Origin: Stropharia rugosoannulata
Lineage: Eukaryota > Basidiomycota > Agaricomycetes > Agaricales > Strophariaceae
DNA: 64,000 nucleotides
Assembly: GCA_028532985.1 (NCBI GenBank)
Contig: JANCIK010000007.1
Coordinates: 2,542,001-2,606,000, forward strand
Direction: 5' to 3'
The notes below the pieces were generated by a model that was not told the origin of the DNA, ran no database searches, and saw nothing but the letters and a program-made list of their open reading frames with translations. The translations under genes were made by a program, and so were the position numbers. Shown here one piece after another: positions 1 through 64,000 of the stretch. The first letter of the stretch is position 1, and every line of letters starts with the position of its first letter.

Positions 1-8
1 TTATCACC

Positions 9-1481
9 ATGCCTAAGGAAACGTCTATGCCTGTGCGCGGAGCGCGCAGTGCACCAAGCTTCGACCCCTCCGCTGAGCGTGATGAACTCCCACACTACTT
101 CGAGGACTTAGAGGACTGGTTCAAGCGCGCTGAGGTGACGGAGGATGATGAGAGGAGAGGCTATGTAATCAAATATGTACCCATGCAGACAGCGGAGGAG
201 TGGAAGAATTTACCAGGCTATGACACCAAGAGTTACGCTGAGCTGAAGAAGATGATCCTCAATGAATATCCTGAGGTGATCAGTATTCAGACGGGGTCCA
301 TCGCGCGCCTAAAGAAGCTGTGCAAGGAGAACCAGCGCATCTCGGAGGAAGACCTCCAGGTGCTGTTGGACTTCAAGCGGGCATTCTTAGCGGAGGCAGC
401 GAAGTTGACCAAGGCGCCTACCTTGCTGGCCAATCATATGCTGGTGACCTACTTCACCAACAGTCTCACAGCGGGGTTCAGGGAGAGGTTGTTTAACAAG
501 CTGGATATCGACTACACTACGAGAACATCGTTTGACAAGTACCTAAAGGAACGCAATATACCCTTTACGGCGCCAGCGGGGATTCAGGTGGAAGCGCGGA
601 CTGAGGACATGTATCCGCTGAAGCAGGTGGCAGAAATGGCGGAGCAGATGGCGCGCACCAAGAATCCTAGCACTTCGCTCAGCCTGACTCGAGACTCAGC
701 GGACGGGCTCATGCCTGTACCTGCCATCAAGACCGAGTCAGCAGAGGTGCATACGCTGCGCGGGGAGATTGAGGACTTGAAGGGTTTTGTAGTGTCGTTT
801 AAAGATACGTTGTCGCTGGTAGAAAAGACAGTGTCGAAGTCAAAGGAGACCAATAAGAAGGAGTTGGAAGATATTCTGCGCAATGTAATGTCATCGCGGG
901 CAGCGCCTGTAGCTGCGCCAGTCCAGCCAGCGGTACCTATGATGCCAATGGGAGGACCAGGCTTCAGCGGAGCGCCGATGCGCCCGTTTCAATACCAACA
1001 GCGACCTGAACCGAGGTGCTTCTATTGTAAACAGACGGGACACATCGTAGCGGAGTGTATTGTGAGGCAACAGGATCTGTCCGCTGGGAAGATAATCATT
1101 ACGGAAGCTGGAAGGCTCCAGCTGCCAGATGGATCGTCATTACCTTGGGACCCTTCGCGCGCTATCAAAGAACGTGTAGATGAGTGGCACAAGAAGAATG
1201 GGCCGCCAGCGCAGCAGACCTACATGGCGCCGGTACACCCAGCGTACATGGGGACTCCGCCGAGCATGGTGTACGCCCAGGTCTACCAACCAGCCAGCTC
1301 TCTCGATGAGACTTATGAGGAGCAAATTCAAACGCTGCAACAGGAGCTGGACAGCCGGAAGGCGTTCTTAAAGGAGCGCTCAGCGGTCAAGACGCCAGAG
1401 GAGGTGATAGAGGAACAGCGGCAGCTGATCGCGACCATGAAAGCGGAGCGGGATGCAGCGCTGAGCCAGGGTTTCGATTGA
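9..1481 (+). CDS. Gag-like capsid/nucleocapsid protein of G1
   Basis: This 490-aa ORF starts 8 nt into the window and encodes the presumed structural protein of the retrotransposon particle. Residues 337-350 form a CCHC zinc knuckle (CFYCKQTGHIVAEC), the RNA-binding signature of retroelement nucleocapsids. A helical region rich in charged residues precedes it (about 1-330) and a glutamate-rich, coiled-coil-like tail follows (about 430-485). It is the first of three ORFs in different frames. It ends with TGA at 1479-1481, and the ATG of the protease ORF begins 6 nt after the last base of that stop, in the -1 frame. It is about the usual size for a Gypsy Gag. Sure that it is a retroelement Gag. 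Confidence 0.9.
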   Translation: MPKETSMPVRGARSAPSFDPSAERDELPHYFEDLEDWFKRAEVTEDDERRGYVIKYVPMQTAEEWKNLPGYDTKSYAELKKMILNEYPEVISIQTGSIARLKKLCKENQRISEEDLQVLLDFKRAFLAEAAKLTKAPTLLANHMLVTYFTNSLTAGFRERLFNKLDIDYTTRTSFDKYLKERNIPFTAPAGIQVEARTEDMYPLKQVAEMAEQMARTKNPSTSLSLTRDSADGLMPVPAIKTESAEVHTLRGEIEDLKGFVVSFKDTLSLVEKTVSKSKETNKKELEDILRNVMSSRAAPVAAPVQPAVPMMPMGGPGFSGAPMRPFQYQQRPEPRCFYCKQTGHIVAECIVRQQDLSAGKIIITEAGRLQLPDGSSLPWDPSRAIKERVDEWHKKNGPPAQQTYMAPVHPAYMGTPPSMVYAQVYQPASSLDETYEEQIQTLQQELDSRKAFLKERSAVKTPEEVIEEQRQLIATMKAERDAALSQGFD

Positions 1482-1486
1482 GTCTG

Positions 1487-2755
1487 ATGAAGGGAAGCGT
1501 GGGCAGAGTTCAGCGTAGCAGCTCTGATAAACCCAAGAACCCGGAAGACGTAAATAAGAAGCTACCAGTAAGAAGTACACCAAGGACAACTATCGAGGAG
1601 GTCGACAGCGGAGATGAGGAAGAGTTTATAGAAGAGATTAGTAGACAGGCGCCCAGCGGAGCGGAGAAAAAGAAAGTAAGCTTTGCAGTGCCAGCGCAGA
1701 AAGTTGGGGAGAATAAAAAGCCAGCGCAGGTGCCGTATGTAATGGTTCCTCCGCTGCGCGTACCAGAAAAGAGTCGGCCGCCTGTAAGAGAAGCGCCGGT
1801 GCCAGTGATAGAGAAAAGGAAGCCAGCGTATAAGTTGCGCGCGGCCATTGAGGATGAAGCGCAAGCGGACGAAGTCCTTAAGCGTTTAGAGAGCCAGAAA
1901 ATAGAGATCACTCAAGGGCAATTATTGGGGATCTCTACAGCGGGGTTTAGGAGGAAGTTTGTCGAGCGTATCATACCGCGCAAAGTTCCGCTGGATGTAA
2001 ATACCATGCGGGTTTTGCAGCTGGATTATGAGGCAGAGGAGTGGGAGATGGATGAGGCCATCGCCCAGCTGAAGCAGGAGAATGAAGAAGAAGAGTTCAT
2101 GCGAATGGACGAGCTCCCAGCGGCGACGTTCCTCACTTGCGCGGAGGAGCGCGGTGGATTACAACCCGGCACAATAATCATGGAGGATCCCTATGAGCAA
2201 TACATCTCGATGTTACAACCAGGCGAAAAGCCAAAGGGATTAATTGTGGCACGAGAGTCGCACCATCTCAAGGCGGTATTTCCGCTGATCAATGGGAAAG
2301 GCCGTGCGGAGACTCTGCTCGACAGCGGATCGCAAATAGTGTCTATGGCGCAAGATACCGCGGAGCGACTAGGCTTAAGCTGGGATCCTGACTTTACCAT
2401 TAGGATGCAGAGCGCTAACAAACAAGTCGAGTCGACTAAGGGCTTAGCGCGGAATGTACCTTTTGTGTTCAGCGGACTGACAGTGTACCTACAAGTGCAC
2501 GTGATCAGCGCGGCCGCCTATGAGGTTCTGTTGGGGAAGCCGTTCGAAATTCTCACTGAAAGCAATGTGAAGACGCGCGGGGATGGTACAGTGGAACTTA
2601 CGCTGACGGACCCAAACACTCAGCGGAAGCTAGTGGTACCTACGTATAATCGGGGGTGCGGGCCGAAGATACTTCAGCGGGAACCAGATGTGCAGGACTC
2701 CAGCGCAGCGGAGGAGCCGCACGCCGACCAGGATTTTCAGTCCTCGATGATTTGA
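1487..2755 (+). CDS. Retropepsin-like aspartic protease ORF of G1
   Basis: This is a separate 422-aa ORF between gag and pol, starting at the first ATG after the gag stop. Retropepsins cut the Gag and Pol precursors during particle maturation. The catalytic motif is seen in LLDSGSQIVS, with the aspartate codon at 2321-2323, followed by a flap-like and hydrophobic stretch ending LLGKPFEIL. The first 230 residues are charged and low in complexity. The protease ORF ends in TGA at 2753-2755, which shares its A with the ATG of pol (TGATG). A protease on its own ORF, rather than fused to gag or pol, is less common. The open frame also runs back to a TTG at 1478, overlapping the end of gag, so -1 frameshifting is an alternative to re-initiation. 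Confidence 0.85.
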   Translation: MKGSVGRVQRSSSDKPKNPEDVNKKLPVRSTPRTTIEEVDSGDEEEFIEEISRQAPSGAEKKKVSFAVPAQKVGENKKPAQVPYVMVPPLRVPEKSRPPVREAPVPVIEKRKPAYKLRAAIEDEAQADEVLKRLESQKIEITQGQLLGISTAGFRRKFVERIIPRKVPLDVNTMRVLQLDYEAEEWEMDEAIAQLKQENEEEEFMRMDELPAATFLTCAEERGGLQPGTIIMEDPYEQYISMLQPGEKPKGLIVARESHHLKAVFPLINGKGRAETLLDSGSQIVSMAQDTAERLGLSWDPDFTIRMQSANKQVESTKGLARNVPFVFSGLTVYLQVHVISAAAYEVLLGKPFEILTESNVKTRGDGTVELTLTDPNTQRKLVVPTYNRGCGPKILQREPDVQDSSAAEEPHADQDFQSSMI

Positions 2756-5700
2756 TGCGTCAAGGAGAGGTCGCGTTAATGTTCGAGCGGGATGATAGGA
2801 CTGGAAAGATAGAGATAGCGGGGTATGCGTTGCCAAAGAATGGAGGGAGATTTGGCTCCGCTGAGCTGAGAGATGTGTACATGGCTCAAGCTGTGCACGA
2901 GGCTAAGATGGAGGATAAAGAGAAAGCATCAATTTATAAGTACTTTCAGCAAAAAGAATGGCAAGAAAAAGAGACGGTGAAAGGAGAGCCTAGGGGGCAA
3001 TTCCGCTCAGCGGACCCCGAGCAAGGCCAGCCCGCGCAGAAAGGGGTAACTAGAAAACGGTTAACTGGTAAAAATGCCACTACCGTAACCGTTTTTGCAG
3101 GAAAGAAATATAAGCCGGTCGCTGACAAGGTCAGGCCCGTTTATCAAGAGCTACCAGAGAAATTCAGAATAGTGAGGGAGATAAAGGGAGATCCGCTGAA
3201 AGAAATGCCTCCGCTGACGGTACACCCACCAGAGTTTGTACCCACGGGAAGGTACACAGCGGAGCGGAAGGAGGAAATAGATAAAGCGCACGGAGGAGAT
3301 TTCCTGTGGCCAGAGGAGCGCAAGCTAGTACATCAGGTGTTCATGCAGCAGAATGAGGCGTTTGCGTGGGATGACACGGAAAAGGGGAGGTTTAGAACAG
3401 ACTTCTTCCCGCCGGTAGATATTCCAACGGTAGAACATACGCCGTGGGTACTGAAAAATATACCCATTCCGCCAGGCATGTACGAGCGGGTGTGCGAGTT
3501 CATCGCTACTAAGATCCGCGCTGGGACTTATGAACCATCCAGTTCATCGTACCGGTCGTGCTGGTTCACAGTAACAAAGAAAGACGGGGTGTCCTTTAGA
3601 ATAGTACACAGCTTAGAGCCGCTGAACGCTGTTACCATCGCGCACTCAGGATTGCCGCCGGCAGCGGAGAGTCTGGCAGAACACTTCGCTGGGCGTGCGT
3701 GCGGTGGAATACTGGACTTGTATGTAGGCTACGACGAGCGGCTCTTAGCGGAGTCGTCTCGCGACTTAACAACATTCCAGACACCGTTTGGTGCGCTCCG
3801 CTTAGTAACCTTACCAATGGGCTGGACCAATTCTGTCCCCATCTTTCATGAGGATGTAACTTATATTCTCCGCGATGAAATACCAGACATCACGGAGCCG
3901 TACATTGACGATGTGCCTATCCGCGGACCGAAGACACGGTATGAATTAGAGGATGGAGGGTACGAGACGATTCCAGAGAACAGCGGAATCAGGCGCTTTG
4001 TGTGGGAACACATGCAGAATGTGAATAGGATAGTTCAGCGGATGAAGTACTCAGGAGGGACTTTCAGCGGGAAGAAATCCATATTGTGTGCAGCGGAGAT
4101 TGTAGTGGTGGGACACTTATGTACCTACGAGGGTCGAAAGCCAGCGCCAGATAAAGTGCACGCCATCCTCAACTGGGGACCGTGTAAGAACGTCAGCGAT
4201 GTGTGCGCCTTCATGGGTACGATGGGGCTCCTGCGTATTTACATCTCAGACTACGCTAAGCGAGCGGAGCACATACAGCGATTGTTGCGTGGGAAAGAAC
4301 CCTTCGAGTGGGGGCCAGCGCAGCAAGCCAGTATGGATGCACTGAAAGATGGAGCGCGGAACGCACACTGTGTCAAGCCGCTGGACTATACACTGCCAGG
4401 ACCAATCACGCTGGCAGTAGATACATCTTGGCGCGCTGTAGGATTTTATATCTACCAGCAAGATCCGCTGAACGCGAAGAAGCGTGTGTACGCCCGCTTT
4501 GGGTCAATTCTGTTAACTGAGAGGGAACAGCGGTTCTCACAACCAAAGAGAGAGCTATATGGGCTATTGCGAGCGCTGCAGGCGTGCTATTACTGGCTCA
4601 TCGGAGCGCGGAAGTTGGTAGTAGAGACGGATGCCAAATATCTCAAGGGGATGTTGGATAATCCGGGCATGGGACCTAACGCTACCATTAACCGCTGGAT
4701 AGACAAGATCCTTATGTACCACTTTCAGCTGAAGCATGTAGCAGGCAAAACATTTGGTGCGGACGGCCTGTCGCGACGAGAAGGACAACAAGGGGATGAA
4801 GAGTATGAACACTCAGCCGAGGATGATGACCAAGAAGTAGGTCCGCTGGAGTATGAGAAAGTGTATGAAGAGGATCCCAATCCGCTGAGTTTAGAAGAGT
4901 TCAAGGACCAGATTGACGACCGTGGAGGATATCTACAAGCTGGATTCCTCAACAAGTTGTTTGATGGTCCTGCTGAGCCAGCTAGAGCGGAGGCACATTC
5001 GGTTGACTGTTTCCAGTTAGAACTGGAGCGGGCGAGAAAAGAGACGAGAGAAGAACAGCGGACAGTGCGTAACTTCCTACAGACGGAGGAGGTGTCGCCC
5101 ACTCAGCGGGCGTACTTAGAGAAATTTGTTCTGGCACATGTAATTCCAGAGTCAAAGATAGACGAGTTAGAAGACGAAGAGTACGATGAGCGGAATCGAA
5201 CGTCAGCGGGGAAGGACATGGATGATAAGCTGCCAATGATAAGGTATTGGCTGCAAAATCCCAGTACAAGACCCAAGGATATGAGCAAACGGGAGTATCA
5301 GAATTTCATCCGTAACGCACGAAACTTCTTCTTAGACAAGGATGGGCGGATGTACCGGCGCTCAGTGGACGAGGCACATAAGCTGGTCGTAGATCCCGCT
5401 CAGCGGACGCGTATGTTGCGTGCAGTGCATGACAGTCTGGGGCACAGAGGTGCATACGCCACGCGCAAACTGCTGATGGAGCGCTTCTGGTGGCCAGAGC
5501 TGGAGCAGGATGTCTACTGGTATGTCAAGACATGCCATGTGTGTCAGCTGAGGCAAAAGACGATCATCCAGATTCCGCGGACGGAGACACATACGCCTTC
5601 CATCTTCCAGCAGCTACACGCGGACACTATGCACATGTCACCTGCCTCGAATGGGTATAACTACATAGTGCACGGACGGTGTGCGCTGAGCTCATGGGTG

Positions 5701-6690
5701 GAAGGTCGTCCGCTGAAGAAAGAGAACGCAAGGGCGATAGCGCAGTGGATGTTTGAGGATATTATCTGCCGCTGGGGATGTCTTAGAGAGATAATCACAG
5801 ATAACGGTGGACCGTTCCGCGCAGCGCTCAAGTACTTAGAAAAGAAGTATGGTATTACAGGGATTACAATCTCAGCATACAACTCTCAGGCGAACGGAAA
5901 GATAGAGCGGCCCCATTGGGACATCAGACAAATGTTGTGGAAAGCGTGTGGAGGTACCGAGGGCGCACATAAGCGCTGGAGCAAGTTCTTCTACCATGTG
6001 CTATGGGCGGACCGCGTTACAGTGCGCCGCGGATTTGGGTGTTCACCCTTCTTTATGGTCACCGGCGCGCACCCGATACTACCGCTGGACATCGCTGAAG
6101 CGACGTGGCTGGTCAAGTTACCAGATCGGGTACTTACCACAGAAGAGTTAGTAGGGTATCGTGCGCGCGCGCTGGCCAAGCATAGGGACACCGTGGAGGA
6201 GATGCGTCAGCGGGTGTCAAAGATAAAGCGGGATGCTATCAGAGAGTTCGAGCAAAAACACTCCGCTAAGATTAGGGACTATGTGTTCAAACCTGGCGAT
6301 GTCGTACTGATGCGTAACTCTGGCATTGAGTCCAGCTTAAATCGCAAAATGTTGGCGCGCTGGAATGGACCATACATTGTTATCGCGCGGAAGGAAGGAG
6401 GCGCTTATCTAGTCGCTGAGCTGGATGGGTCGGTGCTGAAAGACAAAGTTGCAGCATTCCGCTTAATACCCTACTTTGCCAGGCGCCAGCTGAAGCTGCC
6501 AGCGGACTTAGACGATATCATTGATCAAACGCGCGAGAACCTCAACAAGATGATGACAGCGCCAGACTACGAGCCGGCCATACCTAAAGATTATATCTTT
6601 GATGAACCAGGAGTGGCTTCAGGCAGCGGTCAAGTCTCAGCGGACGAAGAAGAAGATGATGAGGATGGGTGGGCGGAGCCCGATGCTTAG
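2755..6690 (+). CDS. Pol polyprotein of G1: reverse transcriptase, RNase H, integrase
   Basis: From the ATG at 2755 this encodes 1311 aa; the frame is open from 2656, overlapping the protease ORF. The reverse transcriptase has ILDLYVGYDER and the catalytic YIDD box at 3901-3912 (YLDD or YVDD in most relatives). RNase H begins near 4410 (LAVDTSWRAVGFYIYQQD). The integrase zinc finger lies near 5429-5549 (HDSLGHRGAY then CHVCQ). The integrase catalytic residues are D in HADTMHM (about 5620), D in ITDNGGP (about 5800) and E in GKIERPH (about 5905). The C-terminal 60 residues are acidic and no chromodomain is seen. The domain order RT-RNase H-IN makes this Ty3/Gypsy. No break was found, so it could be functional. 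Confidence 0.93.
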   Translation: MRQGEVALMFERDDRTGKIEIAGYALPKNGGRFGSAELRDVYMAQAVHEAKMEDKEKASIYKYFQQKEWQEKETVKGEPRGQFRSADPEQGQPAQKGVTRKRLTGKNATTVTVFAGKKYKPVADKVRPVYQELPEKFRIVREIKGDPLKEMPPLTVHPPEFVPTGRYTAERKEEIDKAHGGDFLWPEERKLVHQVFMQQNEAFAWDDTEKGRFRTDFFPPVDIPTVEHTPWVLKNIPIPPGMYERVCEFIATKIRAGTYEPSSSSYRSCWFTVTKKDGVSFRIVHSLEPLNAVTIAHSGLPPAAESLAEHFAGRACGGILDLYVGYDERLLAESSRDLTTFQTPFGALRLVTLPMGWTNSVPIFHEDVTYILRDEIPDITEPYIDDVPIRGPKTRYELEDGGYETIPENSGIRRFVWEHMQNVNRIVQRMKYSGGTFSGKKSILCAAEIVVVGHLCTYEGRKPAPDKVHAILNWGPCKNVSDVCAFMGTMGLLRIYISDYAKRAEHIQRLLRGKEPFEWGPAQQASMDALKDGARNAHCVKPLDYTLPGPITLAVDTSWRAVGFYIYQQDPLNAKKRVYARFGSILLTEREQRFSQPKRELYGLLRALQACYYWLIGARKLVVETDAKYLKGMLDNPGMGPNATINRWIDKILMYHFQLKHVAGKTFGADGLSRREGQQGDEEYEHSAEDDDQEVGPLEYEKVYEEDPNPLSLEEFKDQIDDRGGYLQAGFLNKLFDGPAEPARAEAHSVDCFQLELERARKETREEQRTVRNFLQTEEVSPTQRAYLEKFVLAHVIPESKIDELEDEEYDERNRTSAGKDMDDKLPMIRYWLQNPSTRPKDMSKREYQNFIRNARNFFLDKDGRMYRRSVDEAHKLVVDPAQRTRMLRAVHDSLGHRGAYATRKLLMERFWWPELEQDVYWYVKTCHVCQLRQKTIIQIPRTETHTPSIFQQLHADTMHMSPASNGYNYIVHGRCALSSWVEGRPLKKENARAIAQWMFEDIICRWGCLREIITDNGGPFRAALKYLEKKYGITGITISAYNSQANGKIERPHWDIRQMLWKACGGTEGAHKRWSKFFYHVLWADRVTVRRGFGCSPFFMVTGAHPILPLDIAEATWLVKLPDRVLTTEELVGYRARALAKHRDTVEEMRQRVSKIKRDAIREFEQKHSAKIRDYVFKPGDVVLMRNSGIESSLNRKMLARWNGPYIVIARKEGGAYLVAELDGSVLKDKVAAFRLIPYFARRQLKLPADLDDIIDQTRENLNKMMTAPDYEPAIPKDYIFDEPGVASGSGQVSADEEEDDEDGWAEPDA

Positions 6691-6810
6691 AAGTGCAAAG
6701 TAGAAAAGGAGACCACAATAGAATATATTGGGTAAACTAAAGGAGAAAGGTACAAAAGAAACTAGCTAAGGACCACTTTGAGGCGCTCAGCGGAGTAATT
6801 AAGAGGGCCG
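6691..6810. other. Short spacer between pol stop and antisense gene D stop
   Basis: About 120 nt separate the convergent ends of pol and antisense gene D. The stretch is purine-rich on the plus strand, and I see no clear polyadenylation signal for either strand. Sense and antisense transcripts would overlap here unless both end sharply. Confidence 0.5.
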
Positions 6811-8129
6811 TCACTGCGGCGCAGGCTCCTCAGCGGGACTGGTCCCAGTCAAATCCAAGCTGCGCTGTAAAGTCTCTAACTCTTTAACGAGCAGAGCGCG
6901 GCGCTTCAGGATGAAGTCAATCTTGTGCAAGTCACAGATGATCTCAGCTTGCAAGTCTCCGATGAGACGGCAGGTGACGAGCTCGGATGGGTTCCCGGTG
7001 TTCAGCGGTTCCTTAATGAGGTTGGTAGCAGCGTCGAGACAGGCATTGACTTTGTCATTCGAGAGAGTAAGATTGGTACCTAAAAGAAGATGAAATAGTT
7101 CAGCGGACGCAACAGAGAGGAGTGAGGGCAAAGAGCGCACCCTGTACAATGAAAGGAGAATCGGCGAAAGTAGGAACGCCGTCAGCGCCGAGACGGGCCT
7201 TCTTAGAGGAAGCATCGTGGAACGGTGTGTTGCGCGGAGAGCGCCGGTTGTCAGAAGAGCGGAGTGTCATGCCGCGGCCAAGCACACGAGTGCGATGTCC
7301 GCTGGCCTCAGTGCGCTCCTGCTGACATAGAAGTAAGAAAGTAACGAGAAAGGGAAGATGCAGCAGAACGAACCTGACGAGGAGTGTCGGGAGGAGGCGC
7401 TGAGCGCTTCTTCGAAGGACTAGGCTCTGGGGTATTCTGGCGGCTAGGTACCCCGCCCTCAGTGGCAGCCTCGATCTTGTCATTGAGGGCCATCTTTTTA
7501 AGGAGAAGGTACAGCTGCATGTTAGTAATATCTAAAAGGGTGAAGGAAGTCAGTCACACCTTGTCGTCATCGGAATCGGGGGATGAGGTACCTCCAGGGG
7601 CAGAGACCGTCTCAGTGTCGGCAGCGGAGCGCGAGAGGAGGCGAACGTTGCGCTGAGCGGACGGTTAGTAAAAAGATAAAAGAGAGGCAGCAAGCACACA
7701 GCGTACTGGTCCAGTGGGAGTGTGCATGCGCTGGCGCGAGGCTGTGGCTTTCGCTTTTAAAACTTGCTCATGCAGAGTGATAAAAGTGTTGGCAGCGGGA
7801 GAGAAAGTGCGGAAGTGGTGATCCGCCTCTAAGGAGGTGTAGATGGCACGCGTCTCGTTGAGAATATCAACAGCTTCGCTGTTATTGATAATACGAGTAA
7901 TGCCGCCGTGGGGATCACACCAGCGGTTCTAAAAAGTTCGAGTGGTCAGCGGAGTAAAAGGCCCAGCGGACCAGCTGAGTGCTGTGCGTACTAAGTCAAT
8001 AGCCAGAAGCTCGAGGCTCCCGGTATAGTTGGAAGGCATGGCGGAAGCCAAGCCTCTGATATCTTGGATTAATGCCAGCTGGTGTTTGACATTACTAAAG
8101 TTGTACAGCGGAGCGGGGGCGTTGGACAT
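6811..8129 (-). CDS. Antisense accessory gene D of G1, six exons, unknown protein (347 aa)
   Basis: I do not recognise this protein. My model on the minus strand has exons 8129-7992, 7928-7707, 7652-7560, 7514-7374, 7321-7141 and 7079-6811. The introns are 63, 54, 45, 52 and 61 nt. The spliced length is 1044 nt, exactly 348 codons with the stop. Introns 1 and 2 have donor GTACGC and branch sites CTGAC and CTAAC. Intron 3 has CTAAC close to its CAG acceptor; the branch sites of introns 4 and 5 are weak. Exons 2 and 3 have no usable ATG and show only after splicing. Residues 1-120 are hydrophobic/helical and include NRWCDPHGG at the start of exon 2. A serine/proline/lysine-rich linker lies at about 135-240, and the last 90 residues are leucine-rich with heptad-like spacing. 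A TATA-like box lies 37-44 nt upstream. It is convergent with pol. Exon borders 3-5 are the least certain. Confidence 0.72.
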
Positions 8130-8165
8130 TAGTGGCTGAGTGATTCAAAGTAGGAGAGTAGGGCA

Positions 8166-8173
8166 TATATATA
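8166..8173 (-). promoter_or_regulatory. TATA box of antisense gene D
   Basis: TATATATA on the minus strand lies 37 nt before the ATG at 8129. It implies a very short 5' leader, as for the other antisense genes of G1. Confidence 0.6.
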
Positions 8174-8581
8174 GGCTCAGCGGAGCGCAGAGGACCTAAT
8201 GAGGGGCGGCCAGTGGCGAGGAATGTGGCATCCCAGCAGACCAGACTCCCAGCGGAGTTATGGTATGAACGCTGGAGGTAGAGACAGACCACCACATGCA
8301 GGCTCGCATAAAACAGGGTGCAGAGCGGGAGCAATTGATAGACGAAATGAGATCCAGCGGAGAGGCGCGCCTAGCCGGAAGCGCTCAGCGGAGGCTGATC
8401 GTGTGATTACCGCATTTGGAAAAATCATGTCCGAATCAGGTATTGGCACCGACAATACATAGTGCCTAACTAGATACTTGTCATTTCAAATAGCTATAGA
8501 GGCACCACATGTAGAGCCATTTACTCTGGTTACTGTAACAAAGGTACCCTACGGAGTAAACCAAGGAAGGGGCGCAATGCC
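8174..8581. other. Intergenic stretch between antisense genes B and D
   Basis: About 400 nt with no convincing exon. It carries four or more copies of the CAGCGGA motif (for example near 8177, 8251, 8355 and 8387) and presumably serves as the upstream region of gene D and the 3' flank of gene B. The 87-codon plus-strand frame at 8199-8462 has no recognisable feature. Confidence 0.4.
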
Positions 8582-9128
8582 TCAAACGTCCTGACATAAT
8601 CCTGGTCTCAGCGCAGCGGAGAAGGAAGAGAAAAGGGGACAGACGGGGAAGAAGTCCTCCTGGTAGAAATGCTGGGCGGCATAATGGAGGCATTGAAAGT
8701 GTTCGGTGTGATTAAGGACGCCGTAGCGCTCAGCGTCGTTGGTACCACACAGGCGAAGCACAAGTTCGGTGTAATACAGCTGAGCGCAGAGATGAGAAAG
8801 AAGCGGTGAATGACAGGTGGACTCGGTCAGCTCTAGGCCGCGCTGCACGGACTACTCAGTGGAAAGTGCATTGCCAGCGGAGAAAGGGGCTTACGGCGTG
8901 ATCTTGAACTCGGTTAAGCAGCGGGAGGCAGACACCCATAGGTAGCTGTTCCTCCACAGCGGAGTCCAGAATATAGTGAAGGGCAGTTATATAGATCCGG
9001 CATACTCGGGCTACATCGTGGGGAGGAATGTCGCTCAGCGGACGTCTAGACAAAGCATCGAGACGAAGGATGCGAGGATCGGAATGTGCAAGTAATAAGA
9101 GGTTACTCTCAGCGGACAAGGAGGGCAT
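8582..9128 (-). CDS. Antisense accessory gene B of G1, two exons, unknown protein (167 aa)
   Basis: I do not recognise this protein. Exon 1 is 9128-8895 (78 codons) and exon 2 is 8851-8582, with a 43-nt intron (donor GTAAGC, acceptor TAG). Both exons are in the same phase, and the spliced frame runs 167 residues to a stop. Exon 2 alone has no ATG. The start is chosen because the ATG at 9128 follows a strong TATA-like box. The product looks mainly helical, rich in leucine and histidine, with scattered cysteines (GVCLPLL, HLCAQLYY, LRLCGTND) but no zinc-binding pattern. Its intron has a weak branch site, so the exact junction is less certain than in genes A and C. It lies head to tail with genes C and D on the minus strand. 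Confidence 0.65.
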
Positions 9129-9160
9129 GTTGGTATATACGAATACAGACCGAGGGAGTT

Positions 9161-9170
9161 ATATTATATA
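9161..9170 (-). promoter_or_regulatory. TATA box of antisense gene B
   Basis: TATATAATAT on the minus strand starts about 42 nt before the ATG at 9128. It is the most AT-rich stretch in this part of G1. Confidence 0.6.
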
Positions 9171-9314
9171 CGAAGATGGTCAGCGCAGCGGACCACCCTA
9201 ATCAGAGCACACGTCGTCTACGATGAGCGCGGCATCAGGGTCCACTTCTTGAACATCGGCTGCAATTCGCTCAGAAGAAGGCAGCAGATGGAATGGCATG
9301 CCCAGATGACTGTA

Positions 9315-9669
9315 TCAGTCGAGGACCCGTAAGGCGGCATTACTGAGTAGGCATGGGTCGAAGTGATCATCGCTGAACTTCCGCTGAGCGCGGGCCTCGT
9401 AAAACACGATGGTCATGAGGAACGCCAGAAACTGGCGATTAAAGTCGATGAATCTCAGCGGAAGGGCGATGCGATCCTGTGGAGATAGTCAGCAGAGGGG
9501 AATCTACGAAACTGAGCCTTACCAGCGTGCGGACAACGGCCTGCGCTGACTGCAAAGGCAGGTGAATCGTAGTTTCAGCGGAGTCCTCGGTGAGCTCAGC
9601 ATGGACAGCCAGCTGCTTGAGGATCGTGGTGAACTGGCGGGTGACATTGGTGCGCTGGTAGCGTTGCAT
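9315..9669 (-). CDS. Antisense accessory gene C of G1, two exons, unknown protein (102 aa)
   Basis: I do not recognise this protein. Exon 1 is 9669-9523 (49 codons) and exon 2 is 9476-9315 (53 codons plus TGA). The 46-nt intron is textbook: donor GTAAGG, branch TGCTGACT, acceptor CACAG. Exon 2 has no ATG of its own and is visible only through splicing, which argues for a real gene. The product is a small helical protein: a polar first half (MQRYQRTNVTRQF), then a hydrophobic stretch containing FLAFLMTIVFYEA, then an acidic DDHFD segment. The start is the first ATG after TATAAAA at 9725-9719. Gene B follows 187 nt downstream on the same strand, with its own TATA-like box. Confidence 0.75.
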
Positions 9670-9700
9670 GACAGAATGAAGGAGAAGGCTAATGAGCCTG

Positions 9701-9737
9701 TCAACTGAGGACAGTTGATTTTATAGTGAGGGGGAGA
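9701..9737 (+). repeat. Internal copy of the stem-loop plus polypurine tract
   Basis: A 7-bp stem TCAACTG/CAGTTGA with loop AGGA (9701-9718) is followed by TAGTGAGGGGGAGA (9724-9737). The same layout and the same purine string precede the 3' LTR at 12588-12625. It could be a central polypurine tract or a duplicated end. On the minus strand the T-rich link is the TATA box of gene C. Confidence 0.7.
9719..9725 (-). promoter_or_regulatory. TATA box of antisense gene C
   Basis: TATAAAA on the minus strand, 50 nt before the ATG at 9669, embedded between the stem-loop and the internal polypurine tract. Confidence 0.65.
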
Positions 9738-10087
9738 GAGCCCGCTAAAATATATGACTGCGGAGCACGTGCAAAGAAAAGAAGTCCGCTGAGCGGACCT
9801 GAGAAGAGAGAAAGAAACCAGCAAACATGCAGCGGAAGAGAATTGGCTGTGGGAGAGCCCGGGCAACAATTAAGATACCTCCTCAAAAGTTTGCAGGCTG
9901 CTCAGCGGAGCGGAAATCTTAACAACGACTCCAGAAATGGCAAGGTCACACAAACACAGAGGGAGACAACAAGAAGCATATTTGATATTGGACATAATCT
10001 ACTTTACATATGCTAGATAAAGTAGGGAAGAAAGAAAGACTGGTACAAAATAGGAGAGAACAATAGTCCGCTGAGAGTGCGCGCCGA
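9738..10087. other. Intergenic stretch between antisense genes A and C
   Basis: About 350 nt without an exon that I can support. It carries CAGCGG/CCGCTG motifs near 9785, 9831, 9902 and 10068, and an AT-rich part ending in an inverted repeat just past the stop of gene A. Confidence 0.4.
9999..10025 (-). terminator. Inverted repeat in the 3' flank of antisense gene A
   Basis: CTACTTTA and TAAAGTAG pair as an 8-bp stem with an 11-nt loop, about 60 nt beyond the stop codon of gene A. It may mark the 3' end of that transcript; this is inference from position only. Confidence 0.35.
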
Positions 10088-12187
10088 TCAGACGTCATCC
10101 TCGGGAGCCTCCTCGGCGTCCGCTTCGCTGGGGACGCGGGAAGGGGTCAACTTGGGTACGCGAGGGCGAGGTGTAGGGCGAGGTGGGGCAACCCCTTTGC
10201 CTTTGGAAGAGGAAGGCGCAGGACTGGGGGCGGGGCGTACAGTGCTCTTGCCTTTGGACAAGGAAGGCGCAGGACTGGGAGCGGGGCGCACAGTGCTCTT
10301 GCCTTTAGAAGAAGTCAGCGCAGAGCTTGGGGCAGAACGCGCGGTGGTACTAGGACCGGGAGCAGACCCAAGAAGGACCTGGGAGACGGTTTCCTCGGAG
10401 AGCGGGTCGGATACGACTTTCTTGGAGGACTTCTTCTTCTTTCGCTTTTCAGCAGTGGTAAAATCTTCTAAGGTCTGAGCCTCGGTAGGCTGCGCGGAAG
10501 GAACAAAGGAGGCGGGATCGAAGCGGGGGTGCGCGGGGTCGTAGAAGCGAGAGACGGGGATGACGCTGGGAGGAGCTTCCAAGTCCAACGGCGCGCAAAG
10601 GCGAGTGTATGTGTCGCGAACGAGCTCTAAGTCCAGCGAGCGGAGGGCATCCAAGGTCTCGCTATCCGAGAAACGACGACCGATAAGGACGGCAGTAGGG
10701 AGCGTAGCGGCCATAGCGCGCGCCAACTGCGCAAGCTCCATCAACTGAGCAAGGTAGAGGCGCTCCGCGCTCCTGCGCTGTTCTTCCGCGACGCGGGCTT
10801 GATCTTCGAATACGGATAAGCGCGCGAAGCCCAACTGGAGATCTACAAGACCGGAATGTCAGTAGAACATAAAATAAAAGGGGAAAAGAAACTTACTAGA
10901 AAGGGATGTCTGATGCCAAAGAGTGGAATCAGCAATGGATTTGTCCAGCTCAGCGGGCTCGCAGCAAAATAGGCAGGGGCCTTTTCCTTGTACGCTGCAG
11001 GTACAGCAGGTTTTCGCCCAACCACGGCAGATGCATTGATGAAAGCTTTTGTCGACGCGCTCGTTGAAAGGGCGGTTGCACAGACTGCACACCATACCCT
11101 TCTAGAAAAGGAAATATAAAGTTAGAAAGCAGCGCGGGAAGGAAAGAAAGAGACTTACGATGATAATCCCCTGGAGGCGATTCTCAGAGGGGATCTGGGA
11201 CATATCAATAGCCCCAGGAAGCGGAGCGCCAGCGAGAGCCATCCTTGCAGAAAAGACGGGAGGGACCACGTTGAGAATAGGATAAGTGGACTTGTAAGCG
11301 GATCGGCCGCTGTCCCGGGCAGAAAGGAGAGGGAGCTCCTCGACCCCGCTATAAGTAAAAATGGGGGAGTCGGAAGAGTCAGAACTAGAGGCCAGCTGAG
11401 CTTGAGCGGCTAAGAAACAGGTCAGTAGACCTTGAAGGAAGTGAAGTAAGGGAACATTACCCGAGATAGCAGCGTTAGCGGCTACAGCGGCATTCCGCTG
11501 ACGTTTTTGGGGCTGTCCGCTGGGGACAGGAGGAGGAGGCATCAGCGCGGGGGACGATAAGCGCTTGCGCTTGTCAGCGCTGCGGGACAGGGCAGGGGAA
11601 GCAGTACGGGGGGAGCCAGGACCAGAAGTCATTTGGATGTCCTCGTCATCGGAAGGCAGAGCAGTCAGTGAGGCGCGAGTAGCAGGGACACGGGAACCAG
11701 GCCAGGTCGCAGGGAAGGCGGTAGTAATGATCTCCTTGTAAGATGGGAGCTAAGGGAAAAGAACTCACGAAGTCAGCAAAAAGAAAGGAAATAAAAAGAA
11801 ATATAAGAGGCGCACCGGACTCAAGTCCGTCTCCAGGTACCAGATGCTCCGCTCAGAGGGGTCCTCCTTGTTCCAGCCAAACTCGTCATCCTCCACAAAG
11901 TCCGCGATGCAAGAAAGGATGATGCACAATTCACGGACGCCGGCATGGGTTGTCTGGTCACTGGGGTAGCGGGTGAGGTGACGCTCGACGCACGACGCGA
12001 ACAGGTCGCGAATAGCGTAAAGGCGAGCGGAGTCAGCACTGGAAATCCGCGAGCCGCCAGCAAGGTCTTCGAATTCGTCGTACTCGGCGAGGGCGAGGCG
12101 AAGATGGCGGAAGCGGTCCTGGGCATCGAGGCAGGCGTCCTCAGCCTCCTGTGCGCGGCGCTTGCGGTCGAAGTTTCTGAAGGCCAT
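10088..12187 (-). CDS. Antisense accessory gene A of G1, five exons, cysteine-cluster protein (623 aa)
   Basis: I do not recognise this protein. The minus-strand model has exons 12187-11816, 11749-11461, 11409-11159, 11101-10897 and 10842-10088. The introns are 66, 51, 57 and 54 nt. The total is 1872 nt, exactly 624 codons. All four introns have CTGAC or CTAAC branch sites; donors are GTGCGC, GTAATG, GTAAGT and GTAAGT. Residues 1-124 are charged and helical (start MAFRNFDRKRRAQEAED). A proline/serine-rich stretch with a basic run follows (about 165-215). Exon 4 holds ten cysteines in 43 residues (309, 312, 327, 329, 336, 337, 339, 347, 350, 351; core CRGWAKTCCTC), a likely zinc-binding module. 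A helical segment, a lysine run (KRKKKKSSKK), 17-residue repeats and an acidic tail end the protein. The second intron is in frame and could be retained. A nucleic-acid-binding role is a guess. Confidence 0.78.
10190..10345 (-). repeat. 51-bp tandem repeat inside gene A exon 5
   Basis: Two near-perfect and one diverged copy of a 51-bp unit encode SKGKSTVRPAPSPAPS-type repeats. The unit length keeps the reading frame, as expected for a coding repeat. Confidence 0.7.
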
Positions 12188-12262
12188 TCGAAATAAAGAG
12201 AGGGAGAAAGCAGAGAGAGAAGAAAGGCAGAGGATGGGGAGCGCAGAGAAAAATAGAGCCAA

Positions 12263-12269
12263 TTAAATA
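12263..12269 (-). promoter_or_regulatory. TATA-like box of antisense gene A
   Basis: TATTTAA on the minus strand starts about 80 nt before the ATG at 12187. It is weaker than the boxes of genes B, C and D. Confidence 0.45.
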
Positions 12270-12587
12270 GAAAGGGGGCGGGAGCGGAATGCCAGAAGAT
12301 TCTGGCACACAGAAAAGCGGGAAAAGAGAAAACGAAGTAGTGGCGGCGTCCAATAGGCTCGGCGGTAATTCACTTAGAAAGCGGAGACGAGAAGCAGCGG
12401 CGAACTTCTCAGAAAGGAAAGCGGAGACCTGAAAACAAAATTGGGCAGAGATCTACTATATGTGTAGGAATGACGAACAATGAGTAACCGGACCTAAAAA
12501 TAGGCCAGATAAGCGCCTGAGGGCTAAAAATAGAGGATGAGGCGCTAAAGGGTAGCTGATCACGCTAAGTCCGGTGGCTGGGATGCA
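12270..12587. other. Upstream region of gene A, non-coding
   Basis: No exon seen on either strand. It contains a repeated CTAAAAATAG decamer (near 12494 and 12524) and an inverted repeat AGCGCCT/AGGCGCT (about 12512 and 12539). These may be promoter elements of gene A or part of the region before the polypurine tract. Confidence 0.4.
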
Positions 12588-12625
12588 TTGACTGGGGACA
12601 GTCAAAATTTTTAGTGAGGGGGAGA
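12588..12625 (+). promoter_or_regulatory. Stem-loop and 3' polypurine tract of G1
   Basis: TTGACTG/CAGTCAA pair around a GGGA loop (12588-12605). A T-rich link and TAGTGAGGGGGAGA (12612-12625) follow. The purine run directly precedes a TG dinucleotide, the expected start of the 3' LTR, where plus-strand DNA synthesis would be primed. Confidence 0.75.
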
Positions 12626-14035
12626 TGACAGGCCTGCGTTTACACCAAGGCTGTAAGTGGCCACAGCGGGCGGTTTGGGCTGGAGTGCAAGGGTACAGCG
12701 GAGCGGTGACTAGCCTGGTCAGCCGTCTCAGCGCTCAGCGCGTGCATCACAAATCATCACGCGTGTGCTCAGCGGGCGGTTGTGTGGGGTTCAGCGGACT
12801 GTACAGGCCATAAGTACACAGCTGAAGTACCCGGAATAGCAGTCAGCGGAGCACATAACGGTTACTGTCGTCCCAGCGGGAGGCAGGAGTACAGCTGAGC
12901 GGAAAATATCAAAGGCGACGAGCAGGACTGTGTGTAGACAGCGTCTCAAAGGGGCTCAGCGGAACACATCACGAAGGCGAAATTTGCCTAAGTCCACTCG
13001 TCAGGTGACCGTGGCGCACGCGCTGGAGCGTGTGATGCCCGAGGGAATGACTAATGCACACAGCACAGACTCCGCTGGGGAACTTTGGCAGCAGTAACCA
13101 GATCTCAATAACCCAGAAGGAACCGCTCAGCGGAGTTCAATGGCGTCTCTTGGCGGAGGCTGGCAACACAACGAGGTCAGGTCGCGCTCAGCGGGGTAGT
13201 CATCAAAATGCCCAGCGGAGGCACATGCGCTCAGCGGACCTTTGGTCCGGCGTTGCTAGTATTTACTCTCCACCTAAATTAGTACACAGCGCGCGTCTAT
13301 ATAACCTTGTAATTGTAACTACGGAAATCAAGCAATTGTCTACCCACTAGATCTGTGTGTTGGGCTCCGTCCCAGACCGTCAGCGGGCTTTGTTTAGCTT
13401 TTGTTAGGGTCTTTACTGTGAAGTGTATTGTGAATCATAGAAGTTTTGGATAGCTTCTGGCCACCGGGTCATTTGGAGAGCTCAGCGGGGAGTCAGTGCA
13501 ACCGTGTACGAAAACTCGCGCTGTAGTGTTTTGTGAATTGAGACTGCACCACAGGGTGAACGAGGTTCTGGATAGCCTCAGCGGAATAGGACTTTGGACA
13601 GTCCCAGCGGAACGACCTTGGATAGTCAGCGGAGCGAGGCACAATTGGGAATACCAGCTTGTGTGAGCATCTGCATCGGTCACCGGACCTCAAACCCACT
13701 CAGCGGAATAAGCCCCGCGGAGCCACCATCAAAACTATACATTACTATCGATACCCTGCGCTCAGCAGAGGTCGCCCAGACATTAATCTGAGACTTCTAG
13801 AATTAAACCCCTCCTTAAAAACGAACTTGCAGGCACTGTACAGCGGATATCCATCTGGACAGAACTTACGAGACTCTCAAACATCACAGTCCGCTCAGCG
13901 GAGAGGACCAGGAGAAGCGTAGACATCTATAATCCGTTTAGCTGAAGAGCATCGCTCGATCTAAGGGATAGGATCTCGCTCCGCTGGGGTTGTGTGTGTT
14001 TGTGTCTCTTGTGATTCGAGTCTAGCCCCGCGGCA
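12626..14035 (+). repeat. 3' LTR of G1 (about 1.41 kb)
   Basis: The start is TG right after the polypurine tract. The end is placed at CA (14034-14035), where Copia coding sequence resumes in the next bases. A TATA-like box (TCTATATAA, about 13294-13302) would drive the sense transcript. I count about 20 copies of CAGCGG/CCGCTG here by eye. Its partner LTR is outside the window, so the ends rest on position and the TG/CA rule. The five bases after it, GACCT, are the predicted target-site duplication. Confidence 0.65.
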
Positions 14036-15130
14036 GACCTCTCAACGTGCTTCATGTTCCCGAGGCAGAGAACTGCCTACTTTCGCTTGGTTGCCTGGAT
14101 GATGCACACGGAAAGGTTGCTTTTTCGGATGGGAAGTGTGTGCTCCTTGACCGGAAGGATAGGGTTATTGGGACAGGTGTGAAGCATGGGCGTCTGTATT
14201 TGCTCAATGCTCGCGCTCAGGTTGCGGTACAGGAACGTACAAATTTTGCGTCGCCTCAGAAGCGTTCTTGGGCACAGTGGCATCATTGTTTTGGCCACAT
14301 CTCGGTCCCCTCACTCCAGAAACTCAGCAGGGATAACTACGTCGATGGAATGGCTGTAGACGAGACGTCTAATCCCCCAGGTCATGCGAGGCTTGTATCC
14401 AAGCCAAGCAGATGCATAAGCCCTTCCCTGCTGAAACTCAGCATCGCTCAAACACACCTGGAGAGCGTACTATGAGCGATGTTTGGGGACCAATTGGTGT
14501 CCGCTCAATTGGAGGTTATTATTATTATATCACCTTTATGGACGACGCTAAACGTTATAACTCAGTTTTGTTCCTGCGCAACAAGGTGGAGGCAGCGGAT
14601 CGGATTGAGGAGCACGCAGAACGGGTCAAGAGACGCTTCGGGAAGTACCCCAAATATTTGCGTTTTGATAATGGCACAGAGCTCGTAAACGAAAGGATTA
14701 GACGCTGGGCAGCAAAGAGGGGCATTGAAATCGAAACTACAGCACCTTATTCACCGTCTCAGAACGGTGTAGCGGAGCGCTACAACCGCACGCTTTTAGA
14801 GCTCGCTCGTGCGATGCTTATTGCCCGAAATCTTCCCTTATTTTTGTGGGATGAAGCTGTCTCGTATGCAAATTATTTACGCAACCGTGCGTCTACACGA
14901 GCTCTGAATGGTATGACGCCGTATGAGGCCTGGCACGGGCGGCGACCGGACGTTTCGCACCTCAGGGAGTTTGGGTGCAATGTATGGGTGTTGGACGAGA
15001 CCAAAGGACTGTCCAAACTTAAACCACGGTCGAAGAAGATGGTCTTTGTGGGCTTTAATGAGGGATCAAAGTCAGTACGCTATTATGACCCTCAGAAGCG
15101 CAATATTAAGTCCTCGCACAACGTAGCATT

Positions 15131-15323
15131 TGTTGGGATTGGAGAATGCAATCCAACATTCCAGTCTACTCTCGAAGGAATGTAATGACTCATTAGTTAG
15201 TAAGCTACTTAGTAATTACAATGTAGATGAACTTTGTAGAACATTGTAGATACTTTTCTGTAGGTATAAAAGACTGTATGTATACCTACTAAAATATAAC
15301 ATTATTCATTCTTATTTCCAACA
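15131..15323 (+). repeat. 5' LTR of the gag-only element
   Basis: Begins TGTTGGGATT and ends CCAACA. The first 28 bases hold an imperfect inverted repeat (TGTTGGGATT with AATCCAACA). A TATA box TATAAAAG lies at 15265-15272. Confidence 0.92.
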
Positions 15324-15338
15324 GGTTATGAGCCCTGG
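15324..15338 (+). promoter_or_regulatory. Primer-binding site matching the anticodon arm of initiator tRNA-Met
   Basis: GGTTATGAGCCCTGG directly follows the LTR. It is complementary to the CAGGGCTCATAACC anticodon stem-loop of eukaryotic initiator tRNA-Met. Priming by a half-molecule of this tRNA is known for Drosophila copia. Confidence 0.75.
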
Positions 15339-15405
15339 CCTTCAGTAACCGACTCACACTCTCTTGCTGACCACTGCGCTTCACGCATCTATTTATATCC
15401 TGATT

Positions 15406-16257
15406 ATGTCACTCGCACCCGAGCGCCTCACTGCCGGCATCACGAAACTTGATGGAAGCAATTACCACGATTGGAAATTTGCCATAAGCATCGTACTCCG
15501 TTCACGTGGATGTTGGGAGATTGTATCCGGCAAGGTGAAGAAACCAAACGATGAGAAGGAATTGGACAACTGGAAGAAGAAGGCCGAGGACGGACTCATG
15601 ATTATTGGACTCACCGTACAACCCAGTCAATATGTCTACATCCGAGATTCAATTGATGGCACAGAAGCATGGGAAGCACTTAAAGCCATTCACGAGAAAA
15701 ACAGCCGTGCTACTCGCATCTCACTCAAGCGGCAGTTCTACAGCTTCGAGCATGATATCGACAGGCCCATGGAATTATATGTCAACGGCATCACGGATTT
15801 AGCTGGAAAGCTCAAGGCAATAGGCATCTCGCTTACCGATGAAGAGATAACAGATGTTCTAATCTTCAACCTGCATGCCGATTACTCAAGCATCGCCTCT
15901 ACGCTCACGGCATCAAAAGACGATCTAAAAATATCTGATGTCACTGGAGCACTGATCGAAGAAGAACGAAGGAGAGGAGGGCCATTAGGAAATTTAGGAA
16001 CCCCTGATTTGGCAACATCACTTTATGGCAGTGGACCACCTAATGTACGAAGAGGACCACACAGAGACAGACGAGAAGGCTTAACAGACAACCGCACATG
16101 TTACCGCTGCCGCCGCACTGGTCACATAACCAAATTCTGTCACGCGACGACGTACGCCGATGGGAGCAAGATTCCGGCCGAACCGGAGAAAACCGAGGAG
16201 AGGTCATCCGTCGCATATTACAACAACTGGTCGTTGAATGACGAAATCTCATTTTGA
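15406..16257 (+). CDS. Copia-type Gag of the nested element
   Basis: The first ATG in the frame is at 15406 (MSLAPERLTAGITKLDGSNY), giving 283 aa; upstream codons of the same frame lack an ATG. The N-terminal two thirds match the Copia Gag (UBN2-type) layout, with LDGSNYHDWKFAI near the start and LKRQFYSFEHD in the middle. A CCHC zinc knuckle CYRCRRTGHITKFC lies near residue 235. The ORF is intact. The protein would coat element RNA, while all enzymes must come from elsewhere. The host Copia here lacks its own gag in this window, so this may be the family's gag, but I could not compare them. Confidence 0.9.
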   Translation: MSLAPERLTAGITKLDGSNYHDWKFAISIVLRSRGCWEIVSGKVKKPNDEKELDNWKKKAEDGLMIIGLTVQPSQYVYIRDSIDGTEAWEALKAIHEKNSRATRISLKRQFYSFEHDIDRPMELYVNGITDLAGKLKAIGISLTDEEITDVLIFNLHADYSSIASTLTASKDDLKISDVTGALIEEERRRGGPLGNLGTPDLATSLYGSGPPNVRRGPHRDRREGLTDNRTCYRCRRTGHITKFCHATTYADGSKIPAEPEKTEERSSVAYYNNWSLNDEISF

Positions 16258-16283
16258 AGAAATTATATTGGAAGGATTAAGAC

Positions 16284-16470
16284 AGATGCAGATGCTGTGT
16301 GCCTGCATATATTGGATGTGCTTAGACGCAGATGCTGTGTGCCTGCGAAAATTGTGGACTCGTGTTGATGCTTTGTGCCGACACATTGGAACAGCAACCA
16401 GATGCTTAGTGCCTGGGAATATTGGAGGATAATTTAGGTGTGGATGCTTAGTGCCTGCACATTATGGTAA
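16284..16470 (+). repeat. Five degenerate repeats before the polypurine tract of the gag-only element
   Basis: Five copies of a unit with core GATGCT(G/T)(T/A)GTGCC followed by an ATTGGA-like end begin near 16287, 16331, 16367, 16401 and 16443. Spacing is about 35-45 nt. They fill the stretch between gag and the polypurine tract. Confidence 0.7.
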
Positions 16471-16497
16471 TCGCGGAATTATATGGAATGTTGACTT

Positions 16498-16506
16498 GAG
16501 GGGGAG
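16498..16506 (+). promoter_or_regulatory. Polypurine tract of the gag-only element
   Basis: GAGGGGGAG directly precedes the 3' LTR at 16507. Confidence 0.85.
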
Positions 16507-16699
16507 TGTTGGGATTGGAGAATGCAATCCAACATTCCAGTCTACTCTCGAAGGAATGTAATGACTCATTAGTTAGTAAGCTACTTAGTAATTACAATGT
16601 AGATGAACTTTGTAGAACATTGTAGATACTTTTCTGTAGGTATAAAAGACTGTATGTATACCTACTAAAATATAACATTATTCATTCTTATTTCCAACA
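16507..16699 (+). repeat. 3' LTR of the gag-only element
   Basis: 193 bp, no difference seen from the 5' LTR, so insertion was recent. Followed by the GCATT duplication. Confidence 0.92.
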
Positions 16700-18770
16700 G
16701 CATTTAACGAAGATGAAGAGCCGCAGGAGATTGAGTTTGACACACCTGTACCGACTTTGCGGGCTGAGGGGGAGCCAGGCAACGTTCCAGCCTCGCAAAC
16801 CCCTTCTACATCGACTCAGACGTCTCCTGCACCCAATCACGGCTCGAATAATACGCCCACAATTCCCCAGACGATCGCACCATCTCAGCTTCGATATACA
16901 CCCACTCCAGAGCCGGCCTTAACGCCTGACGGGACTCCTGGCCAGACTACACCATCTGATGGGATTCCAGACGCTCCTCGACGATCAGGACGTCAACTTG
17001 CACCCGTAGATTATAAGTTAGCAGGGAATCCCGATGCGCGCAAGCCTTCTGAGCGCCTACAGCAAAGTGCCGCCCAACAGCCTGCTTCGTCGCGCAACAA
17101 GGCGAATATGGGCGAGCGCACAAACCTGGCAAAGGACGTAACTGCTGAGGCTTTTCTCAACGAGTTAGAGCGTGCATATTCGGCCAGTGAACCTGACATA
17201 CCTCGCACACCTGAAGAAGCGCTTGCAGGATCCGAAGCTTTCCAATGGAAGGCAGCTATGGACGAAGAATATTCAACTCTGATGGAAATGGGAACCTGGC
17301 AGATGGAGCGCTTACCGGAGGGACGAAATACAGTTGGCTGCAAGTGGGTGTTCACAAAGAAGCGCGACGAGCACGGGAATGTCACTAAGTTTAAGGCACG
17401 TCTTGTCGTCCAGGGATTCTCGCAGCGACCTGGTACAGACTACAGTGAAGACGGGACATTTGCCCCAGTAATGCGCTTCGAAACATTGCGCACATTGCTT
17501 GCCTATAGCGCCGTTCACAACCTCAAGCTGCGCCAATTTGACGTCAAGGGCGCTTATTTGAATGGCTACGTGAACGAGACAATTTATATGTCTCAACCCC
17601 CACATTACGACGATAACTCTGGACGAGTATGTCGTCTTATTCGTTCCCTCTATGGTCTTAAGCAGGCGGGCAATGTTTGGAACCAGGAACTCAACCGTGC
17701 ACTTCACGACATCGGATTCACGCAGCTCAAGACAGATTACTGCTGTTATATCCGACGAAATAGTGATGCCTTCACGATTCTACTTGTGTGGGTTGATGAT
17801 TTCCTGAGCATCTCTACCCCAGACGAACTCAATGACAGGGTGGAGCAAGAGTTAAAGACCAAATTCGACGTGAAATCTCTAGGTCGACCGTCTATGCTCC
17901 TTGGGTTCAAGATCCGTCAAGAGGACCATCTTATCACGCTCTGCCAGACGCATTACATCGACAAACTACTGGAGAAATTTGGCATGGACAATGCCAGTCC
18001 TGTTACCACGCCTGTGGACCCCAATGCGAAGCTCGACGACGAAGATACGCCTGACAGTGACTTAAGCGCCCAAGATGAGCGGGATCTTCGTGCATCACAC
18101 GGCTATGCTGCGCTTATCGGTTCCCTCATGTATTTAGCTTTGGGAACGCGCCCCGACATTGCTTATATCGTCAACAAGCTCGCACAGTTTACCAGCCGCC
18201 CTAGGCCGAAGCATTGGACCGCACTCAAGCGTGTATTCCGTTACCTCAAAGGTACATGCACCTACAAGCTCACTTATGGCGGATCGGACGACATTCTTTT
18301 CGACACCCCGTACTTCTATTGTGATGCTGATTGGGCCTCTGGGTACGACAGGAAGTCCATTAGCGGGTATGTTGTTATGATGGCTGGTGGCGCGGTTGCA
18401 TGGAGCTCTAAGAAGCAGAGCACAGTCGCACTTTCGACTGCGGAGGCTGAGTACATTGCTGCGACTCATCTTGCAAAGCAAGTACTTTGGCATTGTTCTC
18501 TGTATCGAGAACTCGACTTCCCTGTTCCGCGCACACCCACCATCTTTACAGACAATCAGGCGGCGATTGCAATCGCCCATCATCCCGAGTTTCATGCACG
18601 TACGAAACATATTGATATTGCTTTTCATTTCTTACGTGACCTTATTCAAAACAACTCCCTTTCTATTGTTTACATTAACACTTCGTTCAACTATGCTGAT
18701 TTATTTACTAAAGGACTTCCTCGCATTACTCACCAAGGTTTTACGGATAACATAGGTGTTCTGTCCGACT

Positions 18771-18779
18771 AAGGGGGAG
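18771..18779 (+). promoter_or_regulatory. Polypurine tract of the Copia element
   Basis: AAGGGGGAG overlaps the last two bases of the pol stop codon and directly precedes the LTR. Confidence 0.8.
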
Positions 18780-19022
18780 TGTTGACAACATGTGAATGAA
18801 TACCACATATGGTAGTCGGACACAACAACGTCAAGACTCTTCTAGAGTCTTCGGATAATTTCCAATACTTACTAATAATTTTCTTGGATTAAATCATAGC
18901 ATTGATAATTATCTACGTACAGAATTTTCTAGTAAATATCTTGTACAGTATTTAAGCGCCCGTTGGGCGACCTCAATAAAGGTTGTCTTTAATTCGCCTT
19001 ACCACTGCGCCAGATTACAACA
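18780..19022 (+). repeat. 3' LTR of the Copia element
   Basis: 243 bp from TGTTGACAACA to TTACAACA. A TATTTAAG box lies near 18950 and AATAAA near 18974. The next five bases, CATAG, are the predicted target duplication. The 5' partner is outside the window. Confidence 0.8.
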
Positions 19023-22000
19023 CATAGACACGATCTGGTTGCGCAAGGCAGCGGCGCGGAGTCTGCCGGCGGACGGGCTGTCAACCATGCTGCAGGATAG
19101 CGCGGAATTGAAGGTTGAAATTGATCCTGAGCGTGCGGGGGTCATAAGCGAGAAGAGCACTAACCAATTTACTAGCTCATGCTCAAAACCAAGATTGACA
19201 AAAAAACATGATGAAAATAACAACAAGAAGGTTGTACAAGAAACAAGGACCGCATATTGCGAACCTACGACATCAAAAATAAGAATAGAACATTTAATCA
19301 CAGATGAGGTGGAAGCTGAGATATTGTCGGACATGGCTAAGCCACGGAAAGTATTCTGGGATAATCCATTATCTTCTGGAGGCTGTTCCGTGGGTGACAG
19401 GAATTCAGTGGCCTCAGACACATCTGCGTCCACTGGCTACCGCACAGCCACACCGGACGAAGTATCCAAGCCTATGAATTTCCGTGCCCTGTATCGGCGC
19501 CTGCAAGCTGACAGGCACAACCAACGATGCCAGTCAACTAGAAAAGCAGATAAACCTATGCTGGTCAACTTCGACCAGACGAGTAGTTCGAGGAAGTTAA
19601 GGCGCCGTATAGAAAAAATCGGAAAGAAATATGAGATTAAACCAGTCCACCTGAAAGCGATGGTAGACACAAAAGGCAAACAAAAGGAACGGGATGTTAT
19701 GGCGAGTCAATATGTCCTTGAGCAGCTGAGGGAGCACTGGAAAGAAGACTATGCGGACATGGTTAATGGCACTCCGGACTGTCTACCTCCGCTAAGGGAT
19801 GTCAATCACGAAATACATTTAATTGACCCAGACATATGGTATACTTATCACACTCCTCGCTGTCCCCACGCCTTGCGCGAAGAATTTTATGCTAAGTTGA
19901 ACAGATATGTGAATGCCGACTGGTGGAGAGAGTCTTCTGCCCGGCAGGCGGCGCCATTAATGTGTATCCCAAAAAAGGATGGTAAATTACGAACAGTAGT
20001 GGACTGTCGACAGAGGAATGATAACTCCATAAAGGATGTAACACCGCTCCCTGATCAGGAAATCATACAAGAAGATGTAGCCAGGGCCAGGGTATGTTCG
20101 AAAATAGACCTCACGGATGCTTATGAACAAGTACGTATCCGCCCGGAGGACGTGCCCAAGACCGCATTCAGCACAATTGCAGGAACATATGTTAGCAATA
20201 TAATGCAGCAGGGTGACTGTAATGCCCCTGCTACGTTCCAACGACTGATGACACATATATTCAGGGATTGCATTAGCAAGTTCATGCATGTGTACCTGGA
20301 CGATATATTTGTGTTTTCAAATTCTGTTGAGGATCACGAGAAACATTTGAAAATTGTGTTTGACAGACTACGACAACACAAATTGTATCTTAAATGGTCT
20401 AAATGCGAACTGTACGCTGACAAGGTGGATTGTTTGGGCCATGTAATTGACGATGAGGGTATACACCCGGACTCTGACAAGCTGGACCGTATATGCAGCT
20501 GGCAGACGCCACGTGACTACACGGACGTCCAGCGATTTGTGGGCCTCGTGAACTATGTTGCCAATTTTTTACCAAATGTTTCAACATACACTGGACTGCT
20601 GATGTCGATCACGCAAAACGGGGCACCCTTCCAATGGCGCCCGGTGCATCAGCAATGCTTTGACATGATAAAGCGGTTGTGCAATAAGACACCCATACTG
20701 CGACCCGTGAACCCCAAGTCCTCGGACCCTATATGGGTAATTTGTGATGCGTCCAAGTCAGGCATAGGCGCCATGTATGGCCAGGGTGCAACATGGCCCG
20801 AATGCCGCCCAGCAGGTTTCATGTCCCGAAAGTTCACAACGGCACAACATAATTATGCAGTGCATGAATTAGAGACTCTGGCCATCCTGGAAGCATTGTC
20901 GCGCTGGGAAGACAAGCTGATGGGTTATCCCATACATGTTATCATGGACCACAAGGCCCTGGAGTTCTTCAAGACACAAGCTACGCTTTCTGGCCGACAG
21001 TTACGCTGGATGGACTATTTATCGCAGTTCAACCTTGACATTACATATGTTAAGGGCGAACTGAATAAAGTGGCAGACTGTTTGTCGCGATATTATGAAT
21101 CGGACTCACCTGACAAACGTCACCCGGTTCACGAGTACGTGGATGTGGATATATGCCTGGATAAGGACGGTGACGACTTGCCAAAGCCCCGGTATGATGA
21201 GGTGCATTGTCATCCAGAATACCTACGGGCTGCTGAGGACATGCCTCCTGTACACCGATCTGCTTGCTTGCGACACTTGCATGACTTGGTGGAACAGCGG
21301 GTGCAGGAGGCTCAGTTACTGGAAGAACATGCTGAACCAGCGAAGGCAGGTGTCACTAATGCTCCACAGACCAGACATGTGGTGACATTGGCAGAGTCAC
21401 TGGATAGACCAGGTGGTGTGCACACTCGACCGGCTCAGCTGGATAACAGCGGCTTCTACATTAGAATCAAAAAAGGGTATCAATTGGATCCCCTTATGAA
21501 GAAGGTGTTGACTGACCCACCGAAGTACAATAGTTTTTCGGTGTCTGATGGACTTGTATTTACGGAAAATAGGCGCAAGGAGCGTGTGCTGTGCATTCCC
21601 CAGTCCTGTCGCGAGCTGATATCTTTAGTAATCAGCAAAGGACATCGGGTGGTGGGTCATTTTTCGACTGTGCAGACTGCAGACCAGATCCGCCGGTGGT
21701 ACTGGTGGCCACGCCTGGGCAGGGACGTTGAGGCATGGTGTAACACTTGTATCACCTGTCAGACCATGAAAACTAGAAATGAAAAACCAGCAGGCAAGCT
21801 TCACTCACTGCCCGTCCCGTCACGCCCATGGGAATCCATTGGTATGGATTTTATTGGACCTTTTCCTGAGTCGAAGGGCTTCAATTATGTCTGGGTTGTC
21901 ATTTGTAGACTCACAGGTATGGTGCACTTGATCCCAGTGCACACTAGTATGACGGCAATGGAGCTGTCTTGGACATTCTGCCATGAATTTGTACGTCTGC

Positions 22001-22923
22001 ATGGCCTACCAGCCTCCATCGTGAGTGATAGGGACCCCAAGTTCACGGCAGCTTGGTGGCAAGAGCTGCATCGCCTGCTTGGCATGAAGTTGTTAATGTT
22101 GACCTCATTCCATCCTCAGACAGATGGCCAGACGGAGCAGGTAAACAGGTCAATAGGCCAGATTCTGCGATCCATGGTCCAACCGGATCAACATGACTGG
22201 GCAAATTGCCTGGACATGGTGGAATTTGCAATTAACTCGAGTATATCCGAAACCACTCACCTGGCACCGTTCGAGGCCAACTATGGTTACATGCCCTACA
22301 TGCTGCGGACATTGCCTGCAACTGGTGCCCCGCGGGGCGTGCAGGAGTTTGCTCGTGCCGCACTGGAAAACATGGCTCGTGCCCATGATGCCATATTGGC
22401 GGGACGCGTGTTCCAAACAGCGAAGGCTAATGCTCGTCACAGTGAGGAGCCGGTTCTCCATGCAGGGGATCTTGTTTTCCTGTCAACAAAGAATCTGAAC
22501 TTACCCAAGGGCCGCGCCCGTAAACTTTGTCCTAAATTCATAGGGCCCTACAGAATACTGGAAGCATACTCGGATAAGTCTACATACAAACTGGACTTAC
22601 CTCCCAGCCTGGCCCGCAGGCGCATTCACCCGACGTTTCACGTGTCGCTGTTACGACCGTATGTCGCTTCGTCTGATGATGTGTTCCCGGGCAGGCTGTT
22701 GCCTGAACCCTATGACTTTGGGGCAAGTGCCGACCAAGAATGGTATGTTGACGATATAGTAGGCCATCAGTGGAAGGGAAAGTCGCTTGAATATGAGGTC
22801 AGGTGGTCGCAAGGAGACACCATGTGGGAGCCGAGCAGCGAGTGCGACCAGTTGGCAGTGCTCGACCGGTATCTTGCACTTCATAATGTAGACACTCCCT
22901 CTCGCCTTCTGAGACGCCACTAA
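19023..22923 (+). CDS. Chromovirus (Ty3/Gypsy) pol, 5' truncated at the Copia junction
   Basis: The open frame runs from the Copia LTR edge to TAA at 22923, about 1300 aa, with no ATG near the start. Gag and the protease DSG motif are not visible. RT has KIDLTDAYEQVRI and the YLDD box near 20295. RNase H has VICDASKSGIGAMYGQ. The integrase zinc finger is HFSTVQT then CNTCITC (about 21660-21760). The catalytic triad is seen in GMDFIGPF, SDRDPKF and QTDGQTEQVNRS. GPYRILEAYSDKSTYKL fits the GPY/F module. The C-terminus is a chromodomain (WYVDDIVGHQWKGKSLEYEV, then MWEPSSEC). Such chromodomains steer integration to heterochromatin. The enzyme part looks intact, so the truncation is best explained by insertion, not decay. 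Confidence 0.93.
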
Positions 22924-23344
22924 ATAGTATGGGCGACAATGGACCTACATAACCGGGCCAAGCCAAGTCTAGGCATGGCTTGGCGCCGAGACAAAGTACG
23001 GACTTACCAGAATATTGAAACATGCTCTGACATCATGGGTGACTGAAACGGTTTGCCCTCTTCCTACTGTCATTCTTGCCCACTACCTGAAAAATTCTAT
23101 GAACCAATGTATATGCATGCTCAGTCAGGCCACGTTCAGGGGACGGCTACCCCACATGGCCGCGCGCCCGCCTTTGGTGAGAGTCTTGTTGGGCTCTCAT
23201 GAGGGGGGGAGAGAGATATTGACATGAAAAGACATTAAAGGTCCACAAAGGAATGCATGCAATCAGGCAGCTGTTGCCCCTTATCACGGCCAAGCACGCC
23301 AGGATTGGTTACCGTATGACGAGACGGAAGCACCTGATGGCGGG
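22924..23344. other. 3' region of the chromovirus with a candidate polypurine tract
   Basis: About 420 nt without a supported gene. ATGAGGGGGGGAGAGAGA near 23199-23216, followed by ATATTGACATG, resembles a polypurine tract and LTR start, but no partner LTR is in the window. From about 23240 the frame of the next ORF is already open. Confidence 0.4.
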
Positions 23345-25090
23345 ATGCCGCCCATGGCGGACCTGATGAAAAAACCAAAGCAAGAACCGACGAAAAAGAA
23401 AGCTAGATCGAAGAAGAAGCCAGAAAACAAACCGGACTTAGTCCACCCACCAGAGGTTATTCTTGAATTAAAGCCCATCAGCACAAAGGACGATGGATCT
23501 CCACCCATGTTCGATAAGAGCGAGCAAGTGGACCTGCTCCGACAAGTGATACAACGCGTGGGTGAGCGACTGGCGGGACAACTCCCAGAAAACGACGCCA
23601 GTGACTATATCAAACCTGGGGCTAACCTGTCGGAGGCCATCGATAGAGAATATTTCGACTATGATAAAGACACACTTCCACCTCGACAAGATGAATCAGA
23701 AGCATACCGGATCCGACGGACACAGATCAATGTCGAAATCTGGAAAAGAGCCGAGCGAAGGTACCAAGCGGAACTAGAAGCGTTAAAACGAGAATGGGCC
23801 ACCGCCAACGGAATGATAGTAGTAAACGGCGTACCGGAACGGCCCAACCATCTCAACTACGTCGCCTACTTGTGGTCAGCCACGTTTTGGTACGAAGACA
23901 CAAACACTATGTTCTATGGCGATCATGTAAAGGACACAATAGAGTTTTTGCGACGCAAACGAGGACCTATGACGTTCCCTACCCTGACAAACGACGCTGT
24001 ATATAGGGTAGCGCCTGAAGGGTTTCCAAGAAGCAACTTTGAATTGGACCGGCTGATAAGGGTCCATCAGAGCACAAACCTTGAGGACGCTCATATTATC
24101 GGTGCGCATATCATCCTACGCGCCTTTTATCTATCATCTATGCGCATCGACCCAGGATGGCGCGATCAACCAATGACAGCTATCACCAACCCTGAGGTAT
24201 ACGATCCTACGTACACCCCGGAGTGTGTAGCGTCCGTAGACGTAGATAAACTCCCAGACATCATGTCACCAACACGAGGAAGCAAAGTGACTATGCCTGA
24301 CCAGAAGTTCGATATAGCAGCGTGGGCGCGGTTTTTCATTCAGCACCACACCCTGGGAACGGAAAACGAGATATACGGGATAGTGATGGACTACGGAGCC
24401 CGGATCAGACTCGAAACGGTATTTGCGTCCCGTCTGATTCGCCTCATTGGCCCTGCAACACCCAAGGCACGAACCACCTTTGCGACCAAGTTTGCTTATA
24501 TTGCAGCAAGACCCCACTTCTTTGCGGAAAAGATAGCGGAGCACGATGCGCTGTACCCGGGCAAACCATACTCCGAGGTCGTAGGACCACCATATGCCTT
24601 CAAGGTGTCGACTATCGATGAGGTCAATTACAAGAATACGACTGAAGACGACGTGTACAGGTTCCTAATCGATATAGGAATGCCTATCAACGTCATGAAT
24701 CATTGCTATATGTTCGGGAGACAATACCTGGACCAGACGTTCTACAGCTTGGGGCGAGCGGAAGACAGCCGCGCTGTAGACAACGACCGCATAAAGCGAT
24801 TGCGACAGTATGGTATACCACCGAGCCTCGCTGGATGGACAGGTTGGTACGCACCGTCCAACGAAGATTTACGCCGCCTACGCTTCCAGTATCACGAGAA
24901 ACCCAACAACTACAACCTTGATAGTCTGCACTGGACGAAATACGGCGGAAACACGAATCCTTCCGTACTGGCCAACCGGGCAGATACGGCTGAGGACGAA
25001 TTTATCCCGCCCCGTGGGATGAGAATGCAACCGAAGATCGTGTTCCGGGTTTGTCCATGGAAGTTGACCCAGTCATGGAAGGCGACTTGA
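23345..25090 (+). CDS. Unknown 581-aa protein, probably retroelement-borne
   Basis: I do not recognise this ORF. The first ATG is at 23345, but the frame is open and protein-like for about 35 codons upstream (QARQDWLPYDETEAPDGG), so the start may be earlier, spliced or cut off. The first 40 residues are very basic (KKPKQEPTKKKARSKKKPENK). A charged helical part follows (about 60-160), then a globular-looking region rich in aromatic residues (YVAYLWSATFWYEDTNTMFYG; DIAAWARFFIQHHT). No zinc knuckle, protease, RT or integrase motif is seen. It ends 182 nt before an apparent polypurine tract and LTR (25263 onward), so it may be the last ORF of an LTR element or the only gene of a non-autonomous one. 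A domesticated or host gene is also possible. Confidence 0.6.
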   Translation: MPPMADLMKKPKQEPTKKKARSKKKPENKPDLVHPPEVILELKPISTKDDGSPPMFDKSEQVDLLRQVIQRVGERLAGQLPENDASDYIKPGANLSEAIDREYFDYDKDTLPPRQDESEAYRIRRTQINVEIWKRAERRYQAELEALKREWATANGMIVVNGVPERPNHLNYVAYLWSATFWYEDTNTMFYGDHVKDTIEFLRRKRGPMTFPTLTNDAVYRVAPEGFPRSNFELDRLIRVHQSTNLEDAHIIGAHIILRAFYLSSMRIDPGWRDQPMTAITNPEVYDPTYTPECVASVDVDKLPDIMSPTRGSKVTMPDQKFDIAAWARFFIQHHTLGTENEIYGIVMDYGARIRLETVFASRLIRLIGPATPKARTTFATKFAYIAARPHFFAEKIAEHDALYPGKPYSEVVGPPYAFKVSTIDEVNYKNTTEDDVYRFLIDIGMPINVMNHCYMFGRQYLDQTFYSLGRAEDSRAVDNDRIKRLRQYGIPPSLAGWTGWYAPSNEDLRRLRFQYHEKPNNYNLDSLHWTKYGGNTNPSVLANRADTAEDEFIPPRGMRMQPKIVFRVCPWKLTQSWKAT

Positions 25091-25262
25091 TATAACGTAT
25101 GCTCTACGTTATTTCCACCCGAAACAATAACCGGACTACCCCGTTTATAGTTGCTGGTAATGATACTTGATACGACGTCGGGTACATTACATCTAAATAA
25201 CTTACACTCTCTTGTAATCTCAATCTTATGTCATTCTTTTGTAAGATTGGGGACCAATCTCA

Positions 25263-25440
25263 TCGGGGGGTGTGTAACAGGGACATCACCTCGATGTACC
25301 ATTATTTACTTATATTTAATAGTATGTAGTATCGCCTTTACACCGTTGGGTATAAAAGGCGTCGACTACCGAGATATCGGTAGTCCTTTCTTACATACCT
25401 ACACGTAACTTCCAATATAGAGATTTGGCAGGTTACTTCG
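25263..25440 (+). repeat. LTR-like start after a polypurine tract; right end uncertain
   Basis: TCGGGGGGTG is followed by TGTAACAGGGAC (25273). A TATA box TATAAAAGG is at 25351-25359, and a 9-bp hairpin GACTACCGA/TCGGTAGTC at 25364-25385 could lie in the R region. No second copy and no clear CA end were found, so the end given is a guess. Confidence 0.5.
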
Positions 25441-26410
25441 TGTGACTAAGGGACTACGAGCGGATACAACCGCTTCACTCACAGGAGCCGAGGCGATGTC
25501 CGGGAGTATCTGCCATATGCATTTGGATGTACGTCTCTGTTGAAAATGCGGTACACTCTCTTAGGCCAGGTGAAAGAGGCTATATTTGAAACATATCTTG
25601 AAGAATTATCCTTCAGAGGGGCTGTTAAAAGAATAACATTGTGCCGCATTGTGGATCTTATAAATGGTGTTGTGCAAGATTAGAATCCGATCCCGAATCG
25701 ACTGACGGAGGGGAGCGACCATGGAACCGGCGCTCGCTTATTAGCAGACGCATAATACTCGGGACCCTGCATACACTGCTTTGTTCCGTTCTCCCACCAC
25801 TCCTCTCTATTCGGGTAAGTATGCTACATACATCCGTCCAGAAACATATATAAGCAGTACCACTAACTAGTACTCGTTTATCCAGCTCTGTGGTCTGCTC
25901 TACTCTGCTCTCCTCTTCTCAATGACCACGGCGCGCTTGCACTGGTTTGTTCAGTCAAACATATTGTTTGCAGTGCCGAGGACAGAGGGGCGAGGTTTGA
26001 GCGGTTCGGGCATGCCACTGAGGGACTAGAACAGGTGTACGAGAGATAAGTGAATGTGAACATGTTCGTTGAATACCTGTACTGACCTGCCTGTCCGCTA
26101 TGTTTTCAAGTCACGGACGTTGTGCGCATCCACCACGTTAACGGATGGGGATATGCAGAAGCCGCGTCGTACGCTTTGCGAGCTGCAAGATGGCGTGTAA
26201 GTGATCCCAGTTTCTAGTCTTCATGAAAAGAACTGACATACCTTGAGACCCCGCGTGACAGGCAACCCCGGATTCGCAAGGACGACTCCATTGTTCTGTC
26301 CAGGTGCGCCAGTGGGGGAGGGTACATTGATGACCTGGCTCGCCAGTGTATTGGCATGAGAGGGGGAAGTAAGTGAATCTCAGGAGAGAAATTGAACTGA
26401 CGTACATATC
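25441..26410. other. Unassigned stretch with intron-like signals
   Basis: About 970 nt with no ORF that I can support. Several GTAAGT...AG stretches occur (for example a GTAAGT near 25815 with CTAAC and CCAG near 25866-25885, and GTAAGTGATCCC near 26198), resembling the borders seen in the R1 repeats that follow. Confidence 0.35.
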
Positions 26411-26930
26411 TTATTTCATGGCGAGTAATAGCCGTACATCCCAATATAATTATTCACTGACCTGAACCGGAGCGTCCGGATCTTCTGCTTTAGGTTCATG
26501 GATGCAGCCTCCGCAGGCACAGCATCCCATGGACGTTGCGCTGTCCCCACGGTCGAGGTGGACTGAGCTCGGAGCGTGCGTGCCATATAGCAACGGTGGG
26601 GCACACACTGTACCTTTCACGGAAAACAGAGACTAGAGCTGGTTAGTGTAAGTACATCAGATCTTGGCTTGCTCACTTTGCAGATCGTTATTGCAGCGCT
26701 TCGATTCGTGAGCTCAAGTATAAGCTAGTTTCTCGGATGCGCCAGGCCACGAACGTTGCTCTGTTTCAACAGTCGAGGTAGACCGAGCTGAGAGTACTGC
26801 TACGCGCTGTGCGCACTCGTTCTCTGGAGATGGAGTAAACCAATGATGTAAGTATAGTAAAATTATGTATTTACCTGGTTCACTCACCTTGCAGGCTGTT
26901 ATTTCGGCGCCTCGGTGGCTCATGCTCGGA
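26410..26930 (+). repeat. R1 repeat unit, copy 1 (intron-like modules)
   Basis: Two homologous modules of about 200 nt are bordered by intron-like segments. GTAAGTACATC...TTTGCAG lies at about 26647-26683 and GTAAGTATAG...CTTGCAG at about 26848-26894. Further copies lie at 36040-36545 (minus), 50260-50780 and 59365-59880. No conserved ORF. Confidence 0.6.
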
Positions 26931-28249
26931 TTAATTGAGGCAGTGACGGCTTCCTCTTGACGGATGTTTGTTGGCATGAATGGCGAGGTCGCTGAGACGC
27001 CCGTGTGCACGTCGCAACACGTTCGTCTTTTAGATTCGCATACATGATCAAGCTGATTGAGTACAGAGATTACCGTGAGGCTCACCCATCTACGCAAGAA
27101 GACGATAAAGGGCGAACGAGTACTTTTGCTGCACTGCGTCTGAAGATTTGAAGGGCGGAGTTGCAGACGGTGCTGGGGATCAGTCAGGATCAGTCTAGCT
27201 TTGCGGTTCTGCTGATTCATGGTTGATTATCGATTATCAATTAGGTGGCACTGCAGGGAAGCCGCGCCTGCTTTCAGCTTCCGTGCATCCCCGCGGCCCT
27301 CGGAGCCCGTCCCATTGGCTTGCCTTGGGCAGCGTCGACTTACCACCTGCCCCGGCCCGTCTCCTTTACATCCGTGCGTCCGTGCGCTGGCTCAGCGGTT
27401 GCAGCGGCTGCCCATCGTGATGCCGTCATATCAATATTGCGGCCATCCACACAGGCTACTGGGCGGCCTCGTGAGCTGGCCCTTTGTGCCCGTCCTCGGT
27501 GCTCTGCCGACTTTCTCGCCCCGGCACCGTCTGCCACGTTCTTAGCTCTCACTCTCGCTCTCACGTCCCTTCTTTCTCAGTACTGTAAGCTTGCTCCTGG
27601 CCAGAACGCACACACCCGCTGTGGCATCTCGGAGCATGAAGACTCGATTTTTTGAACGTTCGGAAAACACTGTTCCGCGATGGATTGGCAATTGCAAGGT
27701 ACAACAATACTTGGGGCGACATTTTCTTGAGCTGGATGCCCCACGGCAAGCGCATTCTCGTGCAGACAAAGGAAATGCCGCTGGCAAAGGGAAGATAAGT
27801 GGTTCATTCGCACTCACCACGTTGCCGCTGCAGATAAAATGCACCGGGAAAATTTAACCTTGTTATTTGGACGTCTGTCAACGCTGTTAAACGAGCACCC
27901 ATATCAGTAAAACATTCCAGTCAATGCCTTGCGGCGAGCAGACATGCACCAGGAGGAGGAGTGAATGACACCGTCACGAGGGATGAGTAGCGCGCATGCG
28001 GTGCGATAATCCAGGTACGCCCCATTGTTTCTATATCGTGTTTCACAGAGAAACTACCCCTTTCAGTGGTACACGTTCCAACACCTGAATGTAAGAAGAA
28101 TTTTAACTTTTGAATGCCCCACAAATGCGTTGCCGTGCCCAGCCCCGTAACATCTCCAGGACGACGGCTACGCCATGCAATACGATGTAAAGCAATCCAT
28201 AATCCATTTCAAATCGCCTCCGGAACCTGTTCGCTCGCCCTGCAACTAT
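26931..28249. other. Unassigned stretch containing one R2 repeat
   Basis: No supported gene. The GC-rich part at about 27255-27430 is a copy of the R2 dispersed repeat. The 136-codon and 108-codon frames here lie inside that repeat and are not conserved. Confidence 0.4.
27255..27430 (+). repeat. R2 dispersed repeat, copy 1
   Basis: Shares the CCCGCGGCCCTCGGAGCC core and the CATCCGTGCGTCCGTGCGCT segment with copies near 35080-35290 (same strand) and, reversed, near 45925-46025, 46800-46935, 49690-49960, 51655-51750 and 60690-60920. Confidence 0.6.
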
Positions 28250-30087
28250 GCGCGCACTATGCAGATGCTGCTCCTGCTCCTGCATTACCATGGCAGTACA
28301 GTCCCCTGCTACGCCGCCACGCCGCCTTGTGTTGGCATTGTGTGGTACGTGTTTACCTACTTGACTCTCTTCCGTCGTGGTCACGGGTCCGCTCGGCGAT
28401 TTCCCTGGTAAAAATTAGACCGCGCACCTCGGAGAGCTAGACATGCGAATATAGGCAGCATAGTGCACGCGGACGCGGACGGAGCGGGCGACGGAAAAGG
28501 CAGGGCACCAAAACGGAAAAGGCGGGCGCGAAGATGGGGCATATAGCGGCGCACGGGGGATGATATGCATGGACTCTGGAGGGTGCGAGGTTGGGCTTGG
28601 GATTGGGATGGCTCTGAAGGGGCAGAGGGATGCGGGATGAGCGATGAGCGAGGGGGGAACTTGAAGCCAAACAAGATCGCCAACCCAGTGACAGCGGGAC
28701 AGAGTGTGGGCACGGCGTAGTTCGCGCAGATGCACAAGGGATCTGAGAGGGTGCCAGTACGGCGTGAGCGCTTGAGCAGGTGAGTGTGGGGTGCATGTGG
28801 TGCGGTGTGCTGGGAATGCAATGTATGCCAGAGGCCCACTCGTGTGATGTCTCGGTCACCGGCACCGGTACAGCTCTGCATGGGGGAGAGGCATTGGTGT
28901 CGGGAACGGACGGGCACGGGGTGTTAAGCTTGGACAGAGGCAGGGGCCTCGAACATAATACGTGCTGCTTGAATGTAATGCGCGGGATCTTGATCCTAAG
29001 CGTGGGGTTTGAAAGTGGGACTGGGCGCATGTGCATGAGCCTGTAGATTACATTGGGACTGGGGACCCGGGACGCGGATGGGCCGGGGGCGGACCATGGA
29101 TCGCCAGATACAGGATGGCTGTATGATGTGTACTGAAGGTGGGGAGCAGAATGCACGGGAGACCATTGGCCATGGCTGGGTTCATGTACACGCGTAGGCA
29201 GATGGTATTATTAAACAACACAATGCGCGGGAGCCTGGGCTCGGGCACTGTAGGCGTGGAGGTAATAGGACCGAGATGCAGGACAGTTTGTAGGTACCCC
29301 ATGTAGTCCGCGCATATGCGGTCCAATATGTGACGCGCGTCTATGCTAGCCAGCTAGGTGAGCAGTAAGCCAAGCTATTGCATAAAGTCCAGACTGGCAC
29401 GGGTACGCACTGGGGCTGCAGTGTGCAAACAACGGCTGTATGCGCTGTGGACGATGGTTGCTGAGCTGAGGAAGTCAGCGCCGTAGTCAGCGTAGCCTAG
29501 ACAATGGAACAGCATGAGGGCGGGAGCTGGGTGATGCGTCAAAGATGCATACACTACTAGGATCAGTTATGTGCTTGGAGGGAAGCCGCCTGGACGACTC
29601 ATTGCGTCTTGCCGGCTGCCTACCTGCGCCTGGCTTGTGCAGATCATCGGGGCCCTCCGCCATTGCATCATGCACCAAGTGACAAAAGTAAGTACTAAGC
29701 CCCGCCTGCCACTTGAGTCCTAGCATAGCTATCATACAACTTTGATGCACCACTGACCTGCTCAAAGGTTCAAGAATGTTATAAAAAAATCTATTTCAGA
29801 TCCGTCCTTCCGTCCGTCCGTTAATATTGACCACTGGCATCACGCGTCGGATCGTAAACAAGCAGTGACTCTCTCAAGTTTCATTTTATCGAGCTTGTAA
29901 CCCACCTTGAACTCATACTGCACATGTTACACTATCTTCAATGTATGCATAAATATTCACACCACACCTCTTCAAACAACCATCGTTCTGCCCGAATCTG
30001 ACCAGCAACGGCTCAGCAACAGTGAACTAAATCTCAAGTACACATGTTTGTGAATGTACGACTCTATGACATGTCTAGGTCCAGATT

Positions 30088-30273
30088 CTACAGCTCGGGC
30101 TTCTTGAACTTACCGAAGTCATGCATTGTATCCGCGAATCTTGTGAATACATTCCAGCAGTCCCTTGTATTGAATCCCCACTGATATATAATTCCTGCAT
30201 TTCTAGCGCGCTTCGTGACGAGCAACATGGCTCGCATGGTAATGCAGACATGGGCATCAGAGGCAAGACTCTT
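30088..30273 (-). pseudogene. Remnant of the conserved 61-codon ORF downstream of HET copy 1
   Basis: Encodes the same residues as the ORFs at 39349-39534 and 56412-56597 (VCITMR, RNAGIIYQWGF, FTRFADTMHDFGKFKKPEL), but the ATG has become AAG. Function unknown. Confidence 0.5.
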
Positions 30274-30463
30274 AGATCGACCTACCAGGAGAGCAGGAGA
30301 GCGGAGGGTTGAGACAGATTGAGAGGTATGCTGCCCCGGCCCCTTCTTGACACCTCATCCGGTCCCCACCCACCCGCAACCTCTGGTGCTTATGAGCCGC
30401 TGTACATGTATGGAAGTCATATATTACATTACAAGTATCCACACTAGAATTGACCATACACTG

Positions 30464-32962
30464 CTAAAGAAAATATGCCGAAATTACTCTAAATCCCAGC
30501 CGCTTTACATCTGCTCCAGAAAGGGTATATAAACCTTCCTCTGATACATCTAGTCCGCTATATTGGAGATGTATCTGGCGTGGACCATAATGTGGCCCAT
30601 ATTGGGAATATGTGGATGAATTGAGGGGGTTTATGTCTGTGAACCGTGTTGTGAGAGGGTCATGACTAGGATTTGACAGGTCTGGAAGCACAGTTACACC
30701 AAGATTGTTGCCAACAGGTATGTAAACCTTGTCATGATCTTGATCAATTTCTGCCGTGAAAATAGCGAGAAAAATAAACGGACGGGTTTCATATGATTCG
30801 GACCTGTCCAGGGGAAGGGTAATGTTTAGGTTTGAGATCCACTCCGATGTGTCTGTGCTATCATCCAGTGCAGTATATCTTGCCCTATTTCTATAACCAT
30901 GATGCTTTGGCCAGAATATATCGCTCATAGATATATTGGGTGGGAAGTCATCTTGATATTGATCTTTGTTGAACAGGGGAATTGCCAAGAACCCCGCGTG
31001 AACCACACATCGCCCGGGATCTCCGCAAATTCCAGTGTGTCGGCCAGGTACGCGATACAGACGTGCGCCACTTTATACCATTTGTACATTGAGCGAATGG
31101 ACTCATCCAGCTCAGTGCTACTCTCCTTGTTTATACACACTGTATCCATCCAGCCAAGAAGCATGCCATGATCGCGTGCGGCGACGGTGCAGAAGTTGTC
31201 AATCTTGGCATTGCCGCGGGTGTTTTGTGGGAGCCCGCGGTTGGGCCAGTCATGGAAGAGGACGTCTCCGGGGATGTCACGCAGCCAAGTGTGCGAAAGG
31301 ATCGCGTACTTGCAGAATTCAGCTACAAAATAATACAGATCAAAGCCATTCCTTATTTTTTGTTTGAGCTCATGTTTTTCTGGATAGGCAGCGCGTATGC
31401 GGGTGAAAATTATGTCGACCAATGTGCTGCGGTTGACTAGAGTACAGCTGCCCCCACTTGAGTCAAAGCTTATCATGCGGATTGGCATCGAGTTGAACAC
31501 TCTATCATTAATTTCTTCAACTAACTTGCTATGGTGCAACAGGCCTAGTCACCACATGTTTGGACAGTGGCCAAATTGGTGGCCAAAAAAAAAAATTGTA
31601 GAAAGTTGTTAGTTTTGTTAGAAATGCAAAGGCTGGCATTTTGCGCTAAATTGCGACACTGCCAGATGTGTAAGAAGGGAGCAATAATGAGAGATTACAT
31701 AGATAAGATTAGATTGCGGCTACAGCCTATAGACTCCGGGGTGCAACAAAGAAATATCTTTGCAACAACTGTGATTACACCTTCTCAACACTGAAAGAAA
31801 ATCTTCCAAAAGCACTTGAATCTGTCAACATTGATACTATCCGAAAATGGGAGCACCATATGATCAGGTGGATGGAGGCCTATCGCAGTGGATTAAATGC
31901 AAAGGATGCATAGTTTGAAGTGCAGAAATTTAGTTCAAAGAAGTACAAGTCTCATAGACGTGTTCCAGAGTCTCTTGCACATCGTTTCGACCAGTAGATA
32001 GCTTGTAGATAGCCTTGAGATAACTATTACATGTCATGTGCGTATGATTAGATAATCATAATCTAGCCGATATTGCTATATTTGGCCAGATAAGATTATC
32101 TGGCCAAATTCGGGTTGGTCAAATTTTATAACTTGCCCAGTTTTTGACCAATCAACAAATGCTCTGGGGGTTTGGTAGGTAATTACAAAAGGATCATTTT
32201 GGCCAAGTAACTAAGGAAAAGGGTAAATTCCCCGCGTGGGATATTTCTTGTTCTAAATATGTGGTGACTAGGCCTGTTGCACCATAGGAAATGCTAAAGA
32301 GAATTTTAATTAGGTGAAAACATGCAAGTGAAACGACACACCATATTCATTTGGATACAAATTTACTAAATTGGATAAAAGCAAAAATTCCTCCTCGGAG
32401 TTCGGAATTGACTCTTTTTGGAGTGCCTCATCCGCATAGTCCGACATTGAGTCTTTTGGGGGCGTCTCATTTGCTAGTGATATCCATGTCAGCAGCGGAT
32501 ATCATCCACATAATAAATATATTACCTTCTTGCGCATCAGCTGTACCCTTCCCTTTGGAATCGACGACTAAGTTTATGAAACTGCCCAGCGTCTTTAAGA
32601 GCTGTTGCCCCTCGGCAGACGCGCACAGGCGGGTAATATCTGCGTCTGAATGCCATTATTTAATTCAACATCCAAGAACGCAGCAGCCAAATTGTACTCA
32701 CTCGGTGTCGTAGGTCTGAAGAACCCAATCAGACTCGCCAAAAGAGCTGACCCGCGTGCATTGACGTCTACTCTTCGCTGTTAGCTGTCAAGGTATATCG
32801 CGATCTTCCATCAATGCGTGTCATTTTACCTGCTGATTCCAGGTGCGACAGACTTGGTGATTCTATTCACCGTGGAGGTTGAGATCTGACCATAGAGGTG
32901 TTGTAACACACTCTACTCACCTTGCCCTGGAGTTACAGAGCGCGTACTAGAAGGCCTTGACT
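30464..32962 (-). pseudogene. HET-domain gene, copy 1, broken
   Basis: The HET motifs are present (YAILSHTWL, KIDNFC, GWMDTVCINKES, WFTRG) as is the C-terminal part (GTSEWISNLN-like, GLDVSEE). There are three lesions. The start codon equivalent to 41966 in copy 2 reads AGG. A 753-bp TIR transposon (31532-32284) sits in the first codons of exon 5. Between GDVWFTRG and AIPLFNK about 556 nt present in copy 2 (40251-40806) are missing, which also shifts the frame. The stop codon is still aligned with copy 2. It cannot encode a normal protein. Confidence 0.88.
31532..32284. mobile_element. TIR DNA transposon relic with TA target duplication
   Basis: Perfect 26-bp terminal inverted repeats begin TGGTGCAACAGGCC at both ends, flanked by TA on each side. 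Copies 2 and 3 of the module show the empty site. Inside, a frame near 31735-31997 reads KKYLCNNCDYTF, IRKWEHHMIRWMEAYRSGL and KKYKSHRRVPESL with an in-frame stop, like the N-terminal part of a fungal DDE transposase. TA duplications fit the Tc1/mariner superfamily. It is too short to be autonomous. Confidence 0.85.
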
Positions 32963-33450
32963 TACGCAGCAGCGATTTAAACATGTCTTAGTATAGGGAT
33001 TCAACGTGTGGCCGTCATGGGCTGGGTTCCTTTATATATATTTGAGAATGCTCTATTCATAGTACATTAGAGTCAGATAAATTTGGATACCTCGACGTTT
33101 TGATCACGCAGGCAGCAATGTGCTGTGCTTATCTCAACCGTTAAATAGACATTTTTACACGAATACAAGAATTGCTCTGCTTTTTTGTAGGAATAACAGA
33201 GAATGAAACGAGTCAAAGAACGAGTCAGTACCGAGTTGCTATACACAAACGGAACCCGATACAGGAAATACTAAATAGTATATGCCCGGGATAGCATGTC
33301 AAGTGGGCCGGCGTACCCAAATAGCACAGCACGCGTGGGCTTGGGCTTGGGCGTAGGGTATGCGGCTGTGCGGTGTTTATCAATACCGGCCAGCTAGCTA
33401 TTATGAGAGGCAGGCGGCCGTGATTGGCTGGGACACTCGAGACAGCGGTA

Positions 33451-33984
33451 CATGCGGGAAGTCAGGATGGTGCGTGTAGACATTATCTCACTATAGCGGG
33501 CTCGGCCTCATCGGCTCTGTTGATGTGATCTGTTAACCTATACCAAACACGAGGGCGGAAGGCAGAGTACATGGAGGGGCGTTGCTGGGGAAGGGTGGTA
33601 GTTCTAGTGGTAGCCGGTAGAACCCTACTAGGGTACAAGAGTCTTCCTTTCGGTGCTGTTTATAATGGACATATTATTAATATTTAATTCTACTTCTCCC
33701 AAAACTTCCGGGAATCTGGAGTGCGTGCGCCTCCGTAGAACTATGGTTTGAAAACTTGAATATAACCAACGTTTTTCGACATTCTCTGGTGTGTGACTAA
33801 TACGGAATATTTATTATTGGTCGTGATTGGGGCTGAGGCTCGGGAGACGGGGGCGGAAGGCGGGACGAAGAACGAGAATGCTAGGCAAGGCTTACTGCTC
33901 ACAGTGCTGGGCGTGCATGTCGAGACCGGCTTACGGTAACACAAAGCATAAATTCTAACATGTCTTTGTCCTAATTCACACGTC
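33451..33984. other. Unassigned spacer between HET module copy 1 and the inverted duplication
   Basis: About 530 nt with no supported gene. The part near 33,660-33,800 (AATATTTAATTCTAC, then TTCCGGGAATCTGGAGTG) recurs in diverged form near 43,080-43,200 and 48,100-48,200. Confidence 0.4.
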
Positions 33985-33999
33985 CGCAACATAGAGATA

Positions 34000-36900
34000 C
34001 ACTTGTTGGTTTGTCAAAGTAGTGCGCACGAGCTGTGAGTGGGCTCCTCACACCATGAATACAAGTCAACGTGTGCTGAACCAGTGAACTGTCCTGGATA
34101 CATGATCAAGCTGCTTGGGTATGGACATTACGAAGCTTGCCCATCTATGCGTCTGCCGCATACTCAGGTACGTAGTCCTTGCAGACCACGAGCACCACTG
34201 ACGAAGACATAACACTCCAGTGTCGCATGACTTCCCCCGTGTCGTGCGCCGCAGTGCGTCCAAGCAGACATGAGCGGTTCTAATTTTCAAGGAGACCCTA
34301 AAGGCCGAACGAGTAAGTGAGTTGACCAGAAAACTACACGGTCCATGGCACACGAACTGACTTGATGCAGTTCTTCTTGGGTACGGCACCCAGCGGATCT
34401 ATGTTACCCGGGAGTGTCATGTACGGGCCCGGGCCAGGCATACATTCTTGTCCCTTGACGCAGCGCAGACCGCGACGGCGGGCTGGCCAATGCAACCGTC
34501 AACTTGCAAGTCAGTAGTCAACTAGTCATTCTTGTTTGAGGATGTAGTGAATTATTGCACGGCTCCGCATCTGCATAGTGCATCGTGCGCCGTGAGCGAG
34601 AGGGCCGTAGAGTAGCAATGACTCGGCAACTGTAGCGGCAACTTGCTGCATCCGGCCCGGCCCACACCCTCCCACGTGCACCAGCTCTGTTGGCCTCGTC
34701 TTTTGCTGCTGTCCCTCTTCCTTCCCCGCTGCCTTCCCCTACGCCCGGGCCTCGATCTTTGCTTCCCCCCAGCCCGACGTTCACCCCGGACTCTGCGCAG
34801 ACATACAGCTTCCAGCATCGTATCTCCGCGCTGGCACGTAGGGTCAAGGTGGAGAGCGAGGGGTCGACGTGGAGGATCACGGGGAGGCCCGAGATGGAGG
34901 GTGCGCGGGGACGACGGCATGTGGACTGGGACGACGGCGAGTGCTGCGGAGCGTGGGGACGGCGGGTGTTCATCTCGCGGCTCGATCGCGGCCCGAGGAA
35001 GTCAGGACTTAACGGCTCGGAGTGCTCAGGCTGCTCGAGCCTCGCAGTTCTGCTGATTCGTGAACGAGTAGGGGAACGAGTACTGCTTCTGTGCATTCCC
35101 GCAGCCCTCGGAGCCGGTCCCATTGGCTTGCCAGGGGAAAGTACCAAGTATGGCGCTCTCCCTTCCCATGCACGCAGTCCATTCACCCCGCACGTTTCCT
35201 CTACATCCGTGCGTCCGTGCGCTGACTCAGTGGCTGCAGCGGCTGCCGGTCGTGATGCCGCCCGGAACGGCCTCTTGAAGATCAATACTGAAGGCATACG
35301 GTAGCACGAGCCATGCACACCCTTGCTACACGACGGCCTCGTGTGTCGTATTATCGGTGCTCCATATGACCCAGACTTCTTTCGCACACTTATTCCTGAG
35401 CCGTCCGCCATCCGATCGATCGCGCACCTCGTGCACCAGCAGTCTCAGCATCACAGGCTTGTTCACCTGCCCCACCTCCCTACTGCGTCCTTATCCCCGC
35501 CCCTTCTCACTCTCGCAGCGCGCCCTTGTTCGCGCGTGCGCCTCCGAGAATTAGATCCTCATTCACCTGTGCTGATACTACGCCTGATTCCTCGCCCGGC
35601 CCGCTTCATCTTCTCTTGGCCTGCTGTACCTTTTCCGGCCCCGCTCCGCATTCTGCACCCATCAGCTCGTCAGCCCGTCACTCATCATATTCATGACTCA
35701 CGGATCCAACTTGCACTCGCACTTGCTCCCTATACCAACGACAAGTCTTGCCTCATAAGCTCCCTACTCACCGTCTGCCGTCTGCGGGCATGTACTTGCA
35801 AGAATATCAGGACAGCGCGACGTTGCTGTAACAGACTACAGCGTGCCGTGCGTCGGCCTGATATACATGATCCGGACGCGCTAAATCAGGACATTACGGA
35901 TTTGTTTAGGATATACGACGTACCAGGTAAAACGAGCCCAAACCACGGCAACCGCAAGACAAAGCCTATTGTTGCAGCTTGAGGAAGATCATGCCAATGC
36001 CTTGCATGTTATAGGGCGGTACTGTTAGGGTGTTCGCGAGGCTTACTGAGGAACAAAACTCGTGAGCCCGAGTTCACGATGCGCCGAAATAACGGCCTGC
36101 AAGGTGAGTAAGCCAAGTAGATACAGAATTTTATTATACTTACATTATTGACTGATTCCGTTCCCAGAGAACGAGTGCGCGCAGCACAGAGCAGTACTCT
36201 CACCTCGGGAGTCAACCTGGACTGTCGAAACAGCGCGAAGTTTCAAGGGCTGACGCATCTGTGGATATGGCTTAAGCCTGAACTCACGAAGAGTCGATGC
36301 GCCTCAATAACGACCTGCAGAGTGAGCAAGACAGGGTCTGATGTACTTACACTAGGGTATGCGCCCCACCATTGCTCGATGGCGCATAGCAGCCTCCCTG
36401 CTTGCCCGCCTCGACTGTGGAGACAGCGCAACGTCATAGCTTCATACATGGACCTAAGCAGAGGATCCGGGCGCTCTGGTTCAAGTCAACCGTCAGTGGG
36501 CAGTCTGATTGAAATATATGGCTAGTACTAATTTCTTACCATGAAATGAATATCCAGTCGCCGGGAGTATGCAAGGCGCTGGTGAGCATGCGAGCGTTCA
36601 ACATTCAAATATTCAACGTGCAAAGTCCACTGCAAAATGACGTGGGAACGGCGTACTTCTGAGAGCTATTCCGTGAGTGTGGTATCCAGTTTCCCTGAAT
36701 TTTGACTTACTGAAGTACATTGGCTCGCTGCACCCAGAAAGCTGCGCCCACCACCATTGTTGATCAGTGACCTGGCGCGTAGATAGCAAAACCATTTTAC
36801 CCATGTCAGTGCTGGTCTAACTACATGTTGTACCAGACAAGTCATACATATGCAAGAGTTACATTCATACCTGTACCTGAGATATGTGTATGTATAACTC

Positions 36901-39330
36901 TACCTGAAATAAACTCCCAACCGTGCTCTTATTCTGAACCACACCAGCCCAAGGCAGACTCTACCCCTGTCCCTGCCCTTTCCCTGCTGTCTGGACTACG
37001 GTTGATATGCCATCGAGTCCGGACATCCAAAAACATGCACACCTTACACTACATACATACATACACTTTCATGTGGATAGTCTGAGCAATGCAGGTCCCT
37101 GATAATGTGAATATTGATTTCAAATTGATTGGATAACGCAGATGCCAGAGGTTGACGCAAATGCATGATTAATGCATAATAAATACATGGGCTACTACTA
37201 AGCCTTTAATACTCCAGTACTGCAGGCTACTGGTACGAGCTAAATACCCCTACTACCTTCAGAACCGCGACGACCTCTGACTGTTCAGATGATCTGCAAT
37301 GCAGAAGTGCTCGGAGCAGGAAGAACGCGTGGGTATGCAAGGATGCCCTGGCACGCCAGTCACGGATATTGTATGTATGCCAAGTTCACGCGCCATTGTG
37401 GCAGCTTTAATTAACCCAGTCATAACCCAGTGCTCCTGCATCGCTCAATGTTGTCCCTGAACCGTGGACGCAACTCACGCGAGCGGGACTCATGACCGCA
37501 CGCCTGCACTTCCATACCGCCTCTCCGCTACCCTGCCCTGCGCTACTATGCCCCTTCGCCTCATAGCCCCCTGCTACGGTGCTACTCCACCTCGTGGAGT
37601 ACTCGAGTCTCCCCTGTTGTGGTTGCTGGTCTGCTCAGCAATTTCCCTGGTAAGATTACCTTGCACGTGCTGGACATAGGCGACATTGTGATATGGGGGA
37701 TGCGGCGCATGGAGCGGACGACGGAAGAGGTGAGGCGCAAAGATGGCGGGTGAAGAGTCGGTGAGGCCACGCAGTGGCGCATGGCGGGTGATATGCATGA
37801 GCAGGCGCAGCACTCAGGAGGGTGCGAGCTTGGGATCGGGCTCGGTATCACTCGGAAGAAGTAAACGTATGCGGGACGAGGAGGGGCAGAGGGATGCGGG
37901 ATGAGGGAGGGAGGAACTTGAAGCCAAAATCAGACCGCCAACGAGGTGTGCGCGGTGTGGTTTGGGCAGACGCGCAAGCGGTAGAGGGTGCCAGTGCGGG
38001 GTAAGCGGGTGAGTGGGTGAGCGGCGTGCGGCGTGCGGTGTGCTGGGAGTGCAAATGTGTGCATCAGGTTCACTCGTGTGATGTCTCAGGAACCAGCGCG
38101 GGTACTGCTCCGCTTGGGGGATAGGCGTCGGTGTCCAAAACGGGTTACTACGACGCGACGGGCGTGGGGCGTGGGGGTCATCGAACATAATGCATAATGC
38201 ATTAATGCGTGGTGCTTGAATGTAATGCGCGTGGTGTTGATCCTAAGCGTAGGGCTTGAAAGTGGGACTGGGCGCGTGCGCATCAGCCTGTACATTGGGA
38301 TTGGGGACCCGGGACGTGGATAGGCCGGGGGCGGACCGTGGACCGCCGGATACGGGATGGCTGTAAGTAGGAGGAGCGGACATGAACTGTTGTATACTGA
38401 AGGCGGGGAGCCGAATGCACTGCGGACCATTGACCATGGCCGGGTTTTTTACACGCGTAGGCAGGTGATATTATTACACAAGTCGATGTGCGGGAGCCTG
38501 TGCTCGGGATCTGTAGGTGTGGGGGAGGTAATACGACCGAGCTGCAGGATAGTTTGTAGGTACCCCATGTAGTCCGCGCATACACAGTCCAATATGTGGT
38601 GCATGTCTATGCTGGCCAGCTAGGTGAGCAGCAAGTCAAGCTGTCGCGTGAAGTACAGACTGTCACGGGTACGCACTGGGGCTGCCTGTACGTGCTGTGG
38701 ACGATGGTTTCTGAGCTGAGGAAGTCAGCGCCGTAGCCAGCGTAGCCTAGACAATGGAACAGCATAAGGGCGGGAGCTGGGTGATGCGTCAAAGACGCAT
38801 ACGCTACTAGGAACAGTTATGTGTTTGGAGGGAAGCCGCCTGGACGACTCATTGCATCTTGCCGGCCACCTACTTGTGCTTGGCTTGTGCAGATCATCGG
38901 GACCCTCCGTCGTTGCATCATGCACCAAGTGACAAAAGTAAGTACTAAGCCCCGCCTGCCACTTGAGTCCTAGCATAGCTATCATACAACTTTGATGTGC
39001 CACTGACCTGCTCAAAGGTTCAAGAATGTTATAAAAAAAATCTATTTCAGATCCGTCCTTCCGTCCGTCCGTTGATATTGACCACTGGCATCGCGCGTCG
39101 GATAGTAAACAAGCGGTGACTCTCTCAAGTTTCATTTTCTCGAGCTCGTAACCCACCTTGAACTCATACTGCACATGTTACACTATCTTCAATATATGCA
39201 CACATATTCACACCACCTCGGACTCCACCTCTTCAAACAACCATCGTTCTGCCCGAATCTGACCAGCAACGGCTCAGCAACAGTAAACTGAATCTCAAGT
39301 ACACATGTTTGTCAATGTGCGACTCTATGG
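34000..39330. other. Gene-free part of the left arm
   Basis: Over 5 kb without a supported protein gene. It holds R2, the R1 unit (minus strand) and GC-rich DNA in which long frames appear on both strands (for example 34518-35411 and 37814-38188). Those frames are rich in Pro/Arg/Ser and are disrupted or unrelated in the other arm. A short CATA repeat lies near 37,051-37,066. Confidence 0.5.
36040..36545 (-). repeat. R1 repeat unit, copy 2
   Basis: Reverse-strand match to 26,410-26,930 and 59,365-59,880. All three intron-like borders are conserved (on the minus strand GTAAGAAATTAG..., GTAAGTACATC...CTGCAG, GTAAGTATAATAAAA...CTTGCAG). Confidence 0.6.
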
Positions 39331-39348
39331 CACGTCTAGGTCCATATT

Positions 39349-39534
39349 CTACAGCTTGGGCTGCTTGAACTTACCAAAGTCATGCAACGTATCCGCGAAT
39401 CTTGTAAATACATTACAGCAGTCCCTTCTATCGAATCCCCACTGATATATAATTCCCGCATTTCTGGGGCGCTTCGTGACGAGCAACGTGTCGCGCATGG
39501 TAATGCAGACATGGGCACCAGAGGCAAGACTCAT
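39349..39534 (-). CDS. Conserved small ORF downstream of HET copy 2 (61 aa), unknown
   Basis: MSLASGAHVCITMRDTLL begins 192 nt after the HET stop. The same 61-codon frame is present downstream of HET copies 1 and 3, with mostly conservative changes (QWGFDRRDCCNVFTRF here, QWGFDTRDCWNVFTRF in copy 3). This suggests recent constraint or recent common origin. A pyrimidine-rich stretch ending TAG just before it looks like a 3' splice site in copies 1 and 2, so it may be the last exon of a larger gene, not a free ORF. It does not join the HET frame in a consistent phase. I recognise no domain. Confidence 0.45.
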   Translation of the reverse strand: MSLASGAHVCITMRDTLLVTKRPRNAGIIYQWGFDRRDCCNVFTRFADTLHDFGKFKQPKL

Positions 39535-39725
39535 AGCTTGACCTACCAGGAGAACAGGAGAGCGGAGAGCTAAGACGGATTGAGGGGTATGCTGCCCCGG
39601 CCCCTTCTTGACACCACATCTGGTCCCCGCCCACTCGCAACCTCCAGTACTTAGGAGCCACTGTACATGTATGGAAGTTATATATTACAATTACAAGTAT
39701 CCACACTAGAATTGACGATACACTG

Positions 39726-41966
39726 CTAACGGAAATTTGCCGAAATTACTCTAAATCCCAGCTGCTTTACATCTGCTCCAGTAAGGGTATATAATTCCTC
39801 TGATACATCAAGTCCGCTATATCGGAGATGTATCTTGTGTGGACCAAGAAGGTCCAAATATTGGGAATATGAAGATGAATTGAGGAGGTTTATGTCTGTG
39901 AACCGTGTTGTAAGAGGGTCATGACTAGGATTTGACAGGTCTGGAAGCACAGGTACACCAAGATTGTTGCCAACAGGTATGTAAACCTTGTCATGATCTT
40001 GATCAATTTCTGCTGTGAAAATAGCAAGAAAAATGAAAGGAGGGGCTTCATATAATTTGGGCCTGTCTGGGGGAAGGGTAATGTTTAGGTTTGAAATCCA
40101 CTCCGATGTGCCTGCGCTATCATCCAGTGCAGTATATGTTCGGATATTGCTATCATCATAATACTTTGACCAGAGTATACTACTCATAGATATATTGGGT
40201 GGGAAGTCATCTTTGTATGTATTATTGTTGAACAGGGGAATCACCAAGAATGTTGCATGGACTCCCAAATGTGACAGTAGTATTGGCTCCTGCAGATTCA
40301 CAATGAGTCGGGGTTCTCTGACCATCTTTGTATGTCCAATGTAGTCACTAATTGTTTCTGGCAGGATGGAAGATCTGTTAGTGTGATTGAAGAGATCCCG
40401 AAAGTCGCGCCTGGAGATCATTACTTGCTGAATCATGCGTCGTAGTGCATTCTCGGACCCCTCACCATATGCAATGGGGATGCTAGCCTCGAGAAGACCC
40501 ATTAAGGAGTAGACTTGATCTTCTGTACGGGTAACCTTGCGCTTTGCTGCAAGCTCCATGATCCTGCTAATTGGGACTTCGTTGGGAACATTGTTGAGAA
40601 GAAAGAGCTCGCTTTGTGTGATTGAGGTTGCTTTGAAGATTTGGTACCGCACTTCCACTGGGGGCAAAAATTGGTTGTAAATATTGTCAGAATAAAACTC
40701 AGGGTCGCGCAGGTGTGTGTGGAAATTGCCTGGGACTCGAAGCTGTGTCCAGTCGCGATTGTAGAAATGAATGTTGTCGTTTGCCACCAACTCTTGCAGT
40801 GTCCATCCCCGCGTGAACCACACATCATTTGGGATCTCCGAAAATTCCAGTGTGTCGGCAAGGTATGCAATGCAGACATGCGCCCCTTGATACCATTTGT
40901 ACATTGAGCGAATGGACTCGTCCAGCTCGGCACTGCTCTCCTTGTTTATACACACTGTATCCATCCAGCCAAGTTGCACGCCGTGATCGCGTGCGGCGAC
41001 GGTGCAGAAATTGTCAATCTTGGCATTGCCGCAGGTATTTTGTGCGAGCCCGCGATTGGCCCAGTCATGGAAGAGGACGTCTCCGGCGATGTCACGCAGC
41101 CAAGTGTGCGAAAGGATTGCGTACTTGGAGAAGCGCCCTACAACCGTATGCAATGCCCGTCTCAGCCGCTTTTCATTTGGATAGGCAGCGCGGATGCGAG
41201 TGAGAATTATGCCGACCAATGTGCTGCGGTTGACTAGAGTACAACTGCCCCCACTTGAGTCAAAGCTTATCATGCGGATGGGCATCGAGTTGAATACTCT
41301 CTTGTTAACTTCTTCAACTAACTCGCTGGGAAATGCTAAAGAGAATTTTAATTAGGTGAAAACATGCAAGTGAAACAACACACCATATTCAATTGGATAC
41401 GGATACACATCTACCAGATTGGATAAAAGCAAAAATTCCTCCTCGGAGTTCGGATTTGACTCTTTTGGGAGCGTCTGATTTACTGCAGATATTCATGTCA
41501 GCAGCGGGCATCATGCAGATAATAAATATACTACCTTCTTGTGCATCAGCTGTACCCTTCCCTTCGGAATCAACTACTAGGTTTATGAAACTTCCCAGCG
41601 TCTTCAAGAGCTGTTGCCCCTCGGCAGACGCGCACAGGCGGGTAATATCTGTGTCTGAATGCCATTATTTAATCAACATCTAAGAACGCAGCAGCCAAAT
41701 TGTACTCACTCGGTGTCGTAGGTCTGAAGAACCCAATCAGACTCGCCAAAAGAGCTGACCCGCCTGCGTTGACGTCTACTCGCCGCTCTTAGCTTTCAAG
41801 GTATATCACGATCTTCCATCACATGCATGTTATTTTACCTGGTGGTTCTAGGTGCGAGGGACCTGGTGATTCTATTCATCGTGGAGGTTGAGATCTGACA
41901 ATACAGGTGTTGTAACGCAGTTTACTCACCTTGAACTGTAGTTGGGGAGTGCGTACTAGAAGTCAT
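39726..41966 (-). CDS. HET-domain protein (heterokaryon incompatibility-like), copy 2, five exons, intact
   Basis: The model on the minus strand has exons 41966-41930, 41754-41710, 41654-41535, 41482-41384 and 41335-39726: 1911 nt, 636 aa, every phase matching. The same structure fits copy 3. The HET domain (about residues 172-330) shows YAILSHTWL, GDVLFHDW, KIDNFC, GWMDTVCINKES, SIRSMYKWY and WFTRGWTLQELVA. After it, EDQVYSLMGLLEASIPIAYGEG is the usual HET-protein continuation. The C-terminal 300 residues have no named domain. HET proteins trigger cell death on non-self contact in filamentous fungi, but many basidiomycete members have no tested role. A TATA box lies about 75 nt before the ATG. 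The first exon is short (12 codons), so the exact start is inferred. Confidence 0.85.
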
Positions 41967-42038
41967 TGGGATACGCTGCAGTGATTTCAAAGTGTCTGAG
42001 AATGGGGATGCAACGTGTGACCGTCATGGACGGGATGC

Positions 42039-42045
42039 ATTTATA
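42039..42045 (-). promoter_or_regulatory. TATA box of HET copy 2
   Basis: TATAAAT on the minus strand, about 75-80 nt before the ATG at 41966. The equivalent TATAAAGG is found in copy 3. Confidence 0.55.
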
Positions 42046-42450
42046 CACATTTCAGAATGCTCTATTCATAGTACATCAGTGTCAGATAAATTTGGATACC
42101 TCGAGGTTTTGATCACACATGCGGCGCCGGTGCTGTGCTTATCTCAACAGTTAAATAGACATTTTTATTTGAATGCAAGAGCTGCTTTTCTTTTAGTAGA
42201 AATAAACGAACCACAGAATGAGCTAGTACAATGCTACTACGTATAGTGATACAGGAAATATCAAGTAGTATCTGCCGGGGATAGCACGTCAAGGGGGCCG
42301 GCGTACCCAAATAGCACAGCACACGTGGGCTTGTGCTTGGGCGTAGGGTATGCGGCGTTCATCAATACTGTCCAACCAGCTATTTTGGGTTGATTATGGG
42401 AGGTGGGCGGCGGCTGCGGTGGCCTGGGACACGTGAGACGGCGGTGCATA

Positions 42451-43985
42451 CAGGTGGCGGCCGAGCACGTCGTGGCTGGGGAAGGGTAGCGCTTCTTTCC
42501 TTGGGTGAAGACGGTCTAGCCTCTACACTGCGCCCTCGAATCCACATAGCACTGACCCAACACTGGCCTCACAAGCCGCGCGCACCATGCAAAGATAGTT
42601 CTGCGTGCAGCTGCGTGCGCTTCTTCCCTGCCAGGCTCAACGCGGTCTCTAGCCTTTCCACCAAGCTCATCGGCGCTCGCCCTGGGCAAAGAAATGCACC
42701 GACTGGTGTGCGGGGTGCAAAACCATGAGGACTGCAGGGGATTGGACCAAGATCTCACCGCGAATAGCGTGCGCGTGAGCGTGCAGAGCATGGGTAGAAT
42801 GATCGAAAAAAGCAACAGAAAACGGAGGACAGGCCCGGGTGGTATATTTATATCGTGCGAGAACGAAGCTCTCACCACAAAATAACTTAACATGGTAGGG
42901 TGGAGTAGCATGCGTATACTTCCACTCCTCAAATGTCGCTTTCTTCTTCTTGTCCAGGTATCAAACAACTCGGAATGGGGGCCGAAATATCAATACCAGC
43001 TTGTCCAGAGCCCGGTTATTCTGAATAAAACAACGCCGCACTGTGCGGGACATGAGGGTATTGAGTAAGTGTTCATTCAACGACGGCTACTGCCCCAAAA
43101 ACGTCCGGGAATCTAGAGTGTGTGCACTTCCGTAGAACTAAAGTTCAAACTTGAATAGAATCATACCCGGATACACGCGTGAAAGTACTTGTTTTGACAT
43201 TCTTTGTCTAATACGGAATATTTGTCAAGTATGATTGCGAATCAATTGAGTAATTTCCAGTGGTTCCAGTGGCCGTAGATACTAAACCACCAAGAGCAAT
43301 AAATATGTTCCTAGCGTTGCTCAGCGCTCAGTGATGCATGCGCATGAATTCTCATCTATAAATGGCGGGGGGGAAAAAGAAATACGCACCGTACAAATTA
43401 GAACTTACGCGTTACTGGCTGAATGGTCCCGAAACTGAGAAAAAAACAATGTTGTCAATACCGTTTGGAAGATAATGAATCAAAAACGGAGACTACTTTC
43501 ACTGCGAGGCGATACAGTTCCGATTCCCATCCTCTGTTTCATCCGGAAGTATCAAATGGTTGAGAGTGAGCAACCTGAAATTCTGTATTCTGCCCGCCCT
43601 CCCCCTGTATACACCACTGCGTTGCCCACCGGGCGCACCAGCTGGGTGACCCACCGTACCCCCCTCCTCCGGAGTCATTATGTCTGCTGGCACATCGGTT
43701 TGGCTGGCTGGCTGGCTGCTTGTTCGGCGTCGTTGGGGAAACGGGAGCACGACGGAAATTGTTGATTAGCATCCTGACGCTCACTCAATTATTGTGCATG
43801 GCAAGTACTCATCTCGTGGCAGTCAATTACTTAGTCCGCACGGCGCGAATGATGGCCTCACCGCTCAGGCTAAAGGCTCACCTGCACGACTCACCGGTAC
43901 TCCTCAGTGAGTCGGTATTGATTACATTGCATTGCATTGTCCACCCGCAATGCGCATTAAGACAAAAAGTACGCACCGCCCGCCT
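42451..43985. other. Spacer between the arms, first part
   Basis: No supported gene. The frames at 42516-42968 (minus) and 42333-42728 (plus) overlap each other and show no domain. A segment near 43,850-43,985 (CACTCCTCAGTGAGTCG-like, GACAAAAAGTACGCAC) recurs near 48,430-48,570 and in part near 45,040-45,135. Confidence 0.4.
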
Positions 43986-44787
43986 ATGGGAAGGTAACTG
44001 CACATTTATTCCCACGGCGCGCGACTTATTGATGGCACCGCCGCGCGCGACTCAAAGTGACGGGACAGTGCTTGTTTCACTATATCCTGGGTGTTTAGAG
44101 TAGAAATAAAGTATATGTAGGTATTTGTATTGTATTAATAGTAAATATTACTGGAGTTTATGGTTATCAATCCCCTTGAGAGGCATACAAGGCGAGTTTT
44201 TCCTGCTTTTTTGTACTTACAACTGCACTAAGCCGTCCAATATCATTCATTAATGACAGCATATGAGTACACAACGAAGCTATATATCTTCTCCTTTTTG
44301 CTCAAATACTTTCAATTCAATCCATGGGGACTTAGGCACATATTCCTGTCAAATTTCAGTAGTAGTTTCCTTCTAAAACATAAATGTAGTTCCCCATATT
44401 ACGGTAGAATCTGTGTATTCATACTGTATGTACCACACATATACTGTTATTATTCATAAAGAGACATACAATGGTGCATTTGAAAATGACCACTTGGTTT
44501 GAGTCGCGCGCGGCAGTCCTTCAGAGAGTCGCGCGCGGCGGGCATGTCGTGGGAATATTTCGGCAAATTCCATCATATGTACAAAATGTCATTAAACCAA
44601 CATTAAACTACAATCAACTCTACTTTATGACACAATATAATATGCAGAGTACATGATGAGCAGTAAATATAGACTCCTCTGGGAGGGAGCAGTCAAAATA
44701 ATATTCTGCCGAACCCGTTGAGTCGCGCGCGGCGGTGCCATCAATAAGTCGCGCGCCGTGGGAATAAATGTGCAGTTACCTTCCCAT
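43986..44787. mobile_element. 802-bp TIR element (MITE-like), copy 1
   Basis: The ends are long inverted repeats of about 65 bp starting ATGGGAAGGTAACTGCAC. The element is flanked by near-matching 8-bp sequences (GCCCGCCT and ACCCGCCT). Copy 2 at 62042-62843 has the same length, and I noticed only a handful of base differences. The inside has no transposase; the 60-68 codon frames are not domain-like. GTCGCGCGCGGC strings occur at both ends and twice near 44,500-44,540. Confidence 0.88.
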
Positions 44788-47700
44788 ACCCGCCTGTCCC
44801 TACCCTGCCCTCCCCGCCTCATCTCCTGGCTGGCTGGCTGCTTACGGTGCGGCCTGCATCGACTTGGATCTGCGCCTCCTCGTCAAGGCCATGCACGGAC
44901 CGGGGCTTTATTGAGGCCAGGGGAGCACGACAGGGATTGTTGATTAGCATCCCGACCGACTCAAGCTCAAGTATTCAATTATTTATCTCGTGGGACTCAA
45001 GTACTCGTACCGCTTCAAGTTCCTCACTGCGCACTGCGCTCACGACGGCCTCACTGCTCAGGGCTCACCTTGTCCATCCGCAGTGTGCATTAAGAAAAAA
45101 AGTACATACAGCCCGCCCGTCCCTGCCCTGCGTTGCCATGTCCCACCCTGCCATCCTCAAATTTCTCTCATCTCCCGCATCTAGCGTGCCGAGGGCCGAG
45201 CGAAAGTGACGCGCAAGAAAGAGGATTGAGTTGGGAGCGAGCGGGAAAAGCGAGAGGGACGAGGGAACGAGCCGACCGAGAGGGACTTGCGGACCCGGAA
45301 CCGCCGGATACGGGGAGAGGAGCGGACAAGCGGTATGAGCGAACGGAGATGGAAGTGGGCTGCTGAGGGCTGAAGGCGGGGTGCGGGGTGCGTGGGGAAC
45401 AGTGACCATGACTGGGTTCATGTACGCGCACAGGCGGGTGGTACAGGCACGCTCATGATCGGGAGCCCGTTTTGGGCATGGGCGCCGCATAAGCGTTGGC
45501 ACAGTTGTAGGCCAGCGTGGGGAAGGTACAAATAGTTCGCGCATACACGCAAGGTATTAGGGGTGTGCGGTGCGCATGGTAGTTCACGCACACGCGTCCG
45601 CGGAAGGCTCATGCTGTGAAGGATGGGGCGGGAGACAATACCGGCCAGCTATGGGAGGTGGGCAGCTGTGGTGTGGTGGACTGGGACACGACGTCAGACG
45701 GCGGTGCATACAGCAAGTCATGCATGGTGAGTGAATGTGAGAGTGAGTGAGAGTGAGAGGGACATGGTCAGGAGGAGAAGCAGAGGGGCAGGGATGGGGA
45801 GGTAAAGACGGGACTGATGGGACTGCTAGCTATGACTTCAATATTGACAGCAAATGAACCAGCAGGAGGGGCCGTACGGGGCAGCGTCACATGCATGTAC
45901 GTAGAGGAGACGGCATGTATGGCAAGTTTGTACTTGCCCCAGGCAAGCCGATGGGACGGGCTCCGGAACGGCGGGGCGTACTCCTTCCGGGCATCGCCAC
46001 TAACTCATTCATGAATCAGCAGAGCCTCGAGGCTTGAGAAGCCCAACAACATGCAGGACGAATAACGCGACTGGTGGACTGATCCGATTCCCAACACCGT
46101 CTGCGACTCCGCCCTTCAGATTTTCAGAGGCCGCCTCGCCATTGATATTGAGGTTCAGTCCTAACCGCACGCCGCGTCCTCCGGGACAACTGCTGGGGCC
46201 TCACCATAGTCTAGCTACTATGGCTTAGTAGCTTAGGGAATGTTGGCATAGGGAATATTTAGGGCTCACCTTCATGCAAGAGTCATGCATGGCAGGAGGT
46301 GGTCAGGCAGTACGAGCGCACTTTGACTTGTTCGAGCCCTCTGCTGGGGCGGAGGTGAGGTTGGAGCGCCCCGGGCTTTTGGTGTATTAATACTCAATTT
46401 GGTGCCACATGTCCCTGCCTTTCTCGATCTCAACCCAGAAGCCATCTACCACCAACACAGACTCGAGTCTTAGAGTACGTGAATTCAAGCTATGCCTGAA
46501 AGACACTTGGTCGGCCATTTCGGGAGGAGGTCAGAGCGGGAGTGGGTGAGATTGAGAGTGAGAAAGGGGGAGAGGCAGAGATCGACTCGCGGGAGCGTAC
46601 GGCGGATGGCGCGGGGCTGAGCGTGCGAATGAGTCAAGCCGGAGAACAGCGTATACACGTGACGCAAGGTATTTATTTACGATGCACGAGCAGCCTGCAG
46701 GGGAGGGACCCTGCGGGCTGGGATCACGGTGGGCAGCTACTGTAGGAGCCAGTGCACGTACGAACGGATACAGATATAGAGGATGGGTCGAGTTGCCTGC
46801 CGCATACCTGGTACTTGCTCCAGGAAAACCAATAGGACGGACTCCGACGAGGGCCGCGGGGATCCCTGGCAGAAGCAGGCGCGGCGGCCGTACTCGTGAA
46901 CAGCGAGGCTCGAGCAGCCCAAGAACGTGCAGGTCGAATAATGCGAAGTGTAGACTGATCCCAGCATCATTGCCCTTCAGCTTCCTCGGCCCACGCTCGA
47001 ACCGCAAGACGAACACAGCAATCATCCCTCGTCCGCTTCCAGTCGCAATCTCAGAGCAGTGAGCACCCGTCGTCTGCACACTGCACAAGACCTAGTCTGG
47101 CACCCATTGTACCCACCTTGGGCCCTTCCTTTCCCTTCACACGGACTTCCGCTAAAATTGTGCGGTCGTCAAAGTCATCACCGGTCCGAAATCACATCCA
47201 AAAAGATGAAAAACATATATATATATATATATATTCCTGTAAAATACCTAGTCACGGAGTGTACTTGTAGCTAAAGCCACTGCGAGTATATGTCGCAAGA
47301 GTAGCTATGAATTAATCTACAGTCTTGAATAGCTGCACGGACGCGTCACGGACTCGTTATGGACGTACAGCAAATTGCACGGACGCACAGACGTGCCACA
47401 GACGTGCCACGGACCTTTCTTGGTGCCCGTCCCTGGGCACTAGCGACAGGTATGCACTCAAAGAGACCAAATCAGTGAGTATGTAAATTGTGCCTGATCA
47501 AAATGTATTTACTTGATTGAGAAGGGACTTGCCGCACTCAGCCACTGGTGCTCATCCCCCGACGTTTCCAACGAATTCAATATTCTTACCATAAATTTCA
47601 GAGGCCTCGCTCCACCACAGAGCACGTTGACAAGACATTGGTGGGTATGGTAAATCCCTTTTACATGTCAAGTGAACCACTGCACTCATCCACCAAGCGT

Positions 47701-50259
47701 TTATGCCGCAGTGCGGACATGACTGCTACACAAGTTAGACACTGAGTGTTACTCTGAGGCGCTGAACGTTCACGCATCGGGAGCTATTCTCGTGATGCCT
47801 GGTTATTGGAGCGGTCCGGTAAACTGATCAGTAAAAAAAAATTACAGAATACATATTTCAGTACTTATATCTAAACCTACCTGCATGTTTTTCTCTTATA
47901 TCCTCCAAATCTTGCTTCAATGTTGCTCAGGTACACAAGAGACGACGTCCATTTGAGCAAGTGTCAAGTGAGTATAAGCATTACTTGATTTACCTATCCA
48001 AAATCAGGATCGTGTATTGGTTCCCTCGAGTGCGGAGGCAGGCTCTTCGGCCTTGCATTGCAACTTAAATTATCTAGCTTCTATGAGATTGCAATATTCA
48101 TATAATGGACGGATTGTTAATATTTAATGCTACTGTCCCCACAAGGTCCGTGAATCTGGAGTGTGTGCGCTTCCGTGGAACTAAGGCTTGAAAAGTTGAA
48201 TAAAATCATACCCGGATACACGCGTGAAAGAACTGGTTTTGACAAGGAATATTTGCCGAGTATAGTTGTCAATCAATCGAGTAATTTCCAGCGCCGATAG
48301 TGGCCGTAACAGGCTACTAAACGACCAAGAGCAACAAATCTGTTCCTACATACAGCCCGCCCGTCCCTGCCCTACCCCGCCCGCCTCAAGTCCTCCTCAT
48401 CTAGCGCATGTAGCGCGAGGGCCGAGCGAGAGTGGCAGGCCTCACTGCTCAGGCCAAAGGCTCACCTGCACGACTCACCAGTACCCCTCAGTGAGTCGAT
48501 ATTGATTCCATTGCATTACGTTGTCCACCCGCAATGCGCATTAAGACAAAAAGTACGCACTGCCCGCCTCATCTCCTGTATCTAGAGAGCGTACCGTGCG
48601 AGAGGGGCTAGCGAGGGTTGGAACTTGGACTTGGATTGGACGAGCGAGAAAGAAGGACGAGTTGGGAGTGAGCGGGAAAAGCGAGAGGGACGAGGGAACG
48701 AGCCGACCGTGAGGGACTTGCGGACCCGGGACCGCCGGATGCGGGTTGAGGAGTAGACAAGCGGAACGAGCGAACGGAGGTGGAAGTGGGCTGCTGAGGT
48801 CTGAAGGCGGGGTACAGAGTGCGGAGGGGACTAGTGACCATCGCGGGGTTCGAGTACATGCGCAGGTAGGTGGTATACGCACGCTGATGATCGGGAGCAC
48901 ATTGTGGGCGTGGGCGCCGCATAAGCGTTGGCACAGTTGTGTGCGAGCATGGGGGAGGTACCAATAGTTCGTGCATACACGCAAGGTAGAGGCGTGCGGC
49001 GCACATGGGTAGTTCGTGCACACGCGTGGGCGGAAGGCTCAAGTTTGTGGGGTATGCAGCGCGAGGCAATGCCGGCCAGCTAGAGGGGTGGGAGGCGGCT
49101 GCGGTGGGCTGGGACACGACATCAGACAGCAGTGCATGCAGCAAGTCAAACTGATGCGTGCATACGGTAAGCCATACCCGAGCTGTCTTGATTGGGTCCA
49201 ATGGTGTTAATATGGTCTGGACCCAAGATGTACCACGAACGCAGGCTGCGGGAGGGGTGCCGGTTCTGGTGCTGGTGGTAGAGCTCTAGACATAGAGATA
49301 GACATACCATACATGTTCCGGCTTGTGCCCGAGCGAGAGCGGACTGTGAGCGATGTGAGCGGTTGCCGGAGTGAGTGGACGGGCGTGAACTGTTGAGGAT
49401 GCGGACCGCAGTCGGGCAAAGAGGGGGCGGGGAAGGAGAAGATGAGGCCGGCCGAGCGAGGAATCAGGTGCATGATAAGCAGGGGCGGGTGGGGATCGCA
49501 TTCTTTGAGGCGGAGAAATGGAAATGGGGGGAGTCGGGGGCGGGCAGGTGGAATGCCTGGGGCAAGTGAGAGTGAGAGTGAGAGTGAGAGGGGGCGGGGA
49601 TAAGGACGCGGTATGGAGGGGAGGTGGATAAGGACAGACCTGGGCCGAGACCACCGTGCAAGACCGACTCGCAGGAGCGGACGGCGGACAGTGCAGGCTG
49701 ACAAATCTACCAGCGGGGGAGGCACTGAGCAGCCGCTGCAGCCGTCGAGCCAGCACACCGACGCACGGATGTAGAGAAGACGGGCGAATGCATGCACGGG
49801 CTGAGGGGAGAGGAGCATACTTCATACTTTACCCAGCCAGGCCAATGCGATGGGCCCCGAGGGCCGCGGGGATGCACGGAAGCAGGCGCGACAGGCCGTA
49901 CTCGTTCCATATACACGAATCAGCAGAACCGTGAGGCTCGAGCAACCCAAGAACGACAAAGACGAAGACACACCATAGGTGGACCATTCGTCGGGTTCTG
50001 CACCCCCACCAACTTGCAGCGGGCTCGGGTTGAGGGAAGAATTGAACGGCATGTAAGTGATGAGTTCATTGCATTGAAGTTCTACTCACTCGGCGATTGC
50101 TCTCGTGCCTCGCAGCCGGGAGGGCAAGTACATTCCGCCCCTTAATCTCGGGGCTGCTAGAAGTTTGCTGTTCACGCATTATTTTGCAGTGGTCTTTGCA
50201 CTTTGAATGTTGAAAGGTCGTATGCTCACCCACGGTTCGCGTATTCCAGGCGACTAAAT
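44788..50259. other. Spacer between the arms, middle part: mosaic of low-copy repeats
   Basis: No supported protein gene. The 520-nt block at about 45,180-45,700 recurs at about 48,600-49,140 (R4). R2 copies lie near 45,925-46,025, 46,800-46,935 and 49,690-49,960, reversed. One R3 unit lies at about 47,475-47,760 (partner 52,745-53,035). Simple repeats are GTGAGA-type near 45,730-45,765, TA near 47,214-47,236 and GAGAGT-type near 49,566-49,597. Long minus-strand frames (45065-45544, 48541-49023, 49207-49818) are proline/arginine-rich by-products of GC-rich repeats. Confidence 0.5.
47475..47760 (+). repeat. R3 repeat, copy 1
   Basis: Matches 52,745-53,035 over nearly its full length, including GATCAAAATGTATTTA, the CCGCACTCAGCCACTGGTG segment and ACTGCTACACAA. 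GTGAGTAT and GTGGGTATGG-like donors occur at equivalent positions. Confidence 0.6.
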
Positions 50260-50780
50260 ATTCATTTCATGGTGAGTACTAGCCAAAAATTTTAATAAGA
50301 TTCCTCACTGACGGTTGGCCTAAACCAGAGTACCCGGATCCTCTGCGTAGGTGCACGGATGCAGCCATGACGTGCGCTGTCTACACAGTCAAGACAGCCA
50401 ACCTGGGAGGCTTCTATGAGCCATCGAGCAATGGTGGGCAGCGTACCCATCCACTAAAAACAGGGCTGATTAGTGTAAGTCCATCAGACATTGGCTTACT
50501 CACTTCGCAGGTCGTTATTGCGGTGCTCGAGTCGTGAGTTCGGGCTTAAGCTAGGTCCACGGATGCGGTCAGCCCCCGAACGTTGCGCTGTTTCGACAGT
50601 CCAGGTCGACTCCCGAGGTGAAAGTACTGCTACACACTGTGGGCACTCGTTCTCTGGAAACGGAATCAGTCAATAATGTAAGTATAGTAAAATTCTGTAT
50701 TTACTTGGTTTACTCACCTTGCAGACCGTTATTTCGGCGCCTCGTAAACTGAGCCCGAGTTCTGTTCCACAGTAAGCCTC
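50260..50780 (+). repeat. R1 repeat unit, copy 3
   Basis: Intron-like borders are GTGAGTACTAG...AACCAG (about 50272-50327), GTAAGTCCATC...TCGCAG (about 50475-50510) and GTAAGTATAG...TTGCAG (about 50678-50724). The sequence after it (to about 51,640) matches the arm regions that follow the R1 units at 36,040 and 59,880. Confidence 0.6.
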
Positions 50781-53499
50781 GCAAACGCGCTAACGGTCCC
50801 GCCCTATAACATACAATGCATTGGCGTGATCTTTCTCATGCTGCAGCAGCAGGCCTTCTCTTGCGGTTACCGTAGTTTGGGCTTGGTTTTACCTTGTACT
50901 TCGTATATCCTAAACAAATCTGTACTGACCTGATTTGGCGCGTCCGGATTCTGCATATCAGGCCAATGCACGGCACGCCGTAGTCTTTTACAGCAACGTC
51001 GTGCAGTCCTGATATTCTTGCGACTACATGCCCGCAGACGGGGAACAGTGGGGGGGCGGCTTGTAAGAGTTGGGCAAGACTTGTGCTTGGGATAGGAAAC
51101 GAGTGCGAGTGTGAGCCGGATCCGTGAGTCATGAATATGATGGGTGATGGGCTGACGAGCTGACGGATGCAGAATGCGGAGCGGGGCCGGCAAAGATGGA
51201 GCAGGGCAGGAGAAGAGGAAGCGGGCCAGGCGAAGATGAGACGGGCTGGGCCAAGATGGGGCAGGGACGTGCAGAGGCGGGTGAGGATTGGATTCTCGAA
51301 ATTGGGCAGGGAGGAATGGGGGCGCACGGAGGCGTATGGGATGCCTTGGGTGAGAGCAAGAGTGAGATGGGGGAGAGTGAGATGGGGGCGGGGATATGCA
51401 GTAGGGAGGAGAGACAGAGAGGAGGCATAGCCACGAGGCAGGAGCCAGCGGGCCGATAGGGACAGACCTGGACCGGATAGATCGACTCGCAGGAGTGGAC
51501 GGTGGGCGGTGCGGGGCTGAGCGTGCGAAACCGAGGTCGGGCGCGCAAAGGAGCTAGACAGCTGCGCATACATACCTAACATAAGACACTTCAGCTTCAG
51601 TATTGACATTAAATGTACCAGCACCACATATGTTGGGGGTGGAGCTTATACTCGTGCCATGCAAGCAAGCCAATGGGACGGGCTCCGAGGGCCGCGGGGA
51701 TCTATTACTCGCTCCGTGCATCACGTATCAGCATAGCTGCGAGGCCAAGAACGTGTCTGCCTTTGCAGTGCACAGTGCGCAAGACCTCGTCTGGGGGCGG
51801 CCCTAGTACCCGCCTTCCCTTCCCTTTCCAGTCCCATGGACCTCCGCTGAAAGTGCGCGGTCGTCACAGTCATCACCGTCCACGGACCCCTCCCCAGCAG
51901 TACCTCGGTACTTTCCAGATAACGCTGGCTCAAGGCCAATGTCAGAATCATCCTAGCACCCTGGAATCAAGGTCTCTCTATAAATGAGATGCTAAAATGT
52001 GCTCTGTAGCTAAGTTCCAATCCTATTCAAGACCCTCGAGGACTTCATCCCGGACTCCGTCTTCTCGCAGTAGTATACGTGTATCCTGATATTCTACAAA
52101 GTAACACGGGCTCAAAGCCGCTCGACAGGTGTCTACAAGTTCACCAACTGCTTGACCACCAAGGCACTGCAGCGCCGCGTAACAGAGAGAAAGTACCTGG
52201 CGCAGTTAACACATTCCAGGACCGCATTCCTCTCGGCTTCCTGTTCGCGCCACTGATCAATCTCTTCTTTGTCTCAGCGGAAACGGGAGCGTACAATTAG
52301 CATCAGAACCGCCCGCCACACGCCCCCGCGCTCCGTCCTCATTCGCGGTACAGCTTGGTTACATATCTCTCCTTCCGTTAGATACATATTGCTCGGACCG
52401 CGTACATGAAAACTGCGATCCGTGCCAGTACTCTCCGGCGCAGGTCGCGCACAAACTGCTGTACCCATAATTAAAGGTCACTGGAAACACTCCGCGACAC
52501 CATACACGGCAGAGAGAAAACCTCCGGATCCCGTAGATACAGCGCCTAGGCTAATCCTCTGGACGGACGTGTTGATGACGTACGGGAAGGCGCAACGCAG
52601 GCACCTGAGCAACCTCGCTATATATGCTAACGAGCACTTGTCAAGAGGAAGCTGCCACTACATAATCTCTGAATATTTTCATAAAATTCAAATGCTTACC
52701 TCTGTTACTCGTCCCTGGGCACGGACGCATGCACGATGGCATACCTCGACGAGAACACATCAGTGAGTATAGTAAGTACCTGATCAAAATGTATTTATTT
52801 GATTGAGAAGGGACTCGCCGCACTCAGCCACTGGTGATGATTCCCCGACGTTTACAACAAATTCAATATGCTTACCATTAACTTCCGAAGTCTTACTCCA
52901 CCACAGAGCACGGCAACGAGACATTGGTGAGTATAGTGAATCCTTCTTATATGCTCCGCATTCATCCACCAAGCATTTGCGCCGCAGCGCGCAAATGACT
53001 GCTACACAAATCAGACACTGCGTGTTACTAACACGGTTCATCGCACATTACATAGTATACTTACTGAATTTCGAACACCAGTGATCACTGTGCAGTTCAC
53101 TTGCGCCTCGGCCTGGTCCAGCACGAGATTAACTGAATACCGGCAGACGACGCAGGTCAGATCCTGTTATACCATAATTAGTGCTCATTTATTGTTCAGG
53201 CACTATTCCGGACACGGCACGCGCAATGCAGCGGAGCCCCGGACCTGTTCTCATAGACGGCTGTAAGTGCACGCAGCGTTCATGGGTCGAGCATCCTGTG
53301 TGGTGAGCCTGATCTGGTGCGCAGACCGCAGCGCAACAGCAATGATGACCTGCAAATTAAACCAGCCAAGTCATCGCGGCTGAGCCAATAGTGCCACGCA
53401 GGCACGTATTCAACCACCGCGGCTACATAAAACATGCAAAAGCGTTCCAGGAAGATATCTGCCACACATGCCAGATTAAATTGCTATAGATGCATGTAC
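50781..53499. other. Spacer between the arms, last part
   Basis: The part to about 51,640 is a third, same-orientation copy of the GC-rich arm segment at 59,880-60,650. A short R2 copy lies near 51,655-51,750 and an R3 unit at about 52,745-53,035. I see no gene; the 263-codon minus-strand frame (50836-51627) is not kept in the arm copies. Confidence 0.45.
52745..53035 (+). repeat. R3 repeat, copy 2
   Basis: Partner of 47,475-47,760, same orientation, with several small indels. Confidence 0.6.
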
Positions 53500-53890
53500 T
53501 GCCTGGACCATCTGACGTGCCCCAGGACACCGCAGCTGCCCACCTCCCATAATAGCTGGCTGGCAGGTATTGATGGACACCACATACCCTACGCCCAAGC
53601 CCAAGCCCACGCATGCTGTGCTATTTGGGTACGCCGGCCCACTCGACTTGTTATCCCCGACATATACTACTCGGTATTTGCTGTATCAGTATATGTAGTA
53701 GCTTTGTACTAGCTCATTGTGTGGTTCGTTTATTTCTACTCAAAGGAAAAGCAGCTCTTGCATTCAAATAAAAATGTCTATTTAACTGTTGAGATAAGCA
53801 CAGTATCGGCGCCGCATGCGTGATCAAAACCTCGATGTATCCAAATTTATCTGACACTGATGTACTATGAATAGAGCATTCTAAAATGTG

Positions 53891-53898
53891 TATAAAGG
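53891..53898 (+). promoter_or_regulatory. TATA box of HET copy 3
   Basis: TATAAAGG, 79 nt before the ATG at 53970, in the same place as in copy 2. Confidence 0.55.
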
Positions 53899-53969
53899 CA
53901 TCCCGTCCATGACGGTCTCACGTTGCATCCCCATTCTCAGACACTTTGAAATCGCTGCAGTGTAACTCA

Positions 53970-56221
53970 ATGACTTCTAGTACGCGCTCCGTAACTCCAG
54001 ATCAAGGTGAGTAAACTGCGTTACAACACCTCTATGGTCAGATCTCAACCTCCACGGTGAATAGAATCACCAGGCCTGTCGCACTTGGAATCAGGAGGTA
54101 AAATGACACGCATTCGATGGAAGATCGCTATATACCTTGAAAGCTAAGAGCAACGAGTAGATGTCAACGCACGCGGGTCAGCTCTTTTGGCGAGTCTGAT
54201 TGGGTTCTTCAGACCAGCGACACCAAGTGAGTACAATTTGGCTGCTGCGTTCTTGGATGTTGAATTAAATAATGGCATTCAGACGCAGATATTACCCGCC
54301 TGTGCGCGTCTGCCGAGGGGCAACAGCTCTTGAAGATGCTGGGCAGTTTCATAAACTTAGTCGTCGATTCCAAAGGGAAGGGTACAGCTGATGCGCAAGA
54401 AGGTAGTATATTTATTATGTGGATGATGCCCGCTGCTGACATGAATATCTCCAGTAAATAAAACGCTCCCAAAAGAAACAATCTCAAACTCTGCAGAGGA
54501 ATTTTCCCTTTTATCCAATTTAGTAGATGTGTATCCGAATGAATATGGTGTGTTGTTTCACTTGCATGTTTTAACCTAATTAAATGTTTCTTTAGCATTA
54601 CCCAGCAAGTTAGTAGAAGAAGTTAACATGAGAGTATTCAACTCGATGCCAATCCGCATGATAAGCTTTGACTCAAGTGGGGGCAGCTGTACTATAGTCG
54701 ACCGCAGCACACTGGTTGACATCATTCTCACCCGCATACGCGCTGCCTATCCAGAAAAGCATGCGCTCAGAAGAAGAATATGGCATAGCCATGATCTGTA
54801 CAATCTTGTAGCTGAATTCTGCAAGTACGCAATCCTTTCGCACACTTGGCTGCGTGGCACTCCCGGAGATGTCCTATTTTATGACTGGGCCAACCGCGGG
54901 CTCCCCCGGAATGCCCGCGGCAATGCCAAGATTGACAATTTCTGTGCTGTTGCTGCGCGCGATCACGGCGTGCTCCTTGGTTGGATGGATACAGTATGTA
55001 TAAACAAGGAGAGCAGCACTGAGCTGGACGAGTCCATTCGTTCAATGTACAAATGGTATAAAGAGGCGGACGTCTGCATCGCCTACCTAGGCGACACCGT
55101 GGAGTTTTTGGAGATCCCGGGTGATGTGTGGTTCACACGGGGATGGACACTGCAAGAGTTGGTGGCAAACCGGAACATTCATTTCTACAACCGCGATTGG
55201 ACGCAGCTTCGAGTCCCAGCCGATTTTGACGCACACCTCAGTGACCCTGAGTTTCTTTCTCAGGACGACGAGACGTACCCTTTCAACCAACGATCGATGA
55301 GAGTGGAAGTGCATTACCAAATTTTCAAGGCAACATCAATTACAAGGAAGGAGCTTGAATATATGAACTGGTTTGCCACCGCAGTCCCGCTCTGCAGGAT
55401 CATGGAGCTTGCAGCAAAGCGCAAGGTTACCCGTACAGAAGATCAAGTCTACTCCTTAATGGGTCTTCTCGACGCTAGCATCCCTATTGCATACGGCGAG
55501 GGATCCAAGAATGCACTACGACGCATGATTCAGCAAGTAATGATCTCCAGGCGCGACTTTCTGGATCTCTTCAATCACACTAACAGATTTTCCATCCTGC
55601 CGTCCACAATTACTGACTACATTGGACATACAAAAATGGTCAGAAACTCCAAAATTGTTCTGCAGGAGACAATACTACTATCACATTTAGGAGTCCATGC
55701 AACATTCTTGGCAATTCCCCTGTTCAACAAAGATTACTATGAAGACGACTTCCCACCCAATATATCTATGAGCAGTATAATCTGGGAATACTATCGTACA
55801 CGCTCGTCAACATATATTGCACTGGATGATAGCGCAGACACATCGGAGTGGATTTCAAACCTAAACATTACCCTTCCCCCAGACTGGCGCAAATCATATG
55901 AAGACCTTCCTTTCATTTTTCTTGCTATTTTCACGGCAGAAATTGACCAAGATCATGACAAGGTTTACATACCTGTTGGCAACAATCTTGGTGTAGCTTC
56001 CAGACATGTCAAATCCTAGTCATGACCCTCTCACAACACGGTTCACAGACATAAACCCCCTCAATTCATCCACATATTCCGCATATTGGTCACGTTATGG
56101 TCCACGCCGGATACATCTCCAATATAGCGGACTAGATGTATCAGAGGAAGGTTTCTATACCCTTTCTGGAGCAGATGTAAAGCGGCTGGGTTATAGAGTA
56201 ATTTCGGCATATTTTCTTTAG
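53970..56221 (+). pseudogene. HET-domain gene, copy 3, C-terminus lost by a 5-nt deletion
   Basis: Exons 53970-54006, 54182-54226, 54283-54402, 54455-54547 and 54596 onward match the structure of copy 2 in position and phase. All HET motifs are intact (YAILSHTWL, GWMDTVCINKES, WFTRGWTLQELVA). After GNNLGV, five nucleotides present in copies 1 and 2 are missing near 55997. The frame ends early at 56019 (572 aa) with a new tail, while the old C-terminal 72 codons continue in another frame to 56221. The HET domain itself is unaffected, so a shortened product could still be made; whether it works is unknown. Confidence 0.85.
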
Positions 56222-56411
56222 CAGTGTATGGTCAATTCTAGTGTGGATACTTGTAATGTAATATATAACTTCCATACATGTACAGCAGCTCATAAGCACT
56301 GGAAGTTGCAGATGGGCGGGGACCGGATGCAGTGTCAAGAAGGGGCCGGGGCAGCGTACCCCTCAATCCGTCTCTGCTCTCTGCTCTCCTGCTCTCCTGC
56401 TGGGTCGAGCT

Positions 56412-56597
56412 ATGAGTCTTGCCTCTGATGCCCATGTCTGCATTACCATGCGAAACACGTTGCTCGTCATGAAGCGCTCCAGAAATGCAGGAATTATATA
56501 TCAGTGGGGATTTGATACAAGGGACTGCTGGAATGTATTTACAAGATTCGCGGATACAATGTATGACTTCAGTAAGTTCAAGAAGCCCGAGCTGTAA
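56412..56597 (+). CDS. Conserved small ORF downstream of HET copy 3 (61 aa), unknown
   Basis: Same frame and length as 39349-39534 (MSLASDAHVCITMRNTLL; FADTMYDFSKFKKPEL). The splice-site-like TAG before it in copies 1 and 2 reads TGG here. If this were an exon, copy 3 would have lost its acceptor. Confidence 0.42.
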   Translation: MSLASDAHVCITMRNTLLVMKRSRNAGIIYQWGFDTRDCWNVFTRFADTMYDFSKFKKPEL

Positions 56598-59364
56598 AAT
56601 CTAGACCTAGACATGCCATAGAGTCGCACATTGACAAACATGTGTACTTGAGATTCAGTTTACTGTTGCTGAGCCGTTGCTGGTCAGATTCGGGCAGAAC
56701 AATGGTTGTTTGAAGAGGTGGAGTCCGAGGTGGTGTGAATATTTGTGCATATATTGAAGATAGTGTAACATGTGCAGTATGAGTTCAAGGTGGGTTACGA
56801 GGTCGAGAAAATGAAACTTGACAGAGTCACCGCTTGTTTACGATCCGTCGCGTGATGCCAGTGGTCAGTATTAACGGACGGACGGAAGGACGGATCTGAA
56901 ATAGATTTTTTTATAACATTCTTGAACCTTTGAGCAGGTCAGTGGCACATCAAAGTTGTATGATAGCTATGCTAGGACTCAAGTGGCAGGCGGGGCTTAG
57001 TACTTACTTTTGTCACTTGGTGCATGATGCAACGACGGAGGGTCCCGATGATCTGCACAAGCCAGGCGCAAGTAGGTAGCCGGCAAGATGTGATGAGTTG
57101 TTCAGGCAGCTTCCCTCCAAGCACACAACTGATCCTAGTAGCATATGCGTCTTTCATGCATCACCCGGCTCCCGCCCTCATGCTGGTCCATTGTCTAGGT
57201 TACGCTGGCTACGGCACTGACTTCCTCAGCCCAGCAACCATCGTACACAGCACGTACAGGCAGCCCCAGTGCGTACCCGTGACAGTCTGGACTTCATGCG
57301 ACAGCTTGACTTGCTGCTCACCTAGCTGGCCAGCATAGACACGCGCCACATATTGGACAGTGTATGCGCGGACTACATGGGGTAGTACCTACAAACTATC
57401 CTGCGGCTCGGTCGTATTACATCCCCCACACCTACAGATCCTGAGCACAGGCTCCCGCACATCGACTTGTGTAATAATATCACCTGCCTACGCGTGTAAA
57501 AGAACCCGGCCATGGTCAATGGTCCGCAGTGCATTCGGCTCCCCGCCTTCAGTATACAACAGTTCATGTCCGCTCCTCCTACTCACAGCCATCCCGTATC
57601 CGGCGGTCCACGGTCCGCCCCCGGCCTATCCACGTCCCGGGTCCCCAATCCCAATGTACAGGCTGATGCGCACGCGCCCAGTCCCACTTTCAAGCCCTAC
57701 GCTTAGGATCAACACCACGCGCATTACATTCAAGCACCACGCATTAATGCATTATGCATTATGTTCGATGACCCCCACGCCCCACGCCCGTCGCATCGTA
57801 GTAACCCGTTTTGGACACCGACACCTATCCCCCAAGCGGAGCAGTACCCGCGCTGGTTCCCGAGACATCACACGAGTGAACCTGATGCACACATTTGCAC
57901 TCCCAGCACACCGTACGCCGCACGCCGCTCACCCACTCACCCGCTTACCCCGCACTGGCACCCTCTACCGCTTGCGCGTCTGCCCAAACCACACCGCGCA
58001 CACCTCGTTGGCGGTCTGATTTTGGCTTCAAGCTCCTCCCTCCCTCATCCCGCATCCCTCTGCCCCTCCTCGTCCCGCATACGTTTACTTCTTCCGAGTG
58101 ATACCGAGCCCGATCCCAAGCTCGCACCATCCTGAGTGCTGCGCCTACTCATGCATATCACCCGCCATGCGCCGCTGCGTGGCCTCACCGACTCTTCACC
58201 CGCCATCTTTGCGCCTCACCTTTTCCGTCGTCCGCTCCATGCGCCGCATCCCCCATATCACAATGTCGCCTATGTCCAGCACGTGCAAGGTAATCCTAGC
58301 AGGGAAATTGCTGAGCGGACCAGCAACCACAACAGGGGAGACTCGAGTAGTCCACAAGGTGGAGTGGCACCGTAGCAGGGGGCTATGAGGCGGAGGGGCA
58401 TAGTAGCGCAGGGCGGGGCAGTGGAGAGGCGGTATGGAAGTGCAGGCGTGCGGTCATGAGTCCCGCTCGCGTGAGTCGCGTCCACGGTTCAGGGACAACG
58501 TTGAGCGATGTAGGAGCACCGGGTTATAACTAGGTCAATTAAAGCTGCCACAATGGCGCGTGAATGGCATACATACAGTATCGCCAACTGGCGTGCCAGA
58601 GCATCCTTGCATACACACGTGTTCTTCCTGCTGCGAGCACTTCCGCATTGCAGATTGTCTGAACAGTCAGAGGTCGTCGCGGTTCTGAAGGTAGTAGGGG
58701 TATTTAGCTCGTACCACTAGCCTGCAGTACTGGAGTATTAAAGGCTTAGTAGGAGCCCATGTATTTATTATATATTGATCATGCATTTGCGTCAACCTCT
58801 GGCATCTGCGTTATCCAATCAATATCTACGTTATCAGACACCCGCATTTCTGAGATTATCTCTGTGTATGTATGTATGTAGTCTGAGGTGTGCACGTTTT
58901 TGAACGTCCAGACTCGGTGGTATATCCACCATGGTCTAGGTGACAGCTGGAAAGGGGCAGGGGCAGAGTCTACCTTGGGCTGGTGCGGTTCAGAATAAGG
59001 GCACGGTTAGGAATATATTTCAGGTATAGCTAGTATACGCATATCTCAGGTACAGGTATGAACGTAACTCTTGCATACGTATGACTTGTCTGGTACAACA
59101 TGTAGTTAGACCAGCACTGACATGGGTGAAATGGTTTTACTATCTACGCGCCAGGTCACTGATCAACAATGGTGGTGGGCGCAGCTTTCTGGGTGCAGCG
59201 AGCCGGTGTACCTCAGTTAGTTAGGTTTCAGGGCAACTAAATACCAGGCTCACAGAATAGCTCTCAGGAGTATGCTGTTCCTGCGGCATTTTGTAGTGAA
59301 CTTTGTATGTTGAATATTGAAAGGTCGTATGCTCACCCACGGTTCGCGTGTTCCAGGTGACTGG
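56598..59364. other. Gene-free part of the right arm, first part
   Basis: No supported gene. It mirrors 36,550-39,340. The long plus-strand frames at 57360-58019 and 57761-58135 are proline/histidine-rich and share only nucleotide similarity with the left arm. Confidence 0.45.
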
Positions 59365-59880
59365 ACATTCATTTCATGGTAAGTACTAACCATAAATCTC
59401 AATAGGACTCCTCACTGACGGTTTACTTGAACCGGAGCGCTCGGAACTTCAACTTAGGTCCACGGATGCAGTCATGACGTTGCGCTGTCTCCGCAGTCGA
59501 GGCGGTCGAGCTGGGAGCCTACTATCAGCCATCGAGAAACGGTGGAGCGCGTACCCATCCACTAAAAGCAGGGCTGGTTAGTGTAAGTACATCAGACATC
59601 GTCTTGCTTACTTGGCAGGTCTTTATTGAGGCGCTTCGACTCTTCGTGAGTTCAGGCTTAAGCCATATCCACAGATGCGTCAGCCCTTGAAACTTCGCGC
59701 TGTTTCGACAGTCCATGTTGACTCCCGAGCTGAGAGTACTGCTCTGTGCTGCGCGCACTCGTTCTCTGGAAACGGAATCAGTCAATAATGTAAGAACAAT
59801 AAAATTCTGTATTTACTTGGCTTACTCACCTTGCAGGCCGTTATTTCGGCGCATCGTGAGCTCGGGCTCAAGAGTTCTGT
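59365..59880 (+). repeat. R1 repeat unit, copy 4
   Basis: Borders are GTAAGTACTAAC...(about 59379), GTAAGTACATC...TGGCAG (about 59583-59618) and GTAAGAACAA...TTGCAG (about 59790-59836). The first acceptor position reads CCGG instead of CCAG. Confidence 0.6.
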
Positions 59881-62041
59881 TCCACAGTAAGCCTCGCGAA
59901 CACCCTAACGGTCCCGCCCTATGACATGCAAGGCATTGGCATGATCTTTCTCCGGCTGCAGCAGCAGGCCTTGTCTTGCGGTTACTGTGGTTTGGGCTTG
60001 GTCCTACCTGGTACGCCGTATATCCTAAACAAATTCGTACTGACCTGATTTGGCACATCCGGATCCTGTATATCAGGCCTGCGCACGGAACGTTGTAGTA
60101 TTTTACACCTACGTCGCGCTGTCCTGGTATTCTTGAAATTACATGCCCGCAGACGGCAGACGGTGGGTGGGGAGCTTATGAGGCAACACTTGTGGTTGGT
60201 ATAGGGAGCAAGTGCGAGCGCAAGCCAGATCCGTGAGTCATGAACATGATGAATGACGGGCTGACGAGCTGATGGGTGCAGAATGCGGAGTGTGGCCGGC
60301 AAAAATAGAGTGGGGCAGGAGAACATGACATGGGCCGGGCGAAGATGGCAGGGCGGGCGAGGAATCAGGCGTAGTATCAGCAGAGGTGAGTGAGGATCTG
60401 ATTCTCGGAGGGGCACGCGCAGACCAGGGCGGACTGCGAGAGTGAGAAGGGGCGAGGACAAGGACGCAGTAGGGAGGAGAGGCAGGCGAACAGGCCTGGG
60501 TTGATGAGACTGCTGGCGCACGAGATGCACAATTGATCGGACGGTGGACAGTGCGGGGATGAGCGTGCGAAAGAAGTCTGGGCTGTATGGAGCACCGGGG
60601 GCATGATGGGATAATACGACACACGAGGCCGCTGTGTAGCAAGGGTGTGCATGTCTCGTGCTACCGTATGGCTTCAGTATACTGATATCAAGAGACCGTG
60701 CCGGGCGGCATCACAATCGGCAGCCGCTGCAGCCGCTGAGTCAGCGCACGGACTCACGGATGTAGAGGAAACGTGTGGGGTGAATGGACTGCGCACATGG
60801 GAAGGGAGAGGGCCATAGGGAGAGGGCCATACTTGGTACTTCCCCAGGCAAGCCAATGGGACCGGCTCCGAGGGCTGCGGGGATGCACAGAAGCAGTACT
60901 CGTTTCCCTACTCATTTACGAATCAGCAGAACCACGAACCTAGACTTATCCCAGCACCGTCTGCGCCTTCAGAATCCAGATCTTCAGAGGCTGCCCTGCC
61001 GCTGAGTCCTGACTTCCTCGGACCGCGATCGAGCCGCGAGACCAACACCCGCCGTCCCCACGCTACGCGTCCTTCACCGTCGTCTCAGTCCGCACGCCTT
61101 CGCCCCCGCGCACCCTCCATCTCGGGCCTCCCCGTGATCCTCCACGTCGACCCCCGCTCTCCATCTTGACCCTACGTGCCAGCGCGAAGATGCGATGCTG
61201 GGCGCTGTATGTATGCGCAGAGTCCGGCGTGGACGTCGGGACGGGGGGGAAGCGAAGATCGAAGCCCGAGCGTAGGGGAAGGCAACGGGGAAGGAAGAGG
61301 GACAGCAGCAAAAGACGAGGCCAACAGAGCTGTGCACGTGGGAGCGTGTGGGCCGGGCCGGATGCAGCAACGGAAGTTGCTGCTACAGTTGCATCATAGC
61401 TACTCTACGGCCCTCTCGCGCACGGCGCACGATGCACTATGCAGGTGCGGAGCCAATTCACTGCATCCTAAAACAAGAATGACTACTTAGTTGCAATTTG
61501 ACGGTTGTAATGCCCAGCCCGCCGTCGCGGTCTGTAGTGCATAGGTCAAGGCACGAGAATGTCCGTACATTACACTCCCGGGCAACACAGATCCTCAGGG
61601 TGCCGTACCCAAGAAGGACTGTATCAAGTCAGTTCGTGTTCCATGGACCGTGTGGTTGTGTGGTCAATTCACTTACTCGTTCGGCCGTTAGGGCCTCTTT
61701 GAGCCTAGAACTATTCATGTCTCCTCGGACGCACTGCAGTGCACGACATGGGAGAAGACATGTGACACTGGAGTTTTATGTCTTCGTCAGTGGTGCTCGT
61801 GGTCTCCAAGGACTACGTACCTGACTGTGAGGCAGACGCATAGATGGGTGAGTTTTGTATTTTCCGTACCCAAGCAGCTTGATCATGTATCTAGGACAGT
61901 TCACTGGTTCAGCGCACGTTGACTTGTATTCATGGTGTTAGGAGCCCACTCACAGCTCGTGCGCACTACTTTGACAAACCAACACACGTATCTCTATGTT
62001 GCTACGTGACTGTAAGCGAGATGCGTGGCCAACACGAATAT
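59881..62041. other. Gene-free part of the right arm, last part, with R2
   Basis: Mirrors 33,985-36,040. R2 lies at about 60,690-60,920. No supported gene. Confidence 0.45.
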
Positions 62042-62843
62042 ATGGGAAGGTAACTGCACATTTATTCCCACGGCGCGCGACTTATTGATGGCACCGCCGC
62101 GCGCGACTCAAAGTGACGGGACAGTGCTTGTTTCACTATATCCTGGGTGTTTAGAGTAGAAATAAAGTATATGTAGGTATTTGTATTGTATTAATAGTAA
62201 ATATCACTGGAGTTTATGGTTATCAATCCCCTTGAGAGGCATACAAGGCGAGTTTTTCCTGCTTTTTTGTACTTACAACTGCACTAAGCCGTCCAATATC
62301 ACTCATTAATGACAGCATTTGAGTACACAACGAAGCTATATATCTTCTCCTTTTTGCTCAAATACTTTCAATTCAATCCATGGGGACTTAGGCACATATT
62401 CCTGTCAAATTTCAGTAGTAGTTTCCTTCTAAAACATAAATGTAGTTCCCCATATTACGGTAGAATCTGTGTATTCATACTGTATGTACCACACATATAC
62501 TGTTATTATTCATAAAGAGACATACAATGGTGCATTTGAAAATGACCACTTGGTTTGAGTCGCGCGCGGCAGTCCTTCAGAGAGTCGCGCGCGGCGGGCA
62601 TGTCGTGGGAATATTTCGGCAAATTCCATCATATGTACAAAATGTCATTAAACCAACATTAAACTACAATCAACTCTACTTTATGACACAATATAATATG
62701 CAGAGTACATGATGAGCAGTAAATATAGACTCCTCTGGGAGGGAGCAGTCAAAATAATATTCTGCCGAACCCGTTGAGTCGCGCGCGGCGGTGCCATCAA
62801 TAAGTCGCGCGCCGTGGGAATAAATGTGCAGTTACCTTCCCAT
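62042..62843. mobile_element. 802-bp TIR element (MITE-like), copy 2
   Basis: Same length and ends as 43986-44787, flanked by a perfect 8-bp duplication ACGAATAT (62034-62041 and 62844-62851). The few differences seen include T to C near 62209 and A to T near 62319. Insertion must be recent. Confidence 0.9.
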
Positions 62844-62851
62844 ACGAATAT

Positions 62852-64000
62852 CTCTAGGTTGCGTACGCGTGAACCAGGACCAAGGCGTGATAATTGAGTA
62901 TTTATCCTTTGTGTTACTGTAAGCCAATCTCGACTTACTTCACAGGTTTGTGCGTGGCTCCGTGTTGTAGCGCTCGATAAGTAAGGTTTATTTTGTTTGC
63001 TATTGAGCATTGACTTACTTTGTATACGCAGTCCATGCGCATCTGACATTCGCACTCAAACCGATTCTGAATCGGATCTGGGGCACATAAATCACGGGCC
63101 ACTGTACAATGTGCAAAGGTATCAAAGACAAAACGATACGCGCTGTCAGGTTGTGGTCATCCGTACCTTATGCAAGCGATACAGCACAATCCAGGGACCT
63201 CCATGTATGGCAATGCCGCTTGTACTCTAGGGCCCTAGTATTAATATTGTAAGCCCGGCCCCCGTGCTTACCACAACAACTACCTTATTTAGACATTCCC
63301 CACAACTGCGACGCGACGCGACGCATCGAGATCACACAACTGTACAGTACCTACAGATTACATAACATAGTAGACGAGTATAAGAAGAATTGGAGCACCT
63401 GGTATTCGGCATGCACATCCCGAATAACCAGGTGAGTAGACTACGTAGTATACAAGAAGATGTAACTAAAGATGCACATCCCGAATAACCAGGATTTGGT
63501 CCCTTCGCTCAGTGTGCAAACCTCGACCTTATTTCCAGTGAGGCTGCCTCTCTCGGCAGCCTTTCAAATATCAACAGCACTGGCACCCTCCGCCATGCAC
63601 TGCACGCCCCGCCATCGTTTGCGGTACCCGTATAGCTCGAGTACAGATCACATTAACACCCACGGACGCAAGAAAAACCGCTTCAGGAAGATATCTGCCA
63701 CACATACCAGATGCTTGCTGAATCTGTGTGCACCGCCGTCTCACGTGTCCCAGACCACTGCCACTCCCAGCCCATCGTTGTGACTGTACGATACCTGTAC
63801 AAGAAGAAGACAGTGGCATTGGAGGCGTGGAAGACCCATCCAATAAAGAGAGTCACATTATTCTAATACCACCAGCCTATGCTGAAATCTAACTAGAACG
63901 TTGTTTCATGTATATGCATGCTCTGCATTACTCTACACTACCATTGATGTGCTGACCACGCGCCGGCCGTGCCAAACACAAAAGAGTGTAAGATAGGTGC
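62852..64000. other. Unassigned right end of the window
   Basis: No supported gene. Intron-like segments occur (GTAAGCCAATC...TTCACAG near 62,922-62,945; CTTACTTTG...ACGCAG near 63,013-63,031). A 22-nt segment starting ATGCACATCCCGAATAACCA occurs at 63411 and again at 63472, 61 nt apart. The part near 63,650-63,780 resembles 53,440-53,560. Confidence 0.4.

Follow-up and report, generated by a model that had tools for sequence, protein, structure and literature searches.

Several described groups of transposable elements share individual features with the element analyzed in this work. According to the compared sections of two papers (PMC11963269, PMC7264820), the plant Gypsy elements Retand, Grande, and RIRE2 carry antisense ORFs between pol and the 3' LTR, the products of which possibly bind DNA. 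The compared parts of the work on VANDAL/VANC describe sequence-specific anti-silencing and short, dense family words that differ between related families (PMC5735166, PMC10398659). Extra polypurine tracts and repeated palindromic CGG-core motifs in the LTR and linker were reported for the Sireviruses, which belong to Ty1/Copia, and the Ty3/Gypsy elements Athila4 and Calypso have one extra polypurine tract in the linker between pol and the LTR (both in parts of PMC2829016). Fungal DNA transposons are described, in a section of PMC12730594, to encode TET/JBP, which may act on DNA methylation. In the compared parts of these papers, plant DNA transposons were the ones for which sequence-specific anti-silencing had been demonstrated.

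Element architecture and comparison with described systems

The window, i.e., the whole stretch of 64,000 nucleotides that was analyzed, contains a Ty3/Gypsy LTR retrotransposon that has inserted recently. Outside the antisense genes it has the following features (window coordinates).

1..14044, no strand assigned: CAGCGGA/TCCGCTG array, 73 sites, densest in the LTR
9..1481, plus strand: gag-like ORF, 490 aa, zinc knuckle (Pfam zf-CCHC, E 0.0011, 19.4 bits, just under the cut-off of 20.8)
1484..2755, plus strand: aspartyl protease ORF (Pfam gag-asp_proteas, 9.1e-9, over the cut-off)
2656..6690, plus strand: pol ORF, RNase H and integrase in Ty3/Gypsy order (Pfam RT_RNaseH, 6.7e-11; Integrase_H2C2, 1.2e-17)
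9724..9737, plus strand: central polypurine tract (TAGTGAGGGGGAGA), between genes C and A, exact copy of the 3' tract
9738..12611, no strand assigned: hypervariable module with gene A, between both polypurine tracts
12612..12625, plus strand: 3' polypurine tract
12626..14044, plus strand: 3' LTR, of which 13098-14044 is identical to 947 bp of the 5' LTR

The protease ORF precedes pol, and within pol the Pfam match to RNase H (residues 583-688) is followed by that to integrase (residues 912-968), whereas no Pfam model of the RT domain itself matched pol. The LTRs are paired, with a polypurine tract at 12612, and their comparison covered the 947 bp of the 5' LTR that were retrieved. With up to two mismatches, the tract had no match in window positions 14048-64000 and one match, with two mismatches, in pol at 3170. 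Both the central and the 3' tract are present within one mismatch in 12 of the 18 family rows and in L051, a member of a sister family. In L051 and L045 the changed base is common to both tracts, and in L013, L038, L041, and L048 the two tracts differ from each other.

As in Retand, Grande, and RIRE2, antisense genes lie between pol and the 3' LTR of the window element, which differs from these elements, as described in the compared sections, by its four multi-exon genes, its family-specific word array, and its hypervariable gene. TRP28 (PF04195), the domain expected for the Retand type, had no Pfam match in A-D at E up to 1. Dense family-specific words and accessory genes are common to VANDAL/VANC, the window element, and its sister family. 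However, VANDALs are described as DNA transposons with words mainly in noncoding tandem repeats, whereas the window element is of the LTR type, with dispersed words that also occupy coding DNA and with a putative word reader; the VANC domains DUF1985 and DUF287 had no Pfam match in A-D. The extra polypurine tract and the repeated CGG-core motif in the LTR recall the Sireviruses, for which the compared parts of PMC2829016 describe neither an antisense cassette nor a variable module between tracts. Athila4 and Calypso, compared on these points alone, resemble the window element in the extra tract between pol and the LTR but possess an ENV gene. The TET/JBP elements, as described in part of PMC12730594, are DNA transposons with a recognized enzyme, whereas A-D have no Pfam match. 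Among the titles and abstract beginnings listed from the open-access literature, no description of a fungal element of this kind was found.

The antisense genes and their conservation

The interval between pol and the LTR carries a conserved cassette of four predicted spliced antisense genes.

6811..8129, minus strand: gene D, exons 8129-7992, 7928-7707, 7652-7560, 7514-7374, 7321-7141, and 7079-6811
8582..9128, minus strand: gene B, exons 9128-8895 and 8851-8582 (acceptor 8843 alternative)
9315..9669, minus strand: gene C, shortened in the window copy, exons 9669-9523 and 9476-9315
10088..12187, minus strand: predicted gene A, 623 aa, Cys-rich (zinc-cluster-like) protein, exons 12187-11816, 11749-11461, 11409-11159, 11101-10897, and 10842-10088
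10898..11101, minus strand: Cys-rich exon of A, within its best conserved part (36 of 68 columns invariant, n=15 sequences)

Comparison of copies confirmed D, B, and C as real spliced antisense genes, as claimed in the earlier note for the region between pol and the 3' tract. The D-B-C alignment comprised 15 of 20 rows (the window copy and 19 loci), all from the same genome, and favors intact copies, with L006, L047, L048, and L050 (partial or interrupted) and L051 (other family) left out. In these 15 copies, exon lengths are constant apart from D exon 5 of L045, which has gained about 800 bp by an insertion (columns excluded from the codon counts), and indels are found in most introns and spacers. 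All seven introns of D, B, and C, to which the column test applied, keep GT..AG in 15 of 15 copies. Purifying selection between element copies, suggested earlier as a check, was found for all three genes, with pN/pS values between 0.12 and 0.17 (C 0.124, B 0.167, D 0.171), as compared to 1.3-3.1 in wrong frames. Internal stops are absent from the D, B, and C exons of the 15 kept copies (C frame at 141 codons in 14 of 15). So are the random frame-breaking indels that the earlier note had named as evidence against its reading, five rows, some of them broken, having been left out. The previous reading of the antisense cassette is thus supported at the level of sequence, expression and splicing being predicted. 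The genomic RNA being the sense strand, it can soundly be inferred that the antisense introns outlast retrotransposition.

The previously proposed frames, closed at 1044 (D), 504 (B), 309 (C), and 1872 nt (A), could be reproduced in length but stand with reservations. The best model of the spliced-ORF search scored 46.5 on the minus strand, whereas the plus strand reached 13.4 and 10 shuffles gave 8.4-26.1. The 309 nt of C ranked top, whereas the 1044 nt of D (27.68) came second to 1098 nt (27.76) and the 504 nt of B (11.28) second to 495 nt (11.30), the acceptor of B being ambiguous (8852 or 8843). The D exon 4 peptide from the 1044-nt frame is kept in the sister family. For A, the search gave 1923 nt with three introns; removal of a 51-nt GT..AG interval (11460-11410) results in the 1872-nt model, which was not output by any spliced-ORF search and of which this intron is the least certain part. 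The 309-nt frame of C results from a premature stop that only the window copy has, leaving 102 codons as compared to 141 in 14 of the 15 copies. The claim of a TATA-like box before each ATG holds for D and B in 15 of 15 copies and for C in the window copy, where TATAAAA at 9725-9719 overlaps the central polypurine tract, the T-rich start of which is this box on the minus strand; in the test of C across copies the stretch ended at 9720, so that no box was detected. Upstream of A, only a TATTTAAT-like sequence was seen (window copy).

Relatives of D were found across the same genome, and the sister family has D, B, C, and A in unchanged order and strand. Pfam assigned no family to A-D at E up to 1, with 4 of 15 Cys-rich A exons touching FYVE_2 at E 0.41 or worse, and a PDB search left D unmatched and gave E 0.21 at best for the Cys-rich exon of A. 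A DNA-binding domain was identified neither by Pfam in A-D nor by the PDB search in D and the Cys-rich exon. The predicted structure of this exon is poor (pLDDT 51.9), and that of D exon 6 is helical (77.4).

Family words in coding and noncoding DNA

The word CAGCGGA occurs 73 times in the element, as compared to 2.6 expected, and is spread across 14 kb, in either orientation and in three different frames; the density of CAGCGG peaks in the LTR (14.8 per kb). This excess goes beyond codon needs, with 6, 9, and 17 occurrences in gag, protease, and pol, as compared to means of 0.7, 0.8, and 2.5 and maxima of 4, 5, and 9 in 1000 synonymous shuffles. Genome-wide, 242/265 word pairs were counted, as opposed to 12/11 for the reversed pattern. 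Divergence at the non-CpG bases of the word is lower than in matched contexts by a factor of five to ten, namely 0.0067 versus 0.0735 in 13 LTRs, 0.0118 versus 0.0582 in the B-D spacer, and 0.0069 versus 0.0559 in D-B-C. The divergence ratios of 25 control hexamers ranged from 0.10 to 2.09; those below 0.3 had three or four sites in the window copy, and one of the 25 (three sites) equaled the low value of the word (0.10). Within words, CpGs decay at almost the rate of other CpGs (0.116 versus 0.150 in LTRs; 0.090 versus 0.083 in the B-D spacer), so no protective effect of the words on the CpG that they contain is visible once the element has inserted. CpG o/e is 0.95 in the window element and 0.53-0.63 at the loci of four decayed copies (flanks included), a reduction as methylation would cause.

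The sister family has the same cassette and a different word, TGCGCGCA, which occupies different sites and forms 111 genome-wide pairs versus 1. L051 contains 57 TGCGCGC and 3 CAGCGGA, and all five further D loci of this family have 7-9 TGCGCGC per 2.5 kb and 0-2 CAGCGGA. In null windows of 2.5 kb, the top heptamer reached 7-14 copies in 33 of 200; a count of 7-9 in one piece is therefore weak alone, yet counts because the identical word was found five times. When aligned, the word sites of the two families (23 versus 11) overlap in one pair. In a third family (L052, 1-5990), TCGGAAA occurs 17 times versus 0.9 expected, with a weaker genome-wide pair excess (69/62 versus 7/19), and a fourth (L058, 2.5 kb) has no clear word.

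The gene A module and candidate explanations

The module between the two tracts is present as 10 haplotypes among 23 copies (23 of 24 loci, L014 having no match), with 13, 10, and 8 clusters at 95, 90, and 85% identity. Of 15 A models, 11 reach 572 aa and the other four look broken or mismodeled. In the 10 models compared for dN and dS (L038, L043, L044, L048, and L050 left out), dS exceeds 1 for pairs of copies that are at most 0.14 apart in D, and dN stays well under dS, i.e., there is no rapid adaptive change. L039 and L041, neighboring and apparently nested copies, are 99.88% identical across 4233 bp up to the central tract but 51% identical in A (dS 2.1), whereas the window copy and L041 have a common A (dS 0.06) although their D differs by 0.13. 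The L039/L041 breakpoint would be expected of any homologous recombination and is no proof of priming at the central tract.

Such hypervariability among near-identical copies hints at a self-recognition or anti-silencing system. The reading preferred here, with a probability of about 0.5, is that an antisense regulator would recognize its own family via the word array and that A would be an exchangeable module, in a logic like that of VANC. For expression the cassette genes would use TATA promoters of their own, and one or more of their products, most likely from the conserved set D, B, and C, would recognize the CpG-containing family word, CAGCGGA in the window element and TGCGCGCA in the sister family, which selection would have spread over the element. 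A product bound along the array would label the element as self and either counter silencing by host CpG methylation or drive the element's own transcription. A, located between the two polypurine tracts, would be a polymorphic partner, swapped among copies by recombination and kept diverse, perhaps for escaping a host suppressor or distinguishing copies. The word is probably not set by A, because very different A alleles occur with a common word. A more far-reaching version, which is tentative, holds that this LTR lineage has a complete self/non-self system: an antisense-encoded complex would read a private element-wide word that includes coding DNA, families would diverge by rewriting word and proteins together, and the gene bounded by two putative plus-strand primers would be shuffled between genomes as a recognition or evasion module. 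If true, an LTR element of probable fungal origin that combines a conserved antisense cassette, a private word also written into coding DNA, and an exchangeable A would make silencing evasion without derepression of other elements testable in another kingdom, the word switch between sister families inside one genome being a natural experiment.

The strongest competitor concerns A, the diversity of which could be a neutral mosaic of persisting old lineages, with recombination or gene conversion homogenizing the remainder to the end of homology. Saturated dS with much lower dN fits this, as does the identical tract of the adjacent copies L039 and L041, which stops where heterology starts; 10 haplotypes in 23 copies of an otherwise homogeneous family suggest maintained diversity instead, and the mosaic is given somewhat less than even odds. 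Rather unlikely is an array of dense sites for host or element transcription or chromatin factors, i.e., an enhancer, with a cassette of other accessory proteins devoid of an anti-silencing role. It would account for the peak in the LTR and for A-D having no identified DNA-binding domain, but gag, protease, and pol hold the word above codon need, and a fixed host factor poorly explains a word switch between cassette-sharing sister families of one genome.

A single capture of host genes, which the element would then carry as passengers, is a very improbable origin of the antisense genes: the introns would fit, but at least two families keep these genes in the same order under purifying selection. 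An artifact of base composition, codon use, or simple repeats is the least credible explanation of the motif excess. Some other heptamers do peak elsewhere along the window, namely ATATATA with 14 copies in a single 5-kb tile and CGCGCGC with 10-11 copies in tiles that contain a short inverted-repeat element, but these peaks are local, whereas CAGCGGA extends over 14 kb in both orientations and three frames, exceeds synonymous shuffles, and has constrained non-CpG bases.

Two further roles or origins of A were considered and set aside. As the word reader A is disfavored, alleles of about 50% identity co-occurring with the same word, and an origin of A alleles from the sister family is unsupported, since the A modules of 14 copies hold 2.1-5.2 CAGCGG per kb and 0-2 TGCGCGC each, as compared to 15 TGCGCGC in that of the sister (L042 and L044 ends and L040 start set by hand). 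Four features go beyond what the earlier note had recorded: the word array, a second polypurine tract, a hypervariable A, and a truncated C.

The element and its antisense genes

The window starts just within a Ty3/Gypsy element with the following parts.

9-1481, gag
1484-2755, protease
ending at 6690, pol
12626-14044, 3' LTR

The fetched part of the 5' LTR (947 bp) is identical to the 3' LTR, and the insertion is therefore recent. In the genome (20 contigs, 47.97 Mb), a search returned 99 candidates, from which 40 matches to window 7000-8500 were scored; 28 of these are near full length at 94-100% identity.

An earlier note proposed four spliced minus-strand genes, D, B, C and A, between pol and the 3' polypurine tract. 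Their models come from a spliced-ORF search, which recovered the lengths previously given for D and B, ranked second by small margins, whereas the earlier A model needs one further 51-nt intron beyond the best model. The proposal itself is borne out by D, B and C in 15 aligned copies (five rows, broken copies among them, were left out): exon lengths are constant, save that D of copy L045 holds an insert of some 800 bp, introns and spacers mostly vary in length, GT..AG is kept in 15/15 copies at all 7 introns, and these copies contain no internal stops in the three genes. The pN/pS values are 0.124 (C), 0.167 (B) and 0.171 (D), as against 1.3-3.1 in shifted frames. C is cut short in the window copy, which stops after 102 codons, and the 14 other copies have 141. 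D has at least 370 exon-level matches across the genome (117 of 255 candidates scored).

L051, a member of a sister family, carries the antisense genes in the same order and on the same strand. With L051 gene models that are imperfect for D and C, amino-acid identity to the window family is 66% (D), 66% (B) and 72% (C), dS is saturated and pN/pS is 0.31, 0.29 and 0.21, respectively. Comparison of copies and families thus establishes the predicted antisense genes. Several L051 minus-strand splice donors read GTGCGC, like the start of the sister family's own word (see below).

Two polypurine tracts and a variable module

At position 9724 the 3' polypurine tract is duplicated exactly. Allowing one mismatch, this central tract and the 3' tract both occur in L051 and in 12 of 18 family rows, with 7 rows exact at both. 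At the same threshold, L040 has the 3' tract only, its central tract being a base shorter, L042 and L044 have the central tract only, and L014, L046 and L049 have neither. L051 and L045 each have a changed base common to both tracts; in L013, L038, L041 and L048 the two are unlike each other.

Identity between copies is high across the central tract, falls directly 3' of it and recovers shortly ahead of the 3' tract; it also dips within gene C. In tiled comparisons with copies that carry a different A haplotype, identity does not exceed 60% in gene A; over pol, D and the LTR most tiles are at 90-98%. Across the module between the tracts, which holds A, 23 copies form 10 haplotypes at 90% identity (median pairwise identity 67%). 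Between copies whose D genes differ by a dS of 0.04-0.14, dS in A is above 1; the reverse pattern is seen in the window copy and L041, with a common A (dS 0.06) and D at 0.13. L039 and L041 are 99.88% identical as far as the central tract and then have different A genes (the L039 A model is short); because they lie side by side on one contig and appear to be nested, gene conversion between them is possible. The Cys-rich exon falls within the best conserved part of A. At the level of sequence, these comparisons establish that the tract is present twice and that the module between the tracts is hypervariable, and the diversity of A may be under selection.

The CAGCGGA word and its switch between families

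The 14 kb of the element contain 73 CAGCGGA, both strands counted (2.6 expected). CAGCGG density is 7-15 per kb across most of the element, falls to 2.3-2.4 over gene A and the region that follows it, and is 0.62 in the remainder of the window. Word counts are 6 in gag, 9 in protease and 17 in pol, against means of 0.7, 0.8 and 2.5 and maxima of 4, 5 and 9 in 1000 synonymous shuffles; in coding DNA, words occur in three frames and both orientations.

Divergence at non-CpG word bases is 0.0067 in 13 LTRs, 0.0069 in D-B-C and 0.0118 in the B-D spacer, compared with 0.0735, 0.0559 and 0.0582 in matched contexts. As decayed words may inflate the divergence of the CAG context outside words, a reasonable estimate of the constraint is five- to tenfold. 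Of 25 control hexamers, one, with 3 sites, had divergence as low. CpGs inside words decay nearly as fast as CpGs elsewhere, a pattern that we take to reflect methylation once copies have inserted, selection being at work in the active lineage. Such comparisons establish a constraint on the word.

The sister family's word is TGCGCGCA. L051 has 57 TGCGCGC, and five further sister-family D loci have 7-9 per 2.5 kb. A top heptamer is as frequent in 33 of 200 null windows; nevertheless, these loci count, the word being identical all five times. Among the sites listed, at least 10 paired word sites have, by eye, a D match no more than 500 bp away. Between the two families, word sites (23 and 11) overlap once, and their similarity (0.524) is below that of the surrounding sequence (0.671). 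The word switch is thus established by comparison. The word may be read by a cassette protein, and such putative reading would counter methylation.

A third, distant family (L052 1-5990) has spliced antisense gene models, including a Cys-rich protein, and its own frequent word, TCGGAAA. In the stretch G000:C1 4673701-4701185, TGCGCGCACCCTGCGCGCA is found at four sites spaced by about 9.15 kb; these may form a tandem array of some kind.

Known systems and other features of the window

The nearest logic is that of VANC, for which PMC5735166 describes dense, short, family-specific words differing among related families. However, the window element is no member: it is an LTR retrotransposon, no Pfam match was found for A-D, and its words also lie in coding DNA. 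Antisense genes as such are already described for plant Gypsy elements in PMC11963269 and PMC7264820, as are extra polypurine tracts for Sireviruses and Athila4/Calypso in PMC2829016. No report of the combined features was among the matches listed in open-access literature.

Elsewhere in the window, a large inverted duplication spans 38000-42389 and 53546-57949; the search started at 38000, and it may extend further. Each arm has a related ORF (39726-41285, minus; 54628-56019, plus). These presumably resemble fungal HET-domain proteins. A short element, roughly 800 bp long, is present in two copies (43985-44788 and 62041-62844), with perfect inverted ends of 71 bp rich in AGTCGCGCG. At 14047-16700, ORF remnants, which we take to resemble Ty1/Copia, lie next to a perfect direct repeat of 194 bp, the two copies of which are 1376 bp apart.
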